Source: Mycolicibacterium boenickei (GTDB lineage Bacteria > Actinomycetota > Actinomycetes > Mycobacteriales > Mycobacteriaceae). Taken from it: 64,000 nt of DNA. Within the stretch, counting starts at the first letter, position 1, and each line of letters starts with the position of its first letter. The notes under the pieces are model-generated. The model searched no databases. It was not told the DNA's origin and saw only the letters and a program-made list of their open reading frames with translations. The position numbers and the translations under genes were made by a program. Shown here in pieces: positions 1 to 64,000 of the stretch. The stretch spans positions 496,001-560,000 of the forward strand of contig NZ_AP022579.1 of NCBI RefSeq assembly GCF_010731295.1. Direction: 5' to 3'.

Positions 1-1
1 G

Positions 2-337
2 GACAACACCGTCGAAACGGTGACCGCCGAGGTCCGGACCGCGGGTGACACAGCGGCCGAACAGGCCGAATCGTCCGCCGAGCCGGCCGTGACCGAGGTG
101 CAGTCGATGGTCAAGGCCCGAACCGGCGCAACGGATCTCCGCGACGGGAACAAGTCGGTTCCCGGCCTGAAGAAGGCCGTGACCGGCTCGGCCGAACGCG
201 TGCGGGCCACGGTCGAGAACACTCGCGATCAGGTCTCGTCCTCGGTGCGCCACCTCAAGGAAGTGGTCAAGAAGGCCACCGACCGGGCCGGAGACCAGAC
301 CCGCGGCGATGACACCTCCGCGAAGGATGCCGCCTAG
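2..337 (+). CDS. C-terminal part of a protein with a cationic GATDL tail (5' end outside window)
   Basis: The reading frame is open to the left edge, so this is the end of a longer gene; the GTG at 20 need not be the real start. The visible residues are an Ala/Glu/Thr-rich linker followed by GATDLRDGNKSVPG and a Lys/Arg/Val-rich amphipathic stretch ending in KDAA. The same tail closes the secreted histidine phosphatase just downstream and, more loosely, the GjpA-like protein at 29302-30618. In those two it follows a signal-peptide-bearing N-terminal part, so this is probably also an exported protein, but its N-terminal domain cannot be seen. No function is assigned. Confidence 0.75.
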   Translation, partial: DNTVETVTAEVRTAGDTAAEQAESSAEPAVTEVQSMVKARTGATDLRDGNKSVPGLKKAVTGSAERVRATVENTRDQVSSSVRHLKEVVKKATDRAGDQTRGDDTSAKDAA

Positions 338-379
338 CGCCCCAACCTGCGTCATTCTCAACACCGATCAGGACAACCG

Positions 380-412
380 GATCGGCCCCTTCGCCGTGCG
401 AAGGGGCCGATC
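380..412 (+). terminator. Rho-independent-type hairpin
   Basis: Perfect 14-bp stem (380-393 pairs with 399-412) with a 5-nt loop, 43 bp after the stop of the truncated gene. There is no long T-run, which is usual for mycobacterial terminators. Confidence 0.75.
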
Positions 413-517
413 TCGCTCTCCACTCAAGATTGTTTCTCCGCTCATGCAAACGCCTGCGCTTGGGCTGTTACAGGCGTAAACATGCACTGGCACAACAACT
501 CTCGAAACGGAGAATCA

Positions 518-1669
518 ATGACAGAGCCTTTGTCCCCGCGACCGCAACGTCGCGTACGACGGATACTCGTTTCGGCGTCGACCACAGCAGTGTTGTTGCT
601 GGGTGCGGCGATACCCGCTTGGGCGGCCGAGAACATGACCGTGACCTTCGTCAGGCATGCCGAATCCGAAGGAAACGCGACGGGTAACACCACCGACGAC
701 AATCCACCGCTCACCGAACTGGGCGAACAGCAGGCCCGAGATTCAGCGGATCGACTCGCGGGCAACGACTACGACGCGATCTACGCGTCGGACCTCATCC
801 GCACGCAGCAGACGGCAGGGCCCATGGCTGACGAGCTGGGCCTTCCGATCCACGTAGAGCACGGCTTCCGTGAGTTGGAGGCCGGCGTTCTCGCCGGGCT
901 GCCGGAGCGGGTGGCCGGGATCGGGATGCTCGTCGTCGCAGCGAATTGGATGGTGGGCAACCGGTCCGCACAGATCCCGGGGTCGATCGACGGCAACGAG
1001 TTCGATGCCCGCATGGACGGTGCCCTCAAGGTCGTCTACGACAGTGGTGCTCGCAACGCTGTCGTGTATTCCCACGGTGGCGCGATCATGTTCTGGGTGT
1101 TGATGAATGTCGACAACCCGGACCCGATGCTGTTGTTGGAGCACCCGCTGAGCAACACCGACACCGTTGTGGTGGAGGGTAATCCGGAAGACGGCTGGAC
1201 CCTGGTGAACTGGAACGGGGTCGAGGTGGCCAAGGATCCGGCCTTGCCGACGAAGCTTCTGGTCGACGTGCGGGACGCCGTCGTCGTACCGCAGACCGCC
1301 GGTTACCGGGTGGGCCAGGCGCTACAGACCGGGGACCTCCCGACCATCGCCAAGGCCGCACAAGACGGGGTTGAAGACGTCATCAACGCGCCCGTACAGC
1401 TGGTCAAGGACGTGGCCGAAGACATGAGTGACGAGTTCGCCAAGACCGAGGTGGCCGGCATCGCCGAAATGCCGAAATCCGGCGGCGCAACGGATCTCCG
1501 CGACGGCAACAAGGCGGCCCCGGGTGTCGTCAAGGCACTGAACCGCTCGAGCGGCAAGGTGCGCGCAGCCGTCGGCGCTACCCGCGAGCAGGTCTCGTCC
1601 TCGGTGCGCAGCATCAAGGACGCGGTCAAGAAGGCCACGACCAAGCCGAGTGAGAAGGACGCCGCCTAA
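518..1669 (+). CDS. Secreted histidine phosphatase family protein with cationic C-terminal tail
   Basis: Predicted exported phosphatase of the phosphoglycerate-mutase-like histidine phosphatase superfamily (383 aa). Residues 10-37 are an Arg-rich start plus hydrophobic core ending AWA-AE, a Sec-type signal peptide. The catalytic strand is FVRHAESEGN (Arg46, His47), with Ala where most members have Gly in RHG; a second catalytic His lies in YSHGGAIMF. SDLIRTQQTA is the usual substrate-pocket region. After about residue 260 the protein changes to an Ala/Lys/Val-rich extension containing GATDLRDGNKAAPG and ending KDAA. The ATG at 518 is chosen because it follows GGAGA; an upstream ATG at 482 has no good ribosome site. 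The substrate is unknown. Confidence 0.8.
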   Translation: MTEPLSPRPQRRVRRILVSASTTAVLLLGAAIPAWAAENMTVTFVRHAESEGNATGNTTDDNPPLTELGEQQARDSADRLAGNDYDAIYASDLIRTQQTAGPMADELGLPIHVEHGFRELEAGVLAGLPERVAGIGMLVVAANWMVGNRSAQIPGSIDGNEFDARMDGALKVVYDSGARNAVVYSHGGAIMFWVLMNVDNPDPMLLLEHPLSNTDTVVVEGNPEDGWTLVNWNGVEVAKDPALPTKLLVDVRDAVVVPQTAGYRVGQALQTGDLPTIAKAAQDGVEDVINAPVQLVKDVAEDMSDEFAKTEVAGIAEMPKSGGATDLRDGNKAAPGVVKALNRSSGKVRAAVGATREQVSSSVRSIKDAVKKATTKPSEKDAA

Positions 1670-1684
1670 CCAACGAGTAGACGC

Positions 1685-1720
1685 AAAACTGCTCCAAATC
1701 AAGCGATTTGGAGCAGTTTT
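1685..1720. terminator. Bidirectional hairpin terminator
   Basis: Perfect 16-bp inverted repeat (1685-1700 / 1705-1720) with loop AAGC. The arms begin AAAAC and end GTTTT, so it can act in both directions between the convergent phosphatase gene and the SDR gene at 1742-2647. Confidence 0.85.
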
Positions 1721-1741
1721 GTGTCTGTTCGGCGAGGAAAC

Positions 1742-2647
1742 TCAGGCGCCGTAGACCGGAACCGCGGGGCGGGCCTTGGCCAGCAGGTCATTGACAACCG
1801 GGCCCAGCTCGGCGGGATCCCACTTCGCGCCCTTGTCGATCTGCGGGCCGTGGGCCCAGCCCTCGGCGATGCGGATCTTGCCGCCCTCGAGCTCGAACAT
1901 CTTGCCCGTGACGTCCTTCGACTCCACGCTGCCCAGCCACACCACCAGCGGGGAGATGTTTTCCGCGGCCATGGCGTCGAAGGCCTGGTCCTGGGTGGCC
2001 ATCATGTCGGCGAAGACGGTCTCGGTCATGCGGGTGCGGGCCGAGGGTGCGATGCCGTTGACGGTGACGCCGTAGCGCCCCATCTCGGCCGCGGCCACCA
2101 GCGTCAGCGCGGCGATGCCGGCCTTGGAGGCACTGTAGGTGGCCTGGCCGACGCTGCCCTGCAGCCCCGCGCCCGAGCTGGTGTTGATGATCCGGGCGTC
2201 GACCGTCTCGCCGGCCTTCGACTTGGCCCGCCAGTACGCGGCGGCGTGCTTCATGGTCGCGAAGTGCCCCTTGAGGTGCACGGCCGTGACGGCGTCGAAT
2301 TCCTCTTCCGTGGCGTTGGCGAACATCCGGTCGCGGACGATTCCGGCATTGTTGACGAGAACGTGAAGGTCGCCAAAACTATCCACGGCCTGCTGGATCA
2401 AGGCTTCGGCCTGGCCCCAGTCGGCGACGTTGGAACCGTTGGCAACGGCCTCGCCACCGGCGGCGACGATCTCGTCGACCACGTTCTGCGCGGCGCTGCC
2501 ACCACCGGCCGGCGACCCGTCCAGGCCGACCCCGATGTCGTTGACCACGACGCGGGCACCTTCGGCAGCGAACGCGAGCGCGTGCTCACGTCCGATACCG
2601 CCACCGGCACCCGTCACGATGACCACGCGGCCGTCGAGCAATCCCAT
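1742..2647 (-). CDS. Short-chain dehydrogenase, Rv3548c-like (steroid C/D-ring cluster)
   Basis: NAD(P)-dependent SDR of 301 aa, longer than the classical 250. It has the cofactor motif TGAGGGIG near residue 12, LVNNAG in the middle, and Ser plus YSASK (Tyr-x3-Lys) as catalytic residues. The last 60 residues (after DVTGKMF) form an extension like that of hydroxyacyl-CoA dehydrogenases of the multifunctional-enzyme type. The ATG is preceded by AGGAG. It lies 21 bp downstream of a second SDR gene, and the pair diverges from echA20-ipdABC at a KstR2 operator, the arrangement of Rv3548c-Rv3549c in M. tuberculosis. A role in beta-oxidation-like steps on steroid C/D-ring CoA thioesters is inferred; the exact substrate is not known from sequence. 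Confidence 0.85.
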   Translation of the reverse strand: MGLLDGRVVIVTGAGGGIGREHALAFAAEGARVVVNDIGVGLDGSPAGGGSAAQNVVDEIVAAGGEAVANGSNVADWGQAEALIQQAVDSFGDLHVLVNNAGIVRDRMFANATEEEFDAVTAVHLKGHFATMKHAAAYWRAKSKAGETVDARIINTSSGAGLQGSVGQATYSASKAGIAALTLVAAAEMGRYGVTVNGIAPSARTRMTETVFADMMATQDQAFDAMAAENISPLVVWLGSVESKDVTGKMFELEGGKIRIAEGWAHGPQIDKGAKWDPAELGPVVNDLLAKARPAVPVYGA

Positions 2648-2668
2648 TGTGATGTCTCCTTTTTCGAG

Positions 2669-3451
2669 TTACTTGATGTCAGCGGTCGTGGTGGACAGGT
2701 AGTGCGGTGGCTCGCCGCCACCGTGCACCTCCAGCGTGGCCCCACTGATATAAGAGGCGGCCGCAGACGACAAGAACGCTGTGGCCCAGCCGATATCGGC
2801 AGGCTTGGCGAGGCGCCCCAACGGCACATTCCTCGAGATGGCGGCGATGGACTCGGCGTCACCGTAGAACAGCTCGGACTGTTCGGTCTCGACCATGCCG
2901 ACCACCACCGAGTTCACCCGCACCTTGGGTGCCCATTCCACGGCCAGCGTCGAGGTGAGGTTGTCGATACCGGCCTTGGCCGCGCCGTACGCGGCGGTCC
3001 CCGGAGTGGGCCGGTGGCCGCTGACGCTGGAGATGTTGACGATCGTCCCGCCGGCCTCCTGCTTCTGCATCACCGCGTTGGCGTGGGTGGACACCGAGAG
3101 TGCGCCGATCAGGTTGAGTTCGATGATCTTGGTACTGAACTTCGCCGACGCATCGGCAGCGAGCACATAGGGCGAGCCGCCGGCGTTGTTGACGACGACG
3201 TCCAGCCGACCGTGTTTGGCCACGACGGCCTCGATGAGCCCGGCCACCGATTCGTCATCCCGGATGTCGCAGCTGTGGAATTCGTAGGGCAGTCCCTCAA
3301 CCGGGCGGCGCGCGCAGGTCACCACGGTGGCGCCCTGACCGGCAAAAACCGCGCTGATCCCAGCGCCGACCCCTCGCACTCCACCGGTCACCAGGACCAC
3401 CTTGCCGGTCAAACCCAAATTGATGGCGCCGACTTCTGGCGTATCTGTCAC
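2669..3451 (-). CDS. Short-chain dehydrogenase, Rv3549c-like (steroid C/D-ring cluster)
   Basis: Classical SDR of 260 aa: TGGVRGVG cofactor loop near the N-terminus, VVNNAGG, Ser in ISSVSG and YGAAK as catalytic Tyr/Lys. It starts at a GTG, the first start codon downstream of the KstR2 box, 16 bp from the operator. It is first in a two-gene operon and shares its control region with echA20. It is probably a 3-hydroxyacyl-CoA dehydrogenase acting on a HIP-derived CoA thioester; this rests on cluster membership rather than on any diagnostic residue. Confidence 0.85.
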   Translation of the reverse strand: MTDTPEVGAINLGLTGKVVLVTGGVRGVGAGISAVFAGQGATVVTCARRPVEGLPYEFHSCDIRDDESVAGLIEAVVAKHGRLDVVVNNAGGSPYVLAADASAKFSTKIIELNLIGALSVSTHANAVMQKQEAGGTIVNISSVSGHRPTPGTAAYGAAKAGIDNLTSTLAVEWAPKVRVNSVVVGMVETEQSELFYGDAESIAAISRNVPLGRLAKPADIGWATAFLSSAAASYISGATLEVHGGGEPPHYLSTTTADIK

Positions 3452-3466
3452 TGTGCTAGCGTACCA

Positions 3467-3480
3467 AGCAAGTGCTTGCT
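3467..3480. promoter_or_regulatory. KstR2 operator between the SDR operon and echA20
   Basis: AGCAAGTGCTTGCT matches the KstR2 consensus AnCAAGnnCTTGnT exactly and is fully palindromic. It sits between divergent starts at 3451 (minus) and 3511 (plus), so one site can control both operons. Confidence 0.9.
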
Positions 3481-3510
3481 TAGGTAGCGACCCCTTCAGG
3501 AAGTGGATTG

Positions 3511-4266
3511 ATGACGATCACCACCAAGACAGTCGAACCGGGCATCGTCTCGGTCACCGTCAACTACCCGCCCGTCAACGCCATCCCGTCGGCCGGCTGG
3601 TTCGAACTCGGCGATGCGATCACCGCGGCAGGCCGCGACCGCAGCACCCACGTGGTGATCCTGCGAGCCGAGGGCCGCGGGTTCAACGCCGGCGTGGACA
3701 TCAAGGAAATGCAGAACACCGAGGGCTTCACGGCCCTCATCGACGCCAACCGCGGCTGCTACCACGCGTTCAAATCGGTCTACGAGTGCGAGGTTCCCGT
3801 CGTCGCCGCCGTCAACGGCTTCTGCGTGGGCGGCGGCATCGGCCTCGTCGGCAACGCCGACGTGATCGTGGCCTCCGACGACGCCAAGTTCGGCCTGCCC
3901 GAGGTGGAACGCGGCGCGCTCGGTGCCGCCACCCACCTGTCCCGACTGGTCCCCCAGCACCTGATGCGCCGGCTGTTCTTCACCGCCGCAACGGTTCCCG
4001 CAGAGACGCTGCACCACTTCGGTTCGGTGCACGAGGTCGTTCCCCGCGAGGAACTCGACGAGGCCGCGCTGCGCGTCGCCCGCGATATCGCCAGCAAGGA
4101 CACCCGGGTGATCCGAGCGGCCAAGGAGGCGCTGAACTTCATCGACGTTCAGCCCGTCAACGCGCGGTACCGCATGGAGCAGGGCTTCACCTTCGAACTC
4201 AACCTGTCCGGTGTGTCCGACGAGCACCGCGACGCCTTCGCCGGCACTGACAAGGGATCCAAATAA
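3511..4266 (+). CDS. echA20: Ring-opening crotonase-family hydrolase EchA20
   Basis: Crotonase superfamily, 251 aa. In M. tuberculosis EchA20 hydrolyses ring D of HIEC-CoA to give COCHEA-CoA, which IpdAB then opens. The crotonase fold is recognised by FNAGVDIKEM (oxyanion-hole strand), GFCVGGGIGLVGNAD and FGLPEVERG. ATG at 3511 follows AGGAAG; a TTG three bases earlier is less likely. It is first in an operon with ipdA (1 bp between the genes), ipdB and ipdC, directly downstream of the KstR2 box. The position and partners make this assignment firm. Confidence 0.92.
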   Translation: MTITTKTVEPGIVSVTVNYPPVNAIPSAGWFELGDAITAAGRDRSTHVVILRAEGRGFNAGVDIKEMQNTEGFTALIDANRGCYHAFKSVYECEVPVVAAVNGFCVGGGIGLVGNADVIVASDDAKFGLPEVERGALGAATHLSRLVPQHLMRRLFFTAATVPAETLHHFGSVHEVVPREELDEAALRVARDIASKDTRVIRAAKEALNFIDVQPVNARYRMEQGFTFELNLSGVSDEHRDAFAGTDKGSK

Positions 4267-4267
4267 C

Positions 4268-5182
4268 ATGGCAGACAAGCGAACAACTCTCGACGAGGCG
4301 GTCGCCTCGATCGAAAGCGGAATGACCATCGGCATCGGTGGCTGGGGTTCACGGCGCAAGCCGATGGCCTTCGTGCGCGCCCTGCTGCGCACCGACGTCA
4401 AGGACCTGACCGTGGTCACCTACGGCGGCCCGGACCTGGGCCTGCTGTGCTCGGCCGGCAAGGTCAAGCGCGTCTACTACGGCTTCGTCTCGCTGGACTC
4501 ACCGCCGTTCTACGACCCGTGGTTCGCCAAGGCCCGCACCACCGGTGCGATCGAGGCCCGCGAGATGGACGAGGGCATGCTGCGCTGCGGCCTGCAGGCT
4601 GCCGCCCAGCGGCTGCCGTTCCTGCCGATCCGGGCCGGCCTCGGCAGCGACGTCCGCGCGTTCTGGGGCGACGAGCTCAAGACCGTGAAGTCGCCGTATC
4701 AGACCGACGGCGCTTACGAGGAACTGATCGCGATGCCCGCGCTGAACCTCGACGCGGCCTTCGTGCACATGAATCTCGGTGACGCCCAGGGCAATGCCGC
4801 CTACACCGGCATCGACCCGTACTTCGACGACCTCTTCCTGATGTCGGCGCAGCGCCGCTTCCTGTCGGTGGAGCGCGTGGTCTCCACCGAGGAGCTGGTC
4901 AAAGCCGTTCCGACGCAGGCCCTTCTGATCAACCGCATGATGGTCGACTCGGTGGTCGAGGCCCCCAACGGCGCCCACTTCACCACCAACGAGCCCGATT
5001 ACCGGCGCGACGAGAAGTTCCAGCGCCACTACGCAGAGGCCGCGGGCTCCGACGAGACCTGGGCCGAGTTCGTCAAGACGTATCTGTCGGGTAGCGAGGC
5101 CGATTACCAGGCTGCGGTCCGCAAGTTCAAGGAAGACGCCGCGGACGCGAGGAGCACCGAAAACAAGGAGGCCGCCAAGTGA
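4268..5182 (+). CDS. ipdA: COCHEA-CoA hydrolase alpha subunit IpdA
   Basis: Alpha subunit (304 aa) of the heteromeric family I CoA-transferase-like IpdAB, which acts as a hydrolase that opens the last steroid ring (ring C) of COCHEA-CoA. The N-terminal GMTIGIGGWGSRRKP is the family glycine-rich loop, and an acidic stretch lies at residues 96-102, in the region of the catalytic glutamate known in the Rhodococcus enzyme. The ATG at 4268 begins 1 bp after the echA20 stop; the frame is open further upstream but inside echA20. The stop overlaps the GTG of ipdB by 4 bp, consistent with coupled translation of the two subunits. Confidence 0.92.
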   Translation: MADKRTTLDEAVASIESGMTIGIGGWGSRRKPMAFVRALLRTDVKDLTVVTYGGPDLGLLCSAGKVKRVYYGFVSLDSPPFYDPWFAKARTTGAIEAREMDEGMLRCGLQAAAQRLPFLPIRAGLGSDVRAFWGDELKTVKSPYQTDGAYEELIAMPALNLDAAFVHMNLGDAQGNAAYTGIDPYFDDLFLMSAQRRFLSVERVVSTEELVKAVPTQALLINRMMVDSVVEAPNGAHFTTNEPDYRRDEKFQRHYAEAAGSDETWAEFVKTYLSGSEADYQAAVRKFKEDAADARSTENKEAAK

Positions 5183-5928
5183 TTGCCGTGACCCGTGCCG
5201 AGGTATGCGCCGTCGCCTGCGCCGAACTGTTCCGCGACGCCGGCGAGATCATGGCCAGCCCGATGACCACCGTCGTCCAGATAGGCGCCCGGCTGGCCCG
5301 GCTGACCTTCTCCCCCGACATCGTGCTGACCGACGGTGAGGCCCGGATCCTGGCCGACACCCCGGCCATCGGCGCCCCCTTCACTGTCGAGGGCTGGATG
5401 CCGTTCAACCGGGTCTTCGAGACCCTGGCCTGGGGCAAGCGCCATGTGGTGATGGGCGCCAACCAGATCGACCGCTACGGCAACCAGAACCTGTCGGCGT
5501 TCGGCCCGATCCAGCACCCGACCCGGCAGATGTTCGGCGTCCGCGGTGCGCCCGGCAACAGCATCAATCACGCCACGAGCTACTTCGTCGGCAACCACTC
5601 CAAGCGGGTGTTCTGCGAGTCGGTGGACATCGTCTCCGGAATCGGTTGGGACAAGATCGATCCGGAGAACCCGGCCTACCGCTTCGCCAACATCTACCGC
5701 GTCGTGTCCAACCTTGGCGTGTTCGACTTCAACGGCCCCGACCACCAGATGCGTGCGGTTTCGCTGCACCCCGGCGTCGAGGCACAGCAGGTCGCCGACA
5801 ACACCTCCTTCGAGGTGCACGGCCTCCAGGAAGCCGAGACCACCCGGCTGGCCACCGATGAAGAACTCCGACTCCTGCGCGAGGTCATCGATCCGAAGTC
5901 GTTGCGCGACAAAGAGGTCAAGGTCTAA
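5179..5928 (+). CDS. ipdB: COCHEA-CoA hydrolase beta subunit IpdB
   Basis: Beta subunit (249 aa) of IpdAB, family I CoA-transferase fold. Residues such as PFTVEGWMPFNRVFE and RGAPGNSINHATSYFVG are typical of the family beta chain. It starts at GTG in a GTGA overlap with the ipdA stop. The order echA20-ipdA-ipdB-ipdC is that of Rv3550-Rv3553. It is needed with IpdA for hydrolytic opening of the final steroid ring; its absence in mycobacteria is known to block cholesterol use. Confidence 0.92.
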   Translation: MIAVTRAEVCAVACAELFRDAGEIMASPMTTVVQIGARLARLTFSPDIVLTDGEARILADTPAIGAPFTVEGWMPFNRVFETLAWGKRHVVMGANQIDRYGNQNLSAFGPIQHPTRQMFGVRGAPGNSINHATSYFVGNHSKRVFCESVDIVSGIGWDKIDPENPAYRFANIYRVVSNLGVFDFNGPDHQMRAVSLHPGVEAQQVADNTSFEVHGLQEAETTRLATDEELRLLREVIDPKSLRDKEVKV

Positions 5929-5931
5929 AGA

Positions 5932-7002
5932 ATGGGCAAGCTCAAGACTCCGCTGACCGAGCTGGTCGGCATCGAGCATCCCGTCGTACAGACGGGAATG
6001 GGCTGGGTGGCCGGTGCACGACTGGTCGCCGCAACCTCCAATGCCGGCGGGCTCGGCATCCTGGCGTCAGCGACCATGACGCTCGAGGAGCTGCAGACCG
6101 CCGTCACCAAGGTCAAGGCCGCCACCGACAAACCCTTCGGCATCAACATGCGTGCCGACGCGGGTGATGCCGGTGCGCGCGTCGACCTCCTGATCCGCGA
6201 AGGAGTCAAAGTCGCCTCCTTCGCTCTAGCTCCCAAGCCCGAGCTGATCGCCAAGCTGAAAGATGCCGGCGTCGTGGTGATCCCGTCGGTCGGTGCGGCC
6301 AAGCACGCCAAGAAGGTGGCCGGCTGGGGTGCCGACGCGGTGATCGTGCAGGGTGGTGAGGGCGGTGGCCACACGGGCCCCGTCGCCACGACGCTGCTGC
6401 TGCCCTCGGTGCTGGATGCCGTCAAGGACACCGGAATGCCCGTGATCGCCGCGGGCGGCTTCTTCGACGGCCGCGGCCTGGCCGCCGCCTTGTCGTACGG
6501 CGCCGCTGGGGTTGCCATGGGAACCCGGTTCCTGCTGACCTCCGATTCCACCGTGCCCGACGCGGTCAAGGAGCGGTACCTGCAGGCCGCGCTGGACGGC
6601 ACCGTGGTGTCGACACGCGTCGACGGCATGCCGCACCGGGTGCTGCGCACCGGGCTGGTCGAGAAGCTGGAGAGCGGTTCGCGGGCACGTGGTTTCGCCG
6701 CCGCCGTCGGCAACGCTCAGAAGTTCAAGAAGCTCTCGGGTATGACGTGGCTGTCGATGGTCAAGGACGGCCTTGCGATGCGACACGGCAAAGAGCTCAC
6801 CTGGTCGCAGGTCGTGATGGCCGCCAACACCCCGATGCTGCTCAAAGCCGGTCTGGTGGAGGGCAACACCGACGCAGGCGTGCTGGCCTCGGGTCAAGTC
6901 GCCGGCATCATCAGCGACCTGCCGTCGTGCGCTGAGCTGGTCGAGAAGATCGTCGACGACGCCGTCGCGCACCTGCAGTCGGCGTCGGGCTACATCCAGT
7001 AG
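5932..7002 (+). CDS. ipdC: Flavin-dependent IpdC (nitronate-monooxygenase-like)
   Basis: FMN enzyme of the 2-nitropropane dioxygenase/enoyl-reductase TIM-barrel family, 356 aa. FMN-binding signatures are seen at QGGEGGGHTG and in IAAGGFFDGRGLAAAL-GAAGVAMGTRF. In the steroid pathway IpdC acts on a bicyclic CoA intermediate just before EchA20 and IpdAB; the exact redox step is taken from the literature on Rv3553, not from residues here. It starts 3 bp after the ipdB stop and is last in the echA20-ipdABC operon. The terminator that once ended this operon is now split by an insertion sequence starting at 7047. Confidence 0.9.
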   Translation: MGKLKTPLTELVGIEHPVVQTGMGWVAGARLVAATSNAGGLGILASATMTLEELQTAVTKVKAATDKPFGINMRADAGDAGARVDLLIREGVKVASFALAPKPELIAKLKDAGVVVIPSVGAAKHAKKVAGWGADAVIVQGGEGGGHTGPVATTLLLPSVLDAVKDTGMPVIAAGGFFDGRGLAAALSYGAAGVAMGTRFLLTSDSTVPDAVKERYLQAALDGTVVSTRVDGMPHRVLRTGLVEKLESGSRARGFAAAVGNAQKFKKLSGMTWLSMVKDGLAMRHGKELTWSQVVMAANTPMLLKAGLVEGNTDAGVLASGQVAGIISDLPSCAELVEKIVDDAVAHLQSASGYIQ

Positions 7003-7011
7003 CTTTCCTCC

Positions 7012-7039
7012 GCGAACAGACGTAAAACTGCCCCTTTTC
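7012..7039. terminator. Left arm of a terminator hairpin split by an IS
   Basis: These 28 bases are the exact reverse complement of 8489-8516 on the far side of the insertion sequence. Removing the IS and one copy of the GAA duplication restores a perfect 28-bp stem with a CCGT loop, placed 10 bp after ipdC. Confidence 0.9.
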
Positions 7040-7106
7040 CCGTGAATGAAGTGCTCCCCGGAAGTTGGACTGAGAAATTCAGTTTCTTCTTCTGGGGAGT
7101 ACTTTT

Positions 7107-7598
7107 TTGCATCCTTCTAGTTCGTTGAGTGAGGCCCAACGTGGTGCGGCGGTAGCGTTGTTCGAGCAGGGTCGGGGCTTTAGCGCCACGGCGAGGTATT
7201 TGGGAGTGAGCCGGGGGCCGGTTCGCGAGATACATCGCCGTTGGGTCCTGCATGGCAGGAAGGTGCTGGTGGCTAAACCGACCAAAACGCAGTACTCGTT
7301 CGAGTTCAAGCTCGAGGTGGTGCGCAAGGTGATCGACGAGGGTGCGACTGCGCAGCAGGTAGCTCAGGAGTACGGGCTGTCGTCGGCCTCGCTGGTGCAG
7401 ACCTGGGTGCGGGCCTACCGCCGGCTCGGTGAGGAAGGGTTGAAACCCAAACCTAAAGGGCGCCAACCTCAAGACGCTGGTTCCTCGTCGCAGGAGTTGA
7501 CAGACCTGGCGCGGTTGGAGCAGGAGAATGAGCGGTTGCGGGCGGAGAACGCCTACCTAAAAAAATTGCGAGCCTTGATGGTGCACGAACAGCGGTGA
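7107..7598 (+). CDS. IS3-family transposase OrfA
   Basis: 163-aa DNA-binding protein of the IS150 type. Two helix-turn-helix segments are visible (about residues 8-45, SEAQRGAAVALFEQG..ATARYLGVS, and 64-100, FKLEVVRKVIDEG..AQQVAQEYGLS), followed by a leucine-zipper-like coiled coil at 130-155 (LARLEQENERLRAENAYLKKL). It begins at TTG behind GGGGAG. Near its end the run of seven A at 7559-7565 is the expected -1 frameshift site that would join OrfA to OrfB. Confidence 0.88.
   Translation: MHPSSSLSEAQRGAAVALFEQGRGFSATARYLGVSRGPVREIHRRWVLHGRKVLVAKPTKTQYSFEFKLEVVRKVIDEGATAQQVAQEYGLSSASLVQTWVRAYRRLGEEGLKPKPKGRQPQDAGSSSQELTDLARLEQENERLRAENAYLKKLRALMVHEQR
7559..7565 (+). promoter_or_regulatory. A7 slippery site for programmed -1 frameshifting
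   Basis: Seven A residues fall in the last part of orfA, read as CTA AAA AAA TTG. A -1 slip continues without a stop into the OrfB frame (ATT GCG AGC...), giving the OrfAB transposase, as in IS150. Confidence 0.7.
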
Positions 7599-8449
7599 AA
7601 GTCGCTGCTGTCGCTGCCCTCAAGGCTGATCATCGGTTACCGGTGCTGCTGCAGGTGGCGGGGCTGGCCCGTTCAACGTTTTACTACCACCACGCCAAAC
7701 CGCAGGTCCCCGACCCGCGGGCGGACCTCAAGTCCGCGATCACCGAGGCATTCACGGATACCCACGGCCGTTACGGGCACCGCCGGATCCACACCGTGCT
7801 GATCAAGCGGGGTTTTGTGGTGGCCAAAAAGACCGTGCTGGCGGTGATGCGTGAACTGGCGCTGATCTGCCGGGTGCGGCGGCGCCGCCGGTACAACTCC
7901 TACACCGGCGAAGCCGGTCAGATCGCCGAAAATCTTCTCAACCGCGACTTCAGCGCGAGCGCGCCGAATCAGAAGTGGGTCACCGATGTGACCGAGTTCC
8001 GCATCGGTGAGCGCAAGGTCTATCTGTCGCCGGTGCTCGATTTGTTCGATCGGTCGGTGCTGGCTTACGCGTGGTCGATGAGCCCGAATGTGGAGTTGAC
8101 CAACACGTCACTGGCCGCGGCGATCGCGACCTTGCAACCGGGTGAATGTCCGCTGGTGCATTCCGATCAGGGCTTCCAATACCGGCATTGGTCCTGGCGC
8201 AAGTTGCTCGACGACGCTGAGGCGCTGCAGTCGATGTCGCGCAAAGGCAACTGCTATGACAACGCGGTCATGGAGAACTTTTTCGGACACCTCAAGGCAG
8301 AAATGTTCCACCACAACCGGTTCGACACTGTCGAGGACTTCACCGCTGCCCTTGACACCTACATCCACTGGTACAACACCGAACGAATCTCAACAACGCT
8401 CAAGGGCCTGAGCCCGGTCCAATACCGGGCCCAGGCCCTTGCCGCCTAG
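7595..8449 (+). CDS. IS3-family transposase OrfB, DDE integrase
   Basis: 284-aa catalytic part of the transposase, with an N-terminal HTH_21-like region (HGRYGHRRIHTVL) and an rve integrase core. The triad is Asp131 (WVTDVTEF), Asp191 (VHSDQGFQY) and Glu227 (NAVMENFFGHLK), with the D-x35-E spacing of IS3 enzymes. GTG at 7595 overlaps the orfA stop by 4 bp; the protein is probably made mainly as an OrfAB fusion. All catalytic residues are present. Confidence 0.92.
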   Translation: MKVAAVAALKADHRLPVLLQVAGLARSTFYYHHAKPQVPDPRADLKSAITEAFTDTHGRYGHRRIHTVLIKRGFVVAKKTVLAVMRELALICRVRRRRRYNSYTGEAGQIAENLLNRDFSASAPNQKWVTDVTEFRIGERKVYLSPVLDLFDRSVLAYAWSMSPNVELTNTSLAAAIATLQPGECPLVHSDQGFQYRHWSWRKLLDDAEALQSMSRKGNCYDNAVMENFFGHLKAEMFHHNRFDTVEDFTAALDTYIHWYNTERISTTLKGLSPVQYRAQALAA

Positions 8450-8488
8450 GCTCCAAACGTCAGTGTCCAACTTCTGGGGACCACTTCA

Positions 8489-8516
8489 GAAAAGGGGCAG
8501 TTTTACGTCTGTTCGC
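8489..8516. terminator. Right arm of the IS-split terminator
   Basis: Exact reverse complement of 7012-7039, now about 1.45 kb away. It should not be counted as part of the IS inverted repeat, because the IS ends at 8488 and the GAA duplication begins at 8489. Confidence 0.9.
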
Positions 8517-8547
8517 GCTGTTCGGCGACGCCGGGCACAGTGGATGT

Positions 8548-9219
8548 ATGGACATCCGTGGCGTCGAGCATCCACTGATCCGGCGGGCCGTCGAAGGTCT
8601 GCACAAGTTCAACAGCAGGCACCCCTGGAGTCACAACGACCATTTCCACGGTTGGATCCTGGCGAACCTGCCCGAACACCGCGGAACCGCGATCGACATC
8701 GGATGCGGTCAGGGCGCTTTGGTGGCCCAGCTGGCCACGCGGTTCGCACAGGTCCGCGGTACGGATCTCGATGCGGACATGCGCACCGAAGCGGACCGGC
8801 GCTGCGCCAACCTGGACAACGTCACGATCGACGACAGTCAACTCGCCCAACTCGACGGACCCGCCGACCTGGTCACCATGATCGCGGTACTCCACCACCT
8901 CGACGTCGAGCAGGCGCTGACCGACATCAAGCGGCTGCTGGCCCCGGGCGGACGGTTCCTGTGCATCGGACTCGCCGCCCCCGCCTCGATCAGTGACACC
9001 GCATGGGATTTGGCGTCTGCGGTCACCAACCCGCTCATCGGCCTGATCAAACATCCGCGCCCGGTGCCCGGCGGTCCGAAACCTCCTCCGTTCCCGGTAC
9101 GCGATCCCCAGCTCAGCTTCGATGAGCTGCAAGTCATCGTCCGACACGTCATGCCGGGCGCCGAGATGCGCCGCCGGCTGGCGTTCCGGCACACCATCTG
9201 CTGGACGAAACCCGGCTGA
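8548..9219 (+). CDS. Class I SAM-dependent methyltransferase
   Basis: 223-aa Rossmann-type methyltransferase. Motif I is AIDIGCGQG (residues 49-57), an acidic residue follows at GTDLDADM, and the motif IV/post-I region is DLVTMIAVLHHLD, followed by LLAPGGRFLCIG. The C-terminal cap (PGGPKPPPFPVRDPQLSFDEL) suggests a small-molecule substrate, which cannot be named. It is a single gene between the former ipdC terminator and the nitrate reductase region and shows no link to the steroid genes. Confidence 0.82.
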   Translation: MDIRGVEHPLIRRAVEGLHKFNSRHPWSHNDHFHGWILANLPEHRGTAIDIGCGQGALVAQLATRFAQVRGTDLDADMRTEADRRCANLDNVTIDDSQLAQLDGPADLVTMIAVLHHLDVEQALTDIKRLLAPGGRFLCIGLAAPASISDTAWDLASAVTNPLIGLIKHPRPVPGGPKPPPFPVRDPQLSFDELQVIVRHVMPGAEMRRRLAFRHTICWTKPG

Positions 9220-9375
9220 GCGACAAATTGTGCTCCGGATACAACAGGGCGACGCGATTTGGGTCGCTTGGCACATCGGCATAGCCACAGGGCGTTTGTA
9301 ACGTTCATCACAACGCAGCATCAAGCCTTCTACCAGCTGCGATGACATCAAACCCCTGACGAAAGTGAGTTCCGC

Positions 9376-9501
9376 ATGTCCGCCCTCGGTTTCTTCTCCC
9401 TGTTCTTCATCGGCCTGTTCCCGGTCCTGGTGCCCGCGACGCTGTCGACCGCCCGCGCCATCAACGGCTGGCGAGGTCGTCGTCGCGCCACTGCGCAGTA
9501 A
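9376..9501 (+). CDS. Possible 41-aa small membrane protein
   Basis: Short reading frame starting at ATG 9376: one hydrophobic helix (FFSLFFIGLFPVLVPATL) followed by a basic end (GWRGRRRATAQ). The positive-outside-helix layout is typical of single-pass mini-membrane proteins. The upstream ribosome site is weak (GAAAGTGAG). No function is known and no homologue is recognised; it could be chance coding, but it fills an otherwise empty stretch between 9220 and 9798. Confidence 0.45.
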   Translation: MSALGFFSLFFIGLFPVLVPATLSTARAINGWRGRRRATAQ

Positions 9502-9693
9502 CCGAACCGGCCCGAGGCATTGTTACCGCGGTGCTAAATCATCGGGCTCCGCCGCCGGCGTGAACCACGGGTGGCCGGTGTGCCTACAGGCCGTACTCCC
9601 CGGGCGATCCGCCAGTAGCCGCAGGTGAAGACCACAATCACAGCGTCATCGCCGAATAGCCACATGACTGCCGCGTTCCCGCGAAATAACTTG

Positions 9694-9705
9694 CGCGTTA
9701 ACGCG
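9694..9705. promoter_or_regulatory. Palindrome upstream of narG
   Basis: CGCGTTAACGCG is a perfect 12-bp palindrome about 95 bp before narG and 36 bp before the candidate -35 box. It is a possible regulator site; the regulator is unknown. Apart from this site and the promoter at 9741, nothing is seen between 9502 and 9798. Confidence 0.35.
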
Positions 9706-9740
9706 ATTTCACAGCGCTCAGCACCCTCCAGTGCGTTCTT

Positions 9741-9768
9741 TTGACGGCTTCCGCAACCCTCTTACGCT
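9741..9768 (+). promoter_or_regulatory. Candidate sigma-A-type promoter of narGHJI
   Basis: TTGACG, a 16-bp spacer and TACGCT resemble -35 and -10 boxes. The start would lie about 25 bp before the narG GTG, which itself follows GGAGGG. Confidence 0.45.
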
Positions 9769-9798
9769 CGTCAAGCAACAGCCTGGAGGGACGGGAAC

Positions 9799-12700
9799 GT
9801 GGTCGATTCACATGCCGGCAGCGCAACACCTGCCGATGCGTTACTGCGCCTGGGTAAGTACTTCCACCGCGGTGAGATCTCCGCGGATCAGCGAACCCTG
9901 CACAAGGTCGGCGGCCGCTCGGCCGACGACTTCTACCGCGACCGCTGGGCACACGACAAGGTCGTGCGCTCGACCCATGGCGTGAACTGCACCGGATCGT
10001 GCTCGTGGAAGATCTACGTCAAGGACGGCGTGATCACCTGGGAGTCGCAGCAGACCGACTACCCGTCGGTCGGTGCCGACAAGCCAGAATACGAGCCGCG
10101 CGGCTGCCCCCGCGGTGCGTCGTTCTCGTGGTACACGTATTCGCCTGCGCGCGTGCGCTATCCGTACGTCCGCGGCGTGCTGCTGGAGTACTACCGTGAG
10201 GCCAAGGAGCGACTGAAGGACCCCGTCCTGGCCTGGGCCGACATCGTCGAGGATCCGGAGAAGTCGCAGCGGTACAAGACCGCCCGGGGCAAGGGCGGTT
10301 TCGTTCGCGCAGAGTGGTGGGAGGCCGCCGAGATCGCCGCCGCCGCCCACGTCCACACCGTCAAGAAGTACGGGCCGGACCGGGTTGCCGGTTTCTCCCC
10401 GATCCCGGCGATGTCGATGGTCAGCCATGCCGTGGGCGCCCGGTTCATCTCACTGCTGGGCGGGTCGATGCTGTCGTTCTACGACTGGTACGCCGACCTG
10501 CCGGTGGCCTCGCCGCAGGTGTTCGGGGACCAGACCGATGTGCCCGAATCCGCGGACTGGTTCGACGCGGGCTACCTGATCATGTGGGGGTCCAACGTCC
10601 CCGTGACCCGAACTCCTGACGCGCACTACATGACCGAGGCCCGCTACCGCGGCCAGAAGGTGGTCGTCGTGTCGCCGGACTATGCCGACAACACCAAGTT
10701 CGCCGACGAATGGCTACCGGCCCGCCCCGGTACCGACGCCGCACTCGCCATGGCGATGGGTCACGTCATCCTCAAGGAGTTCTTCGTCGAGAAGCAGACG
10801 CCGTACTTCACCGACTACGTCAAGAAGTACACCGACCTGCCGTTCCTGGTCACCCTCACCGAGCGCGACGGACGCGTGCTGCCCGGAAAGTTCCTCACCG
10901 CAGCCGATCTGGGCGTCGAGTATGCCGAAACCGAAGCAGCCGAATCCAAGACCGTCCTCCTGGACCAGGCCGGTCGGCCCGTGGTGCCCAACGGCTCACT
11001 CGGGCACCGGTTCACCGCGTCCGGCGAGGGCCACTGGAACCTCGACCTGCAGGGTGTCCACCCGATGCTGACGCTGCTCGGCAACCATGACGACACAGTG
11101 ACCGTGGCCCTGCCCCGGTTCGACAGCGACAAACCCGGAGTCCTGGAACGCGGCGTACCCACCAGAATCGTTGCCGGACAACGCGTGACGACGGTCTTCG
11201 ACCTGATGCTGGCGCAGTACGGGGTGGCCCGCGACGGCCTCGACGGGCAGTGGCCGTCCGGCTACGACGATGCCTCCGAGCCCTACACCCCCGCGTGGCA
11301 GGAAGAGATCACCGGCGTGCCCGCCCAGGCTGCCGAACGCATCGCCCGCGAATTCGCCGACAACGCCGAACGTTCCAAGGGCCGCTCGATGATCCTCATG
11401 GGCGCGGGCACCAACCACTGGTTCCATTCCGACCAGATCTACCGGTCGTTCCTCACCCTGGTCATGCTCACCGGCTGCCAGGGCGTCAACGGCGGCGGCT
11501 GGGCACACTACGTCGGCCAGGAGAAGTGCCGTCCGGTCACCGGTTGGGCGACTCTGGCCTTCGGCCTGGACTGGCAGCGGCCGCCACGGCAGATGCAGGG
11601 CACGGTCTTCTGGTACCTGGCGACCGATCAATGGCGCTATGACCCGTTCACCTCGGAGGTGATGGCGTCACCGCTGGCCGAGGGAAAGTTCGAGGGCCGC
11701 ACGGCCGCCGACAACATCGCCCTGGCCAGCCGACTCGGCTGGATGCCGAGCTACCCCACGTTCAACCGCAACCCGCTCGACCTGGCCGACGAGGCCGCCC
11801 GGATGGGCAAGGATGCCGCCGAATACGTCGTGGACGGACTCAAGTCGGGCCATCTGCAGTTCGCCTGTGAAGATCCCGACGCCCCGGAGAACTTCCCGCG
11901 GTGCCTGACGGTGTGGCGGTCGAATCTGCTCGGCTCGTCCGCGAAGGGCAACGAGTACTTCCTCAAACACCTGCTCGGCACCGACTCCGCGGTCGCCGCG
12001 CGCGACGAGGACGGCATCCGGCCACGGGAGGTGCGCTGGCGCGACGAGGCCCCGGTCGGCAAGCTGGATCTGCTGCTGTCCCTGGATTTCCGCAACACCA
12101 GCACGACGCTGTTCTCCGACATAGTGCTGCCCGCGGCCACCTGGTACGAGAAGCACGACCTGTCCAGCACTGACATGCACCCGTTCGTGCACGCGTTCTC
12201 GCCGGCCATCTCACCACCGTGGGAGACCAAGACCGATTTCGATGCGTTCCACCGCATCGCCCGCGGCTTCTCCTGGCTGGCCGAGAAGCACCTCGGCAAG
12301 CGCAAGGACATCGTGGCCATGCCGTTGCAGCACGACAGCGCGGACGCCACCGCGCAGCCCGGCGGTCGCGTGCTGGACTGGAAAGCTGGCGAGTGCGAAC
12401 CGATTCCCGGTAAGACCATGCCCCGCCTAGTCATGGTGGACCGCGACTATCCGGCTATCGCCGAGAAGATGGCGGCCCTGGGGCCGATGGTGGAAACTGT
12501 CGGCCTCACCACCAAGGGAGTGACCACCCACCCCGACGCCGAGGTCGAGTACCTGCGCGGTGTCAACGGCGCGGTGGTCAGCGGTGTCGCGATCGGACGC
12601 CCGTCGTTGGCCAAGGACACCCACGCCGCCGAGGCCATCCTGGCGCTGTCGGGCACCACGAACGGGCGCCTGGCCGTCGAGGGTTTCGAGGCGCTGGAAC

Positions 12701-13473
12701 GCCGCACCGGAACCGAACTGGTGGACCTGGCCAAGGAGAGCGAGGGCAAGCGGATCACGTTCGCGGACACCCAGGCCCGGCCGGTTCCGGTCAACACCTC
12801 ACCGGAATGGTCCGGCTCGGAGACCGGCGGGCGACGCTACTCCCCCTTCACCATCAACACCGAGCGGCTCAAGCCGTGGCACACGCTGACCGGCCGGCAG
12901 CACTTCTATCTGGACCACGACTGGATGAGTGAGCTCGGCGAGCAACTGCCCACGTTCCGGCCGCCGCTGGACATGACGGCGCTCTTCAACGAACCCAAGG
13001 TGGGCGATACGAGCGGCGGCATCACGGTGCGCTACCTGACCCCGCACTCCAAGTGGTCGATTCACTCTGCGTACCAGGACAACCTGTACATGCTGACGTT
13101 GTCCCGCGGCGGCCAGTGCATCTGGATGTCGGACGTGGACGCCGCCAAGATCGGGGTCAAGGACAACGACTGGATCGAGTGCACCAACCGCAACGGCGTG
13201 GTGAATGCCCGGGCCATCGTCAGCCACCGCATGCCCGAGGGTCTGGTGTTCATGTACCACGCCCAGGACAAGGCCGTCGACGTGCCGCGCACCGAGAAGA
13301 ACGGCAAACGCGGCGGAATCCACAACGCGCTGACCCGGATCATGATCAAACCCACGCACCTGATCGGCGGGTACGCGCAGCAGTCCTTCGCCCTGAATTA
13401 CCACGGGCCCACCGGAAATCAACGCGATGAGGTCACCACGATTCGTCGCCGTTCGCAGGATGTGGAGTACTGA
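9799..13473 (+). CDS. narG: Respiratory nitrate reductase alpha subunit NarG
   Basis: Molybdenum bis-MGD catalytic subunit (1224 aa, the usual NarG length) that reduces nitrate to nitrite with quinol electrons at the inner face of the membrane. The N-terminal FS0 cluster ligands are His60, Cys64, Cys68 and Cys103 (HGVNCTGSC, GCPRG). YDWYADLPVASPQ and QTDVPESADW mark the region of the Mo-coordinating Asp. The C-terminal molybdopterin-binding part includes GGITVRYLTPHSKWSIHS. GTG start with GGAGGG eight bases upstream. It is first of narGHJI, with the narH ATG 1 bp after the stop. Confidence 0.96.
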   Translation: MVDSHAGSATPADALLRLGKYFHRGEISADQRTLHKVGGRSADDFYRDRWAHDKVVRSTHGVNCTGSCSWKIYVKDGVITWESQQTDYPSVGADKPEYEPRGCPRGASFSWYTYSPARVRYPYVRGVLLEYYREAKERLKDPVLAWADIVEDPEKSQRYKTARGKGGFVRAEWWEAAEIAAAAHVHTVKKYGPDRVAGFSPIPAMSMVSHAVGARFISLLGGSMLSFYDWYADLPVASPQVFGDQTDVPESADWFDAGYLIMWGSNVPVTRTPDAHYMTEARYRGQKVVVVSPDYADNTKFADEWLPARPGTDAALAMAMGHVILKEFFVEKQTPYFTDYVKKYTDLPFLVTLTERDGRVLPGKFLTAADLGVEYAETEAAESKTVLLDQAGRPVVPNGSLGHRFTASGEGHWNLDLQGVHPMLTLLGNHDDTVTVALPRFDSDKPGVLERGVPTRIVAGQRVTTVFDLMLAQYGVARDGLDGQWPSGYDDASEPYTPAWQEEITGVPAQAAERIAREFADNAERSKGRSMILMGAGTNHWFHSDQIYRSFLTLVMLTGCQGVNGGGWAHYVGQEKCRPVTGWATLAFGLDWQRPPRQMQGTVFWYLATDQWRYDPFTSEVMASPLAEGKFEGRTAADNIALASRLGWMPSYPTFNRNPLDLADEAARMGKDAAEYVVDGLKSGHLQFACEDPDAPENFPRCLTVWRSNLLGSSAKGNEYFLKHLLGTDSAVAARDEDGIRPREVRWRDEAPVGKLDLLLSLDFRNTSTTLFSDIVLPAATWYEKHDLSSTDMHPFVHAFSPAISPPWETKTDFDAFHRIARGFSWLAEKHLGKRKDIVAMPLQHDSADATAQPGGRVLDWKAGECEPIPGKTMPRLVMVDRDYPAIAEKMAALGPMVETVGLTTKGVTTHPDAEVEYLRGVNGAVVSGVAIGRPSLAKDTHAAEAILALSGTTNGRLAVEGFEALERRTGTELVDLAKESEGKRITFADTQARPVPVNTSPEWSGSETGGRRYSPFTINTERLKPWHTLTGRQHFYLDHDWMSELGEQLPTFRPPLDMTALFNEPKVGDTSGGITVRYLTPHSKWSIHSAYQDNLYMLTLSRGGQCIWMSDVDAAKIGVKDNDWIECTNRNGVVNARAIVSHRMPEGLVFMYHAQDKAVDVPRTEKNGKRGGIHNALTRIMIKPTHLIGGYAQQSFALNYHGPTGNQRDEVTTIRRRSQDVEY

Positions 13474-13474
13474 C

Positions 13475-15079
13475 ATGAGAGTCATGGCGCAGCTCGCGAT
13501 GGTGATGAACCTCGACAAGTGCATCGGCTGCCACACCTGCAGCGTCACCTGCAAGCAGGCGTGGACGAACCGTAGCGGGGTCGAGTACGTCTGGTTCAAC
13601 AATGTGGAAACCCGCCCAGGACAAGGCTATCCACGGCAGTACCAGGACCAGGAGCGCTGGAAGGGCGGCTGGACGCTGAACAAGCGTGGCAAGCTCACCC
13701 TGAAGTCCGGCTCCCGGTTCAAGCGGTTACTGAACATCTTCGCCAACCCCGACCTGCCCACGGTGTCCGACTACTACGACCCGTGGACATACGACTACGA
13801 GAACCTCCTGTCGGCGCCGGCCATGGACACCACACCCGTGGCGCGGCCCAAATCGCTGATCACCGGGCGCGACACCAAGGTCACCTGGGGCGCCAACTGG
13901 GACGACGACCTGGGGGGCGGTCCGGAGCAGGTGGGACGGGACCCGTTGCTGGCCAAGGTCGCCGAGATATCCGACAAGGTCAAGCTCGAGTTCGAGCAGA
14001 CGTTCATGTTCTACCTGCCGCGGATCTGCGAGCACTGCCTCAACCCGGCCTGCGCCGCAGCGTGTCCCTCCGGTGCCATCTACAAGCGCTCCGAAGACGG
14101 CATCGTGCTGGTGGATCAGGACAAGTGCCGGGGCTGGCGCCAGTGCGTCACCGGGTGTCCGTACAAGAAGATCTACTTCAACCACAAGACCGGCAAGGCC
14201 GAGAAGTGCACGTTCTGCTATCCGCGCGTCGAGGTCGGCATCCCCACCGTGTGCTCGGAGACCTGTGTCGGGCGGCTGCGCTACATCGGCGTGATGCTCT
14301 ACGACGCGGACGCGGTGCTGGAGGCCGCATCGGTCACCGACGACAAGGACCTCTACCCGTCACAGCTCGGCGTTTTCCTCAATCCACATGACCCACGCGT
14401 GGTCGCCGAAGCCGAACGGGCCGGCATCTCCCCCGAATGGATTGAAGCGGCGCAGAACTCACCGGTTTACCGGCTGATCGTCGACTACCAGGTGGCCCTG
14501 CCCCTGCATCCGGAATACCGGACCATGCCGATGGTCTGGTACGTGCCGCCGCTGTCCCCGGTGGTGGACATCCTGAAGGAGACGGGCCACGACGGCGAGA
14601 ACAAGAACAACCTGTTCGGCGCCATCGACACGCTGCGCATCCCGGTCGAGTACCTCGCCGAGTTGTTCACCGCGGGCGAGGTCGGCCCGGTTCGGGCCTC
14701 CCTGCAACGACTGGCGGCCATGCGCGCCTACATGCGGGCGGCCAATCTCGGCGAGGAGTTCGACGAGACTATCCCGGACTCGGTGCGATTGAGCGGCGAT
14801 GAGATCGAGGCGATGTACCGACTGCTGGCCATCGCCAAGTATCAGGACCGCTATGTCATCCCGACCGGGGCCGGGTCGGATGCCCACCGCCTCGACGCCC
14901 TGGCGACCGGTTGCAGCCTCGACGGAGACGGTGGTCCGGGAATGACCGCTTACGACACCATGGTGGACAAGTTCCACCTGACCCACACCAATGATGCTGT
15001 TCCACAGGGTGATCCGACGCGGGTCAACCTGCTCAACTGGGACGGCCGGAGCACAGACGGGTTGTTGCCGACCACATGA
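13475..15079 (+). CDS. narH: Respiratory nitrate reductase beta subunit NarH
   Basis: Iron-sulfur electron-transfer subunit (534 aa) linking NarI haems to NarG. Four cysteine groups are visible: CIGCHTCSVTC, CEHCLNPACAAACP, CRGWRQCVTGCP and CTFCYP..CSETCVG. The Trp in CRGWRQC replaces a cysteine, as expected for the [3Fe-4S] cluster of NarH. ATG at 13475 is chosen because it directly follows the narG stop; the frame is open upstream only inside narG. The stop overlaps the narJ ATG (ATGA). Confidence 0.96.
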   Translation: MRVMAQLAMVMNLDKCIGCHTCSVTCKQAWTNRSGVEYVWFNNVETRPGQGYPRQYQDQERWKGGWTLNKRGKLTLKSGSRFKRLLNIFANPDLPTVSDYYDPWTYDYENLLSAPAMDTTPVARPKSLITGRDTKVTWGANWDDDLGGGPEQVGRDPLLAKVAEISDKVKLEFEQTFMFYLPRICEHCLNPACAAACPSGAIYKRSEDGIVLVDQDKCRGWRQCVTGCPYKKIYFNHKTGKAEKCTFCYPRVEVGIPTVCSETCVGRLRYIGVMLYDADAVLEAASVTDDKDLYPSQLGVFLNPHDPRVVAEAERAGISPEWIEAAQNSPVYRLIVDYQVALPLHPEYRTMPMVWYVPPLSPVVDILKETGHDGENKNNLFGAIDTLRIPVEYLAELFTAGEVGPVRASLQRLAAMRAYMRAANLGEEFDETIPDSVRLSGDEIEAMYRLLAIAKYQDRYVIPTGAGSDAHRLDALATGCSLDGDGGPGMTAYDTMVDKFHLTHTNDAVPQGDPTRVNLLNWDGRSTDGLLPTT

Positions 15080-15756
15080 AGCTACTCACTCTCGGCCGCA
15101 GAACCGGTACAGGTTCGGCCCTGTCCGAGCGCCAGCAGCGACTGGTGTGGCGCATCGCCGCACTGTTGCTCGACTATCCCACGGCCGAGACGGCCGATCT
15201 CGTCGACAAGCTTGCGACTGCCGCAGCGGAACTGCCGGACCCGGCTCGGGTGCCGCTGACGGAGTTCCTGCGTCAGTTCGACGGAACAGATCCGATGTTG
15301 CGCGCGTCGAACTATGTCGAGACGTTCGACATGCAGCGGCGCAGCAGCCTGCATCTGACCTACTACGCCTACGGCGACACCCGGAAACGCGGCATGGCCC
15401 TGCTGAGGTTCAAACACGCCTACCGTCAGGCGGGCCTGGAGGTAGGTGACCTGGAGAATTCCGAGCTCCCCGACTACCTGCCCATGGTGCTCGAGTTCGC
15501 CGCGACGGTCGATCAAATCCAAGGTGAGCGGCTGCTGGCCGAACACGTCCCGGTACTCGAACTGTTGCGGCTGTCCTTGCTGGACAACGGGTCCTACTAC
15601 GCCGGCCTGCTGGCCGCCGTCCTTTCCACACTGCCGCCGGTGAACAGCGCCGATCGCCGCCGTATCGCGCAGCTCGCCGCCGAGGGCCCGCCCGACGAGG
15701 ACGTCGGCCTCGATCCGTTTGCGATGGATCCGATGACCTCAGGAGGTCGGCGATGA
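15076..15756 (+). CDS. narJ: Nitrate reductase assembly chaperone NarJ
   Basis: 226-aa all-helical chaperone of the NarJ/TorD group that helps load the molybdenum cofactor into NarG before the complex attaches to NarI. Typical segments are IAALLLDYPTAE at the N-terminus, RSSLHLTYYAYGDTRKRGMAL and DYLPMVLEFAA. It is not part of the final enzyme. The start overlaps narH by 4 bp and narI follows after 28 bp. Confidence 0.93.
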   Translation: MKLLTLGRRTGTGSALSERQQRLVWRIAALLLDYPTAETADLVDKLATAAAELPDPARVPLTEFLRQFDGTDPMLRASNYVETFDMQRRSSLHLTYYAYGDTRKRGMALLRFKHAYRQAGLEVGDLENSELPDYLPMVLEFAATVDQIQGERLLAEHVPVLELLRLSLLDNGSYYAGLLAAVLSTLPPVNSADRRRIAQLAAEGPPDEDVGLDPFAMDPMTSGGRR

Positions 15757-15784
15757 GCGCCTGCGCGAAGAGGAGAACACACCG

Positions 15785-16528
15785 ATGAGCAACGTGCTGT
15801 GGATGACCCTGCCGTACATCGCCTTCACCTCGTTCCTGCTCGGACACGTATGGCGCTACAGAGCCGACCAGTTCGGTTGGACCACACGGTCTTCCCAGAT
15901 ATACGAGAGCAGGCTGCTGCGACTGGGCAGCCCGCTGTTCCACTTCGGCATCCTCGGGGTGCTGGCCGGGCACGTCGTCGGACTGTTGATCCCGCAGTCG
16001 TGGACATCGGCGGTGGGCGTCTCCGAGCACGTCTACCACCTGATGTCGGTGAGTATGGGGTCGCTGGCCGGCATCGCCGTCGTCGCCGGGTTGGCCATCC
16101 TGCTGTACCGCCGGGTCACCGTCCCGGAGGTGCGTACCGCGACCACGCTCAACGACAAAGTGATGTACCTGCTGCTGGTCGGGGCGCTGGCAACCGGGAT
16201 GCTGAACACCCTGACCAACGTGTTCTCGACGTACAACTATCGCGAGACGGTGTCGCCGTGGTTCCGCAGCCTGTTCACCCTGCACCCGGCACCGCAGCTG
16301 ATGGCTGAAACCCCTTGGACGTTTCAGGCCCATGTTCTGATAGTCGTTGCGCTGCTCGGCTTCTGGCCATACACCCGGCTGGTACACATGTTCAGTGCAC
16401 CGATCGGCTATCTGGTCCGTCCCTTTGTCATCTACCGCAGCCGCGATCCGCAGCGGGCCGGCAAGAACCGGTACGCCAAAGCTTGGGTGACCCCACAGGC
16501 ACCACCACCGCGCAGCCGTTGGGTGTGA
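15785..16528 (+). CDS. narI: Respiratory nitrate reductase gamma subunit NarI (cytochrome b)
   Basis: 247-aa membrane subunit with five predicted helices that oxidises quinol and passes electrons through two b haems to NarH. Candidate haem-ligand histidines lie in SPLFHFGILGVLAGHVVG (helix 2) and in FQAHVLIVVALLGFWPYTRLVH (helix 5), matching the E. coli pattern. A basic C-terminal tail is cytoplasmic. ATG at 15785. It completes narGHJI. Confidence 0.94.
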   Translation: MSNVLWMTLPYIAFTSFLLGHVWRYRADQFGWTTRSSQIYESRLLRLGSPLFHFGILGVLAGHVVGLLIPQSWTSAVGVSEHVYHLMSVSMGSLAGIAVVAGLAILLYRRVTVPEVRTATTLNDKVMYLLLVGALATGMLNTLTNVFSTYNYRETVSPWFRSLFTLHPAPQLMAETPWTFQAHVLIVVALLGFWPYTRLVHMFSAPIGYLVRPFVIYRSRDPQRAGKNRYAKAWVTPQAPPPRSRWV

Positions 16529-16638
16529 GCGACGTAAACCTGGTTCTCACAACGGAAGTCGTCGCCAGGTGAGTAGATCTTCACAGCTCTGACACGGCGC
16601 GCAGCTTCCGGGAAACAAGTCATTTCTAGGTTTGCAAC

Positions 16639-18033
16639 ATGCTCCGATCACGCACGATCACCGACTGGGACCCCGAAGACATCGTGGCCTGGGAGGCCCG
16701 GAACAAATACATTGCCCGGAGAAACCTGTTCTGGTCGGTGGTCGCCGAACATGTCGGGTTCTCGGTGTGGACCATGTGGTCGGTCATGGTGCTGTTCATG
16801 CCCGAAGACGTGTACGGCTTCTCCGCCGGGGACAAGTTCCTGCTGGGCGCCACTGCCACCCTGGTGGGCGGGTGCCTCCGCGTCCCCTACACACTGGCCA
16901 CCGCGAAGTTCGGCGGCCGGAACTGGACGGTGTTCTCGGCCTTCGTGCTGTTGATTCCCACGGTGGGCACCATGGTGCTGCTGGCCCATCCGGGCCTGCC
17001 GCTGTGGCCCTACCTGCTGTGCGCAGCCGTGGGCGGCTTCGGCGGCGGCAACTTCGCCTCGTCGATGACCAACATCAATGCCTTCTATCCGCAACGGCTC
17101 AAAGGCTGGGCACTGGGTCTCAATGCCGGCGGCGGCAATATCGGCGTCCCGGTGCTCCAGTTGGTCGGCCTACTGGTCATCGCGACCGCAGGCAACCGGT
17201 CCCCGCACTGGGTGTGCGCCGTCTATCTGGTGCTCTTGGCCGTGGCGGCCATCGGCGCCGCACTGTTCATGGACAACCTCGAACAGCACCAGATCGACAC
17301 CACGGCAATGCGTTCCATTCTGTCGGTTCGCGATACCTGGGCGATCTCGCTGCTCTACATCGGCACCTTCGGATCTTTCATCGGGTTCTCGTTCGCCTTC
17401 GGCCAGGTGTTGCAGATCAACTTCGTCACAGGCGGGCAGAGCCCGGCCGAGGCCGCCTTGCACGCGGCGCAGATTGCGTTCATAGGTCCGTTGCTCGGTT
17501 CGATCGCCCGCGTCTACGGCGGCAAGCTGGCCGACCGGGTCGGTGGCGGACGCGTCACCACAGTGGTGTTCGGCGGGATGATCCTTGCCGGGGCACTGCT
17601 CATCGCTGTGTCGACGTACCATGACCACGTCGGTGGACCGGTCGGAACCGCCACCATGATCGGCTTCGTCGTGGGTTTTGTTGCGCTGTTTGTGCTCTCG
17701 GGCCTCGGCAACGGCTCGGTGTACAAGATGATCCCATCGATCTTCGAGGCGCGAAGCCGCTCACTCATCGGCAGCGAGGCCGACAAGCAACAGTGGTCGC
17801 GCGCGATGTCGGGTGCGCTGATCGGGTTCGCCGGAGCGGTGGGCGCGCTCGGCGGGGTAGGTATCAATCTGGCGTTGCGCCAGTCCTACCTGACCAGCGG
17901 GTCGGCCACGGCCGCGTTCTGGATCTTCTTGCTGTTCTACGCGCTGGCCATGAGGCTGACCTGGTCCAGGTACGTCCGCACCCCGTCCCCACGACAGTCC
18001 ACCCCCTCGATGCTCGACAGCGTCCTGCGCTGA
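16639..18033 (+). CDS. narK: Nitrate/nitrite transporter NarK
   Basis: Major facilitator superfamily protein of 464 aa with 12 predicted helices. The two glycine-rich nitrate signature segments are clear: GGFGGGNFASSMTNINAFYP and GLNAGGGNIGVPVLQLVG. It imports nitrate and/or exports nitrite and lies 110 bp after narI in the same direction, so it probably serves the reductase. The gap shows no strong terminator, so read-through from narI is possible. The long N-terminal soluble start (ITDWDPEDIVAWEARNKYIARRN) is typical of actinobacterial NarK2. Confidence 0.93.
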   Translation: MLRSRTITDWDPEDIVAWEARNKYIARRNLFWSVVAEHVGFSVWTMWSVMVLFMPEDVYGFSAGDKFLLGATATLVGGCLRVPYTLATAKFGGRNWTVFSAFVLLIPTVGTMVLLAHPGLPLWPYLLCAAVGGFGGGNFASSMTNINAFYPQRLKGWALGLNAGGGNIGVPVLQLVGLLVIATAGNRSPHWVCAVYLVLLAVAAIGAALFMDNLEQHQIDTTAMRSILSVRDTWAISLLYIGTFGSFIGFSFAFGQVLQINFVTGGQSPAEAALHAAQIAFIGPLLGSIARVYGGKLADRVGGGRVTTVVFGGMILAGALLIAVSTYHDHVGGPVGTATMIGFVVGFVALFVLSGLGNGSVYKMIPSIFEARSRSLIGSEADKQQWSRAMSGALIGFAGAVGALGGVGINLALRQSYLTSGSATAAFWIFLLFYALAMRLTWSRYVRTPSPRQSTPSMLDSVLR

Positions 18034-18104
18034 TAGGCAGCTTCGATCGGCTCGTCGGAAACTCCGCTTTGACGAGGGCATCTCGGTGGCGCAACCTCGA
18101 TGAC

Positions 18105-19139
18105 ATGCGCACCGTTCGGGTGTATGCGCGAGTGCGCATCGCGATGACCCCACCGCCGGGCGATCATCGCCCCGCCCTGCGGGTCGCGCTCGGCCTGGCC
18201 GTACCGGGCGTGGCCCTGCTGTTCGCGGGACGTCCGGACCTGATGATCTATGCGGTGTTCGGTGCGATCACGGGGATGTACGGCCGGGCTGAGCCACGAC
18301 AACGGCGTGTCGTCCACCAGTCCCAGGCGGCGGCCATCCTGACCGCCGGGGTCGCCATCGGCGTGACCCTGGCGAACATGCGGGCGCACCCCTGGGCGCT
18401 GGTGGTCACAGCCGTCGCCTTCGTGACGGTGGGTTCGGTGGTGACCGACCGCCTCGCGCTCAAACCCGAGGGGCCGTTCTACGGGGTGTTCGCCCTCGGC
18501 GCGGTCGCCACGGTGCCCGCTGGTCGGGTGTCGCCGGTGGCAGCCGTGTCCATCTGTGCCGCAACGGCTTTACTGTGCGTCGCGCTCGGCATCCTCGACG
18601 CGTCGCGAGGGCCGGTCCCCACGCCACCCACCGCCGCCGTGCCCGCCCAGGGCGTGATGACCCACGCCGCCCGTTACGCGGCGGCCGTCACGGCGGCGGG
18701 CACCGCGGGTGTGCTTCTGGGTGTGGACCATGCCAACTGGGCGATCGCCGCGGCTGCCGGTCCGCTGGCCGCGGCCGACACCGCGGGCCGGGTGCGCCGT
18801 GGCGTGCACCGTTTGACAGGCACGCTCATCGGTCTCGTGGTGGCCGCCCTGCTCCTGGTGCCCCACCCGAACGAGTACGTCCTGGCCGTGTGCGTGATGG
18901 TGCTGCTGTTCCCCACCGAGCTGTTCATGGCGCACCATCACGCGATCGCCCTGGGATTCTTCACCCCGCTGATCATGCTGATGACGGATCTGGCCGAGCC
19001 GGCAGAGCCGATGGCACTACTCACCGACCGCGGCATCGACACCGTCATCGGCGTCACGGCAGCGATCGGGGTGGCCCTGCTGCTCCCCGGGCCAGGAATC
19101 GGTGGGTTCAGCTGGACACGATGCCGACGACAAGGTTGA
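18105..19139 (+). CDS. FUSC-type integral membrane protein
   Basis: 344-aa protein with two blocks of hydrophobic helices (about residues 25-150 and 185-330), the duplicated layout of FUSC/aromatic-acid-exporter-like proteins. There is no diagnostic catalytic motif. The frame is open far upstream inside narK; ATG at 18105 is the first start after the narK stop, and 18144 is an alternative. Its 3' end overlaps the convergent DUF1345 gene by 32 bp. Its role, perhaps export of small acids, is only suggested by the family. Confidence 0.7.
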
Positions 19140-19743
19140 TCGTGGTCGCCAGGATCACGGTGCCGAACAGATACGACAGCAGGCAGTGCCGCAGTGCCAC
19201 CGAGCGGATGACTCCGTCGGTGACGCTGGTATCCGACACCTGATAGGTCATCCCCAGGTTGTAGCTGAAGTAGAAGAAGTCGCGGAACGCCGGTGGTTCG
19301 TCGGAGTTGAAGTCGATCCCGCCCACCGCCGGCGTGTAGTACAGGTTCGCATAGCGCGCCGCGTACATCAGATGCATACCGGCCCACGCCATGAAGACCC
19401 CGGCCAGGGCGGCCGTCGCCGCGGTCGGATCGCTGTGCGAGCCGCCGTGCACGAGCATGAAGACGATGCTGACCAGGGCGCCCACCGCGGCCGCGACGAT
19501 CACGAGCTCCTCGACGACCGGATTGAAGGCCTCCTGATGCGCGTGACGGTGGGTTGCCTCGGCATCCATGGGCCACAACAGAATCCAGCCGGTGAGCACG
19601 AAAACCACTCCCGTGGCGGCAATCCCGACCAGCACGCCGAGCGGGGTGTCGGTCAGAGTGCCGACGACGACGCCGGTGCCGACCCCCACGATCACCGAAC
19701 CGCCCAGCCGGCCGGGCGCCGCCAGCAGCCTGGACGCGAGCAT
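19108..19743 (-). CDS. DUF1345 family membrane protein
   Basis: 211-aa protein with about five to six hydrophobic segments. The conserved middle ([38 protein letters not shown]) matches DUF1345, a membrane family of unknown function. Its ATG overlaps the stop of the upstream molybdoprotein gene by 1 nt (TGATG), so the two are translated together. It could be a membrane partner or anchor, but no haem or quinone ligand pattern is visible. Confidence 0.8.
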
Positions 19744-22067
19744 CAGATCGAGGGCTCGCCGAGCACGTGAGGAGCAGAACGGGCAACGGTGACCTTGACG
19801 TTCTTCATGATGGGCTGGTCACTCTGGGTGCTGTAATCGCCGATGGCGCACAACACGTTCATCTCGGGCATGTATCCGGCCGCGCAACCGCGCGGGATGC
19901 CGTACGGGATGGCTTTGTAGCGGCGCAGCGATCGGGTGCTGCCGTCGCGTGCGGTGGCGACGATGTCGACGTCGTCGAACTCCTTGAGCCCGCGGTCGGC
20001 CATGTCCTGCTCGTTCATGAAAATCAATGTGCGCAGGTTCTTCACTCCGCGATAGCGGTCGTTGTCGGAGTAGATGGTGGTGTTCCACTGATCGTGGGAA
20101 CGCAGCGTCGCCAGGATCAGGGTGCCCGACTCGGTGCTGTCGTCAGGTAGGTCGGCCGCTGAGAACTCGGCGCGACCGGACGGGGTCAGGAAAATCAGCT
20201 CCCGCGCGGGCTGCTTGATCCGGAAGCCGAGCGGGAGACGAACCCGTCGATTGAAGTCCTCGAAACCGTTGAGCACCTTGGCCATCGTGTCGCGGATCCG
20301 GTCGTAGTCCTCGACATACCAGGCCCACGGTGTCGCGCTGGAGGGCAGCGCGGCCGCCGCGATTCCGGCGATGATCGCCGGTTCGGACATCAGGTGCGGC
20401 GAGGCGGGCTTCTTCATCCCGACCGACAGGTGCACCATGCTCATCGAATCCTCGACCGAGGTGGACTGCACCCCGGCCTTCTGCTCGTCCTTCTCGGTCC
20501 GGCCCAGGCACGGCAGGATCAGGGCGCGACGGCCGTGGATCACGTGACTGCGGTTGAGTTTGGTACTCACCTGAACGGTCAGATCGCATCTCTGCAGACC
20601 CGCGAACGTGTAGGCGGTGTCCGGAGCGGCACTGGCGAAATTGCCGCCCATTCCGACGAACACCTTGATCTCGTCGCGATGCATGGCCTCGATGGTGTGC
20701 ACGGTGTCCATTCCGTGCTCACGCGGCGGATCGATACCGCACACCTCGGCGAGCCGGTCGAGGAACGCTCCCGCCGGCCGGTGGTCGATCCCGCAGGTCC
20801 GGTTGCCCTGCACGTTGCTGTGCCCTCGCACCGGCGACGGCCCGGCACCCTCACGGCCCAGATTGCCGCGCAGCAGAAGCAGATTCACGATCTCGCGAAC
20901 GCTGTCCACACCGTGTTCGTGCTGGGTGACCCCGAGGCACCAGCTGATGATGCTGCGGTCGGCGTCGCAATAGATCTTGGCCGCTTTGCGGATATCGCGC
21001 TGCGACACCCCGGACTTGTATTCGATCTCCTCCCAGGAAGTGTCCTCGACGACCGACCGGTAGGCGTCGAACCAGGCGGTGTAGCGGGCGATGAACTCGG
21101 CGTCGACGGCCTTCGGGTCCGTTTCCGCCTGTTCCAGAACGGCTTTCGCGATACCACGCATCAGCGCCATATCTCCGCCGATCCGGGGCTGCAGGTTCAG
21201 GGTGCTGGTCTTGGTCGACTTGAAGGTGGCCATGCGCAGAAAGTCGTGCGGGATGATGGTCTTGGTGGCACCGGCCTCGACCAGCGGGTTGATGTGCACG
21301 ATCTGCGCGCCCCGGCGGTAGGCCTCCGCCAGCGCCGTGAGCATGCGCGGGGCGTTGGAGGCAGCGTTGACGCCGATGATGAACAGCGCGTCGGCGGTCT
21401 CCCAGTCTTCGAGATCGACGGTGCCCTTGCCGGTCCCCAGCGCCGCCTGCAGTGCGCGCCCGCTGGCCTCATGGCACATGTTGGAGCAGTCCGGCAGGTT
21501 GTTGGTGCCGAGTTCGCGGGCCATCAGCTGGTACAGGAACGTGGCCTCGTTGCCGAGCCGGCCCGAGGTGTAGAACGACGCCTGGTTGGGGTTGTCCAGC
21601 TCCGCCCAGGCCTTGCCCACCAGGTCGAATGCGTCGCGCCAGCTGATCGGCTCGTAGTGGTCGGTCTCGGCGTTGTACACCATCGGCTCGGTCAGCCTGC
21701 CCTGGTCCTCGAGGGCGAAATCGCTCCACGTCGACAGCTCGGAGACGGTGTGCTGAGCGAAGAACTCGGGGCCGCAGCGCTTGTGCGTCATCTCCCACGT
21801 GACGTGTTTGATGCCGTTCTCGCAGATGTCGAGTTTGAGGCCCTTCATGTCGTCCGGCCAGGCGCAGCCCGGACAGTCGAATCCGCCGTCCTCGTGGTTC
21901 ATCTTCATGATCGCGCGGGGCCCGTCGATGGGCTCCCGCTCGCGGATCAGGAATCTGGTGACGCTCTTCGCGGCACCCCATCCGGCCGCGGGGTGATGGT
22001 AGGGATGGAACTCCGGTTGGTCATGGCCTTCAGCGTCGGTGCGCTGTTCGGTGCCCCGGTCTGTCAT
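19743..22067 (-). CDS. FdhF/YdeP-family molybdopterin oxidoreductase
   Basis: 774-aa DMSO-reductase-superfamily protein of the FdhF/YdeP type (formate-dehydrogenase-like alpha subunit without separate Fe-S subunits). Near residues 65-70 is CPGCAWPDD, a Cys-x2-Cys pair; [13 protein letters not shown] lies in the active-site region; and [16 protein letters not shown] and the C-terminal domain [16 protein letters not shown] are family features. The substrate is uncertain: YdeP relatives are linked to acid resistance and Rv2900c is the mycobacterial relative. ATG at 22067. It shares a 92-bp control region with a divergent LysR gene. Confidence 0.85.
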
Positions 22068-22123
22068 GAGTTAAGTCTGCGCGCCGACGAACAGCCGCGT
22101 CCAAGGAATGTTTCCGACGATGT

Positions 22124-22140
22124 GATAGGCCGCGCTTATC
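22124..22140. promoter_or_regulatory. LysR-type operator (T-N11-A) between fdhF-like gene and lysR
   Basis: GATAGGCCGCGCTTATC is an interrupted palindrome containing a T-N11-A core, 19 bp before the LysR start and 57 bp before the molybdoprotein start. This position fits a regulator controlling itself and the divergent gene. Confidence 0.5.
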
Positions 22141-22159
22141 GGCCGTGGTCGAATGGCTC

Positions 22160-23059
22160 ATGCTGTTTCGCCAGCTCGAATACTTCGTCGCGCTCGCCCG
22201 CGAGAAGCACTTCGCCCGCGCCGCGGCCGCGTGCTACGTGTCGCAGCCTGCGCTGTCGGAAGCCATCCGCAAACTGGAGAACGAGCTCAAGGTCCCGCTG
22301 GTGCGCCGCGGCCAGAGCTTCGAAGGCCTGACGCCCGAGGGCGAGCGGCTGGTGTTGTGGGCGCGCCGGATCCTGGCCGACCACGATGCCCTCATCCACG
22401 AGGTCACCGCATTGCAGACCGGCCTGACCGGAGAGCTCCGGCTCGGCGTCATCCCCGCGGCCTCGAGCACCGTCGCACTGCTCACCGACCCGTTCTGCGC
22501 CGAACATCCGCTGGTGCGCGTGCAATTGGAGAGCAGTCAGCGCTCAGCAGGGATCGTCGAGCGGCTGCGCCGGTTCGAACTCGACGCGGGCATCATCTAC
22601 CCGGACGGCGTCGATACCGCGGGCTTGACTGTCACACCGCTGTATGAGGAACGCCAGGTGTTGATCGTCAGCAGCGAGTTACTCACGAGCCAACCCGATC
22701 CGATCACCTGGTCAGACGTGCTGCAGCTGCCCTTGTGCCTGCTGAACACCGGCATGCGGGGCCGTCAACTGCTCGACGATGCGCTTGCCGGCCACGGTCT
22801 CACCCCGGCACCGCGGTTGGAGGCCGATTCGGTGGTATCCCTGCTGGCCCACGTCAGCACCAGCCGGTGGGCCAGCATCGTCGGCCAGACCTGGCTGCGC
22901 ACGTTGCGCCCGCCGGGCGGGGTGCGGGTGGTGCCGTTGGACGATCCGCCGGTGACGGTGACGGCGACGGTCGCGCTCGTCACCAGCGCGGCCGAGCCGG
23001 GCTCGGTGCTGGCACGCGCTTTGGTCGAGACGGCGCTTGAGGCACGTTTCGACACCTGA
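22160..23059 (+). CDS. LysR-family transcriptional regulator
   Basis: 299-aa LysR regulator. The N-terminal winged helix-turn-helix is MLFRQLEYFVALAREKHFARAAAACYVSQPALSEAIRKLE, followed by a two-lobed effector domain (GELRLGVIPAAS, LDAGIIYPDG, PLYEERQVLIV). ATG at 22160 gives the canonical LysR start; a GTG at 22145 would add five residues. It diverges from the FdhF/YdeP-like gene, the likely target. The effector is unknown. Confidence 0.88.
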   Translation: MLFRQLEYFVALAREKHFARAAAACYVSQPALSEAIRKLENELKVPLVRRGQSFEGLTPEGERLVLWARRILADHDALIHEVTALQTGLTGELRLGVIPAASSTVALLTDPFCAEHPLVRVQLESSQRSAGIVERLRRFELDAGIIYPDGVDTAGLTVTPLYEERQVLIVSSELLTSQPDPITWSDVLQLPLCLLNTGMRGRQLLDDALAGHGLTPAPRLEADSVVSLLAHVSTSRWASIVGQTWLRTLRPPGGVRVVPLDDPPVTVTATVALVTSAAEPGSVLARALVETALEARFDT

Positions 23060-23069
23060 CGAACAGACA

Positions 23070-23107
23070 CGAAAACCCCCGAAATCCGTGGAAATCAGGG
23101 GTTTTCG
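23070..23107. terminator. Hairpin between lysR and fadA6
   Basis: A 10-bp perfect stem (23070-23079 / 23098-23107: CGAAAACCCC / GGGGTTTTCG) between convergent genes. The outer bases (GAACAGAC..GTCTTTTCGGCG) resemble those of the terminators at 1685 and 7012/8489. Confidence 0.75.
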
Positions 23108-23125
23108 CGTCTTTTCGGCGAAAGA

Positions 23126-24274
23126 TCAGAGGCGCTCGATGATCGTGACGTTGGCGGTACCGCCACCCTCACACATGGTCTGCAGGCCGTAGCGGCCGCC
23201 GGTGCGCTCCAGGGTGTTGAGCATGGTGGTGAACAGCTTGGCGCCGGTGGCACCCAGCGGGTGACCCAGCGCGATGGCACCGCCGCTCGGGTTGACCTTG
23301 GCCGGATCGGCTTTGGTCTCCTTGAGCCAGGCCAGCACGACCGGCGCGAAGGCCTCGTTGATCTCGACGGTGTCGATGTCGTCGATCGACAGGCCGGTCT
23401 TCTCCAGTGCGTACTGGGTCGCCGGGATCGGGCCGGTCAGCATCATCACCGGATCGTCGCCGCGGGCGCTGATGTGGTGGATGCGGGCGCGGGGCTTCAG
23501 GTTGTACGTGTTGACGGCTTCTTCCGACGCCAGCAGCACCGCGGCGGCGCCGTCGGAGATCTGGCTGGCCAGCGCGGCGGTCAGCCGGCCGCCCTCGACC
23601 AGCGGCTTGAGCGAGGCCAGCTTCTCCAGCGTCGACTCGCGCGGTCCCTCGTCGACACCGAAGTCGCCGACCGGGATGATCTCGTTGTCGAAGTGCCCGG
23701 CCCGGATCGCGGCGAACGCCCGCTGGTGGCTGTTGTAGGCGAACTCCTCCATCTCCTCGCGGGAGATGTCCCACTTCTCGGCGATCATCTCCGAGCCGCG
23801 GAACTGGGAGATCTCCTGATCGCCGTAACGGTGCAGCCAGCTCTTGGATTCGTTGGTGGGCGAGGTGAATCCGAACTCCTTGCCGACCACCATGGCCGAC
23901 GAGATCGGGATCCAGCTCATGTTCTGCATGCCGCCGGCCAGGATGAGGTCGGCCGTGCCGGACATGATGGCCTGGGCGCCGAACGAGATCGCCTGCTGGC
24001 TGGAACCGCACTGCCGGTCGACGGTGACGCCGGGAACGGCCTCGGGGTACCCGGCGGCCAGCCAGGTCAGGCGGCCGATGTTGCCGGCCTGCCCGCCGAT
24101 GGCGTCCACGCAGCCGACGATGACGTCGTCAACCGCACCCGGGTCGACGTCGTTGCGGTCGAAGATGGCGCGGAACGCGTGCACGCCGAGATCGATCGGA
24201 TGAACCTCGGCCAGCGAGCCGTTCTTCTTTCCGACCGGCGTACGCACCGCGTCGACGATGTATGCCTCAGGCAT
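23126..24274 (-). CDS. fadA6: Steroid-pathway thiolase FadA6
   Basis: 382-aa acetyl-CoA acetyltransferase-type thiolase. The nucleophile is Cys89 (DRQCGSSQQA), with the conserved His in GGAIALGHPLGATGAK and second Cys in TMCEGGGTANV. In M. tuberculosis FadA6 (Rv3556c) performs a thiolytic step on the CoA thioesters formed after ring C/D opening. It follows kstR2 in the same operon (17 bp gap), under the KstR2 box at 24910. ATG at 24274, with AGGAG nearby. Confidence 0.9.
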   Translation of the reverse strand: MPEAYIVDAVRTPVGKKNGSLAEVHPIDLGVHAFRAIFDRNDVDPGAVDDVIVGCVDAIGGQAGNIGRLTWLAAGYPEAVPGVTVDRQCGSSQQAISFGAQAIMSGTADLILAGGMQNMSWIPISSAMVVGKEFGFTSPTNESKSWLHRYGDQEISQFRGSEMIAEKWDISREEMEEFAYNSHQRAFAAIRAGHFDNEIIPVGDFGVDEGPRESTLEKLASLKPLVEGGRLTAALASQISDGAAAVLLASEEAVNTYNLKPRARIHHISARGDDPVMMLTGPIPATQYALEKTGLSIDDIDTVEINEAFAPVVLAWLKETKADPAKVNPSGGAIALGHPLGATGAKLFTTMLNTLERTGGRYGLQTMCEGGGTANVTIIERL

Positions 24275-24291
24275 TGTTTGTCTCCTTTGAC

Positions 24292-24900
24292 CTAACGGGC
24301 GGCGGTGATTCCGCCGAGGACGATGGCGAGGTATTGCCGGCCGACCTCTTCGGCCGAAAGCGGTCCACCCGGTTGATACCAGCGGACCGAAACCCAGGTG
24401 GTGTCACGAATGAACCGGTAGACCAGGTCGACGTCGATGTCCTGCCGGAACGAGCCGTCGGCGATGCCCTGCTGCAGGATGTCTATCCACATCTTGCGCT
24501 GTTCCCGGTTGCGCTCGTCGACGAAGGCGAACTGCGGGATCGACGAGAGCCGCTTGGCCTCGTCCTGGTAGATCACCACCTGCGCGTGCCGGTGCTCGAT
24601 GGCCTCGAAGGACGCCATGAACAAGCCGGTCAACTGGCCCAGCGGGGTGGTCTCACTGTCGAGGATCTCCTGGTACCGCGCGAACAGCCAGTCCAGAAAG
24701 TCCTTGAGCACTTCCTCGACCATCTGCTCTTTGGACTTGAAGTGGTGGTAGAGACTGCCCGACAGGATTCCTGCGGAGTCGGCGATATCGCGAACCGTCG
24801 TCGCCTTCAGTCCGCGTTCGGCAAACATCGTCGCGGCCAGGTCGAGAAGCTCGTCGCGTCTGCTTGCCGGCTGGGCGGGGGTATCCGGCTCCATCGACAC
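24292..24900 (-). CDS. kstR2: TetR-family repressor KstR2 of the HIP regulon
   Basis: 202-aa TetR repressor. The HTH is at residues 35-55 (TTVRDIADSAGILSGSLYHHFKSKEQM); the C-terminal helical domain binds the ligand, known for KstR2 to be HIP-CoA. It is autoregulated through the operator 10 bp upstream of its GTG start (an ATG two codons in is an alternative). It is followed by fadA6, as Rv3557c-Rv3556c. It is the predicted controller of the three KstR2 boxes in this window. Confidence 0.92.
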   Translation of the reverse strand: MSMEPDTPAQPASRRDELLDLAATMFAERGLKATTVRDIADSAGILSGSLYHHFKSKEQMVEEVLKDFLDWLFARYQEILDSETTPLGQLTGLFMASFEAIEHRHAQVVIYQDEAKRLSSIPQFAFVDERNREQRKMWIDILQQGIADGSFRQDIDVDLVYRFIRDTTWVSVRWYQPGGPLSAEEVGRQYLAIVLGGITAAR

Positions 24901-24909
24901 AGCATAGCA

Positions 24910-24923
24910 ACCAAGCGCTTGCT
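24910..24923. promoter_or_regulatory. kstR2: KstR2 operator upstream of kstR2
   Basis: ACCAAGCGCTTGCT matches AnCAAGnnCTTGnT exactly, 10 bp before the kstR2 start; it gives autoregulation of kstR2-fadA6. The stop codon of the DUF4153-like gene is at 24927. Confidence 0.88.
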
Positions 24924-24926
24924 AGG

Positions 24927-26447
24927 TCACCTTCGGGCGTACGTCGACGCCGAGCAGTACTCCGGCAGATCGGTCGCCGCCGGACCGACCGCGCGCCACC
25001 GCGACAGATTGAACTGATACCACGGGTCCGAATTCGAGCCGTGGGACCGCACGCAGGCGCGGACGTGCGCGGGCAACCGGTCCAGGGCCGGGTCGATGTC
25101 CGACGACAGCCCGGACAGGTACTCGGTGTCGAGCGCACCGGTCCGCTCGAAGCGGTCGATGTTGCGGTCCGCGATCAACCGTTCCGGGTTCAACGCCGCC
25201 AGACCGAGCAGCGCGAGGACACCTGCCACCAGCACCGCCCGCGGCAGCCACCGACCAGTCATCCGGATCCCGGCGATCGCGATGAGCACGAACACCACGC
25301 CCAGCCATACCTCGGTGGTGATGACCATCAGCCTCTCGGTGCTGAATCCGTACGCCTGCTGGTACAGCCACATCCGGTGGATCGCCGAGATCACCACGAC
25401 AATCGATGCGGCACAAAGGATTCCGACCAGTAGTCGCAGCAGGTCACGATCGGCGGCACTGCCCCGGCCTGCCACCCGGATCACCACGCTGAGCACCAGC
25501 AGCGTCAGCGCGGACACCCACAGCAGCTGCCAGAACCCCTGACGGGCGTACTCGGCATACGTCAGTCCCTCGGTCTCCAACACGTGGGTGTGACCGCCGA
25601 ACAACACAGTGGCCTGCACTGCAACGAATGCGACGAACAGCGCGTCGAGCACCCCCAACGGCAGCGCCCACTCCCACCGCGGGACCGGCTGCATCGGCGC
25701 CGGGGCCATCGCATCCAGGCGCGGCGGGAACCGCACCAGGTAGGCACCGCCCAGCACGAACATCACCACGATGCCGAAAACCACCACCCGCGCGGCGAAG
25801 TCCAACCCGTCGAACGAAGGCACGAGATTGCCGGCAAGGTGTGCGAAGGCCGGGTCGGCGGCGGCGAACAGCGCACCGAACACCACCACCAGGCCGACGG
25901 TGAGTCCGGCCACCACGGCGACGCGCCCGAGGCTGGGCAGACCCCCGCGATCCGGCACCGAGGCCTTCACCGTCTGACCTACCCAGTCCCGCAGCCGACC
26001 GAACAACACCCACGGAACGAACGGCCCGGTGAATACCGCAGTCCAGGTACGGCCGCCGACCAGAGTGCACCAGCCGACGATCCAGGCGGCCGCCAGGCAC
26101 AGGCCACCCATCCACTCGGCGGCCAGTAGTGCCGGCACGGCCAGCAGGGCCAGCGTCAGACCGATGCCGACCCATTCGGAGCGGCTCGCACGTCGCGGCG
26201 CTGTGCCGTAGACGACGCCGAAGACCATCAGGCCGACCACCAGGTAGCCGATGCTGAGCACCGACACCCGCCACACCGCCGTACCGACCAACCCGACGAT
26301 CAGCGCGGACACCAAAACCCGTCGCGGAGCCGAGGCCGGCGGGGGAAGCGGCCAGACCCGGCGAGGCCACATCGTCCAACCCGGCTCGCCCTGGCGCGGT
26401 AAAGCCGGCCCCAGAAACGGTGGCAACCCTGGAACGGTCGTCGTCAT
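24927..26447 (-). CDS. DUF4153/DUF4173-like polytopic membrane protein
   Basis: 506-aa protein with about ten or more hydrophobic helices between residues 45 and 425, then a soluble C-terminus (NPERLIADRNIDRFERTGALDTEYLSGLSSDIDPALDRLP). The arrangement, including FGALFAAADPAFA and the NPE..I.NI motif before a C-terminal domain, fits the DUF4153/DUF4173 families of unknown function. ATGA overlap with the upstream histidine kinase makes it the third gene of an RR-HK-DUF operon. It may be the sensor partner or the target of that two-component system. Confidence 0.72.
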   Translation of the reverse strand: MTTTVPGLPPFLGPALPRQGEPGWTMWPRRVWPLPPPASAPRRVLVSALIVGLVGTAVWRVSVLSIGYLVVGLMVFGVVYGTAPRRASRSEWVGIGLTLALLAVPALLAAEWMGGLCLAAAWIVGWCTLVGGRTWTAVFTGPFVPWVLFGRLRDWVGQTVKASVPDRGGLPSLGRVAVVAGLTVGLVVVFGALFAAADPAFAHLAGNLVPSFDGLDFAARVVVFGIVVMFVLGGAYLVRFPPRLDAMAPAPMQPVPRWEWALPLGVLDALFVAFVAVQATVLFGGHTHVLETEGLTYAEYARQGFWQLLWVSALTLLVLSVVIRVAGRGSAADRDLLRLLVGILCAASIVVVISAIHRMWLYQQAYGFSTERLMVITTEVWLGVVFVLIAIAGIRMTGRWLPRAVLVAGVLALLGLAALNPERLIADRNIDRFERTGALDTEYLSGLSSDIDPALDRLPAHVRACVRSHGSNSDPWYQFNLSRWRAVGPAATDLPEYCSASTYARR

Positions 26448-27468
26448 CGTGACCTCTCCCCCGTCGCGGACTCAGGGATGCTGACCCTGATCCGACATCC
26501 CGTATCGGTGTCCATCACTTCGATGACACCGCCGTGCAATTCGACTGCCCACCGTGCGATCGCCAGACCCAGACCGGTGCCGCCGTCGGAGGTGGCACCA
26601 CGGGTGAATCGTTCGAAAACCCGCTCACGTTCGGAGGGTGCGATGCCCGGCCCCTGATCGGTCACCTCGATCCGCAGACCCGATGCCTCACGTGTCGCCA
26701 GCACGGTCACCCGGCCACCGGCCGGGCTGTGCCGAATCGCGTTGTCCACCAGGTTCACCACAACCTGCCGCAGCCGCGCCGGGTCCGCCACGGCCTTGAG
26801 GTCCGGCGGCGACACCTTGAGCGCCACCGGCACGTCGGTCGCCGATACGGAGACGTGCTCGACGGCCTCGCGCAGGAACTCGTCGACATCGAACCTGCTG
26901 ATCTGCAACGGGATTGCGCCGCCTTCGACGCGCGACAGGTCGAGCAGGTTGGTCACCAGCTCACCGAGGCGTTCGGTTTGAGACAGCGCCATCCGCATAG
27001 TCTCGGGATCGGGTTCGACGACCCCGTCCACCACGTTCTCCAGCACGGCCTGCAACGCAGTGATGGGCGTGCGCAGCTCATGGGACACGTTGCCGATCAA
27101 CCCGCGCCGATACTCGTCGGCCGCACCGAGATCGGCCGCCATCTGATTGAATGCCGTTGCCAATTGGCCGATTTCGTCGCGCGAGGTGGCGCGTACCCGC
27201 AGGCTGTAATCACCGCGGGCCATGGCCCGCGCCGCCGCGGTCATCTGCCGTAGCGGCGACGTCATGCCGTGGGCGAGGAACTGCGTCAGGATCAGCGACG
27301 TGGCGAGCGCAGCCAGCAGCGCATACCGGAACTGCCAGCTGGCGCCGACCCAGAACGTGAACGAGGCCAGCAGGATCGCCCCACCTACCAGCAGGCCGGT
27401 CTTGACCTTGAACGATGCGAACGGGTCCAGTGGTCTGGGTAGCCGGTCCCAGAACTCGGCGATGGCGC

Positions 27469-27472
<4 letters not shown>
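26444..27472 (-). CDS. Two-component sensor histidine kinase with minimal external loop
   Basis: 342-aa kinase. Two membrane helices (about residues 25-43 and 50-68) are joined by only about six residues, so there is no extracellular sensor domain. HAMP follows (ARAMARGDYSLRVRATSRDEIGQL), then the H-box with His131 (NVSHELRTPITAL), N-box NLVDNAIRHSP, and ATP-lid glycines VTDQGPGIAP and GGTGLGLAIAR. It overlaps the response regulator gene by 4 bp. The layout suggests signal sensing within the membrane or through a partner, most plausibly the DUF4153-like protein encoded next. Confidence 0.88.
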
Positions 27473-28134
<662 letters not shown>

Positions 28135-28239
28135 AGATCTGAGCGTAAGCGCAGGTTGTGGCGCTTATCGGCAGTGATTGTGAAGATCCCGTGGAGGTAA
28201 ACGCCGCCAGGAGGTCATTCCCGTCGATACACTCCGCGC

Positions 28240-29100
28240 GTGGCCTTGAAGCCGTGGGACGGTGACCGACCCCAGACTCCACGTACGGTGCTCAAGCAGG
28301 ACATCGTCTCGGCCCGCGGCTTGTCGTTCAACTTCGTCAGCGAACGGATATCCGCACCCACCGATTGGTGCAGCGTCGACGCCACCAACCACGTGATGTA
28401 CGTATATCGGCACGGAGCTATGCGCTCGATGGAGACGCTGCTCGACTGGGGCCCTTCAGGACGTGTTCCGCCCAGCGCGGGAGACATCTGGTGGAAACCT
28501 GCCGGCCTTGCCTGCGCAGCACTGGTTCAAGGCGACACTGCGGGATACTGCGAGATCTCCATTCCTGGTCGTGCGATTGGCGATGCGGCTTTGATTCCTC
28601 GGGTCAAATATCGAAATCCGCTGATCCATAATCTCGTTGAGGAGATCTGCAGCGTTGCCGGTCGCGAGGACACGCTCGCTCGGTTACTTCAAGAATCTTC
28701 GGCAGAGACACTGCGACTGCTCATCGTCGACGCCCACACCGTAGGCCGGCAACGAAAGCGTGACGAGCGACGGTCTCTGGACGCCGCCACTCAGGCGGCG
28801 ATCGTCGAGTACCTGAGCGACGGTTTGGACTCCGAGATCAGCGTGGACTCGCTGGCCCGGCTGGTCGGGATGCCCGTCGACACGTTCATCAAGGCATTCC
28901 GGCAGGCCTTCCACACCACGCCGTATCAGTTCCTGCTGGATCGCCGGATCGAGCAGGCCAAGACCCTACTGGTGACAACCTCTCTGTCGATGACAGAAAT
29001 CGGCTCTGCGGTGGGCTTTCCGAACCCGAGTCACTTTGCCGCCACGTTCGGACGTCGTGTCGGTCTGTCGCCTCGCGCCTACCGCCGGTCAGCGCGATAG
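28240..29100 (+). CDS. AraC-family transcriptional regulator
   Basis: 286-aa protein with a C-terminal AraC double HTH (residues about 180-283): DSLARLVGMPVDTFIKAFRQAFHTTPYQFLLDRRIEQAKTLL and MTEIGSAVGFPNPSHFAATFGRRVGLSPRAYRR. The N-terminal 170 residues resemble a cupin-type effector domain (GAMRSMETLLDWGPSGRVPP) but have no clear ligand motif. GTG start, divergent from the response regulator. Its target is unknown; the GjpA-like gene 200 bp downstream is the closest candidate. Confidence 0.82.
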   Translation: MALKPWDGDRPQTPRTVLKQDIVSARGLSFNFVSERISAPTDWCSVDATNHVMYVYRHGAMRSMETLLDWGPSGRVPPSAGDIWWKPAGLACAALVQGDTAGYCEISIPGRAIGDAALIPRVKYRNPLIHNLVEEICSVAGREDTLARLLQESSAETLRLLIVDAHTVGRQRKRDERRSLDAATQAAIVEYLSDGLDSEISVDSLARLVGMPVDTFIKAFRQAFHTTPYQFLLDRRIEQAKTLLVTTSLSMTEIGSAVGFPNPSHFAATFGRRVGLSPRAYRRSAR

Positions 29101-29301
29101 ACCCTGATACAGGGCCGAATCCCGCATTCACCTCACCCCTACGCCTTCCCGAGCCACTAGATCGGAATCGTTGCGGATTGAAGGAACTGAAACGTGTTCC
29201 ACAAGAATTGAAAAGTAGCCAAGAATTGAAAAGCTTTCTCAGCTGACTCTCAGATACCTTCGCCCGGTCACTGACGCCTAGTGCCCTCAGAAGGGGTTTT
29301 G
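29101..29301 (+). promoter_or_regulatory. Control region of the GjpA-like gene with repeats
   Basis: It contains an inverted repeat GGAAC-N8-GTTCC at 29183-29200 and a perfect direct repeat AAGAATTGAAAAG at 29203-29215 and 29221-29233 (18 bp apart). It is AT-richer than its surroundings. These are candidate regulator sites for the downstream gene; the regulator is unknown. Confidence 0.5.
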
Positions 29302-30618
29302 ATGCATACAGCGCTACGTCCATTCTCCACGGCTGCCATAGCCCTGACCGCGGCGAGCGTGGTCGCCGTCGCGCCCATTGCGGCACCCCTGCCTGAAGCC
29401 CAACTACCGGCGATCTCGTCGGCCTCGGTGCAGCTCACCGCCTCCACCTTCGTCGACCCGGTTACCAGGTGGATGCAGGTCTTCGAAGCGACCTCCGCCA
29501 ACCTCACCACCATCGGCGACTACGTAGAGCTATTTCCCGAACTGTCACTACCGGGCATGCTGGACCTGTTCGAAGCGAAGCTGCAGGGCTATGGGAACGA
29601 TCTGTTCGGCAACCTCCCGCAAGTTGTGGAGGCCCTGCAACGTTGGGCCGCGACCACCGTCACCACCGGGCTGCAGACCGCTTTTGAACAGCTGGCGTCA
29701 GGTCAGCCCCAGGCGGCCATGACGACATTCCGAAGCACCGTGATGTCGTTGATTTCAACCAGCTCACCACTGTTCGGACTGGTGGGCTTCCTCACGGTGC
29801 CGACCGATGTCATGCAAGACATCACGGACCTTACCAAGGCGTTTATACAGCCGATACAGCTGCTTTCGGTCGTCAATCCCGTCCTGAACCTGGCCTGGTC
29901 CCCTGTCGTCTCAGCCAGCATCACCGCGCAGAAGTTGGTCGATGCCATTGAGGCAGGCGATGCGATGGGAGCGCTCGGCGCAGTGCTCAACGCTCCCGCC
30001 GACGCTGTCGATCACTTCCTGAACTCGCCCGGCGGCCTGGTGCAAGCACGCAGGATCGGTTCGACTACCTTGATTTCCGGGGGTCTGCTGGTATCGCTCC
30101 TGATCAAAGTTCCGCGGGCGATCATGGCCAATGTCACGCCGCCGAACACGTCCGTTGCCGCCACCTCGGTGGCCAACACCGATGTCGGGTCCGGAACGAT
30201 GGTGTCGCTCGATGCCAACACGCCCGCCGAACTCCCCGCAGGCACCAGCGCTCCGGTCGGGGCGCATCAGCCAACGGCCGAGCCCGCGGCTGACCCAGCA
30301 CCCACGGACGACACCACCGAGGTTGACGCTCCCGCCGCAGCGACCGTCAGTTCCAATGGTGCAACCGACCTTTCGGCCGGAAACAAAGCAGAACCCGGCA
30401 AGATCGGCACCACTTCAAGCCGGCCTGCCCAGCAGATCCGTACCTCAGTGGAGAGTGCGGCCAATGAAGTCAACAAGGGACTCAACGACATTCGCGACGG
30501 CATCGAGAACTCGGTCAGCGGGCTGAAAGACCGAATCAGCAAGAAGGCCACCACTAGCAAGGCCAGCAGCAGCGCGAAGGACGCAGCCGGTAGCTCCGAC
30601 TCCGGCAGCGACAGCTAG
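29302..30618 (+). CDS. GjpA-like secreted/outer-membrane protein with GATDL tail
   Basis: 438-aa exported protein of the mycobacterial group annotated as GjpA-like porins. The signal region is STAAIALTAASVVAVAPIAAPLP, then a mostly helical, Ala/Leu/Val-rich body (LTASTFVDPVTRW..VVEALQRWAATTV), a Pro/Ala/Thr linker at 305-345, and a charged tail beginning GATDLSAGNKAEPG and ending in Ser/Asp repeats. ATG at 29302 follows AGAAGGGG; an upstream GTG at 29281 is less likely. Porin function is known only for the Gordonia namesake; here it is a family label. The tail resembles those of the first two genes in the window. Confidence 0.65.
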   Translation: MHTALRPFSTAAIALTAASVVAVAPIAAPLPEAQLPAISSASVQLTASTFVDPVTRWMQVFEATSANLTTIGDYVELFPELSLPGMLDLFEAKLQGYGNDLFGNLPQVVEALQRWAATTVTTGLQTAFEQLASGQPQAAMTTFRSTVMSLISTSSPLFGLVGFLTVPTDVMQDITDLTKAFIQPIQLLSVVNPVLNLAWSPVVSASITAQKLVDAIEAGDAMGALGAVLNAPADAVDHFLNSPGGLVQARRIGSTTLISGGLLVSLLIKVPRAIMANVTPPNTSVAATSVANTDVGSGTMVSLDANTPAELPAGTSAPVGAHQPTAEPAADPAPTDDTTEVDAPAAATVSSNGATDLSAGNKAEPGKIGTTSSRPAQQIRTSVESAANEVNKGLNDIRDGIENSVSGLKDRISKKATTSKASSSAKDAAGSSDSGSDS

Positions 30619-30625
30619 CACCACA

Positions 30626-30667
30626 CAATGCGGCCCCTGCCCGGAGTTCCGGACAGGGGCCGCATTG
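30626..30667. terminator. Hairpin between the GjpA-like gene and ipdF
   Basis: A 19-bp stem (30626-30644 / 30649-30667) with one mismatch and loop AGTT, between convergent genes. Confidence 0.85.
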
Positions 30668-30678
30668 CAGGAACCAGA

Positions 30679-31470
30679 TCAGGCGCGCTGGCTGGAAACC
30701 GAGATGACCTCGCCGGTCAGGTAGCTCGAGTAGTCGCTGGCCAGGTAGGCGATGGTGGTGGCGATCTCCCACGGCTCGGCCGCGCGGCCGAACGCCTCAT
30801 CCGAGGACAGCCGGTCCAGCAGCGCCGCGTCGGCGGACTTCTCCAGGAACTTGTGCCGGGCGATGCTCGGTGAGACGGCGTTGATCCGGACCCCGAACTC
30901 GACGGCTTCGATTGCGCTGCAACGGGTCAGCGCCATGACACCGGCCTTGGCCGCGGCGTAGTGCGACTGCGAGTGCTGCGCGCGCCAGCCCAGAACACTG
31001 GCGTTGTTGACGATCACGCCGCCGTGCTCGACGTCGCGGAAGTAGCGCAGGGCAGCGCGGGTGGCCCGCATGACCGAGTTCAGCGTGACGTTGAGGACGC
31101 GGTCCCACTCTTCGTCGGTCATGTCGATCAGCGGGGTCTCGCCACCCAGGCCGGCGTTGTTCACCAGCACGTCCAGGCGGCCCATCTTTTCGACCGACCG
31201 GGCGAAGAGCGCGTCGACGGCCTCGGTGGAGGTCACGTCGCAGACCACGGCCTCGACCCGGCCCAGGCCAAGCTCGGCCAGCTGATCGCGGGTCTCGTTC
31301 AGGCGCCGCTCGTGGTAGTCGGACACCACGACGTCGGCACCCTCAAGCAGGGCGCGCCGAGCGGTGGACGAGCCGATGCCGGTGCCGGCGGCGGCGGTCA
31401 CGAGAACGACCTTGCCCTTGAGCAGGCCGTGGCCCTCAACCTCTTTGGGAGCTACGGAGAGATCACTCAT
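30679..31470 (-). CDS. ipdF: SDR dehydrogenase/reductase IpdF
   Basis: 263-aa SDR, the counterpart of Rv3559c. It acts on the hydroxyl/keto group at C5 of HIP-CoA-type bicyclic intermediates. Motifs: TAAAGTGIG cofactor loop, LVNNAGLGG, NNASVLG and catalytic YAAAK. ATG at 31470 overlaps the fadE30 stop (ATGA); the frame runs on upstream only inside fadE30. It is second in the fadE30-ipdF operon under the KstR2 box at 32632. Confidence 0.9.
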   Translation of the reverse strand: MSDLSVAPKEVEGHGLLKGKVVLVTAAAGTGIGSSTARRALLEGADVVVSDYHERRLNETRDQLAELGLGRVEAVVCDVTSTEAVDALFARSVEKMGRLDVLVNNAGLGGETPLIDMTDEEWDRVLNVTLNSVMRATRAALRYFRDVEHGGVIVNNASVLGWRAQHSQSHYAAAKAGVMALTRCSAIEAVEFGVRINAVSPSIARHKFLEKSADAALLDRLSSDEAFGRAAEPWEIATTIAYLASDYSSYLTGEVISVSSQRA

Positions 31471-32615
31471 CCCTTTGCCTCTCGGGGTAGACCGAGCACC
31501 CGCTCGGCGATGATGTTGCGCTGAATTTCGTTCGACCCGCCGTAGATGGTGTCCGACCGCGAAAACAGATAGAGCCGCTGCCACTCGTCGAAATCGCCGT
31601 CTTCCAGCGTCAGCCCGGCCGTTCCCTGCACGTCCATGGCGATCTCGCCGAGTTCGCGATGCCAGTTGGCCCACAACAGCTTCGACACGTTGTCCTGCCC
31701 GGGCTGTTCGACGTCCATGGTGGCCAGCGCGTAGGAACGCATGGCCTGCAGGCCGGTCCACGACTCGGTCAGCCTTTGGCGGATCAGCGGATCGTCGGCC
31801 GCGCCGGTGCGCTTGGCCAGCTCGACCAGGTTCGAGTGCTCGCGGGCGTAGCGGATCTGCTGGCCCAGCGTGGACACCCCGCGCTCGAAGGTCAGCGTGC
31901 CCATCGCCACGCGCCAGCCGTCACCGGGCTGACCGACCACCAGCGACGCCTCGGTGCGGGCATCGTCGAAGAACACCTCGTTGAACTCGGAGTCCCCGGT
32001 GAGCTGGATGATCGGGCGGATCTCAACGCCCGGCTGATCCAGCGGCACCAGCAGATAGGACAGTCCGGCGTGCCGCTTAGAGCCCTTCTCCGTACGCGCC
32101 ACCACGAAGCACCACTGCGCCCAGTGCGCCAGCGACGTCCATACCTTCTGGCCGTTGATCACCCATTCGTCGCCGACCAGCTCGGCCGTCGTCGCCACAT
32201 TGGCCAGGTCACTGCCGGCGTTGGGCTCGGAGTAACCCTGGCTCCACAGCTCGGTGACGTCGAGGATCTTGGGAAGGAAACGCTGCTGCTGTTCGGGGGT
32301 GCCGTACTCGATCAGCGTCGGCCCGAGCAGCTCCTCGCCCAGGTGGTTGACCTTGTCGGGCGCGTTCGCGCGGGCGTACTCCTCGTAGAAGGCGACGCGG
32401 TGCGCGACCGACAGCCCGCGGCCGCCGTGCTCCACCGGCCAGCCGAGGCAGGTCAACCCCGCCGCGGCCAGATGCTGATTCCACGCCCGACGCTCTTCGA
32501 AGGCTTCGTGTTCACGCCCCGGTCCACCCAGGCCCTTGAGCGCTGCGAATTCGCCTACGAGATTGTCTGCGAGCCACTGCCGGACCTCGGCCCGGAACTC
32601 CTGGACCTCTATCAC
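31467..32615 (-). CDS. fadE30: Acyl-CoA dehydrogenase FadE30 of the HIP pathway
   Basis: 382-aa FAD acyl-CoA dehydrogenase (Rv3560c counterpart) that introduces the double bond in the propionyl side chain of the HIP-CoA intermediate. Family signatures: LWSQGYSEPNAGSDLANV, WVINGQKVWTSLAHWA, and C-terminal YGGSNEIQRNIIAERVLGLP. The GTG start lies 16 bp from the KstR2 operator. It is first of a two-gene operon with ipdF, divergent from fadD3. Confidence 0.9.
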   Translation of the reverse strand: MIEVQEFRAEVRQWLADNLVGEFAALKGLGGPGREHEAFEERRAWNQHLAAAGLTCLGWPVEHGGRGLSVAHRVAFYEEYARANAPDKVNHLGEELLGPTLIEYGTPEQQQRFLPKILDVTELWSQGYSEPNAGSDLANVATTAELVGDEWVINGQKVWTSLAHWAQWCFVVARTEKGSKRHAGLSYLLVPLDQPGVEIRPIIQLTGDSEFNEVFFDDARTEASLVVGQPGDGWRVAMGTLTFERGVSTLGQQIRYAREHSNLVELAKRTGAADDPLIRQRLTESWTGLQAMRSYALATMDVEQPGQDNVSKLLWANWHRELGEIAMDVQGTAGLTLEDGDFDEWQRLYLFSRSDTIYGGSNEIQRNIIAERVLGLPREAKG

Positions 32616-32631
32616 CCCTGTAGGCTAACCT

Positions 32632-32645
32632 ACCAAGCACTTGCT
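32632..32645. promoter_or_regulatory. KstR2 operator between fadE30 and fadD3
   Basis: ACCAAGCACTTGCT matches AnCAAGnnCTTGnT exactly. It is centred between starts at 32615 (minus) and 32663 (plus) and so controls both operons. Confidence 0.9.
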
Positions 32646-32662
32646 TTGTTAAGGGAGCATCG

Positions 32663-34207
32663 ATGACGAGCGATCGCCGCACCGTGCCAGCGGTGCTGGA
32701 CCGGGTTGCCGTGGAGTTTTCCGACCATGAGGCCCTGGTTAGCGACCATAAGAGCCTCACGTACGCGGAGCTGCGCGCGCACGTACGCCAAGCCGCGGCG
32801 GCGATGATCGCGCTCGGCGTCCAGCCCGGCGACCGGGTGGCGATCTGGTCGCCCAACACCTGGCACTGGGTCGTGGCCTGCCTGGCCACCCACTACGCCG
32901 GCGCCGAGATGGTGCCGCTGAACACCCGCTACACCGCCAGCGAGGCCACCGACATCCTGGCCCGCACCGAGGCCCCCTTGCTGATCGCCTCGGGCGAGTT
33001 CCTCGGCTCGGACCGCGCCGCCGAACTGGACCGTGACGCACTGCCGGCCCTGAAGCACATCGTGCGGGTACCGATCGAGAAGCAGGACGGGACCTGGGAC
33101 GAGTTCGTCGCCCGCGGGACCGACCTGGACTCCGTCGACGCGCGTGCCGCCGCGGTGCAGCCCGACGATGTCTCCGACATCCTGTTCACCTCCGGCACCA
33201 CCGGACGGAGTAAGGGTGTGCGGTGCGCACACCGCCAGTCGCTCGACGGATCGGCGGCCTGGGCCGAGTGCGGCCAGGTCACCAGCACCGACCGCTACCT
33301 GTGCATCAACCCGTTCTTCCACAACTTCGGCTACAAGGCCGGCATCCTGGCCTGCCTGCAGACCGGCGCGACGCTGTACCCGGTGCTGACGTTCAAGCCC
33401 GACCAGGTGCTGAAAACCATTGCCGAACAGCGCATCACAGTGCTACCCGGTCCGCCGACCATCTTCCAGACGCTGCTGGACCATCCCAGTCGTGCCGACT
33501 ACGACCTGTCTTCGCTGCGCTTCTCGGTGACCGGCGCGGCCGTCGTCCCGGTGGTCCTGATCGAGCGGATGCAGTCCGAACTCGACATCGACATCGTGCT
33601 GACCGCCTACGGGCTGACCGAGGCGGCCGGGTTCGGCACCATGTGCAGCGCCGACGACGACGCGGTGACCGTGGCCACCACCTGCGGCAGGCCGATCGCT
33701 GATTTCGAACTGCGCCTGGATGATTCGGGCGAGGTACTGCTTCGCGGACCCAACGTCATGCTCGGCTACCTCGACGATCCAGAGGCCACCGCGGCGACCA
33801 TCGATGCCGATGGTTGGCTGCACACCGGCGACATCGGCACGCTCGACGCACGCGGCAACCTGACCATCACCGACCGCCTGAAGGACATGTACATCAGCGG
33901 CGGGTTCAACGTGTACCCGGCCGAGATCGAGCAGGTGCTGGCCCGGTTGGACGGGGTGGCGGAATCCGCGGTGATCGGCGTTCCCGACGAGCGGCTCGGC
34001 GAAGTCGGCAAGGCCTATGTGGTGGTCAAGCCGGGCGTGACGTTGGACGAGGCCGCTGTGATCGCTTACGCACGTGAGCATCTGGCGAACTTCAAGGTGC
34101 CGCGATCAGTGGAGTTTTTGGATGTGCTGCCGCGAAATCCGGGCGGCAAGGTGATCAAGCCGGTGCTGCGGAGCAGAGGGACCCGAGAAGGGGTGCAATG
34201 GACCTGA
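32663..34207 (+). CDS. fadD3: HIP-CoA ligase FadD3
   Basis: 514-aa ANL-superfamily acyl-CoA synthetase (Rv3561 counterpart) that activates HIP, the C/D-ring propionate left after ring A/B removal, to HIP-CoA. Its product is the KstR2 ligand. The AMP-binding P-loop is ILFTSGTTGRSKGV (about residue 174), AYGLTEAAGFG is the A5-type motif, and WLHTGDIGTLDARGNLTITDRLKDMYISGG includes the hinge. ATG at 32663. The stop overlaps fadE31, making a five-gene run fadD3-fadE31-32-33-aspB. Confidence 0.92.
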   Translation: MTSDRRTVPAVLDRVAVEFSDHEALVSDHKSLTYAELRAHVRQAAAAMIALGVQPGDRVAIWSPNTWHWVVACLATHYAGAEMVPLNTRYTASEATDILARTEAPLLIASGEFLGSDRAAELDRDALPALKHIVRVPIEKQDGTWDEFVARGTDLDSVDARAAAVQPDDVSDILFTSGTTGRSKGVRCAHRQSLDGSAAWAECGQVTSTDRYLCINPFFHNFGYKAGILACLQTGATLYPVLTFKPDQVLKTIAEQRITVLPGPPTIFQTLLDHPSRADYDLSSLRFSVTGAAVVPVVLIERMQSELDIDIVLTAYGLTEAAGFGTMCSADDDAVTVATTCGRPIADFELRLDDSGEVLLRGPNVMLGYLDDPEATAATIDADGWLHTGDIGTLDARGNLTITDRLKDMYISGGFNVYPAEIEQVLARLDGVAESAVIGVPDERLGEVGKAYVVVKPGVTLDEAAVIAYAREHLANFKVPRSVEFLDVLPRNPGGKVIKPVLRSRGTREGVQWT

Positions 34208-35328
34208 CATTCGACGACGAGACCGAGGCCTTTCGGGCCGAGGTCCGCGACTTCCTGGCGGCGAACCGGGAGCACTTCCCGACGAAGTCGTACGACACCC
34301 TTGAAGGTTTGGAACAGCATCGCCGTTGGGACAAGGTGCTTTTCGACGCAGGCCTGTCGGTGATCGCCTGGCCCAAGGAGTACGGCGGCCGTGACGCCAC
34401 CCTGTTGCAGTGGGTGGTCTTCGAGGAGGAGTACTTCCACGCCGGCGCGCCCGGGCGGGCCAGCGCCAACGGCACCGCGATGCTGGCGCCGACCCTGTTC
34501 GCCCACGGTACCGAGGAGCAGCTCCAACGAGTGCTGCCGAAAATGGCCAGCGGCGAGGAGATCTGGGCCCAGGCTTGGTCCGAGCCCGAGTCGGGCAGCG
34601 ACCTGGCCTCGCTGCGCTCGACGGCCACCAAGGTGGACGGGGGATGGAAGCTCAACGGACAGAAGATCTGGAGCTCCCGCGCACCGTTCGGTGAGCGCGG
34701 CTTCGGCCTGTTCCGCTCCGACCCGGAGGCGCAGCGTCACAAGGGTCTGACCTACTTCATGTTCGACCTCAAGGCGCCCGGCATCACCGTGCGCCCGATC
34801 GCCCAACTGGGCGGGGACACCGGTTTCGGCGAGATCTTCCTCGACGACGTGTTCGTGCCGGACAACGACGTGATCGGCGGCGTGCACGAAGGCTGGCGCG
34901 CCGCGATGAGCACGTCGAGCAACGAGCGCGGTATGTCGCTGCGCAGCCCGGCCCGCTTCCTGGCTCCCGCGGAACGTCTTGTCGCCCAGTGGCAGTCGAA
35001 CCCCGATCCGGTCTTCACCGATCGCGTCGCCGACGCCTGGATCAAGGCCCAGGCCTACCGGCTGCACACCTTCGGCACCGTGACCCGGCTGGCCAACGGC
35101 GGTGAACTGGGCGCCGAGTCCTCGGTGACCAAGGTGTTCTGGTCCGACCTGGACGTCGCGCTGCACCAGACCGCCCTGGACATGCAGGGACCCGATGCCG
35201 AGCTGGTGGACCACTGGACCGAGGGGCTGCTGTTCGCGCTCGGCGGCCCGATCTACGCCGGCACCAACGAGATCCAGCGCAACATCATTGCCGAGCGCCT
35301 TCTTGGCCTGCCCCGGGAGCCGAAGTGA
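34198..35328 (+). CDS. fadE31: Acyl-CoA dehydrogenase FadE31
   Basis: 376-aa acyl-CoA dehydrogenase (Rv3562 counterpart). Signatures: IWAQAWSEPESGSDLASL, WKLNGQKIWSSRAPFGERG and C-terminal YAGTNEIQRNIIAERLLGLP. In mycobacteria steroid FadE proteins usually form alpha2-beta2 complexes, and FadE31 is the full-length partner of the shorter FadE32/FadE33. ATG at 34198 overlaps fadD3 by 10 bp; its end overlaps the fadE32 GTG by 4 bp. Confidence 0.9.
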   Translation: MDLTFDDETEAFRAEVRDFLAANREHFPTKSYDTLEGLEQHRRWDKVLFDAGLSVIAWPKEYGGRDATLLQWVVFEEEYFHAGAPGRASANGTAMLAPTLFAHGTEEQLQRVLPKMASGEEIWAQAWSEPESGSDLASLRSTATKVDGGWKLNGQKIWSSRAPFGERGFGLFRSDPEAQRHKGLTYFMFDLKAPGITVRPIAQLGGDTGFGEIFLDDVFVPDNDVIGGVHEGWRAAMSTSSNERGMSLRSPARFLAPAERLVAQWQSNPDPVFTDRVADAWIKAQAYRLHTFGTVTRLANGGELGAESSVTKVFWSDLDVALHQTALDMQGPDAELVDHWTEGLLFALGGPIYAGTNEIQRNIIAERLLGLPREPK

Positions 35329-36281
35329 ATTTCGAGATCGACGAACAGCAGCGGGACTTCGCGGCCAGCATCGACGCCGCACTGGGCGCCGCCGATGTCC
35401 CGGCTGCGGTACGAGCCTGGGGCGAGGGTGACACCGGGCCCGGCCGCAAGGTGTGGGCACAGCTCACCGACCTCGGGGTGACCGCTCTGCTGGTGCCCGA
35501 GAAGTACGACGGCATCGACGCCAGCCCCGTCGATCTCGTCGTCGCCTTGGAGCGGTTGGGCTACTGGGCGGTGCCCGGTCCGGTGACCGAGTCCATCGCC
35601 GTGGCACCCATCCTGCTCGCGGACGACGAGCGCTCGGCAGCCCTGGCCTCCGGCGAGCTCATCGCCACGGTCGCCATGCCGCCGCAGACACCGCGCGCCG
35701 TCAATGCCGATTTCGCGGGACTGACGCTGCTGGCCGCCGAGGGTCAGGTCGGCGACGCAACTGCGGGCGCCGCCCACGATTCGGTCGACCCGGCCCGGAA
35801 ACTGTTCGACGTCACCGCCTCCGGTGACACGCAGGCCGCTGACACCGCGCGGGCCTACGAGTTCGGGGTCCTGGCCACCGCCGCCCAGCTGGTGGGCGCC
35901 GGCCAGGCCATGCTGGACCAGTCCGTCGAATACGCCAAGCAGCGTGCGCAGTTCGGCCGGATCATCGGTTCGTATCAGGCCATCAAGCACAAGCTGGCCG
36001 ACGTGCTCATCGCCGTCGAACTGGCCCGCCCCTTGGTGTACGGCGCAGCACTGTCACTGGCTGAGGGGTCGGCCGACACCGCCCGCGACATCAGCGCCGC
36101 CAAGGTGGCCGCCGCCGACGCCGCGCTGCTGGCCGCCCGGTCCGCGCTGCAGACCCACGGCGCCATCGGGTTCACCCAGGAACACGACCTGTCCCTGTCA
36201 TTGCTGCGCGTGCAGGCGTTGCGCAGTGCCTGGGGCGATCCGACCGCACACCGTCGTCGACTGCTGGAGGCCCTCTCGTGA
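35325..36281 (+). CDS. fadE32: Acyl-CoA dehydrogenase subunit FadE32
   Basis: 318-aa shortened acyl-CoA dehydrogenase (Rv3563 counterpart). The N-terminal part is brief; the C-terminal four-helix domain is clear (EYAKQRAQFGRIIGSYQAIKHKLADVL, ALQTHGAIGFTQEHDLSLSLLR). Such short subunits pair with a longer FadE to make one active site. GTG start with 4-bp overlaps to fadE31 and fadE33, consistent with coupled expression of complex subunits. Confidence 0.9.
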   Translation: MNFEIDEQQRDFAASIDAALGAADVPAAVRAWGEGDTGPGRKVWAQLTDLGVTALLVPEKYDGIDASPVDLVVALERLGYWAVPGPVTESIAVAPILLADDERSAALASGELIATVAMPPQTPRAVNADFAGLTLLAAEGQVGDATAGAAHDSVDPARKLFDVTASGDTQAADTARAYEFGVLATAAQLVGAGQAMLDQSVEYAKQRAQFGRIIGSYQAIKHKLADVLIAVELARPLVYGAALSLAEGSADTARDISAAKVAAADAALLAARSALQTHGAIGFTQEHDLSLSLLRVQALRSAWGDPTAHRRRLLEALS

Positions 36282-37216
36282 GTGAAGAACGGCAATTGCT
36301 GCGCGAAACCGTCGCCGCACTGGTTGACAAGCATGCCTCGCCCGAGGCCGTGCGCGCCGCGATGGAATCCGAACGCGGCTATGACGAGAAGCTGTGGACC
36401 CTGTTGTGCGAGCAGGTCGGCGCGGCCGCCCTGGTGGTCCCCGAGGAACTCGGCGGCGCCGGAGGCGAACTCGCCGATGCCGCAGTGGTTCTCGAAGAGC
36501 TCGGCAAGGCCCTGGTGCCGACCCCGCTGCTCGGCACCACACTGGCCGAACTCGCCCTGCTGGCGGTGGGCGCGAACGAGGAAGGCCTTGCTGGGCTTGT
36601 TGAGGGCGCGTCCATCGGCACCGTCGCCTTCGACGCCGACTACGTGATCAACGGTGACGTCGCCGACGTCGTCATCGGTGCCGACGGCGAGAACCTGACC
36701 CGCTGGACCACTTTCACCGCCACCCCCAAATCCACCATGGATCTGACCCGTCGGCTGTCCGCGGTGATCCCCGGTGACACCGTCACCCTCGGCGCGGACC
36801 CTGGTCTGGCCGACACCGCGGCCCTGCTGCTGGCTGCCGAGCAGATCGGCGCCGCGTCACGCTGCCTGGACCTCACCGTCGCCTACACCAAGGACCGGGT
36901 GCAGTTCGGCCGCGCGATCGGCAGCTTCCAGGCGCTCAAGCACCGGATGGCCGACCTGTACGTCAAGGTGTCCTCGGCGCGCGCCGTCGTCAACGACGCC
37001 ATCGCCGCCCCGTCACCCACGTCGGCTTCACTGGCCCGCTACTTCGCCAGCGAGGCGCTGTCCGCGGTGAGTGCCGAGGCCATCCAGCTGCACGGCGGTA
37101 TCGCCATCACCTGGGAGAGCGACATCCAGCTGTACTTCAAGCGAGCCCACGGCAGCGCCCAGCTGCTCGGACCGCCGCGTCAGCATCTGCGCCGGCTCGA
37201 AGCGGAAGTGTTCTAG
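36278..37216 (+). CDS. fadE33: Acyl-CoA dehydrogenase subunit FadE33
   Basis: 312-aa shortened acyl-CoA dehydrogenase (Rv3564 counterpart), similar in layout to FadE32. The C-terminal domain shows YTKDRVQFGRAIGSFQALKHRMADLYV and AIQLHGGIAITWESDIQLYFKRAHG. It probably forms an alternative complex with FadE31. GTG start overlapping fadE32 by 4 bp. Confidence 0.9.
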   Translation: MSEERQLLRETVAALVDKHASPEAVRAAMESERGYDEKLWTLLCEQVGAAALVVPEELGGAGGELADAAVVLEELGKALVPTPLLGTTLAELALLAVGANEEGLAGLVEGASIGTVAFDADYVINGDVADVVIGADGENLTRWTTFTATPKSTMDLTRRLSAVIPGDTVTLGADPGLADTAALLLAAEQIGAASRCLDLTVAYTKDRVQFGRAIGSFQALKHRMADLYVKVSSARAVVNDAIAAPSPTSASLARYFASEALSAVSAEAIQLHGGIAITWESDIQLYFKRAHGSAQLLGPPRQHLRRLEAEVF

Positions 37217-37226
37217 CCTGGCTCGG

Positions 37227-38381
37227 ATGGACGTCTCGCTCAGAGCAGGGATCCCGCCCTTCCACGTCATGGACGTGTGGCTGGCCGCTGACGAACGCCA
37301 GCGCTCGCACGGCGACCTGGTCAACCTGTCCGCCGGCCAACCCAGCGCCGGGGCACCGACGGCAGTTCGCGAGGCTGCCGTCGCTGCACTGAATCAGGGC
37401 TCGCTCGGCTACACCGTCGCCCTCGGACTCCCGGAGCTGCGGGCCGAGATCGCCGCGTCGTACCGCAAGTACGGCGTCGAGGTCAGCGTCGACGAGGTGG
37501 TGCTCACCACGGGATCGTCGGGCGGGTTCCTGCTGACGTTCCTGGCCTGCTTCGACGTCGGCGACCGGGTGGCGATCGCCAGCCCGGGCTATCCCTGTTA
37601 CCGCAACATCCTCACCGCGCTCGGTTGTGAGGTGGTGGAGATCCCGTGCGGCCCCGAGACCCGGTTCCAGCCGACGGTCGCGATGCTCGAGGCAATCGAT
37701 CCCCCGGTGGCCGGCGTGATCGTCGCGAGCCCGGCCAACCCGACCGGCACCGTCATCCCACCTGCCGAGCTGGCCGCGATCGCTCGCTGGTGTGACACGA
37801 CGGGCGTGCGGTTGATCAGCGACGAGGTGTACCACGGCCTGGTCTACCCCGGCGCCCCCGAGACCAGCTGCGCATGGGAGACCTCACGGAATGCCGTGGT
37901 GGTCAACAGCTTCTCGAAGTACTTCGCGATGACCGGCTGGCGGCTGGGCTGGCTGCTGGTGCCCACCGAACTTCAGCGTGCGGTGGACCGGCTGACCGGC
38001 AACTTCACCATCTGTCCACCCGCACTTGCCCAGCATGCTGCGGTGGCCGCGTTCACCCCGGAAGCGCTCGCCGAGGCCGAAGGCCTGCTCTCGCACTACG
38101 CGGACAATCGCAAGCTGCTGCTCGACGGCCTGCGCGGCATCGGCATCGACCGGCTGGCCCCGACTGACGGCGCCTTCTACGTGTACGCCGATGTCAGCGA
38201 TCACACCGACGATTCCCTGGCCTGGTGCTCAAAGCTGTTGGCCGACACCGGTGTCGCGATTGCCCCCGGAATCGACTTCGACACCGTGCGGGGCGGCTCC
38301 TATGTGCGGCTGTCCTTCGCCGGGCCGACCAGCGACATCGAAGAGGCGTTGTGCCGCATCGGTGCTTGGTTGGCCCACTGA
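37227..38381 (+). CDS. aspB: Class I/II aminotransferase AspB
   Basis: 384-aa PLP-dependent fold type I aminotransferase (Rv3565 counterpart). The Schiff-base lysine is in NSFSKYFAMTGWRLGW; cofactor-contact regions are ASPANPTGT and LISDEVYHGL, and the C-terminal Arg is in SYVRLSFAG. Named AspB in M. tuberculosis, but its substrate and its role in the steroid operon are not established. ATG at 37227, 10 bp after fadE33; the frame extends upstream inside fadE33 only. It is followed by a terminator. Confidence 0.87.
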   Translation: MDVSLRAGIPPFHVMDVWLAADERQRSHGDLVNLSAGQPSAGAPTAVREAAVAALNQGSLGYTVALGLPELRAEIAASYRKYGVEVSVDEVVLTTGSSGGFLLTFLACFDVGDRVAIASPGYPCYRNILTALGCEVVEIPCGPETRFQPTVAMLEAIDPPVAGVIVASPANPTGTVIPPAELAAIARWCDTTGVRLISDEVYHGLVYPGAPETSCAWETSRNAVVVNSFSKYFAMTGWRLGWLLVPTELQRAVDRLTGNFTICPPALAQHAAVAAFTPEALAEAEGLLSHYADNRKLLLDGLRGIGIDRLAPTDGAFYVYADVSDHTDDSLAWCSKLLADTGVAIAPGIDFDTVRGGSYVRLSFAGPTSDIEEALCRIGAWLAH

Positions 38382-38384
38382 CCA

Positions 38385-38447
38385 CGCCGAGACGACGCTT
38401 TTTGGCGTAGAACAGTCAATTACAGGCCAAAACCCGTAGTCTCGGCG
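38385..38447. terminator. Long hairpin between aspB and the acetoacetyl-CoA synthetase gene
   Basis: CGCCGAGAC (38385-38393) pairs with GTCTCGGCG (38439-38447), and an inner CTTTTTGGC / GCCAAAAC pairing continues the stem. It lies between convergent genes. Confidence 0.7.
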
Positions 38448-38454
38448 GAGGACG

Positions 38455-40383
38455 TCAGGGCTTGACGGCCGCGTACCAGTCCAGCAGGTCCGGATTGTCC
38501 ACGGCGCTGCGCTCGACCACCTTGGCCGCGTCGGCGCCTTGGAACAGCTTCTTGATCGGGACTTCGAGCTTCTTGCCCGTGCGGGTGTGCGGGATGCCGG
38601 GCGCGACGAGGATGTCGTCGGGCACGTGCCGGGGCGACACCTCGGTGCGGATGGTCTGAATGATCTTGTCCCGCACCGCGTCCGTGAGCTCAATACCCTC
38701 GGCCAGCACCACGAACAGCGGCATCCAGTACCCGCCGTCGGGCTGTTCGGCCCCGATCACCAGCGCCTCGGCGACCTCGGGCAACCGCTCCACCGACTGG
38801 TAGATGTCGGCGCTGCCCATGCGGATGCCGTTGCGGTTCAGGGTGGAGTCCGACCGGCCGTGCACGACGATGCTGTCGTGGTCGGTGATCGTGATCCAGT
38901 CACCGTGGCGCCACACGCCGGGGAACATCTCGAAATACGCGCCACGGTAACGGGATCCGTCGGGGTCGTTCCAGAATGCGATGGGCATCGACGGCAACGG
39001 CTTGGTGATCACCAACTCGCCGACCTCGCCGCGCACGGGCTTACCCGACTCGTCCCACGCGTCCACCGCCGCTCCGAGGTAGCGGGTCGACAACTCACCC
39101 GGCCACACTGGCACCGTCGGCGCGCCGCCGATGAATGCCGAGACCACGTCGGTGCCGCCGCTGAGTGACGACACCTGTACCCGCTCGCCGACGTTGTCAC
39201 GCAACCACAACGCCGACGAGGGCGGCAGCGACGAACCGGTAATACCAACCGTTTTGAGTGCCGCAAGATCATGTTCTTCGCGGGGTACCGCGCCGGCCTT
39301 GGCGCAGGCCAGCACGTAGCCGGGGCTCGTGCCCAGGACCGTCGCATGGACGGTCGCGGCGATATTCCACAGCGCGTCGGCCGTCGGGTAGGTGGGGCTG
39401 CCCTCGTAGCAGACGATGGTCGCGCCGACCAGCAGGCCGGCCACCTGGAAGTTCCACATCATCCAGCTCGGGCTGGTGTACCAGAAGAACGTGTCGTCAG
39501 GACCGATGTCGGACTGCAGCGCCACCGCCTTGAGGTGTTCGAGCAGTACGCCGCCGTGGCCGTGCATGATGCCTTTCGGCAGGCCGGTGGTGCCCGACGA
39601 GTAAAGCACCCACAGCGGGTGAGCGAAATCGACCGGTGTCGTGGTCAATTCGGCCCTGCCCGCAGTCGCTGAGTCCCAGTCCAGCCAATCCTCGCGGGCC
39701 GCTCCGAGCCGGGATACCAGCACCGAGGCCTTCAACGTGGGCAGGCCGTCGCGCACCGCGGCGATGTCGGCACCCTTGTCGTGAGACTTGCCGCCGAACC
39801 AGTAGCCGTCGGCGGTCACCAGCACCGTCGGCTCCAGCTGACCGAGCCGATCCAGGGCCGCCTTGGCGGTGTAGTCCTGCCCGCAGGCACTCCAGATCGC
39901 ACCGATGCTCGCGGTCGCCAGGAACGCGATGATGGCCTCGGCGATGTTGGGTAGGTAGCCGACCACCCGGTCCCCCGGTTCGACTCCGAGGGATCGCAGC
40001 GTGTGCGCGAAAACTCCGGTACGGCGCAGCAATTCAGCCCAGGACAGCTCGGTGACCGCGCCGCCTTCGGCGACGGTGAGGATGGCCGGCCGATCGGTCC
40101 GGGCCTGCCGGACTACCTGATCGACGTAGTTCAGGCGGGCGCCGGGGAACCACTGCACGCCGGGCATCGTGTCGCCGACCAGCACCTGCTCCGGCCGCTC
40201 CCCCAGGCCGAAGTAGTCCCACACCGCACCCCAGAACGCGGCCGGCTCGTCGACCGACCACTGCCACAGACTCTGATAGTCCGATGTACTGACGCCGAGG
40301 CGCGACTCGACGAACCGGGCGAAGTCGGTGACCCTGGCAGCTTCGATGCCTTCCGGCGTCGGCTCCCACTGCGGTTGATTCAT
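38455..40383 (-). CDS. Acetoacetate-CoA ligase (acetoacetyl-CoA synthetase)
   Basis: 642-aa ANL-superfamily enzyme whose length and N-terminal region (DFARFVESRLG..LWQWSVDEPAAFWGAVWDYF) match acetoacetyl-CoA synthetases rather than acetyl-CoA synthetases. The AMP-binding loop is VLYSSGTTGLPKGIMHGHGG and the C-terminal catalytic Lys lies in HTRTGKKLEVPIKK. It activates acetoacetate with ATP and CoA. ATG at 40383 overlaps the upstream SDR stop (ATGA). It is last in a transporter-dehydrogenase-ligase operon, a compact ketone-body route. Confidence 0.88.
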   Translation of the reverse strand: MNQPQWEPTPEGIEAARVTDFARFVESRLGVSTSDYQSLWQWSVDEPAAFWGAVWDYFGLGERPEQVLVGDTMPGVQWFPGARLNYVDQVVRQARTDRPAILTVAEGGAVTELSWAELLRRTGVFAHTLRSLGVEPGDRVVGYLPNIAEAIIAFLATASIGAIWSACGQDYTAKAALDRLGQLEPTVLVTADGYWFGGKSHDKGADIAAVRDGLPTLKASVLVSRLGAAREDWLDWDSATAGRAELTTTPVDFAHPLWVLYSSGTTGLPKGIMHGHGGVLLEHLKAVALQSDIGPDDTFFWYTSPSWMMWNFQVAGLLVGATIVCYEGSPTYPTADALWNIAATVHATVLGTSPGYVLACAKAGAVPREEHDLAALKTVGITGSSLPPSSALWLRDNVGERVQVSSLSGGTDVVSAFIGGAPTVPVWPGELSTRYLGAAVDAWDESGKPVRGEVGELVITKPLPSMPIAFWNDPDGSRYRGAYFEMFPGVWRHGDWITITDHDSIVVHGRSDSTLNRNGIRMGSADIYQSVERLPEVAEALVIGAEQPDGGYWMPLFVVLAEGIELTDAVRDKIIQTIRTEVSPRHVPDDILVAPGIPHTRTGKKLEVPIKKLFQGADAAKVVERSAVDNPDLLDWYAAVKP

Positions 40384-41126
40384 CGTGCGCTCCACCCACC
40401 ATCCATCGTGTACGACGCGCCGGTCACCATCCGGGCACTCGGCGACGCCAGCCAACCTACCAACGCGCCGACCTCTTCCGGTTGCACCAATTGCTTGACG
40501 GCGCTCTCCTTCAACAGCACCTCGGCCAGCACGTCCTGCTCGGGAATGCCGTGGATGCGGGCCTGGTCGGCGATCTGCTTGGTAACCAACGGAGTACGTA
40601 CATAGCCGGGGTTGACGCAGTTGCTGGTCACCCCGTGCGGTCCGCCCTCCAGGGCGGTGACCTTCGACAGCCCTTCCAGGCCATGCTTGGCGGTGACGTA
40701 ACCGGATTTGAACTCCGAGGCCCGCAGGCCGTGCACCGACGAGATGTTGATGACGCGGCCGAACCCCTGCGCGTACATGTGCGGCAGGGCCGCGCGGATC
40801 AGCAGGAACGGCACCTCGACCATCAACGCCAGCAACATGCGGAACCGCTCGGGCGGGAAATCCTGGATCGGGTGGATGCTCTGCACCCCGGCGTTGTTCA
40901 CCAGGATGTCGCAGTCCAGCTGCAGCGTCTCCAGGGCCGACACATCGAGAAGGTCTACCGCCCAGGGCTTTCCACCGATCTCATCGGCGACGGAAGCCGC
41001 GGCGGATCCGTCGATGTCGGCCACCGTGACCACCGCCCCGCGCGATGCGAGCTCGCGAGCGCACGCGGCCCCGATCCCGCCGGCGGCTCCGGTGACCAGG
41101 GCGGTGCGTCCGGCCAGATCACTCAT
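40380..41126 (-). CDS. 3-Hydroxybutyrate dehydrogenase (SDR)
   Basis: 248-aa SDR closely fitting 3-hydroxybutyrate dehydrogenases: TGAAGGIG cofactor loop, NNAGVQSIHPIQDFP, INISSVHGLRASEFKSGYVTAKHGLEG (Ser, Tyr, Lys) and VTSNCVNPGYVRTPLVTKQI. It oxidises 3-hydroxybutyrate to acetoacetate, the substrate of the next enzyme. ATG at 41126 overlaps the transporter stop by 4 bp. The substrate call rests on the conserved substrate-loop sequence together with the neighbouring ligase. Confidence 0.85.
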   Translation of the reverse strand: MSDLAGRTALVTGAAGGIGAACARELASRGAVVTVADIDGSAAASVADEIGGKPWAVDLLDVSALETLQLDCDILVNNAGVQSIHPIQDFPPERFRMLLALMVEVPFLLIRAALPHMYAQGFGRVINISSVHGLRASEFKSGYVTAKHGLEGLSKVTALEGGPHGVTSNCVNPGYVRTPLVTKQIADQARIHGIPEQDVLAEVLLKESAVKQLVQPEEVGALVGWLASPSARMVTGASYTMDGGWSAR

Positions 41127-42451
41127 GCCGTGGCCCGCTGCAGGTCGGCGGCATCGATCTCGGCCAGGTCCACGCCCTTGGTCTCGCGGGTGAACGCCAG
41201 CGCGATCAGCGTCACCAGCGCCGCCAGCGCCAGGTACACCGCGATCGGCACCGAGGAGGCATACGTCTTCAACAACCACACCGCGATGATCGGTGCCAGC
41301 GATCCGGCGGCGATCGACGTGACCTGATAGCCAAGGGAGACACCGGAGTAGCGCATCCGGGTCGGGAACATCTCGGACATCAGCGCGGGCTGCGGCGCGT
41401 ACATCAGGGCATGGATCACCAGGCCCAGCGAGATGGCCCCGATCACCGGCAGATATTGGCCGCTGTCCATCATCGGATAGGCGAAGAAGCCCCATGCGGC
41501 TGCGCCGACGGCACCGAGGAAGTACACCGGGCGGCGGCCATAGCGGTCCGACAGGGCTCCGACCGTCGGGATGGCCACGAGATGCACGGTGTGTGCGATG
41601 AGCAGCCACCACAGGATGTCACTGGTGTCGGAGTGCACGTGCTCCTTGAGATAGGTGATCGAGAACGTGACCACCAGGTAGTACATGATGTTCTCGCCGA
41701 ATCGCAGACCCATCGCGGTGAACACTCCGCGCGGGTAGCGCTTGAGAACCTCGATCGCGCTGAACGAGCTGGCCTTGATCTGTTCGGCTTCTTGTTGGGC
41801 CGCAACGAAAATCGGCGCGTCGGTGACTTTGGTGCGGATGTAGTAGCCGATCAGTACCACCACGGCCGACAGCCAGAACGCCACCCGCCAACCCCAGGAC
41901 AGGAACGCATCGGCACTGAGCAGCCCGTTGAGCACCAGCAGCACCACGGTAGCCAGCATGTTGCCCACCGGGACGCCGGCCTGTGGCCAGCTGGCCCAGA
42001 ATCCGCGCGACTGGTTCGGGCTGTGCTCGGCGACCAACAGCACCGCGCCGCCCCACTCGCCACCGACGGCGAAGCCCTGCACGAAACGCAGGACCACCAG
42101 CAGGATCGGAGCCAGGTAGCCGATCTGGCCGAAGGTCGGCAGGCAGCCCATCAGGAACGTGGCCAGGCCCACGAGGATCAGGCTGAACTGCAGCAGCTTC
42201 TTGCGGCCGAACTTGTCGCCGTAGTGACCGAACACGATGCCGCCGAGCGGGCGGGCCAGGAAGCCGATGGCGTACGTGCCGAAGGCCGCCATGATGGCGT
42301 CCAGGTCGTTGCCGCCGGCAGGAAAGAACAGCTTGTTGAACACCAGGGTGGCGGCGGTTCCGTAGAGGAAGAACTCGTACCACTCGACCACCGTGCCTGC
42401 CATCGAGGCGGCGACGACGCGGCGCAGGCCGGTCGTATTGGGCACGCTCAT
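41123..42451 (-). CDS. MFS transporter of the metabolite:H+ symporter group
   Basis: 442-aa major facilitator protein with 12 helices. The N-terminus (ASMAGTVVEWYEFFLYGTAATLVFNKLFFP), FGHYGDKFGRKKLL and RFVQGFAVGGEWGGAVLLVAEH are hallmarks of the MHS (ShiA/ProP/KgtP) group. In this operon it is the likely importer of 3-hydroxybutyrate or acetoacetate. ATG at 42451. A much longer frame runs upstream antisense to other genes and is not real. It diverges from the LysR gene at 42569. Confidence 0.87.
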   Translation of the reverse strand: MSVPNTTGLRRVVAASMAGTVVEWYEFFLYGTAATLVFNKLFFPAGGNDLDAIMAAFGTYAIGFLARPLGGIVFGHYGDKFGRKKLLQFSLILVGLATFLMGCLPTFGQIGYLAPILLVVLRFVQGFAVGGEWGGAVLLVAEHSPNQSRGFWASWPQAGVPVGNMLATVVLLVLNGLLSADAFLSWGWRVAFWLSAVVVLIGYYIRTKVTDAPIFVAAQQEAEQIKASSFSAIEVLKRYPRGVFTAMGLRFGENIMYYLVVTFSITYLKEHVHSDTSDILWWLLIAHTVHLVAIPTVGALSDRYGRRPVYFLGAVGAAAWGFFAYPMMDSGQYLPVIGAISLGLVIHALMYAPQPALMSEMFPTRMRYSGVSLGYQVTSIAAGSLAPIIAVWLLKTYASSVPIAVYLALAALVTLIALAFTRETKGVDLAEIDAADLQRATA

Positions 42452-42550
42452 CCGCGGCTCCCCTTCTGGAGTTGATATGACCCGGACCACAATCCTTCGT
42501 GAGTATTCATGCACGCCGAACCTGCCGCAATGGGTAAAACCGCACGAACA

Positions 42551-42568
42551 GTCTGCAAAAATGCAGAC
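42551..42568. promoter_or_regulatory. LysR-type palindromic operator
   Basis: GTCTGCAAAAATGCAGAC: perfect 7-bp arms around AAAA, directly abutting the LysR ATG at 42569 and 99 bp before the divergent transporter. It fits autorepression. Confidence 0.65.
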
Positions 42569-43480
42569 ATGGACGGTGCGCAACGGCCTGGCCGCCCCAG
42601 CGCGGACGATCTGCTCGTCCTGCTGGCCGTCGGCCGGTCCGGGCGCTATACCGCCGCGGCCGATGAGCTCGGTCTCAACCACACCACGATTTCGCGGCGC
42701 ATCGCCGCCCTCGAGCAGGCCATCGGGGGCCGGGTACTGACCCGGGCCGGCGGTGGATGGGAACTGACTGACCTCGGTCGCGAGGCCCTGGCCGCTGCCG
42801 AAGCCGTCGAGTCCGCGGTGTCCGCCCTGGGCGCCACCGGCACGCGGCAACTCGAGGGCGTGGTGCGGATCTCGGCGACAGACGGCTTCAGCGCCTACAT
42901 CGCCGCGCCGGCGGCGGCGCAGGTGCAGCGTCGTCACCCACGCCTGGCGGTCGAGATCGTGACCGCCACTCGACGCGCCTCCCAGCAGCGGTCGAGCCTG
43001 GACCTCGAGATAGTCGTGGGCGCACCCCAGGTTCGACGGGCGGAGGCGATCCGGCTCGGCGACTACTGCCTGGGCCTGTACGGCGCCCGGTCCTACCTCG
43101 CCGAGCACGGCAGCCCGGACGGCATCGCAGACCTGGACCGGTATCCCCTGGTCTACTTCATCGACTCGATGTTGCAGGTCGACGATCTCGACATGGCCAG
43201 CAGCTTCGCGCCGACCATGCGCGAATCGGTGACCTCCACCAACGTGTTCGTCCATGTCGAGGCCACCCGGGCCGCGGCCGGACTGGGACTGCTGCCCTGT
43301 TTCATGGCCGACCGGCACGAGGATCTGGTCCGGGTGCTGCCCGCAGAATTGACCGTTCGCCTGAGTTACTGGCTGGTTGCCCGGGCCGAAACGTTGCGCC
43401 GGCCGGTGGTCGCCGCTGTCGTCGAGGCGATTCAGAACCAGATGGCCGACCAACAAGACGTGCTGCTCGGCGTCCGCTGA
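42569..43480 (+). CDS. LysR-family regulator of the 3-hydroxybutyrate operon
   Basis: 303-aa LysR regulator: N-terminal HTH DDLLVLLAVGRSGRYTAAADELGLNHTTISRRIAALEQAIGG, then an effector domain (EGVVRISATDGFSAYIAAPAAAQVQRRHPRLAVEIVTATRRAS). ATG at 42569 is preferred over 42509 because the upstream segment overlaps the operator palindrome and has no LysR character. The divergent position and operator suggest it controls the transporter-dehydrogenase-ligase operon. The effector may be 3-hydroxybutyrate or acetoacetate (inference). Confidence 0.85.
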   Translation: MDGAQRPGRPSADDLLVLLAVGRSGRYTAAADELGLNHTTISRRIAALEQAIGGRVLTRAGGGWELTDLGREALAAAEAVESAVSALGATGTRQLEGVVRISATDGFSAYIAAPAAAQVQRRHPRLAVEIVTATRRASQQRSSLDLEIVVGAPQVRRAEAIRLGDYCLGLYGARSYLAEHGSPDGIADLDRYPLVYFIDSMLQVDDLDMASSFAPTMRESVTSTNVFVHVEATRAAAGLGLLPCFMADRHEDLVRVLPAELTVRLSYWLVARAETLRRPVVAAVVEAIQNQMADQQDVLLGVR

Positions 43481-43489
43481 TGCAGAGTG

Positions 43490-44266
43490 ATGGGCATGCC
43501 ATTCATCGAGCACGAACGCGGGCGGGCCTACTACCGGCACTGGGCCGCACCGGAACCCCGCGCAGCCGTCGTCTTCCTGCACGGGTTCGGTGAACATACC
43601 GGCGTCTACCACCGCTACGGATTCGCGCTCAATGCCGTGGGCATCGACCTGTGGGCGGTCGATCAGTTCGGGCACGGCCTGACCCCGGGTACCCGGGGCG
43701 ACTTCGGCTCGATCGAGGACAGCTCGTCTCTGGCCGATGCCCTGTCCAGCCTCGCCGAGCACGAGAACCCCGGCATACCGCTGGTGGCACAAGGACATTC
43801 GTTCGGGTCGGTGGTCACGCTGTTCCGGCTGCTGGGCGAGCCCGACCGGTACCGGGCCGGCGTCATCTCGGGCGCTCCACTGGTTCCGATCCCCGAAATG
43901 CTCGACCCGAACACCGAATTGGATCTTGACCCGAGCTGGCTCTCGTCGGACCCGTTCTACCTCGACGCCCTGGAGAACGACCCGTTGGCCTTCGTCGACG
44001 CCGACGGAACCGCACTCACCCGCGAGCTGGACCGGGCCTGGGACCGGTTCGGCGCCGAGCTGCCCAAGCTGGCGGTGCCCACCTTGGCGCTGCACGGTTC
44101 GGCCGACGTGATCGCCCCGGCCGACGCCGTCAAGGCGTACGCCGAGCAGGTAGAACCGTTGCAGTTCAAGGAGTTTCCGGGCCGACGCCACGACATCCTC
44201 AACGAGGATGTGCACCGCGAGGTGGCCGCGGACATCGTGGCGTTCATCGACGCGCACATCGGCTAG
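43490..44266 (+). CDS. Alpha/beta hydrolase, monoacylglycerol-lipase-like
   Basis: About 258-aa serine hydrolase. Oxyanion region VVFLHGFGEHTGVYHRY, nucleophile Ser in GHSFGSVV, acid residue in LALHGSADVIAPAD, and catalytic His in FPGRRHDILNEDV, a pattern typical of monoacylglycerol lipases. The start may be 43490 or 43496; a GTG at 43487 is also in frame. Its end overlaps the convergent TetR gene by 4 bp. No signal peptide, so it is probably cytoplasmic. Confidence 0.82.
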   Translation: MGMPFIEHERGRAYYRHWAAPEPRAAVVFLHGFGEHTGVYHRYGFALNAVGIDLWAVDQFGHGLTPGTRGDFGSIEDSSSLADALSSLAEHENPGIPLVAQGHSFGSVVTLFRLLGEPDRYRAGVISGAPLVPIPEMLDPNTELDLDPSWLSSDPFYLDALENDPLAFVDADGTALTRELDRAWDRFGAELPKLAVPTLALHGSADVIAPADAVKAYAEQVEPLQFKEFPGRRHDILNEDVHREVAADIVAFIDAHIG

Positions 44267-44835
44267 CGCCGCGCCTCGTACCCCGCGGTGAGCCAGTAGA
44301 CGGTCCGGTCGAGGCTGGGCAGGATGTCGGTGATGGCGATCTCGCCTGCGGTGAACCGGCCGACCAGCCCGAACACCAGGTTCATCAATATGTTGTCGAG
44401 GTCGTGCACGAACTCCTCGTCGACCCCGGCCAGGATCGACAACCCCGCGGGAACCACCGCGTCGAGACCACGACGCTCCAAACGGTCCCCGCCCGGCGCC
44501 GCCCTGGCCCGCGAGAAGGCCCGGAGCATGTCGGGGTGCTTTTCCCACGGCTCGAAGATCGTGCGGAACAGCCGCATCAGCGCCTCGTACAGCGTCTCCC
44601 CCGGCTCGCGCACCTGGCCGGCCACGCCCGAATACCGGTGCTCGGCCGTCCACGAATCCAGCGCGGTCAGGATCAACTCGTCGCGGGTGGAGTATCGCTT
44701 ATAGATGGTGGCCAGCGAGGTCTTGGCCCGACGCGCCACCTCACGGAGTTGCACCGCCTCGTAGCCCTCGGTTTCGAGGAGCTCGACGACGATGTCGAGG
44801 ATCCGATCACGCTCTTCTGCCACTGTTGAGAACAC
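44263..44835 (-). CDS. TetR-family regulator of the SDR-CMD-ALDH operon
   Basis: 190-aa TetR regulator with HTH at about residues 27-50 (VQLREVARRAKTSLATIYKRYSTRDELI). GTG start; a second GTG four codons in is possible. It diverges from the operon beginning at 44910, and two copies of GTAAC-N3-GTTAC lie in the 74-bp gap, so it most likely represses both sides. The ligand is unknown but probably a substrate or intermediate of that operon. Confidence 0.87.
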   Translation of the reverse strand: MFSTVAEERDRILDIVVELLETEGYEAVQLREVARRAKTSLATIYKRYSTRDELILTALDSWTAEHRYSGVAGQVREPGETLYEALMRLFRTIFEPWEKHPDMLRAFSRARAAPGGDRLERRGLDAVVPAGLSILAGVDEEFVHDLDNILMNLVFGLVGRFTAGEIAITDILPSLDRTVYWLTAGYEARR

Positions 44836-44850
44836 CCTTGCCGCCGGAGA

Positions 44851-44887
44851 GTAACCACGTTACCGTACCGCTGTAACACGGTTACAG
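44851..44887. promoter_or_regulatory. Tandem TetR operators GTAAC-N3-GTTAC
   Basis: Two palindromes, GTAACCACGTTAC (44851-44863) and GTAACACGGTTAC (44873-44885, extended to CTG..CAG at 44871-44887), have centres 22 bp apart, two helical turns, so two dimers could bind the same face. Confidence 0.75.
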
Positions 44888-44909
44888 CCATTCGGCGGAG
44901 CGAGGATCA

Positions 44910-45740
44910 ATGGGAAATCTGGACGGAAAAGTCGCCTTCATCACCGGGGTAGCCCGAGGTCAGGGCCGCAGTCACGCGGTGACGCTCGCCAGTGATGGCG
45001 CGGCCATCATCGGCGTGGACATCTGCGCCGACATCCCGTCGAACGGCTATCCGATGGCCAGCCGCGATGAGCTCGACGAGACCGTCGCGCTCGTCGAGGC
45101 CGCGGGCGGCAAGATGATCGCCTCGGTCGCCGACGTCCGCGACTTCCACGCGTTGAAGGCCGCGCTCGACGCGGGCGTGGAGCAGTTCGGGCGGCTGGAC
45201 ATCGTGCTCGCCAATGCGGGCATCGCCACGATGGCGTTCCGCGAGCTGACCATCGAAGAAGACCTCGAGATGTGGACCGACGTGCTCGACGTCAACCTGG
45301 TCGGCTCGTTCCACACCGCCAAGGCCGCGATCCCCCATCTGATCGAAGGCGGACGCGGCGGGTCGATCGTCTTCACCAGTTCGACCGCCGGGCTGCGCGG
45401 CTTCGGCGGCCTGCAGGGCGGCGGCCTTGGCTACGCCGCGTCCAAACACGGCATCGTCGGACTCATGCGCACCTTGGCCAATGCCCTTGCCCCATACAGC
45501 ATCCGGGTCAACACGGTGCATCCCACCGCGGTCAACACCATGATGGCGGTCAACCCGGCGATGACGGCGTTCCTGGAGAACTACCCCGACGGCGGCCCAC
45601 ATCTGCAGAACCCGATGCCGGTGTCGCTGCTCGAACCGCAGGACATCACCGCGGCCATCAGCTATCTGGTGTCCGATGCCGCCAAGTACGTCACCGGGGT
45701 CACCCTCCCCGTCGACGCCGGCTTCACGAACAAGCTCTGA
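44910..45740 (+). CDS. Mycofactocin-coupled SDR oxidoreductase (first)
   Basis: 276-aa SDR of the mycofactocin-coupled type: ITGVARGQGRSHAVTLA at the cofactor loop and the characteristic insert after the second strand (DICADIPSNGYPMASRDELDETVALVE). Catalytic Tyr/Lys in GYAASKHGIVGLM; NAGIATM. Enzymes of this group hold NAD(H) tightly and pass electrons to mycofactocin. It probably oxidises an alcohol. ATG at 44910, first gene of a four-gene operon behind tandem TetR operators. Confidence 0.85.
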   Translation: MGNLDGKVAFITGVARGQGRSHAVTLASDGAAIIGVDICADIPSNGYPMASRDELDETVALVEAAGGKMIASVADVRDFHALKAALDAGVEQFGRLDIVLANAGIATMAFRELTIEEDLEMWTDVLDVNLVGSFHTAKAAIPHLIEGGRGGSIVFTSSTAGLRGFGGLQGGGLGYAASKHGIVGLMRTLANALAPYSIRVNTVHPTAVNTMMAVNPAMTAFLENYPDGGPHLQNPMPVSLLEPQDITAAISYLVSDAAKYVTGVTLPVDAGFTNKL

Positions 45741-46540
45741 TGGGGCGCGTCACCGGCAAGCGGGTGCTGATCACCGGCGCAGCACGCGGTATGGGCCGAA
45801 GCCACGCCGTACGCCTGGCCGAGGAAGGCGCCGACGTCATCCTCGTCGACCTGTGCCGATCGGTGGACGAGATCGACTATCCGCTGGCCTCGCGTGAAGA
45901 CCTCGACGAAACCGCGCGACTGGTCGAAAAACACGGCCGGCGCGCCCTCACCTACGTGGTCGACGTGCGCGACGCCGACGCGCTGGCGACCGCAGTCGCC
46001 GACGGCGTCAAGGAGTTGGGTGGCCTGGAGGCTGCGGTGGCCAACGCCGGCGTCATCACCGCGGGCACCTGGGACACCACCACCGCCCAGCAGTGGCGCA
46101 CCGTCGTCGACATCAACCTGATCGGGTCCTGGAACACCTGCGTGGCCGCACTGCCACACCTGGTGGAACGCGGCGGCAGCCTGGTCAACATCAGCTCGGC
46201 CGCGGGCATCAAGGGCACGCCGCTGCACACCCCGTACACCGCCTCCAAGCACGGCGTGGTCGGGATGAGCAAGGCGCTGGCCAATGAGCTTGCCGGCCAG
46301 CATGTCCGGGTCAACACGGTGCACCCGACCGGTGTCGAGACCGGGATGCGGCCGGCGACGCTGCACACCTTGATCGCCGAGCAACGTCCGGATCTGGCGC
46401 CGCTGTTCGGCAACGCCATCCCCATCGTGATGGCCGAGGCGATCGACATCAGCAATGCGGTGCTGTTCCTGGTCTCGGATGAGTCCCGCTATGTGACCGG
46501 CCTGGAGTTCAAAGTCGACGCAGGAGTGACGATCCGATGA
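45740..46540 (+). CDS. Mycofactocin-coupled SDR oxidoreductase (second)
   Basis: 266-aa paralogue of the preceding SDR: ITGAARGMGRSHAVRLA, insert DLCRSVDEIDYPLASREDLDETARLVE, NAGVITAG, and catalytic YTASKHGVVGMSKALANEL. The start overlaps the previous stop by 1 nt (TGATG). Two tandem SDRs suggest two alcohol oxidations or two stereoisomers of one substrate. The stop overlaps the next start (ATGA). Confidence 0.85.
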   Translation: MGRVTGKRVLITGAARGMGRSHAVRLAEEGADVILVDLCRSVDEIDYPLASREDLDETARLVEKHGRRALTYVVDVRDADALATAVADGVKELGGLEAAVANAGVITAGTWDTTTAQQWRTVVDINLIGSWNTCVAALPHLVERGGSLVNISSAAGIKGTPLHTPYTASKHGVVGMSKALANELAGQHVRVNTVHPTGVETGMRPATLHTLIAEQRPDLAPLFGNAIPIVMAEAIDISNAVLFLVSDESRYVTGLEFKVDAGVTIR

Positions 46541-47334
46541 CCGCATCAGATACCCGTACCGAACGCGGACGCCGCGAGTTCGCCGAGGTGATGACGTTCT
46601 CCGCGCCCGAGGACGATTCCCCGGCGACCACCACCCTCGTCGACTTCGTCTTCGCCGAGGTGTGGCCACGCACTGCCCTGAGCCGCCGGGACCGACGCTT
46701 CGTCACGCTGCCGTGCGTGGCGGACGCCGACGCCGAAGGCCCGTTGCGCGACCACGTCTATGCCGCACTCAACAGCGGTGACGTGTCGATCGTCGAAATG
46801 CGGGAAACCGTCCTGCATTTCGCGGTGTACGCCGGATGGCCGAAGGCCTCGCGGTTCAACGGCGTGGTGGACGAGCAGTGGGAGCGCATCCACCGCGAGC
46901 GGGGCCAGACGCCGCCGGCGCCGGAGCCGCTGCTGCCGCTGCCCACACCGAGTGACCCGGAGGAACGGCTGGTCTGCGGCGAGCAGTCTTTCCGGGACAT
47001 CAACTGCATCCCGTTCGCCCCGACCCGCGACAACCCGTACTCCGGGGCAGGCATCCTCAACTTCGTGTTCGGCGAGATGTGGCTGCGGCCCGGACTGGGC
47101 ATGAAGGAGCGCCGGCTGGTGACGGTGGCCTGCGTGGCGTTCCAGGATGCTCCGCTGCCGATCCTGAGTCATGTCTACGCCGCCCTCAAGAGTCGTGACG
47201 TCTCCTTCGAGGAAATGGACGAGCTGGCACTGCATTTCGCGGCGTACTACGGATGGCCCAAGGCCGCGAACCTCAACCAGGTGATCGGAGAGCAGAAGCA
47301 GCGGGTGTTGCAGGAATGGGAAGCCGAGGCGTGA
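46537..47334 (+). CDS. Double carboxymuconolactone-decarboxylase-like protein
   Basis: 265-aa protein made of two related halves (about 35-120 and 170-255), each with the pattern R-x3-VT..C/A..H-VYAAL.S.DVS..EM.E..LHFA.Y.GWPKA. This is the CMD/AhpD fold; the Cys-x2-Cys redox pair of AhpD is absent, so it is closer to PcaC-type lyases or hydrolases. The function is unclear, perhaps a lactone or beta-keto step in the same catabolic route. It overlaps both neighbours by 4 bp. Confidence 0.8.
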   Translation: MTASDTRTERGRREFAEVMTFSAPEDDSPATTTLVDFVFAEVWPRTALSRRDRRFVTLPCVADADAEGPLRDHVYAALNSGDVSIVEMRETVLHFAVYAGWPKASRFNGVVDEQWERIHRERGQTPPAPEPLLPLPTPSDPEERLVCGEQSFRDINCIPFAPTRDNPYSGAGILNFVFGEMWLRPGLGMKERRLVTVACVAFQDAPLPILSHVYAALKSRDVSFEEMDELALHFAAYYGWPKAANLNQVIGEQKQRVLQEWEAEA

Positions 47335-48731
47335 TCTTCGAGCACATCTACCCGGCCACCGGCCGGCCGAACGGCACCGTGGAACTGGCAGGCGCCGCCG
47401 AGATCGACAACGCGGTCCGAGTGGCGGCCAAAGCGCAACGCGAATGGGTGGCGCTTACCGTCGACCGGCGACGCGACCTGCTGATCGGCCTGGCCGACGT
47501 GGTGCACGACCACCTCGACGAGCTCGCGAAACTCAACGTGGCCGACTACGCGGTGCCGATCTCGTTCGCCGGCACCGCAATGCTTCTCGAACGGTTCCTG
47601 CGACATTTCGCGGGCTACGCCGACAAACCGCACGGAGTGACGACACCGGTCAACGGGTCGTTCGACATCAACCTCGTCGAACGCGAACCGTACGGGGTGG
47701 TCGGCGTCATCACGCCGTGGAACGGCGCGCTGGTCGTCACCGGATCGTGCGTCGCCCCGGCACTGGCGGCCGGCAATGCCGTCGTCCTCAAACCGTCGGA
47801 GCTCGCGCCGTTCGCGGCACTGCGCTTCGGCGAGTTGTGCCTGGAGGCGGGACTGCCCGAGGGGCTGGTCGCCGTCGTCCCCGCCGACGCCGAAGGTGGC
47901 GACGCCCTGGTCCGCCATCCCGGCATCGGGAAGATCGCATTCACCGGCGGCGGCGGTACGGCGCGCAAGGTATTGCAAGCAGCGGCAACCAATCTCACGC
48001 CGGTGGTCACCGAGCTGGGCGGCAAATCAGCCAACCTCATCTTCGCCGACGCCGACCTCGACCTGGCCGCCGCCCTCTCGGCCCATCAGGGCCCGCTCAT
48101 GCAATCGGGGCAGAGCTGCGCGTGCGCCAGCCGGATCCTGGTGCACGACGAGGTCTATGACGAATTCCTGGAGAAGTTCCTCGGCGTCATCGGTTCGGCG
48201 AGAATCGGTGACCCGATGGATCCGGCGACCACATTCGGGCCGGTGATCAGCCAAGCCGCGGCCGACCGGATCCTGGCCGCCGTCGACGCCGCGGCGTCCG
48301 GCGGGGCCGGGGAATTGCTGTTGGGCGGCAAGCGGATCGGCGGTGCCGGGCTTCCGGACGACCTGGCCGAGGGCTACTACGTCGAACCGACCGTGTTCGG
48401 CGGCGTGGACAACGCCTCGGACCTCGCACAGCTGGAGACCTTCGGGCCGGTGGTCTCGCTGATGAGATTCCGCGACGAGGACGAGGCCGTGCGGATCGCC
48501 AACGACACCCCGTACGGCCTGAACGCATTCGTTCAGACAACGGATCTCAACCGCGCGCATCGAGTGGCTCGTCAGCTGGAATCCGGATCGGTGTGGATCA
48601 ACCAGTTCAGCGACATCTCCCCGCAGGGTCCCTACGGCGGATACAAACAGAGCGGCGCCGGGCGCACCGGCGGCGTCGAGGGCCTCCACGAGTTCCAGCA
48701 GGTGAAGAACATTCGCATCGCCATGCGCTGA
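47331..48731 (+). CDS. NAD(P)-dependent aldehyde dehydrogenase
   Basis: 466-aa ALDH. Features: VGVITPWNGALV, NAVVLKPSELAPFAALR, cofactor loop FTGGGGTARKV, general-base Glu in TELGGKSANL, catalytic Cys in GQSCACASR, and FGPVVSLMRF. It would oxidise the aldehyde produced by the upstream SDRs to an acid. GTG at 47331 gives a GTGA overlap with the CMD gene. It is last in the operon; no clear terminator follows. Confidence 0.9.
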   Translation: MIFEHIYPATGRPNGTVELAGAAEIDNAVRVAAKAQREWVALTVDRRRDLLIGLADVVHDHLDELAKLNVADYAVPISFAGTAMLLERFLRHFAGYADKPHGVTTPVNGSFDINLVEREPYGVVGVITPWNGALVVTGSCVAPALAAGNAVVLKPSELAPFAALRFGELCLEAGLPEGLVAVVPADAEGGDALVRHPGIGKIAFTGGGGTARKVLQAAATNLTPVVTELGGKSANLIFADADLDLAAALSAHQGPLMQSGQSCACASRILVHDEVYDEFLEKFLGVIGSARIGDPMDPATTFGPVISQAAADRILAAVDAAASGGAGELLLGGKRIGGAGLPDDLAEGYYVEPTVFGGVDNASDLAQLETFGPVVSLMRFRDEDEAVRIANDTPYGLNAFVQTTDLNRAHRVARQLESGSVWINQFSDISPQGPYGGYKQSGAGRTGGVEGLHEFQQVKNIRIAMR

Positions 48732-48775
48732 TTTTTCGGCTTCGGTTGACGTGAGCCAGGCAACACCCCACAATA

Positions 48776-48813
48776 ACCGTCATGAACGGTCAGAAATCCA
48801 CATTGACGGTCAG
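48776..48813. promoter_or_regulatory. Repeated ACGGTCAG elements before the DeoR gene
   Basis: ACGGTCAG occurs at 48786-48793 and 48806-48813 (20 bp apart), and an inverted ACCGT lies at 48776-48780. This fits an autoregulatory site for the DeoR protein starting at 48816. Confidence 0.55.
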
Positions 48814-48815
48814 CC

Positions 48816-49595
48816 GTGCTGCCGGTTGAACGTCATGAGGCGATCGTCGAGGCGGTAGACACCGCTCAAGCGGTCAGTACGGACGAACTGGTCCGCCGCC
48901 TCGGGGTATCGGCCGAGACCGTGCGCCGCGACCTTGCGTTTCTCGAAGAACGCGGCGCCCTGCGCCGGGTCCATGGCGGCGCCGCAGCGGTCGCCGACCA
49001 CCGTCCGATCGAGCCGTCCTACTCCGAGCGCACGATGATCCGCCACCAGGCGAAAGCCCAGCTGGCCCGGGTGGCCGCAGGCCTCCTCGAAAACGGGCAG
49101 ACCGTGATCATCGACATCGGGACCACGGCCGTCGCCGTCGCCCAGGCCATCCCCCGCTCGTTCACCGGAACCGTGATCACCCCGTCATTACCGGTCGCGG
49201 TGGAGCTCGCCGACCGCCCGGGAATCGAGCTGCTGCTGGCCGGCGGACGGGTCCGGGCCGGCGATCTGGCCTGCTCGAACGCACACACCAAGGCCTTCTT
49301 CACCGACATCTACGCCGACATCGCCCTGCTCGGGTCCGGCGGGGTGGACGCGGCAGCCGGCCTCACCGACTTCCATCTCGACGAGATCGACGTGCGCCGG
49401 ACGATCATCGCCAACAGCGCGCGCAGCTACATCCTGGCCGACTCCTCCAAGCTCGGGCAGGTGGCGCCGTACCGAGTGTGCGATCTCAGCGCCGTCAACG
49501 GACTGATCACCGACCAGAACACCGACCCGGCCGTGGCAGCGGCACTAGAGGAGACGGGAGGTGTGGTCATGCCGGCGCGTCCGGCAAGCGCCTGA
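48816..49595 (+). CDS. DeoR-family transcriptional regulator
   Basis: 259-aa regulator. HTH at about 20-45 (VSTDELVRRLGVSAETVRRDLAFLEERGALRRVHGGA) and a DeoR sugar-phosphate sensor domain (VIIDIGTTAVAVAQ, LLLAGGRVRAG, DIALLGSGGVDAAAGLTDFHLDEIDVRR). GTG start. Such proteins respond to phosphorylated polyols or sugars, which fits the kinase three genes downstream. It is probably the local repressor of the operon 49682-55228. Confidence 0.88.
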   Translation: MLPVERHEAIVEAVDTAQAVSTDELVRRLGVSAETVRRDLAFLEERGALRRVHGGAAAVADHRPIEPSYSERTMIRHQAKAQLARVAAGLLENGQTVIIDIGTTAVAVAQAIPRSFTGTVITPSLPVAVELADRPGIELLLAGGRVRAGDLACSNAHTKAFFTDIYADIALLGSGGVDAAAGLTDFHLDEIDVRRTIIANSARSYILADSSKLGQVAPYRVCDLSAVNGLITDQNTDPAVAAALEETGGVVMPARPASA

Positions 49596-49681
49596 AACGG
49601 GTGCGGGCGACGTTGCAGCGTCGCCCGCGGACCGAGCAATTCCCTCGCGAAACAGTCAATTTCCCTCAGAAAGCCCGATCA

Positions 49682-51169
49682 GTGACAAATTCTTCCACAT
49701 CGCCTTACGGCTACACCGAAACCCTGGAACGCGGCACCGGCAAATTCGCCTCGTTCGCCGTGGCCTTCGCCTTCGTCTCGATTGCGACCGGCATCTTCAC
49801 CACATACGGCAGCGTGCTCAACAGCTCAGGCCCGATGGGCATCTGGACGTGGCCGATCGTCATCGTCGGTCAGGTCGCGGTCGCGCTCCTGCTCGGCTCG
49901 CTGGCCGCCCGCATCCCGGTCACCGGCTACGCCTACCAATGGGTGTCGCGACTGGCCAACCCGGTTCTCGGCTGGATCACCGGCTGGATCTCGTTCACCT
50001 TCCTCGCGATCGTCGTGGTCGCGGTGGATTACACCGTGGCCGCCACCGTGGTGCCCGCGCTGTTCGACTTCACCGGAACCGCGCTGACGTCATTCGAGAT
50101 CACCGCCGCGGTGCTGTTCCTGCAGGCCCTGCTGGTCGGGCTGTCCACCAAGTGGACCGAGCGGGTGAACAACTTCGCGGTCACCGCGGAGCTGATCGGC
50201 ATGGTCGCCCTCGTGGTCCTGCTGTTCATCGTCGGTGTCATCGCGCACAAGCTGTCGGTCGGAAACCTGTTCTCCCGCGGCGATATCCCGGCCGAGGGAT
50301 ACTGGAGCTTCGGCACCGCCACCTCGGTGGGCCCGTGGATGCTCGGCTTCCTGCTCGGCGCCTTCACCATCGTCGGCTTCGAATCCGCCGCAAACCTGGC
50401 CGAGGAAACCAAGAAGCCCGAAATCGTTGTGCCGCGCGCCATGTGGCAGGCCGTGCTGGCCTCCGGCATCCTGGGCTTCCTGTTCCTGCTCGTGGTCACC
50501 GCCGCCGTCAGCGACCCGACCACGCTGGCCCAGTCCGGCACCCCGATCGCCGACGTGATCCGTGACATCCTCGGCTCCTTCGTCGGCACCGCACTGCTCG
50601 TGCTGGTGGCCATCGCGATCTTCGCCTGCGGACTGGTGATCCTGATGAGTGGTGTGCGCCTGGTCTGGGCGATGTCGCGCGATCAGCGTTTCCCGGGATG
50701 GCAGGTGCTGCACAAGGTTTCGCCTCGGTTCCGCACCCCGGCCAACGCCACCGTGTTCATGGCAGCCACCTCGGCGGTGATCCTCGGCATCTTCTCGACC
50801 AGCACCGACGCGCTGTTCAAGCTGTTCTCCGCGGCCACCCTGCTGCCGGCCTCCATCTACGCCATCACCATCGCGCTCTACATCGCGACCCGCAAGAAGC
50901 TGCCCGCCAGCGCGGGATTCAGCCTGGGCCGCTGGGAGATTCCGGTCCTGGTGGTCGCAGTGGTCTGGCTGGTGTTCGAGCTCTCGCTGTTCCGCGACGC
51001 GTCCTTCAAGGATCCGTGGCTCTACGTCCTGGCCATGGTCGCGATCGGCGCGGTCTACCTCGGCTATCTGCTGGTCACCCGCGGCAAGGAGGGGCTCAAG
51101 ATGCCCGAGATGGCCTCGATCGACGCTGAACTCGATGAGGTCGCAGGCACCGAGGAAACCGTGAAATGA
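49682..51169 (+). CDS. APC-superfamily amino acid/amine permease
   Basis: 495-aa transporter with 12 predicted helices. The start GTG at 49682 is chosen because the upstream frame lacks hydrophobic or conserved character. Features: SIATGIFTTYGSVLNSSGP in helix 1, FTIVGFESAANLAEETKKPEIVVPRAM (APC signature), and MSRDQRFPGWQVLHKVSPRFRTPANA in the central loop. It probably imports an amino compound. Its stop overlaps the kinase ATG by 4 bp, tying transport to phosphorylation. Confidence 0.87.
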   Translation: MTNSSTSPYGYTETLERGTGKFASFAVAFAFVSIATGIFTTYGSVLNSSGPMGIWTWPIVIVGQVAVALLLGSLAARIPVTGYAYQWVSRLANPVLGWITGWISFTFLAIVVVAVDYTVAATVVPALFDFTGTALTSFEITAAVLFLQALLVGLSTKWTERVNNFAVTAELIGMVALVVLLFIVGVIAHKLSVGNLFSRGDIPAEGYWSFGTATSVGPWMLGFLLGAFTIVGFESAANLAEETKKPEIVVPRAMWQAVLASGILGFLFLLVVTAAVSDPTTLAQSGTPIADVIRDILGSFVGTALLVLVAIAIFACGLVILMSGVRLVWAMSRDQRFPGWQVLHKVSPRFRTPANATVFMAATSAVILGIFSTSTDALFKLFSAATLLPASIYAITIALYIATRKKLPASAGFSLGRWEIPVLVVAVVWLVFELSLFRDASFKDPWLYVLAMVAIGAVYLGYLLVTRGKEGLKMPEMASIDAELDEVAGTEETVK

Positions 51170-52596
51170 CCGTACTGGCCATCGACCAAGGCACCTCGGG
51201 GACCAAGGCGATCGTCGTCGACCCCGAACACGGTGTGGTCGGGTTGGCCGAGGTTCCGGTGCACCCGCGTTACCTCGACGGCGGCGGCGTCGAGCAGGAT
51301 CCGGCAGAGCTGCTGGAGTCCGTGCTCGGCGCCGGACGCGCCGCCCTCGAACAGGCCGGCCGGCCAGTGGAGGCGGTGTCGCTGGCGAATCAGGGCGAGA
51401 CCGTGCTGGCCTGGGACCCGGGCACCGGCAAGCCGCTGACCCAGGCCCTCGTGTGGCAGGATCGCCGGGCCGAAGCCCTGTGCGCCGACCTCGCACCGCA
51501 CGCCGAGATGGTCGCCGCCCACACCGGACTGGTGCTCGACCCGTACTTCTCGGCACCGAAGATGGCCTGGCTGCGCCGCAATGTGGAAGGAGTGGCCGGC
51601 AGCGTCGTCACAACGTCCGACACCTGGCTGCTGCACCAGCTCACCGGCGAGTTCGTCACCGACGCCACCACGGCCAGCCGCTCGGCGGCCGTCGACCTGG
51701 GTGCCCGGGACTGGAGCCATGAACTGCTCGCCCTGTTCGGCCTCGACGGTGAGCGGTTGCCCCGCATCGCCGCCAACGACGAGATAATCGGAACCACATC
51801 CGCTTTCGGCACGGACACCCCGGTCGGCGGCATCGTGGTGGATCAGCAGGCCGCGCTGCTGGCCGAGGCGTGCCTCGAGCCAGGCATGGCCAAGTGCACC
51901 TTCGGCACCGGCGCGTTCCTGCTGTCCAACACCGGGACCACCCCGGTGCGCTCCACCACCGGCCTCACCTCGTCGGTGGCCTGGCGGGTCGGCGGCACCG
52001 ACTCGTTCTGCATCGACGGCCAGGTCTACACCGCGGCGTCCGCCGTCAAATGGCTCACCTCGCTCGGCCTGATCGGCGGGGCCGCGGAGATGGACTGCAT
52101 TGCCGAGACCGACAGCGCGGGAGTGCTGTGTGTGCCCGCACTGGCCGGCCTGGCCGCGCCATGGTGGAAATCGCAGGCCACCGCGACGATTTCGGGAATG
52201 ACCCTGTCAACCGGCCGCGGACACATCGTGATGGCCGTCCTGCAGGGCATCGCAGCTCAGGTCGCCGAGCTGGTGTCGGCGATCGACGCGGACGCGCCAC
52301 CGCTGACCCGGCTCCGCGCCGACGGCGGCCTCACCCAGTCCACAGTGTTGATGCAAGCCTGCGCCGACATCCTGCAGGTGCCGGTCGACGTATATCCCTC
52401 GGCGCACGCGACCGCGCTGGGCGCCGCCGCACTGGCCCGGCTCAGCCTGGCGCCCGACGCGTCGGTGGCCGATGTCGTCGCCGACTGGACGCCGGCGGCC
52501 GGTTACGAACCTCGATGGAGTCCGGCGCGCGCCGCCGAATTCCGCTCGGCCTGGCGCGAACTCGCCGAGACCACGTACAACCAGGAGAATTCATGA
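51166..52596 (+). CDS. FGGY-family carbohydrate/polyol kinase
   Basis: 476-aa kinase of the FGGY (glycerol/xylulose kinase) family. N-terminal ATP-site loop LAIDQGTSGTKAIVVD, substrate-domain QALVWQDRRAEALC, the family segment KCTFGTGAFLLSNTG, and C-terminal LRADGGLTQSTVLMQACADILQVPV. Substrate is uncertain: closest in layout to glycerol kinase but paired here with an amine-type permease. The stop overlaps the next ATG (ATGA). Confidence 0.87.
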   Translation: MTVLAIDQGTSGTKAIVVDPEHGVVGLAEVPVHPRYLDGGGVEQDPAELLESVLGAGRAALEQAGRPVEAVSLANQGETVLAWDPGTGKPLTQALVWQDRRAEALCADLAPHAEMVAAHTGLVLDPYFSAPKMAWLRRNVEGVAGSVVTTSDTWLLHQLTGEFVTDATTASRSAAVDLGARDWSHELLALFGLDGERLPRIAANDEIIGTTSAFGTDTPVGGIVVDQQAALLAEACLEPGMAKCTFGTGAFLLSNTGTTPVRSTTGLTSSVAWRVGGTDSFCIDGQVYTAASAVKWLTSLGLIGGAAEMDCIAETDSAGVLCVPALAGLAAPWWKSQATATISGMTLSTGRGHIVMAVLQGIAAQVAELVSAIDADAPPLTRLRADGGLTQSTVLMQACADILQVPVDVYPSAHATALGAAALARLSLAPDASVADVVADWTPAAGYEPRWSPARAAEFRSAWRELAETTYNQENS

Positions 52597-53993
52597 ACAC
52601 CCCGACCTCCGACGTGTTCGACGTCGTGGTCATCGGCGCCGGCATCGTCGGCTCGGCCATCGCGCGCGAGCTGTCCGGATACCAACTGTCGGTCGCCCTG
52701 CTCGAAGCCCGCGACGACGTCGGCGACGGCACCAGCAAGGCCAACACCGCGATCCTGCACACCGGATTCGACGCCAAGCCCGGCACACTGGAATCCGCCA
52801 TGGTCAGCCGTGGCTATCAGCTGCTGTCCGACTACGCGACCCGCACCGGGATCCCCGTCGAACACACCGGGGCGATCCTGGTGGCCTGGGACGACGAACA
52901 GCTCGATGCCCTACCGGGATTGAAAGAGAAGGCCGAGGCCAACGGCTATCACCGGTGCGAGATCGTCGATTCCGCCGCCGTGTATGCCGCGGTGCCCGAT
53001 CTGGGACCAGGTGCGCTCGGCGGGCTCACGGTGCCCGACGAGTCGATCATCTGCACCTGGACGGTCAACCTCGCGCTGGCCACCGACGCCGTCAACCGCG
53101 GCGCCACCCTACTGACCGATCACCGGGTGGAACGCGTCGAGGCCGGGGCCGAGGTCACCACGCTGCACACCTCCGCCGGCGCGGTGCGGGCCCGGTGGGT
53201 GGTCAACGCGGCCGGCCTGGGCGCCGACGTCATCGACAACCTGTTCGGCTTCTCCCGATTCACTGTGACTCCGCGCCGCGGCGAGCTCATCGTCTACGAC
53301 AAGCTGGCTCGGCCACTCGTCGACAAGATCGTGCTGCCGGTACCGACATCGCGGGGCAAAGGCGTCCTGGTCAGCCCCACCATCTACGGAAACGTCATGC
53401 TAGGCCCCACTTCTGAGGACCTCACCGACCGCACCGCGACCGGCACCTCCGAGACCGGGTTCGAGTTCCTGCTCGAAAAGGGCCGGGCACTGATGCCCCG
53501 GCTGCTGGCCGAGGAGGTCACCGCGACCTATGCCGGACTGCGCGCCGCAATCGACCACGGCGACTACCTGATCGAAGCCGATCCGGCACAGCATTACCTT
53601 CTGGTCGGCGGGATCCGCTCCACCGGCCTGACCGCGGGCATGGCGATCGCCGAATATGCCCGCGACCAACTGGTTTCGGCCGGCCTTGAGCTGGATCCGG
53701 TCGACGAGCTGCCGGCCCCGCCGCAGATGCCCAACCTCGGCGAGGCATTCCCCCGTCCCTATCAACAGGCCGAGAAGATCGCCGCCGATCCCGCCTACGG
53801 CCGGATCGTGTGCTTCTGCGAACGCGTCACCGAAGGTGAACTGCGCGACGCCTGCCATTCCGTCATCCCGCCCGCGGCCTTGGAAGGCCTGCGCCGACGT
53901 ACCCGCGTGATGAACGGCCGCTGCCAGGCATTCTTCTGCGGCGCCGAGGTGCAGGCGGTCTTCGAGCGGGAGCGTCAGGAGGTCCACCAGTGA
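52593..53993 (+). CDS. Glycerol-3-phosphate-dehydrogenase-like flavoprotein with [2Fe-2S] tail
   Basis: 466-aa protein: N-terminal FAD-binding DAO fold (VVVIGAGIVGSAIARELSGY, TSKANTAILHTGFDAKPGTLE) like GlpA, then a C-terminal BFD-like [2Fe-2S] domain with Cys407, Cys409, Cys444 and Cys449 (C-x-C-x34-C-x4-C). It probably oxidises the phosphorylated product of the upstream kinase and passes electrons through the iron-sulfur centre to the partner flavoprotein encoded next. It overlaps both neighbours by 4 bp. Confidence 0.85.
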   Translation: MNTPTSDVFDVVVIGAGIVGSAIARELSGYQLSVALLEARDDVGDGTSKANTAILHTGFDAKPGTLESAMVSRGYQLLSDYATRTGIPVEHTGAILVAWDDEQLDALPGLKEKAEANGYHRCEIVDSAAVYAAVPDLGPGALGGLTVPDESIICTWTVNLALATDAVNRGATLLTDHRVERVEAGAEVTTLHTSAGAVRARWVVNAAGLGADVIDNLFGFSRFTVTPRRGELIVYDKLARPLVDKIVLPVPTSRGKGVLVSPTIYGNVMLGPTSEDLTDRTATGTSETGFEFLLEKGRALMPRLLAEEVTATYAGLRAAIDHGDYLIEADPAQHYLLVGGIRSTGLTAGMAIAEYARDQLVSAGLELDPVDELPAPPQMPNLGEAFPRPYQQAEKIAADPAYGRIVCFCERVTEGELRDACHSVIPPAALEGLRRRTRVMNGRCQAFFCGAEVQAVFERERQEVHQ

Positions 53994-55228
53994 GCACCTA
54001 CGACGTCGCGATCATCGGCGGCGGACCCGCCGGCCTGACCGCCGCGGCCGCGCTGGCCGACGGAACCGGACTGAATGTGGTTGTGCTGGAACGCGAATAC
54101 GAGGCCGGTGGCATTCCACGTCACAGCGACCACCCGGGCTACGGCATCCGCGATATGAAGACGTTCATCGGCGGGCCTGCGTACGCACGACGCCTGGTCC
54201 GCGAGGCCGCGGCGGCCGGGGCCGAGATCCGCACCTCCGCCATGGTCACCGGCTGGGCCGGCGACAGATCTCTGGAAGTCACCTCACCGTCGGGGCGCGA
54301 AGTTCTCGACGCCCGCGCCGTCGTCCTGGCCACCGGCGCCCGCGAACGGGCCCGCCCGGCCAGGATGATCCCCGGTGACCGACCCGGCGGTGTGTACACC
54401 ACCGGGCAACTGCAGAACACCGTGCACCTTCAGCACCGCAGCGTGGGCACGCGCGCCGTCGTCGTGGGCGCCGAACTCGTCAGTTACTCGGCGGTGCTCA
54501 CCCTCAAACACGCCGGATGCGAAACCGTCCTGATGACAAGCGAATACCCGTCGCCCGAGTCGTACGCGGTATTCAACATCGCCGGCCGCACGCCGTTGAT
54601 GGGTGTCGAGGTGGCCACCACGACCCGGGTGACCCGCATCATCGGCAAGGGTGTCGTCGTCGGTGTTGAGGTCGAGAACACCCGGACCGGGCAGCGCCGC
54701 ATCGTGGCCTGCGACACCGTGGTGTTCACCGGCGACTGGATTCCCGACCACGAACTCGCCCGCTCGGCCGGACTCGACATGGACCCGAGCAGCCTGGGCC
54801 CCGTCGTCGACACCGCGCTGCGGACCAGCCGGGACGGTGTCTTCGCGATCGGCAACTTGCTGCACCCGGTGGACACCGCCGACATCGCCGCACTCGACGG
54901 CCGCCATGTGGCCGCACAGGTGCGCCGCTACTTGAGCGGCACACCCGCCCCGCAGGGCGCGGTCCGCATCGAGGCCGCGGCCCCGCTGCGCTGGGTGGCA
55001 CCCGGCCTGTTGCGGCCCGGCGACCCCGCGCCGGCCCGGAACCGGCTGCTGCTGTGGACCGACACCCTGGTGCGGATCCCGAAAGTGGTTGCGCGCCAGG
55101 ATGGCAAGGTCATCGGGCGCAAGACCCTGCCGTGGCCGGCCTCACCGGGCCGGGTGTTCCGGGTGCCGTCGAGCATCCTCGACACGGTGGACCACCGCGG
55201 CGGTCCGGTCAGCCTTTCGCTGGGGTGA
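53990..55228 (+). CDS. FAD/NAD-dependent oxidoreductase, partner of the dehydrogenase
   Basis: 412-aa pyridine-nucleotide-disulfide-type flavoprotein. FAD loop VAIIGGGPAGLTAAAALADG, ATGARERARPARMIPGDRP, NAD-domain VVVGAELVSYSAVLTLKHAG, and C-terminal GVFAIGNLLHPVDTADIAALDGRHVA. No redox-active CxxC is seen. Pairs of this protein with a BFD-tailed G3P dehydrogenase and a glycerol-type kinase are known from other bacteria. GTG start with GTGA overlap. The end overlaps the convergent P450 gene by 20 bp. Confidence 0.83.
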   Translation: MSTYDVAIIGGGPAGLTAAAALADGTGLNVVVLEREYEAGGIPRHSDHPGYGIRDMKTFIGGPAYARRLVREAAAAGAEIRTSAMVTGWAGDRSLEVTSPSGREVLDARAVVLATGARERARPARMIPGDRPGGVYTTGQLQNTVHLQHRSVGTRAVVVGAELVSYSAVLTLKHAGCETVLMTSEYPSPESYAVFNIAGRTPLMGVEVATTTRVTRIIGKGVVVGVEVENTRTGQRRIVACDTVVFTGDWIPDHELARSAGLDMDPSSLGPVVDTALRTSRDGVFAIGNLLHPVDTADIAALDGRHVAAQVRRYLSGTPAPQGAVRIEAAAPLRWVAPGLLRPGDPAPARNRLLLWTDTLVRIPKVVARQDGKVIGRKTLPWPASPGRVFRVPSSILDTVDHRGGPVSLSLG

Positions 55229-56492
55229 AGGTGATGTTCAGCTCGGTGAGGCCCCGCAGCAGGAACGTCGGTTCGTAGGTGTAGTTCCGCGCTCCGGGGC
55301 GACCGTGTGCGGATTCGTCGATTCCGATGTCCCGCATACGGTCCAGCAGGCGGCGGACGGTGATCTGACCCTCGACCCGGGCCAGCGGTGCCCCGGCGCA
55401 GGTGTGGATGCCGCGGCCGAACGCGATGTGCTCGCGGACGTTCTTGCGATCCGGCCGAAATTCGTGCGGATCGTCGAACTTGCGGGGATCGCGGTTGGCC
55501 GCGCCGAGGCACAGCATCACGATGGTGCCCGCCTTCAGCGGTACGCCGCCGAGTGTGGTGCTCTTGCGGACGAGCCGGAAGTCGACCTTCGTCGGAGAAT
55601 GCATCCGCAGCGCTTCCTCGATGAAAGTCGGGATACCGTCCGGGTTCTCGCGCAACGTCTGCTGAAACTCCGGGTAGTCGCCCAGCACCTGGACGGCGGC
55701 GGTGAGCAGCTTGGTGACGGTCTCCTGGCCGGCGGCGAACAGGAACGTCGCCGGCTTGACCACCTCCAGCAGCTCTGGGGTCGAGCCGTCGGGATAGGTG
55801 GCGGTGGCCATGCCGGAGAGCACATCACCGCGGGGCTCGCGCCGGCGCTCCGCGAGATACCCGGCGAACTTGTCGTCCAGGTACTGCAGCGGGTCGAGGC
55901 CGACCGGCTCGCCGTCGAGCGCGCCGACCCGGTTGCCCTCCGGCCGCTCAGCACCTAGCGCGGCGAGAAATTCGGGGCGGTCCTCCTCCGGAACACCAAG
56001 CAGGTCGATGATCGCCGAGGTGGCGAAGGGCTTGGCGTACTCCGACAGGAACTCGCACTGTCCGTTGTCGAGGAACCTGTCCAGCTGGCGGTCGACCAGC
56101 TGCCACATGTAATCCTCGTTCTCCTTCAGCCGCCGCGGCGTGAGGAGCTTGCTCAGCAGCGACCGGGCGCGCTCGTGCTGCGGCGGGTCCATCACCACCA
56201 TGTGCTCGTGGATAGGGAACAAGTGGCGGTGCGCCTCGATCTGCTCGCTGATGTCATCGCCCTCGGGCTCGAAGGGCAGCGGCGGGAACAGGCCGCCGAT
56301 CGCGTTCACGGCCGAGAACGACCCGTGGTCTTTGAAGGCGGCCATCACTTCCTGATAGCCCGTCACCGCCACCACACCGTGATGCGGCTCGGCGAACACG
56401 GGCCCGTTGCTGCGCAGGTACTCGTAGTACTCGTACGGATCCTGGGCGACCGCCGGGTCGGCGAAGTAGTCGACTGAGGCGAGATCGGTCAT
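55209..56492 (-). CDS. Cytochrome P450
   Basis: 427-aa bacterial class I P450. Haem-ligand Cys365 in FGRGIHTCAGAPLAR, ExxR in EEALRMHSP (about 292-297), and the I-helix oxygen-activation region LFAAGQETVTKL with Glu in place of the usual Asp. It monooxygenates a small hydrophobic substrate, unknown here. ATG at 56492; the ferredoxin gene ends 3 bp upstream, making an operon under the palindrome at 56752. The nearby steroid cluster does not prove a steroid substrate. Confidence 0.92.
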   Translation of the reverse strand: MTDLASVDYFADPAVAQDPYEYYEYLRSNGPVFAEPHHGVVAVTGYQEVMAAFKDHGSFSAVNAIGGLFPPLPFEPEGDDISEQIEAHRHLFPIHEHMVVMDPPQHERARSLLSKLLTPRRLKENEDYMWQLVDRQLDRFLDNGQCEFLSEYAKPFATSAIIDLLGVPEEDRPEFLAALGAERPEGNRVGALDGEPVGLDPLQYLDDKFAGYLAERRREPRGDVLSGMATATYPDGSTPELLEVVKPATFLFAAGQETVTKLLTAAVQVLGDYPEFQQTLRENPDGIPTFIEEALRMHSPTKVDFRLVRKSTTLGGVPLKAGTIVMLCLGAANRDPRKFDDPHEFRPDRKNVREHIAFGRGIHTCAGAPLARVEGQITVRRLLDRMRDIGIDESAHGRPGARNYTYEPTFLLRGLTELNITFTPAKG

Positions 56493-56495
56493 GGC

Positions 56496-56720
56496 TCACT
56501 GGCCTTTCGTGCTGGTGTTGAGCAGGCTGATGGCCTGGCGCGGGCAGGCGTCGACGGCAGATTTGACGTTGTCCCAGGTACCTTGATCCCACTGCCCGTT
56601 CACCGGGGCAGCGCTGGCCACCTCGTCGTCGGACAGGTCGAACACCTCAGGGGCAAGTTGGATGCACAGGGCATGGCCTTCACACAGACCGGGGTCCACC
56701 CTGACCCGGGTCGTGCTCAT
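56496..56720 (-). CDS. [3Fe-4S]-type ferredoxin
   Basis: 74-aa ferredoxin of the kind that feeds electrons to mycobacterial P450s. Cluster ligands Cys13, Cys19 and Cys59 (C-E-G-H-A-L-C ... C-P); position 16, where a fourth cysteine would sit in [4Fe-4S] types, is His, as seen in several mycobacterial P450 ferredoxins. ATG at 56720 is preferred; another ATG lies 12 bases upstream. First gene of the ferredoxin-P450 operon, 31 bp from the operator. Confidence 0.88.
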   Translation of the reverse strand: MSTTRVRVDPGLCEGHALCIQLAPEVFDLSDDEVASAAPVNGQWDQGTWDNVKSAVDACPRQAISLLNTSTKGQ

Positions 56721-56751
56721 GTCGTGGAGCATCTGTTTCCTCAGTTCTAAA

Positions 56752-56775
56752 TTTGATCACTCGATCAAACCGTTA
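56752..56775. promoter_or_regulatory. TetR operator of the ferredoxin-P450 operon
   Basis: TTTGATCACTCGATCAAA (perfect 7-bp arms, 56752-56769) followed by CCGTTA. The same block recurs at 58318-58341 with one base changed in the spacer. Confidence 0.8.
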
Positions 56776-56873
56776 GGATGGCTCATGCTTACCACCCCCG
56801 GCGTTCGGCGGTCAAGGTTCCCTTTGGGAACGAAATACCTGTTGTCGGGCAATGATTTTCGGAGGGTGCGCTG

Positions 56874-57467
56874 ATGGCGGCAGCACGGGCGGCCAAGGAG
56901 AAGGACGCGGGCACCCGCAAGCGGCTGATCGAGGCGACCGCCCAGGTCATCCGTGACGAGGGCTACGCCGCAGCCACCACCAGGCGTATCGCCGCCGTCG
57001 CCGGCGTCCGCTCGGCGCTCGTCTACTACTACTTCGACACCCTCGATGACCTGTACATCGCGGTACTGCGTAGCGGTGCCGACGTGGCCCTGGCCCGGCT
57101 GCGCGAGGCCATCACCACCGACGATCCGCTCCGCGCCCTGTGGCTGATCAACTCCGACTCGCGGGTGACCGGGCTCAACACCGAGTTCATGGCGCTGGCC
57201 AATCACCGCAAGGCGATCGGCGTCGAACTCAAGGCGTACTCCGAGCGGGTTCGCGACATCGAGGCGACCGCCATGGCCGGCGTCCTGCGTGCCAACGGCG
57301 TGGACATGGAGGAGTATCCGCCGGTGGTGATGTCGATGCTGCTCACCCAGTCCGCCCGCAGCCTGTGCAACGAAGAGGCGGTCGGCGTGACCGACGGCCA
57401 CGCCGAGTTCCGCGCCTTCGTCGAACGATTCCTGCGTCGGTTCGGCAGCGACGCCACCGCTACTTGA
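56874..57467 (+). CDS. TetR-family regulator of the P450 regulon
   Basis: 197-aa TetR regulator with HTH at about residues 38-60 (ATTRRIAAVAGVRSALVYYYFDTLDDLY). ATG at 56874 follows GGAGGG. It diverges from the ferredoxin-P450 operon across a gap with the palindrome at 56752, and its 3' end overlaps the convergent SDR gene, whose own promoter carries the same palindrome. It is therefore the likely repressor of both units. The ligand is unknown. Confidence 0.88.
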   Translation: MAAARAAKEKDAGTRKRLIEATAQVIRDEGYAAATTRRIAAVAGVRSALVYYYFDTLDDLYIAVLRSGADVALARLREAITTDDPLRALWLINSDSRVTGLNTEFMALANHRKAIGVELKAYSERVRDIEATAMAGVLRANGVDMEEYPPVVMSMLLTQSARSLCNEEAVGVTDGHAEFRAFVERFLRRFGSDATAT

Positions 57468-58299
57468 GCATGCTGCCCGCGTCGACCGTGACCGGCAGAC
57501 CGGTGATGTAGCGGGCCTCGTCGGAGGCCAGGAACAGCACCGCGTTGCTGATGTCGACGGGCTCCACCCAGCCGACCGGGAGCACGTGCATCAACTGAGC
57601 GACGACCGCCATGTCGTCGGGACCCGGATTCTCCAGGTCGGGACGGAACAGCTTCATGGTGCCGTCGTTCATGAACATCGGGGTGTTCACGTTGGTCGGG
57701 CACACCGAGTTGACCCGGATCGAGTGCTGCCCCAACTCCACCGCGAAGCTGCGCATCAGACCGATCACCCCGTGCTTGGCCGCGATGTAGTGGCCGGTAT
57801 GCGGGTAGGCCTTGAGGCCGCCGACCGAGCTGGTCAGGACGATCGAACCGCCCCGGCCACCGGAAAGGATGTGCGGCACTGCGGCTTTCACGGTCTTCCA
57901 GACGCCGGACAGGTTGACGCCGATCATGTCGTCCCAGTCGGACTCTTTGGTCTCGTGCAGGACGTCACCACCGTTGCCGATGCCGGCATTGGCCACCACG
58001 ATGTCGAGCCGGCCGAGCTGCTCGACACCGCTGTCGACGGCCGCCTTGAGCGCGTCGAAGTCACGCACGTCCAGCTCGGCGGTGACGATACGGCGATCCA
58101 GCCCCTTGACCAGGTCCGCCGTCTCGGCCAGATCATCCGGGGTCGAGGCCGGGATCGCGCTGGTGTCGGTAACCGGGCGGCAGACGTCGACGGCGATGAT
58201 GTCGGCACCCTCTTGCGCCAATCTCAGCGCATGGCTGCGTCCCTGCCCACGCGCCGCCCCGGTTACGAGGGCAACCTTGCCCTCGACTCTGCCTGCCAT
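57460..58299 (-). CDS. Mycofactocin-coupled SDR oxidoreductase (P450 regulon)
   Basis: 279-aa SDR of the mycofactocin-coupled group: VTGAARGQGRSHALRLA, insert DVCRPVTDTSAIPASTPDDLAETADLVK, VANAGIGNGG, and catalytic HYIAAKHGVIGLM. ATG at 58299, 18 bp from a copy of the TetR operator. It probably oxidises the alcohol made by the P450 at 55209. Its 3' end overlaps the tetR gene by 8 bp. Confidence 0.86.
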   Translation of the reverse strand: MAGRVEGKVALVTGAARGQGRSHALRLAQEGADIIAVDVCRPVTDTSAIPASTPDDLAETADLVKGLDRRIVTAELDVRDFDALKAAVDSGVEQLGRLDIVVANAGIGNGGDVLHETKESDWDDMIGVNLSGVWKTVKAAVPHILSGGRGGSIVLTSSVGGLKAYPHTGHYIAAKHGVIGLMRSFAVELGQHSIRVNSVCPTNVNTPMFMNDGTMKLFRPDLENPGPDDMAVVAQLMHVLPVGWVEPVDISNAVLFLASDEARYITGLPVTVDAGSMLK

Positions 58300-58317
58300 T
58301 GGCCATCCTTTCGATGA

Positions 58318-58341
58318 TTTGATCAGTCGATCAAACCGTTA
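58318..58341. promoter_or_regulatory. Second copy of the P450-regulon TetR operator
   Basis: TTTGATCAGTCGATCAAA followed by CCGTTA; 23 of 24 bases match 56752-56775. It lies 18 bp before the SDR start. The rest of 58342-58412 shows nothing clear. Confidence 0.8.
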
Positions 58342-58412
58342 CATCAGACGGCGGGTTTGTCAACAGCATCTTTAATCGATCGGTCAGGAGATGGCGGTCG
58401 ACCGGAACGAAA

Positions 58413-58442
58413 CTGGGCCCCACCCTGACGGATGAGGCCCAG
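58413..58442 (-). terminator. Weak hairpin after the second GjpA-like gene
   Basis: CTGGGCC (58413-58419) pairs with GGCCCAG (58436-58442) across a 16-nt loop, just past the stop of the minus-strand gene at 58457. Confidence 0.45.
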
Positions 58443-58456
58443 CTGCGCAGCACTGA

Positions 58457-59911
58457 CTACTCGGACGACGAGCCCGAGTCACTCTTGGAGTCGCCGGCAC
58501 CCTTCGAATCGGTGGACTTGGTCGCCTTGGCCTTGGCCTCCTTGGCCTTGGCCTGCCGGGCTTCCTTGGCCTCGTTGATCTTGGCCTTGATCCGGTCCGC
58601 CACCTTCGTCTTGCCCGTGGACTTGGCATCCGCGTCGGCCGACTTGCCGGTCGCGGGCGTTGCGGCGGGTTCAGCGGCAGCCTCATCCGTCGCGGCCGGA
58701 GCGGCCGCATCTGTCGTAGCCGAAACAGCAGTGACGCTCGGCGTCTCTTCCTTTTCCTTCACGGACTCGACAGCCGGGGTCGCAGCCTTCGGGGCCTCGA
58801 CCTTCGCAGACTCGACAGCCGGGGCCTCGGCCTTTGCCGTCTCGACGACCGACTCCGTCAACGCTGCCTTCGGCGAAACGGCCGACACCAGAGCGGCGAC
58901 GCCGGTCGACGCGGCCGACGGGGCTGCCTCCTCCTCCGGGGTGTTGTCGATGGCGTCGGCGAGGGACTTGGGGATGTTCACCAGCAGGTTCTGCAGCAGG
59001 CCCGCGACCACCCGAGCACCACCCTGCTCGCCGGGCTCGGCCCAGGTGAGCAGGGCCGGCCACTCGGTGTAGCCCCCGGTGCCGGTCTCGGGATCGGGAT
59101 CGGAGTACTTGAATCCGTTGAGCGCCGCGTTGACCAGGATTCCCGGTGTGTTGACCACGGCGTTGAAGGCCCCCTGGGCATCCCCGGCGGCCACGCTGGT
59201 GCTGATGGCCTCGGCAACGCGGGCGAGTTCGAACGCCGGACCGCTCACCGTCGCGAAAGCACCCTGGAACACTGCGCTGACGACAACGCTCGAGGTGAAG
59301 GTCGCGGCGATCACATTCGTGAAGTTCTGCGCGATCTGCTCCGGGATCCCGGCCAGGTACTCGGTCCCGCCGCGCGGAACACCCGACAGGATGAAGCCGG
59401 GAGCGATCAGCGAACCAAAGGCGCCTTGGAACGCGTACAGCATCGAGTGGTTGAACCACCGGTACGCCTCGCCGATGTCGCCGGCCTCGAGGGCCGCCTG
59501 TGCCTGCGCCAGCCGAGCCTGCCCGTTGGGTCCCTCGTACCAGTTCTTCAGGTTGGTGGGGATGGCCTCGAACGCCGCGCCGAACTTTGCCGCGTAGCCC
59601 TGCTGGTTCTCCAACACCTGACTCAGGAACGGTGCCGGATTCGCCGCGAGCGCGGCGCCCAGAGACTGGAGGTTGCCGACCGTGTTGCTGAACAACGTCC
59701 CGTAGACATCGACCGGAGAGGCGGTGGCGTCCATCGTCGCGGCCGTCAGGTCGTAGGCGAAGTTTTTCGCCTGCTCAATGACCGTCGCGTTCTGGGCAAC
59801 CGGGGTCACCGCGATGGCGCCGGCACTCACCATCGCGACGCCGGCGAGAAGGAACTTGTCCTTGCGGCTCGCCGCCGGGGTATGGCCGGACGAAAGGGCA
59901 GGTTGGGGCAC
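58457..59911 (-). CDS. GjpA-like secreted protein with Lys/Ala-rich tail, candidate iron-regulated
   Basis: 484-aa exported protein. A signal segment at 16-42 (KDKFLLAGVAMVSAGAIAVTPVA) is followed by a helical body (ASPVDVYGTLFSNTVGNLQSLG, FQGAFGSLIAPGFILSGVPRGG, VVNTPGILVNAALNGF) typical of the mycobacterial GjpA/PE-like secreted group, then a long Ala/Glu/Thr/Val linker from 325 and a highly charged Lys/Ala tail (RIKAKINEAKEARQAKAKEAK) ending Ser/Asp/Glu. GTG start with CAGGAG upstream. Two IdeR-like sites lie 45-88 bp upstream. It is similar in layout to the protein at 29302-30618 but lacks the GATDL motif. The function is unknown; porin is only a family name. Confidence 0.68.
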   Translation of the reverse strand: MPQPALSSGHTPAASRKDKFLLAGVAMVSAGAIAVTPVAQNATVIEQAKNFAYDLTAATMDATASPVDVYGTLFSNTVGNLQSLGAALAANPAPFLSQVLENQQGYAAKFGAAFEAIPTNLKNWYEGPNGQARLAQAQAALEAGDIGEAYRWFNHSMLYAFQGAFGSLIAPGFILSGVPRGGTEYLAGIPEQIAQNFTNVIAATFTSSVVVSAVFQGAFATVSGPAFELARVAEAISTSVAAGDAQGAFNAVVNTPGILVNAALNGFKYSDPDPETGTGGYTEWPALLTWAEPGEQGGARVVAGLLQNLLVNIPKSLADAIDNTPEEEAAPSAASTGVAALVSAVSPKAALTESVVETAKAEAPAVESAKVEAPKAATPAVESVKEKEETPSVTAVSATTDAAAPAATDEAAAEPAATPATGKSADADAKSTGKTKVADRIKAKINEAKEARQAKAKEAKAKATKSTDSKGAGDSKSDSGSSSE

Positions 59912-59955
59912 GGAAACTCCTGAAAGCTGATAGTTGACTGAGGAACGACCAAAAA

Positions 59956-59999
59956 TTAGCTTAGGTTTCCCTAAATATCAATAGGTATGCCTACCCTGA
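59956..59999. promoter_or_regulatory. Two candidate IdeR iron boxes
   Basis: TTAGCTTAGGTTTCCCTAA (59956-59974) agrees with the IdeR consensus at 15 of 19 positions; a second 19-mer at 59981-59999 (ATAGGTATGCCTACCCTGA) agrees at 13. They precede the GTG at 59911 by 45-88 bp and lie in an AT-rich stretch. Confidence 0.6.
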
Positions 60000-60032
60000 C
60001 TTTCTGTACCGTAAATATGCGCTGCGCATAAC

Positions 60033-60068
60033 AAAATGGGCCCCGTCCGTCAGGAGGGGGCCCATTTT
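60033..60068 (-). terminator. Terminator of the hsaADCB operon
   Basis: Perfect 12-bp stem AAAATGGGCCCC / GGGGCCCATTTT (60033-60044 / 60057-60068), 15 bp past the hsaB stop, with a T-run in the hsa direction. Confidence 0.85.
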
Positions 60069-60082
60069 GTCAACGACGAAAG

Positions 60083-60651
60083 TCAGAGCCAGGTGTCGGA
60101 CGTGGTGGTCGTGAGGAACGCTTCCAGATCGTCACGCCACTGCGCCGGGGTGTTCTTGTCCGGCTCGATCCCGGTGTACTCGCCGCGGTAGAACAGCAGC
60201 GGCCGAGGCTTACGCTTGGGAACCTCGGACAACGAGTGCACCGCACCGAACACCACGAAATGGTCGCCACCGTCGTGTACGGAGTGCACGTTGCAGTCGA
60301 TGTGGGCGAGGCTGCCATCGATCACCGGAGAGCCGAGTTCCGATGGCGTCCAGTCGATTCCGGCGAACTTGTCCGGAGCTTTGGAGCCGAACTGGGCGGA
60401 CACGTGCTGCTGCTTCTCGTGCAGCATGTTCACGCAGAACTTCCCGCTGGCCTCGATGGCCTGCCACGCCCGCGACTGCTTGGTGGGGCAGAACAACACC
60501 AGCGGCGGGTCGAGCGACAGCGCGGCGAACGACTGGCAGGCAAAGCCGATCGGCACGTCGTCGTGCAAGGTCGTGATGACCGTGACGCCAGTGCAGAACT
60601 GGCCGAGCACATTTCGGAATGTACGCGGGTCGATCGGCTGTGCCTGTGTCA

Positions 60652-60652
<1 letters not shown>
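60083..60652 (-). CDS. hsaB: Flavin reductase HsaB
   Basis: 189-aa flavin:NADH reductase that supplies reduced flavin to HsaA. Family features: RNVLGQFCTGVTVITTL, GFACQSFAALSLDPPLVLFCP, SGKFCVNMLH and HIDCNVHSVHDGGDHFVVFGAV. ATG at 60652 shares one base with the hsaC stop; a GTG three bases earlier is an alternative. Last gene of hsaADCB, followed by a strong terminator. Counterpart of Rv3567c. Confidence 0.92.
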
Positions 60653-62433
<1,781 letters not shown>

Positions 62434-63624
62434 TCAGACCATCGTGTCGGCCGGGGGCAGGCCGAACTCGTTGTTGCCGAAGATCAGGTAGGCGCGCTCG
62501 GGATCGTTGGCGGCGTGCACCCGGCCGGCGTGCGCATCACGCCAGAACCGCTGCACCGGAGCGTCGTTGGACAGCGCGGTGGCACCCGAGGCCTCGAAGA
62601 GACGGTCGATCGAGGCGATCGCGCGGCCGGTGGCACGCACCTGATCGCGACGGGCGCGGGCCCGCAGCTCGAACGGGATCTCCTCACCGGCGACCAGCAG
62701 CGCGTACTCGTCGGCGACATTGCCCGACAGCTGGCGCCAGGCGGCGTCGATGTCGCTGGCCGCCTCGGCGATCCGGATCTTGGCGAACGGATCGTCCTTG
62801 GCCTTCTCGCCGGCGAACGCCGCGCGGACACGCTTGCCCTGGTGCTCGACGTGGGCGTCGTAAGCGCCGTAGGCCATGCCCACGATCGGGGTCGAGATGG
62901 TGGTGGGATGGATTGTGCCCCAAGGCATCTTGTAGACCGGGGCGGTGTTGGTCCGGTAGCCGCCTGCGGTGCCGTCGTTCATCGCCTTGTAGGACAGGAA
63001 GCGGTGCTTGGGCACGAACGCGTCCTTGACCACGACGGTGTTACTGCCGGTGCCGCGCAGGCCGACGACGTTCCACACGTCGTCGATCTTGTAGTCGCTG
63101 ATCGGGATCAGGAAGCTGCCGAAGTCGACCGGCCGGCCGTCCTTGATGACCGGGCCGCCGAGGAAGGCCCAGGTGGCGTGGTCGCAACCCGAGGACCAGT
63201 TCCAGGCGCCGTTGACGATGTAGCCGTCGCCGGCCTCGGTCACGGTGCCCGCACCCATCGGCGCGTAGGAGGAGGAGATCCGAACCGCGGTGTCCTCGCC
63301 CCAGACGTCTTCCTGGGCCTGCTGGTCGAACAGCGCCAGGTGCCAGTTGTGGACGCCGATGATGCCGGCCACCCAGCCGGTGGAACCGCAAGCGCTGGCC
63401 AACCGCCGGACCGCCTCGTAGAACACCGTCGGGTCGCACTGCAGACCGCCCCACTGCTCGGGTTGCAGAAGCTTGAAGAAACCGATGTCTTCCAGCGCCT
63501 TGACGTTCGCGTCCGGCAGCTTGCGCAGATCCTCGGTCTCCTGAGCGCGCTCACGCAGTGTCGGCAGCAGTTCATCGATGCCGGCCAGAACTGCCTGCAC
63601 GTCACGCTGTTCAATGGATGTCAC
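62434..63624 (-). CDS. hsaA: 3-HSA hydroxylase oxygenase subunit HsaA
   Basis: 396-aa flavin-dependent monooxygenase (acyl-CoA-dehydrogenase fold) that hydroxylates 3-HSA to the catechol 3,4-DHSA using flavin reduced by HsaB. Conserved stretches include GFFKLLQPEQWGGLQCDP, ACGSTGWVAGIIGVHNWHLALF, GAWNWSSGCDHATW and the end GNNEFGLPPADTMV. GTG at 63624 follows a GGGAGG ribosome site and gives the usual start (TSIEQRD); the frame is open upstream but that part is intergenic. Counterpart of Rv3570c. Confidence 0.95.
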   Translation of the reverse strand: MTSIEQRDVQAVLAGIDELLPTLRERAQETEDLRKLPDANVKALEDIGFFKLLQPEQWGGLQCDPTVFYEAVRRLASACGSTGWVAGIIGVHNWHLALFDQQAQEDVWGEDTAVRISSSYAPMGAGTVTEAGDGYIVNGAWNWSSGCDHATWAFLGGPVIKDGRPVDFGSFLIPISDYKIDDVWNVVGLRGTGSNTVVVKDAFVPKHRFLSYKAMNDGTAGGYRTNTAPVYKMPWGTIHPTTISTPIVGMAYGAYDAHVEHQGKRVRAAFAGEKAKDDPFAKIRIAEAASDIDAAWRQLSGNVADEYALLVAGEEIPFELRARARRDQVRATGRAIASIDRLFEASGATALSNDAPVQRFWRDAHAGRVHAANDPERAYLIFGNNEFGLPPADTMV

Positions 63625-63683
63625 GGAAATGCCTCCCAAGAATCGGACTGCGATGAGCGCGAGCTGACCGCCTAGACAGAGAT

Positions 63684-63697
63684 TAGAACACGTTACG
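63684..63697. promoter_or_regulatory. KstR operator upstream of hsaADCB
   Basis: TAGAACACGTTACG fits TnnAACnnGTTnnA except for the last base. It lies 60 bp before the hsaA start, in the hsaA-kshB gap. Confidence 0.7.
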
Positions 63698-63752
63698 ATT
63701 TGTGTCGAGTAGCGGGTTGCAATGAGCGGCTGGACCTGGGCAAGTATGTTTT

Positions 63753-63766
63753 TGTAACCTGTTCTA
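63753..63766. promoter_or_regulatory. KstR operator upstream of kshB
   Basis: TGTAACCTGTTCTA matches TnnAACnnGTTnnA fully, 27 bp before the kshB GTG. Confidence 0.75.
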
Positions 63767-63792
63767 GTTATGAGTGAAGAGAGGGGCCAGCC

Positions 63793-64000
63793 GTGACTGA
63801 TGAGCCACTGGGCAGCCATGTGCTCGAACTGCAGGTGAGCGCGGTCATCGAGGAGACAGCCGACGCGCGGTCTCTGGTGTTCAGCGTTCCCGAAGGTTCG
63901 GACATCCCTGCCGACCGGTTGCGCTACGCCCCGGGCCAATTCCTGACCCTGCGGGTGCCGAGCGATCGCACCGGCTCGGTGGCCCGTTGCTACTCGCTGT
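63793..64000 (+). CDS. kshB: 3-ketosteroid 9-alpha-hydroxylase reductase KshB (5' part)
   Basis: The first 69 codons of a ferredoxin-reductase-type protein; the rest is beyond the window. GTG start with GAGAGGGG upstream. Visible: an N-terminal FAD-domain strand set and RYAPGQFLTLRVPSDRTGSVARCYSL, the FAD-binding region (R-x-Y-S-L) of the phthalate/KshB reductases. With KshA it hydroxylates ring B and triggers 9,10-seco opening. Divergent from hsaADCB as Rv3571 is in M. tuberculosis. The NAD and [2Fe-2S] domains cannot be seen. Confidence 0.88.
   Translation, partial: MTDEPLGSHVLELQVSAVIEETADARSLVFSVPEGSDIPADRLRYAPGQFLTLRVPSDRTGSVARCYSL

Follow-up and report, generated by a model that had tools for sequence, protein, structure and literature searches.

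A regulator, permease, kinase and flavoprotein operon in Mycolicibacterium boenickei as a candidate pathway for a small amino alcohol

Which compound is handled by a permease, a kinase and two flavoproteins encoded behind a DeoR-family regulator? We address this question for an operon in the window, the whole 64,000-nucleotide stretch of Mycolicibacterium boenickei DNA analyzed here. Our comparisons lead us to suggest, tentatively and at somewhat below even chances, that the substrate imported and degraded through the operon is a small amino alcohol, with serinol (2-amino-1,3-propanediol) the likeliest.

Operon layout and upstream region

The locus contains the following features, all on the plus strand.

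48746..48774, + strand: promoter-like TTGACG-N17-CACAAT, pattern shared by 35 of the 36 regions upstream of DeoR genes; putative promoter role
48777..48813, + strand: three direct GTC(A) repeats (48777, 48786, 48806), candidate DeoR operator; pattern in 28 of 36 regions
48816..49595, + strand: DeoR/GlpR-family regulator; PF08220 and PF00455 (HTH_DeoR/DeoRC) above cut-off
49682..51169, + strand: APC permease, GTG start chosen; PF13520 (AA_permease_2) above cut-off
51166..52596, + strand: FGGY kinase, GlpK-like, NQGE motif; FGGY_N/FGGY_C above cut-off
52593..53993, + strand: DAO flavoprotein with C-terminal BFD [2Fe-2S] domain; DAO and Fer2_BFD above cut-off
53990..55228, + strand: second FAD flavoprotein, thioredoxin-reductase/Nfn-like fold; Pyr_redox_2 above cut-off

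An earlier note had described this set of five genes, which is borne out here with coordinates and with all Pfam domains above cut-off. Its description of overlapping genes holds for the three junctions from the permease onward (4 bases each). The regulator and permease are separated by 86 bases, so that not all genes of the operon overlap. An upstream ALDH gene (47253-48731) was considered as a further member and left out, because an ALDH of >60% identity occurs in 14 of 80 permease loci, all of them from mycobacteria.

The repeats previously noticed at the regulator gene are present as a pair of ACGGTCAG at 48786 and 48806, with one further copy in the window at 20575. The pair forms part of a larger element, the three GTC(A) direct repeats downstream of TTGACG-N17-CACAAT, with a spacing of 10 and 20 bases. 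Among the 36 DeoR upstream regions (the window and 35 relatives), the count of 28 with a triple repeat compares with 0 in 7200 shuffles, and just 3 of the 35 relatives have the exact ACGGTCA pair. The DeoR protein would probably repress the operon via these three phased repeats.

Permease linkage and enzyme pockets

Judged by its PF13520 domain, the predicted permease is of the APC type and may be amino acid/choline-like. Its nearest NCBIfam models are both below cut-off (TIGR00907, 195 of 598 bits; TIGR03428, 214 of 740 bits). A genome-neighborhood comparison, proposed earlier and now run, places all of the best 80 of 220 permease relatives, from Actinomycetota and Alphaproteobacteria, beside kinase and DAO genes. 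We thus treat the operon as one unit and the permease as part of the pathway, as initially suggested, rather than as an unrelated neighbor. Across phyla the same permease (62-65% identity) accompanies two diverged enzyme sets, which share only 33-42%.

In the window kinase, Gly77 occupies the position of E. coli Arg83 (NQGE instead of NQRE). Rows of ≤150 bits were dropped from the residue comparison, which removed the L060 and L062 kinases (another FGGY type); the 130 kinase loci represent 125 distinct sequences, and 129 are readable, since L046 ends at the key residue. The Arg83 equivalent is glycine in all 129 readable loci versus arginine in 30 of 30 canonical GlpK sequences. An excerpt of PMC3245297 reports a GlpK signature (Arg83, Glu84, Tyr135, Asp245, and Phe270) that is identical among GlpK clusters. 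The window kinase fails this signature by its loss of Arg83 and keeps Glu84, Tyr135, Asp245, and Phe270, and the same is seen across loci. Because a positive residue was lost and two acidic ones were kept, the pocket may suit a cationic substrate. The kinase scores 410 bits against the GlpK model TIGR01311, below the 590-bit cut-off, and its predicted structure has a pLDDT of 92. The closest solved relatives are glycerol kinases for the kinase and glycerophosphate oxidase for the DAO protein.

Sequence comparison aligns DAO residues H56, K256, R317, and S343 with matching residues in glycerophosphate oxidase 4x9m, where we take the counterparts of K256, R317, and S343 to be active-site residues. 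The phosphate-pocket residues are retained. The catalytic histidine of glycerophosphate oxidase, matched by H56, is the proposed base for oxidation of the C2 hydroxyl; since the DAO protein keeps it, the substrate may instead be a C2 alcohol, for example an aminopropanediol, or even glycerol. The DAO protein scores 114 bits against the GlpA model TIGR03377 (cut-off 553) and 219 bits against the type 2 glycerol-3-phosphate oxidase model NF033460 (cut-off 460), below threshold in both cases. Its BFD domain is recognized by PF04324 with 32.5 bits (cut-off 26) at residues 405-458 and contains four cysteines; the C-x-C-x34-C-x4-C tail claimed for it is exact (C407-x-C409-x34-C444-x4-C449). The second flavoprotein has a degenerate second dinucleotide motif. 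Its best 50 Foldseek matches comprise thioredoxin-reductase, AhpF, lipoamide-dehydrogenase, ferredoxin-NADP-reductase/Nfn-like, and persulfide-reductase folds, and no specific partner is evident among them.

Genomic context and known systems

The operon stands apart from the glycerol system of the host: the genome encodes a separate GlpK, two GlpD-type genes, and a single MIP (aquaporin-type) gene ∼0.5 Mb from the operon. As noted before, the locus lacks a facilitator and DUF1667, and PF07892 has zero matches in the host genome. A separate GlpK homologue is present in all seven cassette genomes within a 60-genome sample; its pocket residues were checked in three of the seven (G000, G003, and G049). 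The host genome encodes ethanolamine ammonia-lyase (EutB) away from the operon, and EutH was not found in it. Four genomes of the class combine EutB with the full cassette (G000, G078, G093, and G290), and the two are adjacent only in G078.

Some relatives of the cassette adjoin an ethanolamine-type TRAP binding protein (482 bits to 4uab), EutH (two cassettes), EutBC (two cassettes), or a glutamine-synthetase-like/ALDH module, and many do not. Among 26 widely read actinobacterial cassettes (28 other actinobacterial matches, less G272 and G060 on short contigs), 13 have none of these transporter types alongside. An aldolase lies near two cassettes, in one case with fructose bisphosphatase, which would fit a triose phosphate product. 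A choline/ethanolamine-type kinase replaces the FGGY kinase in L066 and six further alphaproteobacterial loci. We considered these loci as direct support for an amino alcohol, but their DAO proteins lack the histidine and have a changed lysine, which weakens the argument; the substrate of these cassettes may differ.

GlpF-GlpK-GlpD and GlpABC systems share with the window a GlpK-fold kinase, a DAO dehydrogenase with a BFD tail, a second flavoprotein, and a DeoR/GlpR-family regulator. In contrast to them, the window kinase lacks Arg83, an APC permease replaces the facilitator, DUF1667 is absent from the genome, and neither the kinase nor the DAO protein reaches its respective NCBIfam thresholds (GlpK; GlpA and glycerophosphate oxidase). 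A Firmicutes-type operon of Ruminococcus albus (L070) likewise has adjacent DAO-BFD (37%) and second flavoprotein (30%) genes, but it includes DUF1667, and a kinase is absent from the stretch read. The ethanolamine routes described in an excerpt of PMC10132767 (TRAP EtoX with the γ-glutamyl pathway; EutH/EutBC) employ the kinds of transporters and enzymes that adjoin some cassette relatives, whereas the window route would use a kinase and a dehydrogenase.

Proposed pathway and alternative substrates

The conversion of serinol to dihydroxyacetone phosphate and ammonia is the reading that best fits these comparisons. The APC permease would import the amino alcohol, and the GlpK-derived kinase, having lost the pocket arginine, would add a phosphate to one hydroxyl of the substrate. 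Oxidation by the DAO flavoprotein would follow at the position of C2 in glycerol 3-phosphate; if that carbon bears an amine, the product would be an imine, which would hydrolyze and release dihydroxyacetone phosphate and ammonia. The second flavoprotein would receive the electrons from the DAO protein through the BFD [2Fe-2S] cluster. We favor an amino alcohol because of the permease linkage, the loss of Arg83, the separate glycerol and ethanolamine ammonia-lyase genes, and the ethanolamine-type neighbors. Several points count against serinol: H56 favors an alcohol at C2, the ethanolamine-type neighbors could signal ethanolamine itself, half of the widely read actinobacterial cassettes are without the listed transporters, and EutB is adjacent in only one of four genomes. 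A TRIS-degrading Pseudomonas strain did not grow on serinol, and the cassette is not known in that strain.

Transporter and kinase evidence applies equally to another amino diol or alcohol oxidized at C2, such as 3-amino-1,2-propanediol or 2-amino-1-propanol, and the retained DAO histidine suits a C2 alcohol, as in aminopropanediol. We consider such a substrate unlikely, as the aminoketone phosphate would require more enzymes, and none was seen to recur with the core genes in the neighborhoods examined. Were ethanolamine the substrate, the kinase would yield phosphoethanolamine and the DAO protein glycolaldehyde phosphate plus ammonia. The TRAP protein and the EutH and EutBC neighbors speak for this route, which nevertheless seems quite unlikely: the host has an ammonia-lyase for the compound elsewhere, two routes for it would coexist wherever EutBC or the glutamine-synthetase-like module adjoins the cassette, the remaining glycerol-pocket residues are kept in the kinase, and glycolaldehyde phosphate would not directly enter central metabolism. 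An accessory glycerol/glycerol 3-phosphate pathway with an unusual transporter would agree with the nearest solved structures, the DAO pocket residues, and the DeoR/GlpR-type regulator. It is rendered improbable by the absence at 129 of 129 loci of an arginine that belongs to the GlpK signature (excerpt of PMC3245297), by the separate GlpK homologues in the sampled genomes, and by an amine-type permease at every one of the 80 loci (best 80 of 220).

A broader form of the serinol reading is somewhat doubtful. It envisages a widespread, undescribed phosphorylative pathway, in which the loss of one arginine would have turned GlpK into a serinol kinase and an iron-sulfur DAO protein would deaminate serinol phosphate to dihydroxyacetone phosphate. 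Sister cassettes (with a choline-kinase-like kinase, or with EutH beside an NQGE kinase; DAO without the histidine) would be tuned to ethanolamine-like substrates. For the Pseudomonas genes, a literature search turned up no paper that contains more than one of six PAO1 locus tags.

Serinol synthesis by the dihydroxyacetone phosphate aminotransferase RtxA, as excerpted from a review (PMC3222319), would involve the same chemical pair of serinol phosphate and dihydroxyacetone phosphate, in the direction opposite to that proposed here. A term search of the review returned no mention of degradation, catabolism, or a kinase. If the serinol reading is true, the operon would provide a catabolic counterpart for a metabolite whose synthesis that review describes. 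Actinobacterial, rhizobial, and pseudomonad proteins annotated as 'glycerol kinase' or 'FGGY kinase' and 'NAD(P)/FAD-dependent oxidoreductase' would gain a testable substrate class, and NQGE versus NQRE would be a one-residue signature that tells such kinases from true glycerol kinases.

Operon structure and permease linkage across genomes

The earlier note had described an operon of a DeoR regulator, an APC permease, an FGGY kinase, a DAO flavoprotein with a BFD [2Fe-2S] tail and a second flavoprotein. Our analysis bears out this arrangement, and 4-base overlaps join the last four genes:

48816-49595, DeoR regulator
49682-51169, APC permease
51166-52596, FGGY kinase
52593-53993, DAO flavoprotein with BFD tail
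53990-55228, second flavoprotein (Pyr_redox_2)

A TTGACG-N17-CACAAT element lies 5' of the operon, and behind it come three GTC(A) repeats spaced 10 and 20 bases; the triple repeat is kept in 28 of 36 upstream regions, versus 0 of 7200 shuffles. The closest protein-database match of the window kinase is from Mycolicibacterium porcinum (95% identical), which makes the M. fortuitum group the probable origin of the window. The flanks (44910-48731 and 55209-58299) contain short-chain dehydrogenase genes, a CMD-family gene, an ALDH and a cytochrome P450. An ALDH is found near the permease in just 14 of 80 permease loci, and the flanking genes thus probably belong to another pathway.

We scanned for permease relatives with an alignment of the permease, using one genome per species, and analyzed the loci of the best 80 of 220 relatives. 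The neighborhood conservation that the earlier note had proposed to check is found in these best 80: kinase and DAO are present in all of them, the second flavoprotein in 78 and a DeoR match in 56, and the permease and kinase matches are <200 bases apart in 75. A GntR-UTRA regulator adjoins the cassette in three loci (L037, L038, and L039). The second flavoprotein is missing from L133, where the contig ends, and from L125, whose cassette (6397-7680) encodes a DAO without the iron-sulfur cysteines and yielded no second flavoprotein match. This joint loss, a single case, fits with the BFD domain and the second flavoprotein working together. In eight proteobacterial loci the permease shares 62-65% identity with that of the window, compared with 33-42% for kinase, DAO and second flavoprotein, indicating that one permease is paired with two diverged enzyme sets. 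The cassette, including its permease, is one functional unit.

Full-length DAO-BFD orthologues (E at most 1.4e-150) occur in 29 of 296 genomes of the window's class, the window genome included; the 28 others are 53-84% identical. Among 26 non-window class loci read widely, the kinase is found beside DAO-BFD in 25 and the second flavoprotein in all 26. An APC permease adjoins DAO-BFD in 12 (six window-type, six of other types), and one locus has EutBC and ABC-type genes. In the remaining 13 we recognized no APC or ABC-type transporter beside DAO-BFD; other families are found near some of these (EamA in L042, MFS in L048). A DAO match at E <= 1e-60 is present in 18 of 337 sampled genomes of the class of a Shinella genome (G296).

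Comparison of the cassette kinase with glycerol kinase

Elsewhere, the window genome encodes a separate GlpK sharing 38% identity with the cassette kinase, two genes with a GlpD-type DAO_C domain, and a MIP channel. A separate GlpK homologue is also found in 7/7 cassette genomes falling within a 60-genome sample. The cassette is distinct from the genome's glycerol system. Comparison of the two kinases revealed that GlpK Arg83 is replaced by glycine in all 129 cassette loci readable at this position, and that the residue preceding the catalytic Asp is Val in 127 and Ile in one, the lone exception being Ala in the divergent cassette L061. Canonical GlpKs have Arg and Gly, respectively, at these positions (30/30 loci). 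Equivalents of GlpK Glu84, Trp103, Tyr135, Asp245, Gln246 and Phe270 are present in all readable cassette kinases. In an FGGY family study, Arg83, Glu84, Tyr135, Asp245 and Phe270 form the GlpK signature and are identical across GlpK clusters (PMC3245297), and contacts between the arginine and glycerol are described in two structure papers (PMC2680290, PMC7765489).

Amino-alcohol genes adjoining related cassettes

Some related cassettes adjoin genes of amino-alcohol metabolism. A TRAP transporter is found in nine proteobacterial loci (L071-L073, L075, L077, L170-L172, and L174), of which L170-L172 hardly differ from L075. The TRAP binding protein of L075, the one tested, scores 482 bits against 4uab/4xf5, and the next-best hit reaches 69. 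We take 4uab to be Csal_0678 and the 4xf5 ligand to be 2-amino-1-propanol. EutH is encoded in a Pseudomonas cassette (705 bits, cut-off 575) and in L061 (5580-11774), where it follows DeoR, an NQGE kinase with the same glycine replacement, a DAO with Cys for His and a small flavoprotein. L061 is the sole EutH locus in the 296 class genomes; its genome, from the window's genus, carries a window-type cassette as well (L037), so that L061 is its second. L071 and L039 have EutBC next to the cassette; four class genomes contain EutB and a full cassette, adjacent in G078 alone. Glutamine-synthetase-like and ALDH genes flank the cassette in L053, L059, L077, L175 and L176. Chromohalobacter Csal_0678 is reported to bind ethanolamine (PMC4646407), and Phaeobacter EtoX to bind ethanolamine with a Kd of 7.9 uM, with no binding seen for glycerol phosphates (PMC10132767).

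Six proteobacterial loci (L067:12034-12390, L068:3934-4290, L076:12028-12387, L074, L187, and L188) have a gene for a DUF1937 protein of unknown function next to the cassette. In L049 (11124-12107), L050, L051 and L056, a gene for a protein of ~325 residues separates the kinase from an APC permease of a different kind; a Pfam search with the L049 protein returned no match.

The DAO active site and candidate substrates

Serinol, the leading candidate substrate, is both glycerol-like and ethanolamine-like, and its phosphate differs from glycerol 3-phosphate solely by the amine at C2. Oxidation of serinol phosphate would yield DHAP and ammonia, with no further enzymes needed. A class II aldolase is located near the cassette in L076 (with a fructose bisphosphatase) and L188, in agreement with a triose phosphate product. 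The literature searched, which mostly did not extend to subscription papers, contains no mention of serinol kinase, amino alcohol kinase or serinol catabolism, utilization or degradation. A review of serinol covers its synthesis from DHAP; searching the review for the terms degradation, catabolism and kinase yielded nothing (PMC3222319).

The rival reading, a substrate with an alcohol at C2, is favored by the retained DAO histidine. In our alignment, His56, Lys256, Arg317 and Ser343 match His, Lys, Arg and Ser of the Mycoplasma glycerophosphate oxidase 4x9m. These residues and the four cysteines are found in 137 of 153 aligned DAO loci (123 distinct sequences), which include two loci, L070 (Ruminococcus albus) and L186, that are no FGGY cassettes over the stretch read. 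The remaining 16 comprise four partly cut-off loci (L107, L133, L134, and L160), L125, which lacks only the cysteines, two distant loci (L060 and L062), L061 (Cys for His, Arg for Lys) and eight of choline-kinase (CHK) type. In 4x9m, the base proposed to act on the C2 hydroxyl is His51 (PMC10726252). In the eight CHK-type DAOs the histidine is replaced by Ser, Thr or Ala and the lysine by Arg; the kinase is seen in seven, as L182 begins at the DAO. DAO pocket and kinase type thus vary together.

In the second flavoprotein the FAD motif is intact and the second dinucleotide motif degenerate; the predicted fold of this protein is thioredoxin-reductase/Nfn-like. Sister cassettes in Alphaproteobacteria (L066:7180-10401, L179-L181, and L183-L185) have a choline/ethanolamine-kinase-like gene in place of the FGGY kinase and a DAO without the catalytic His.
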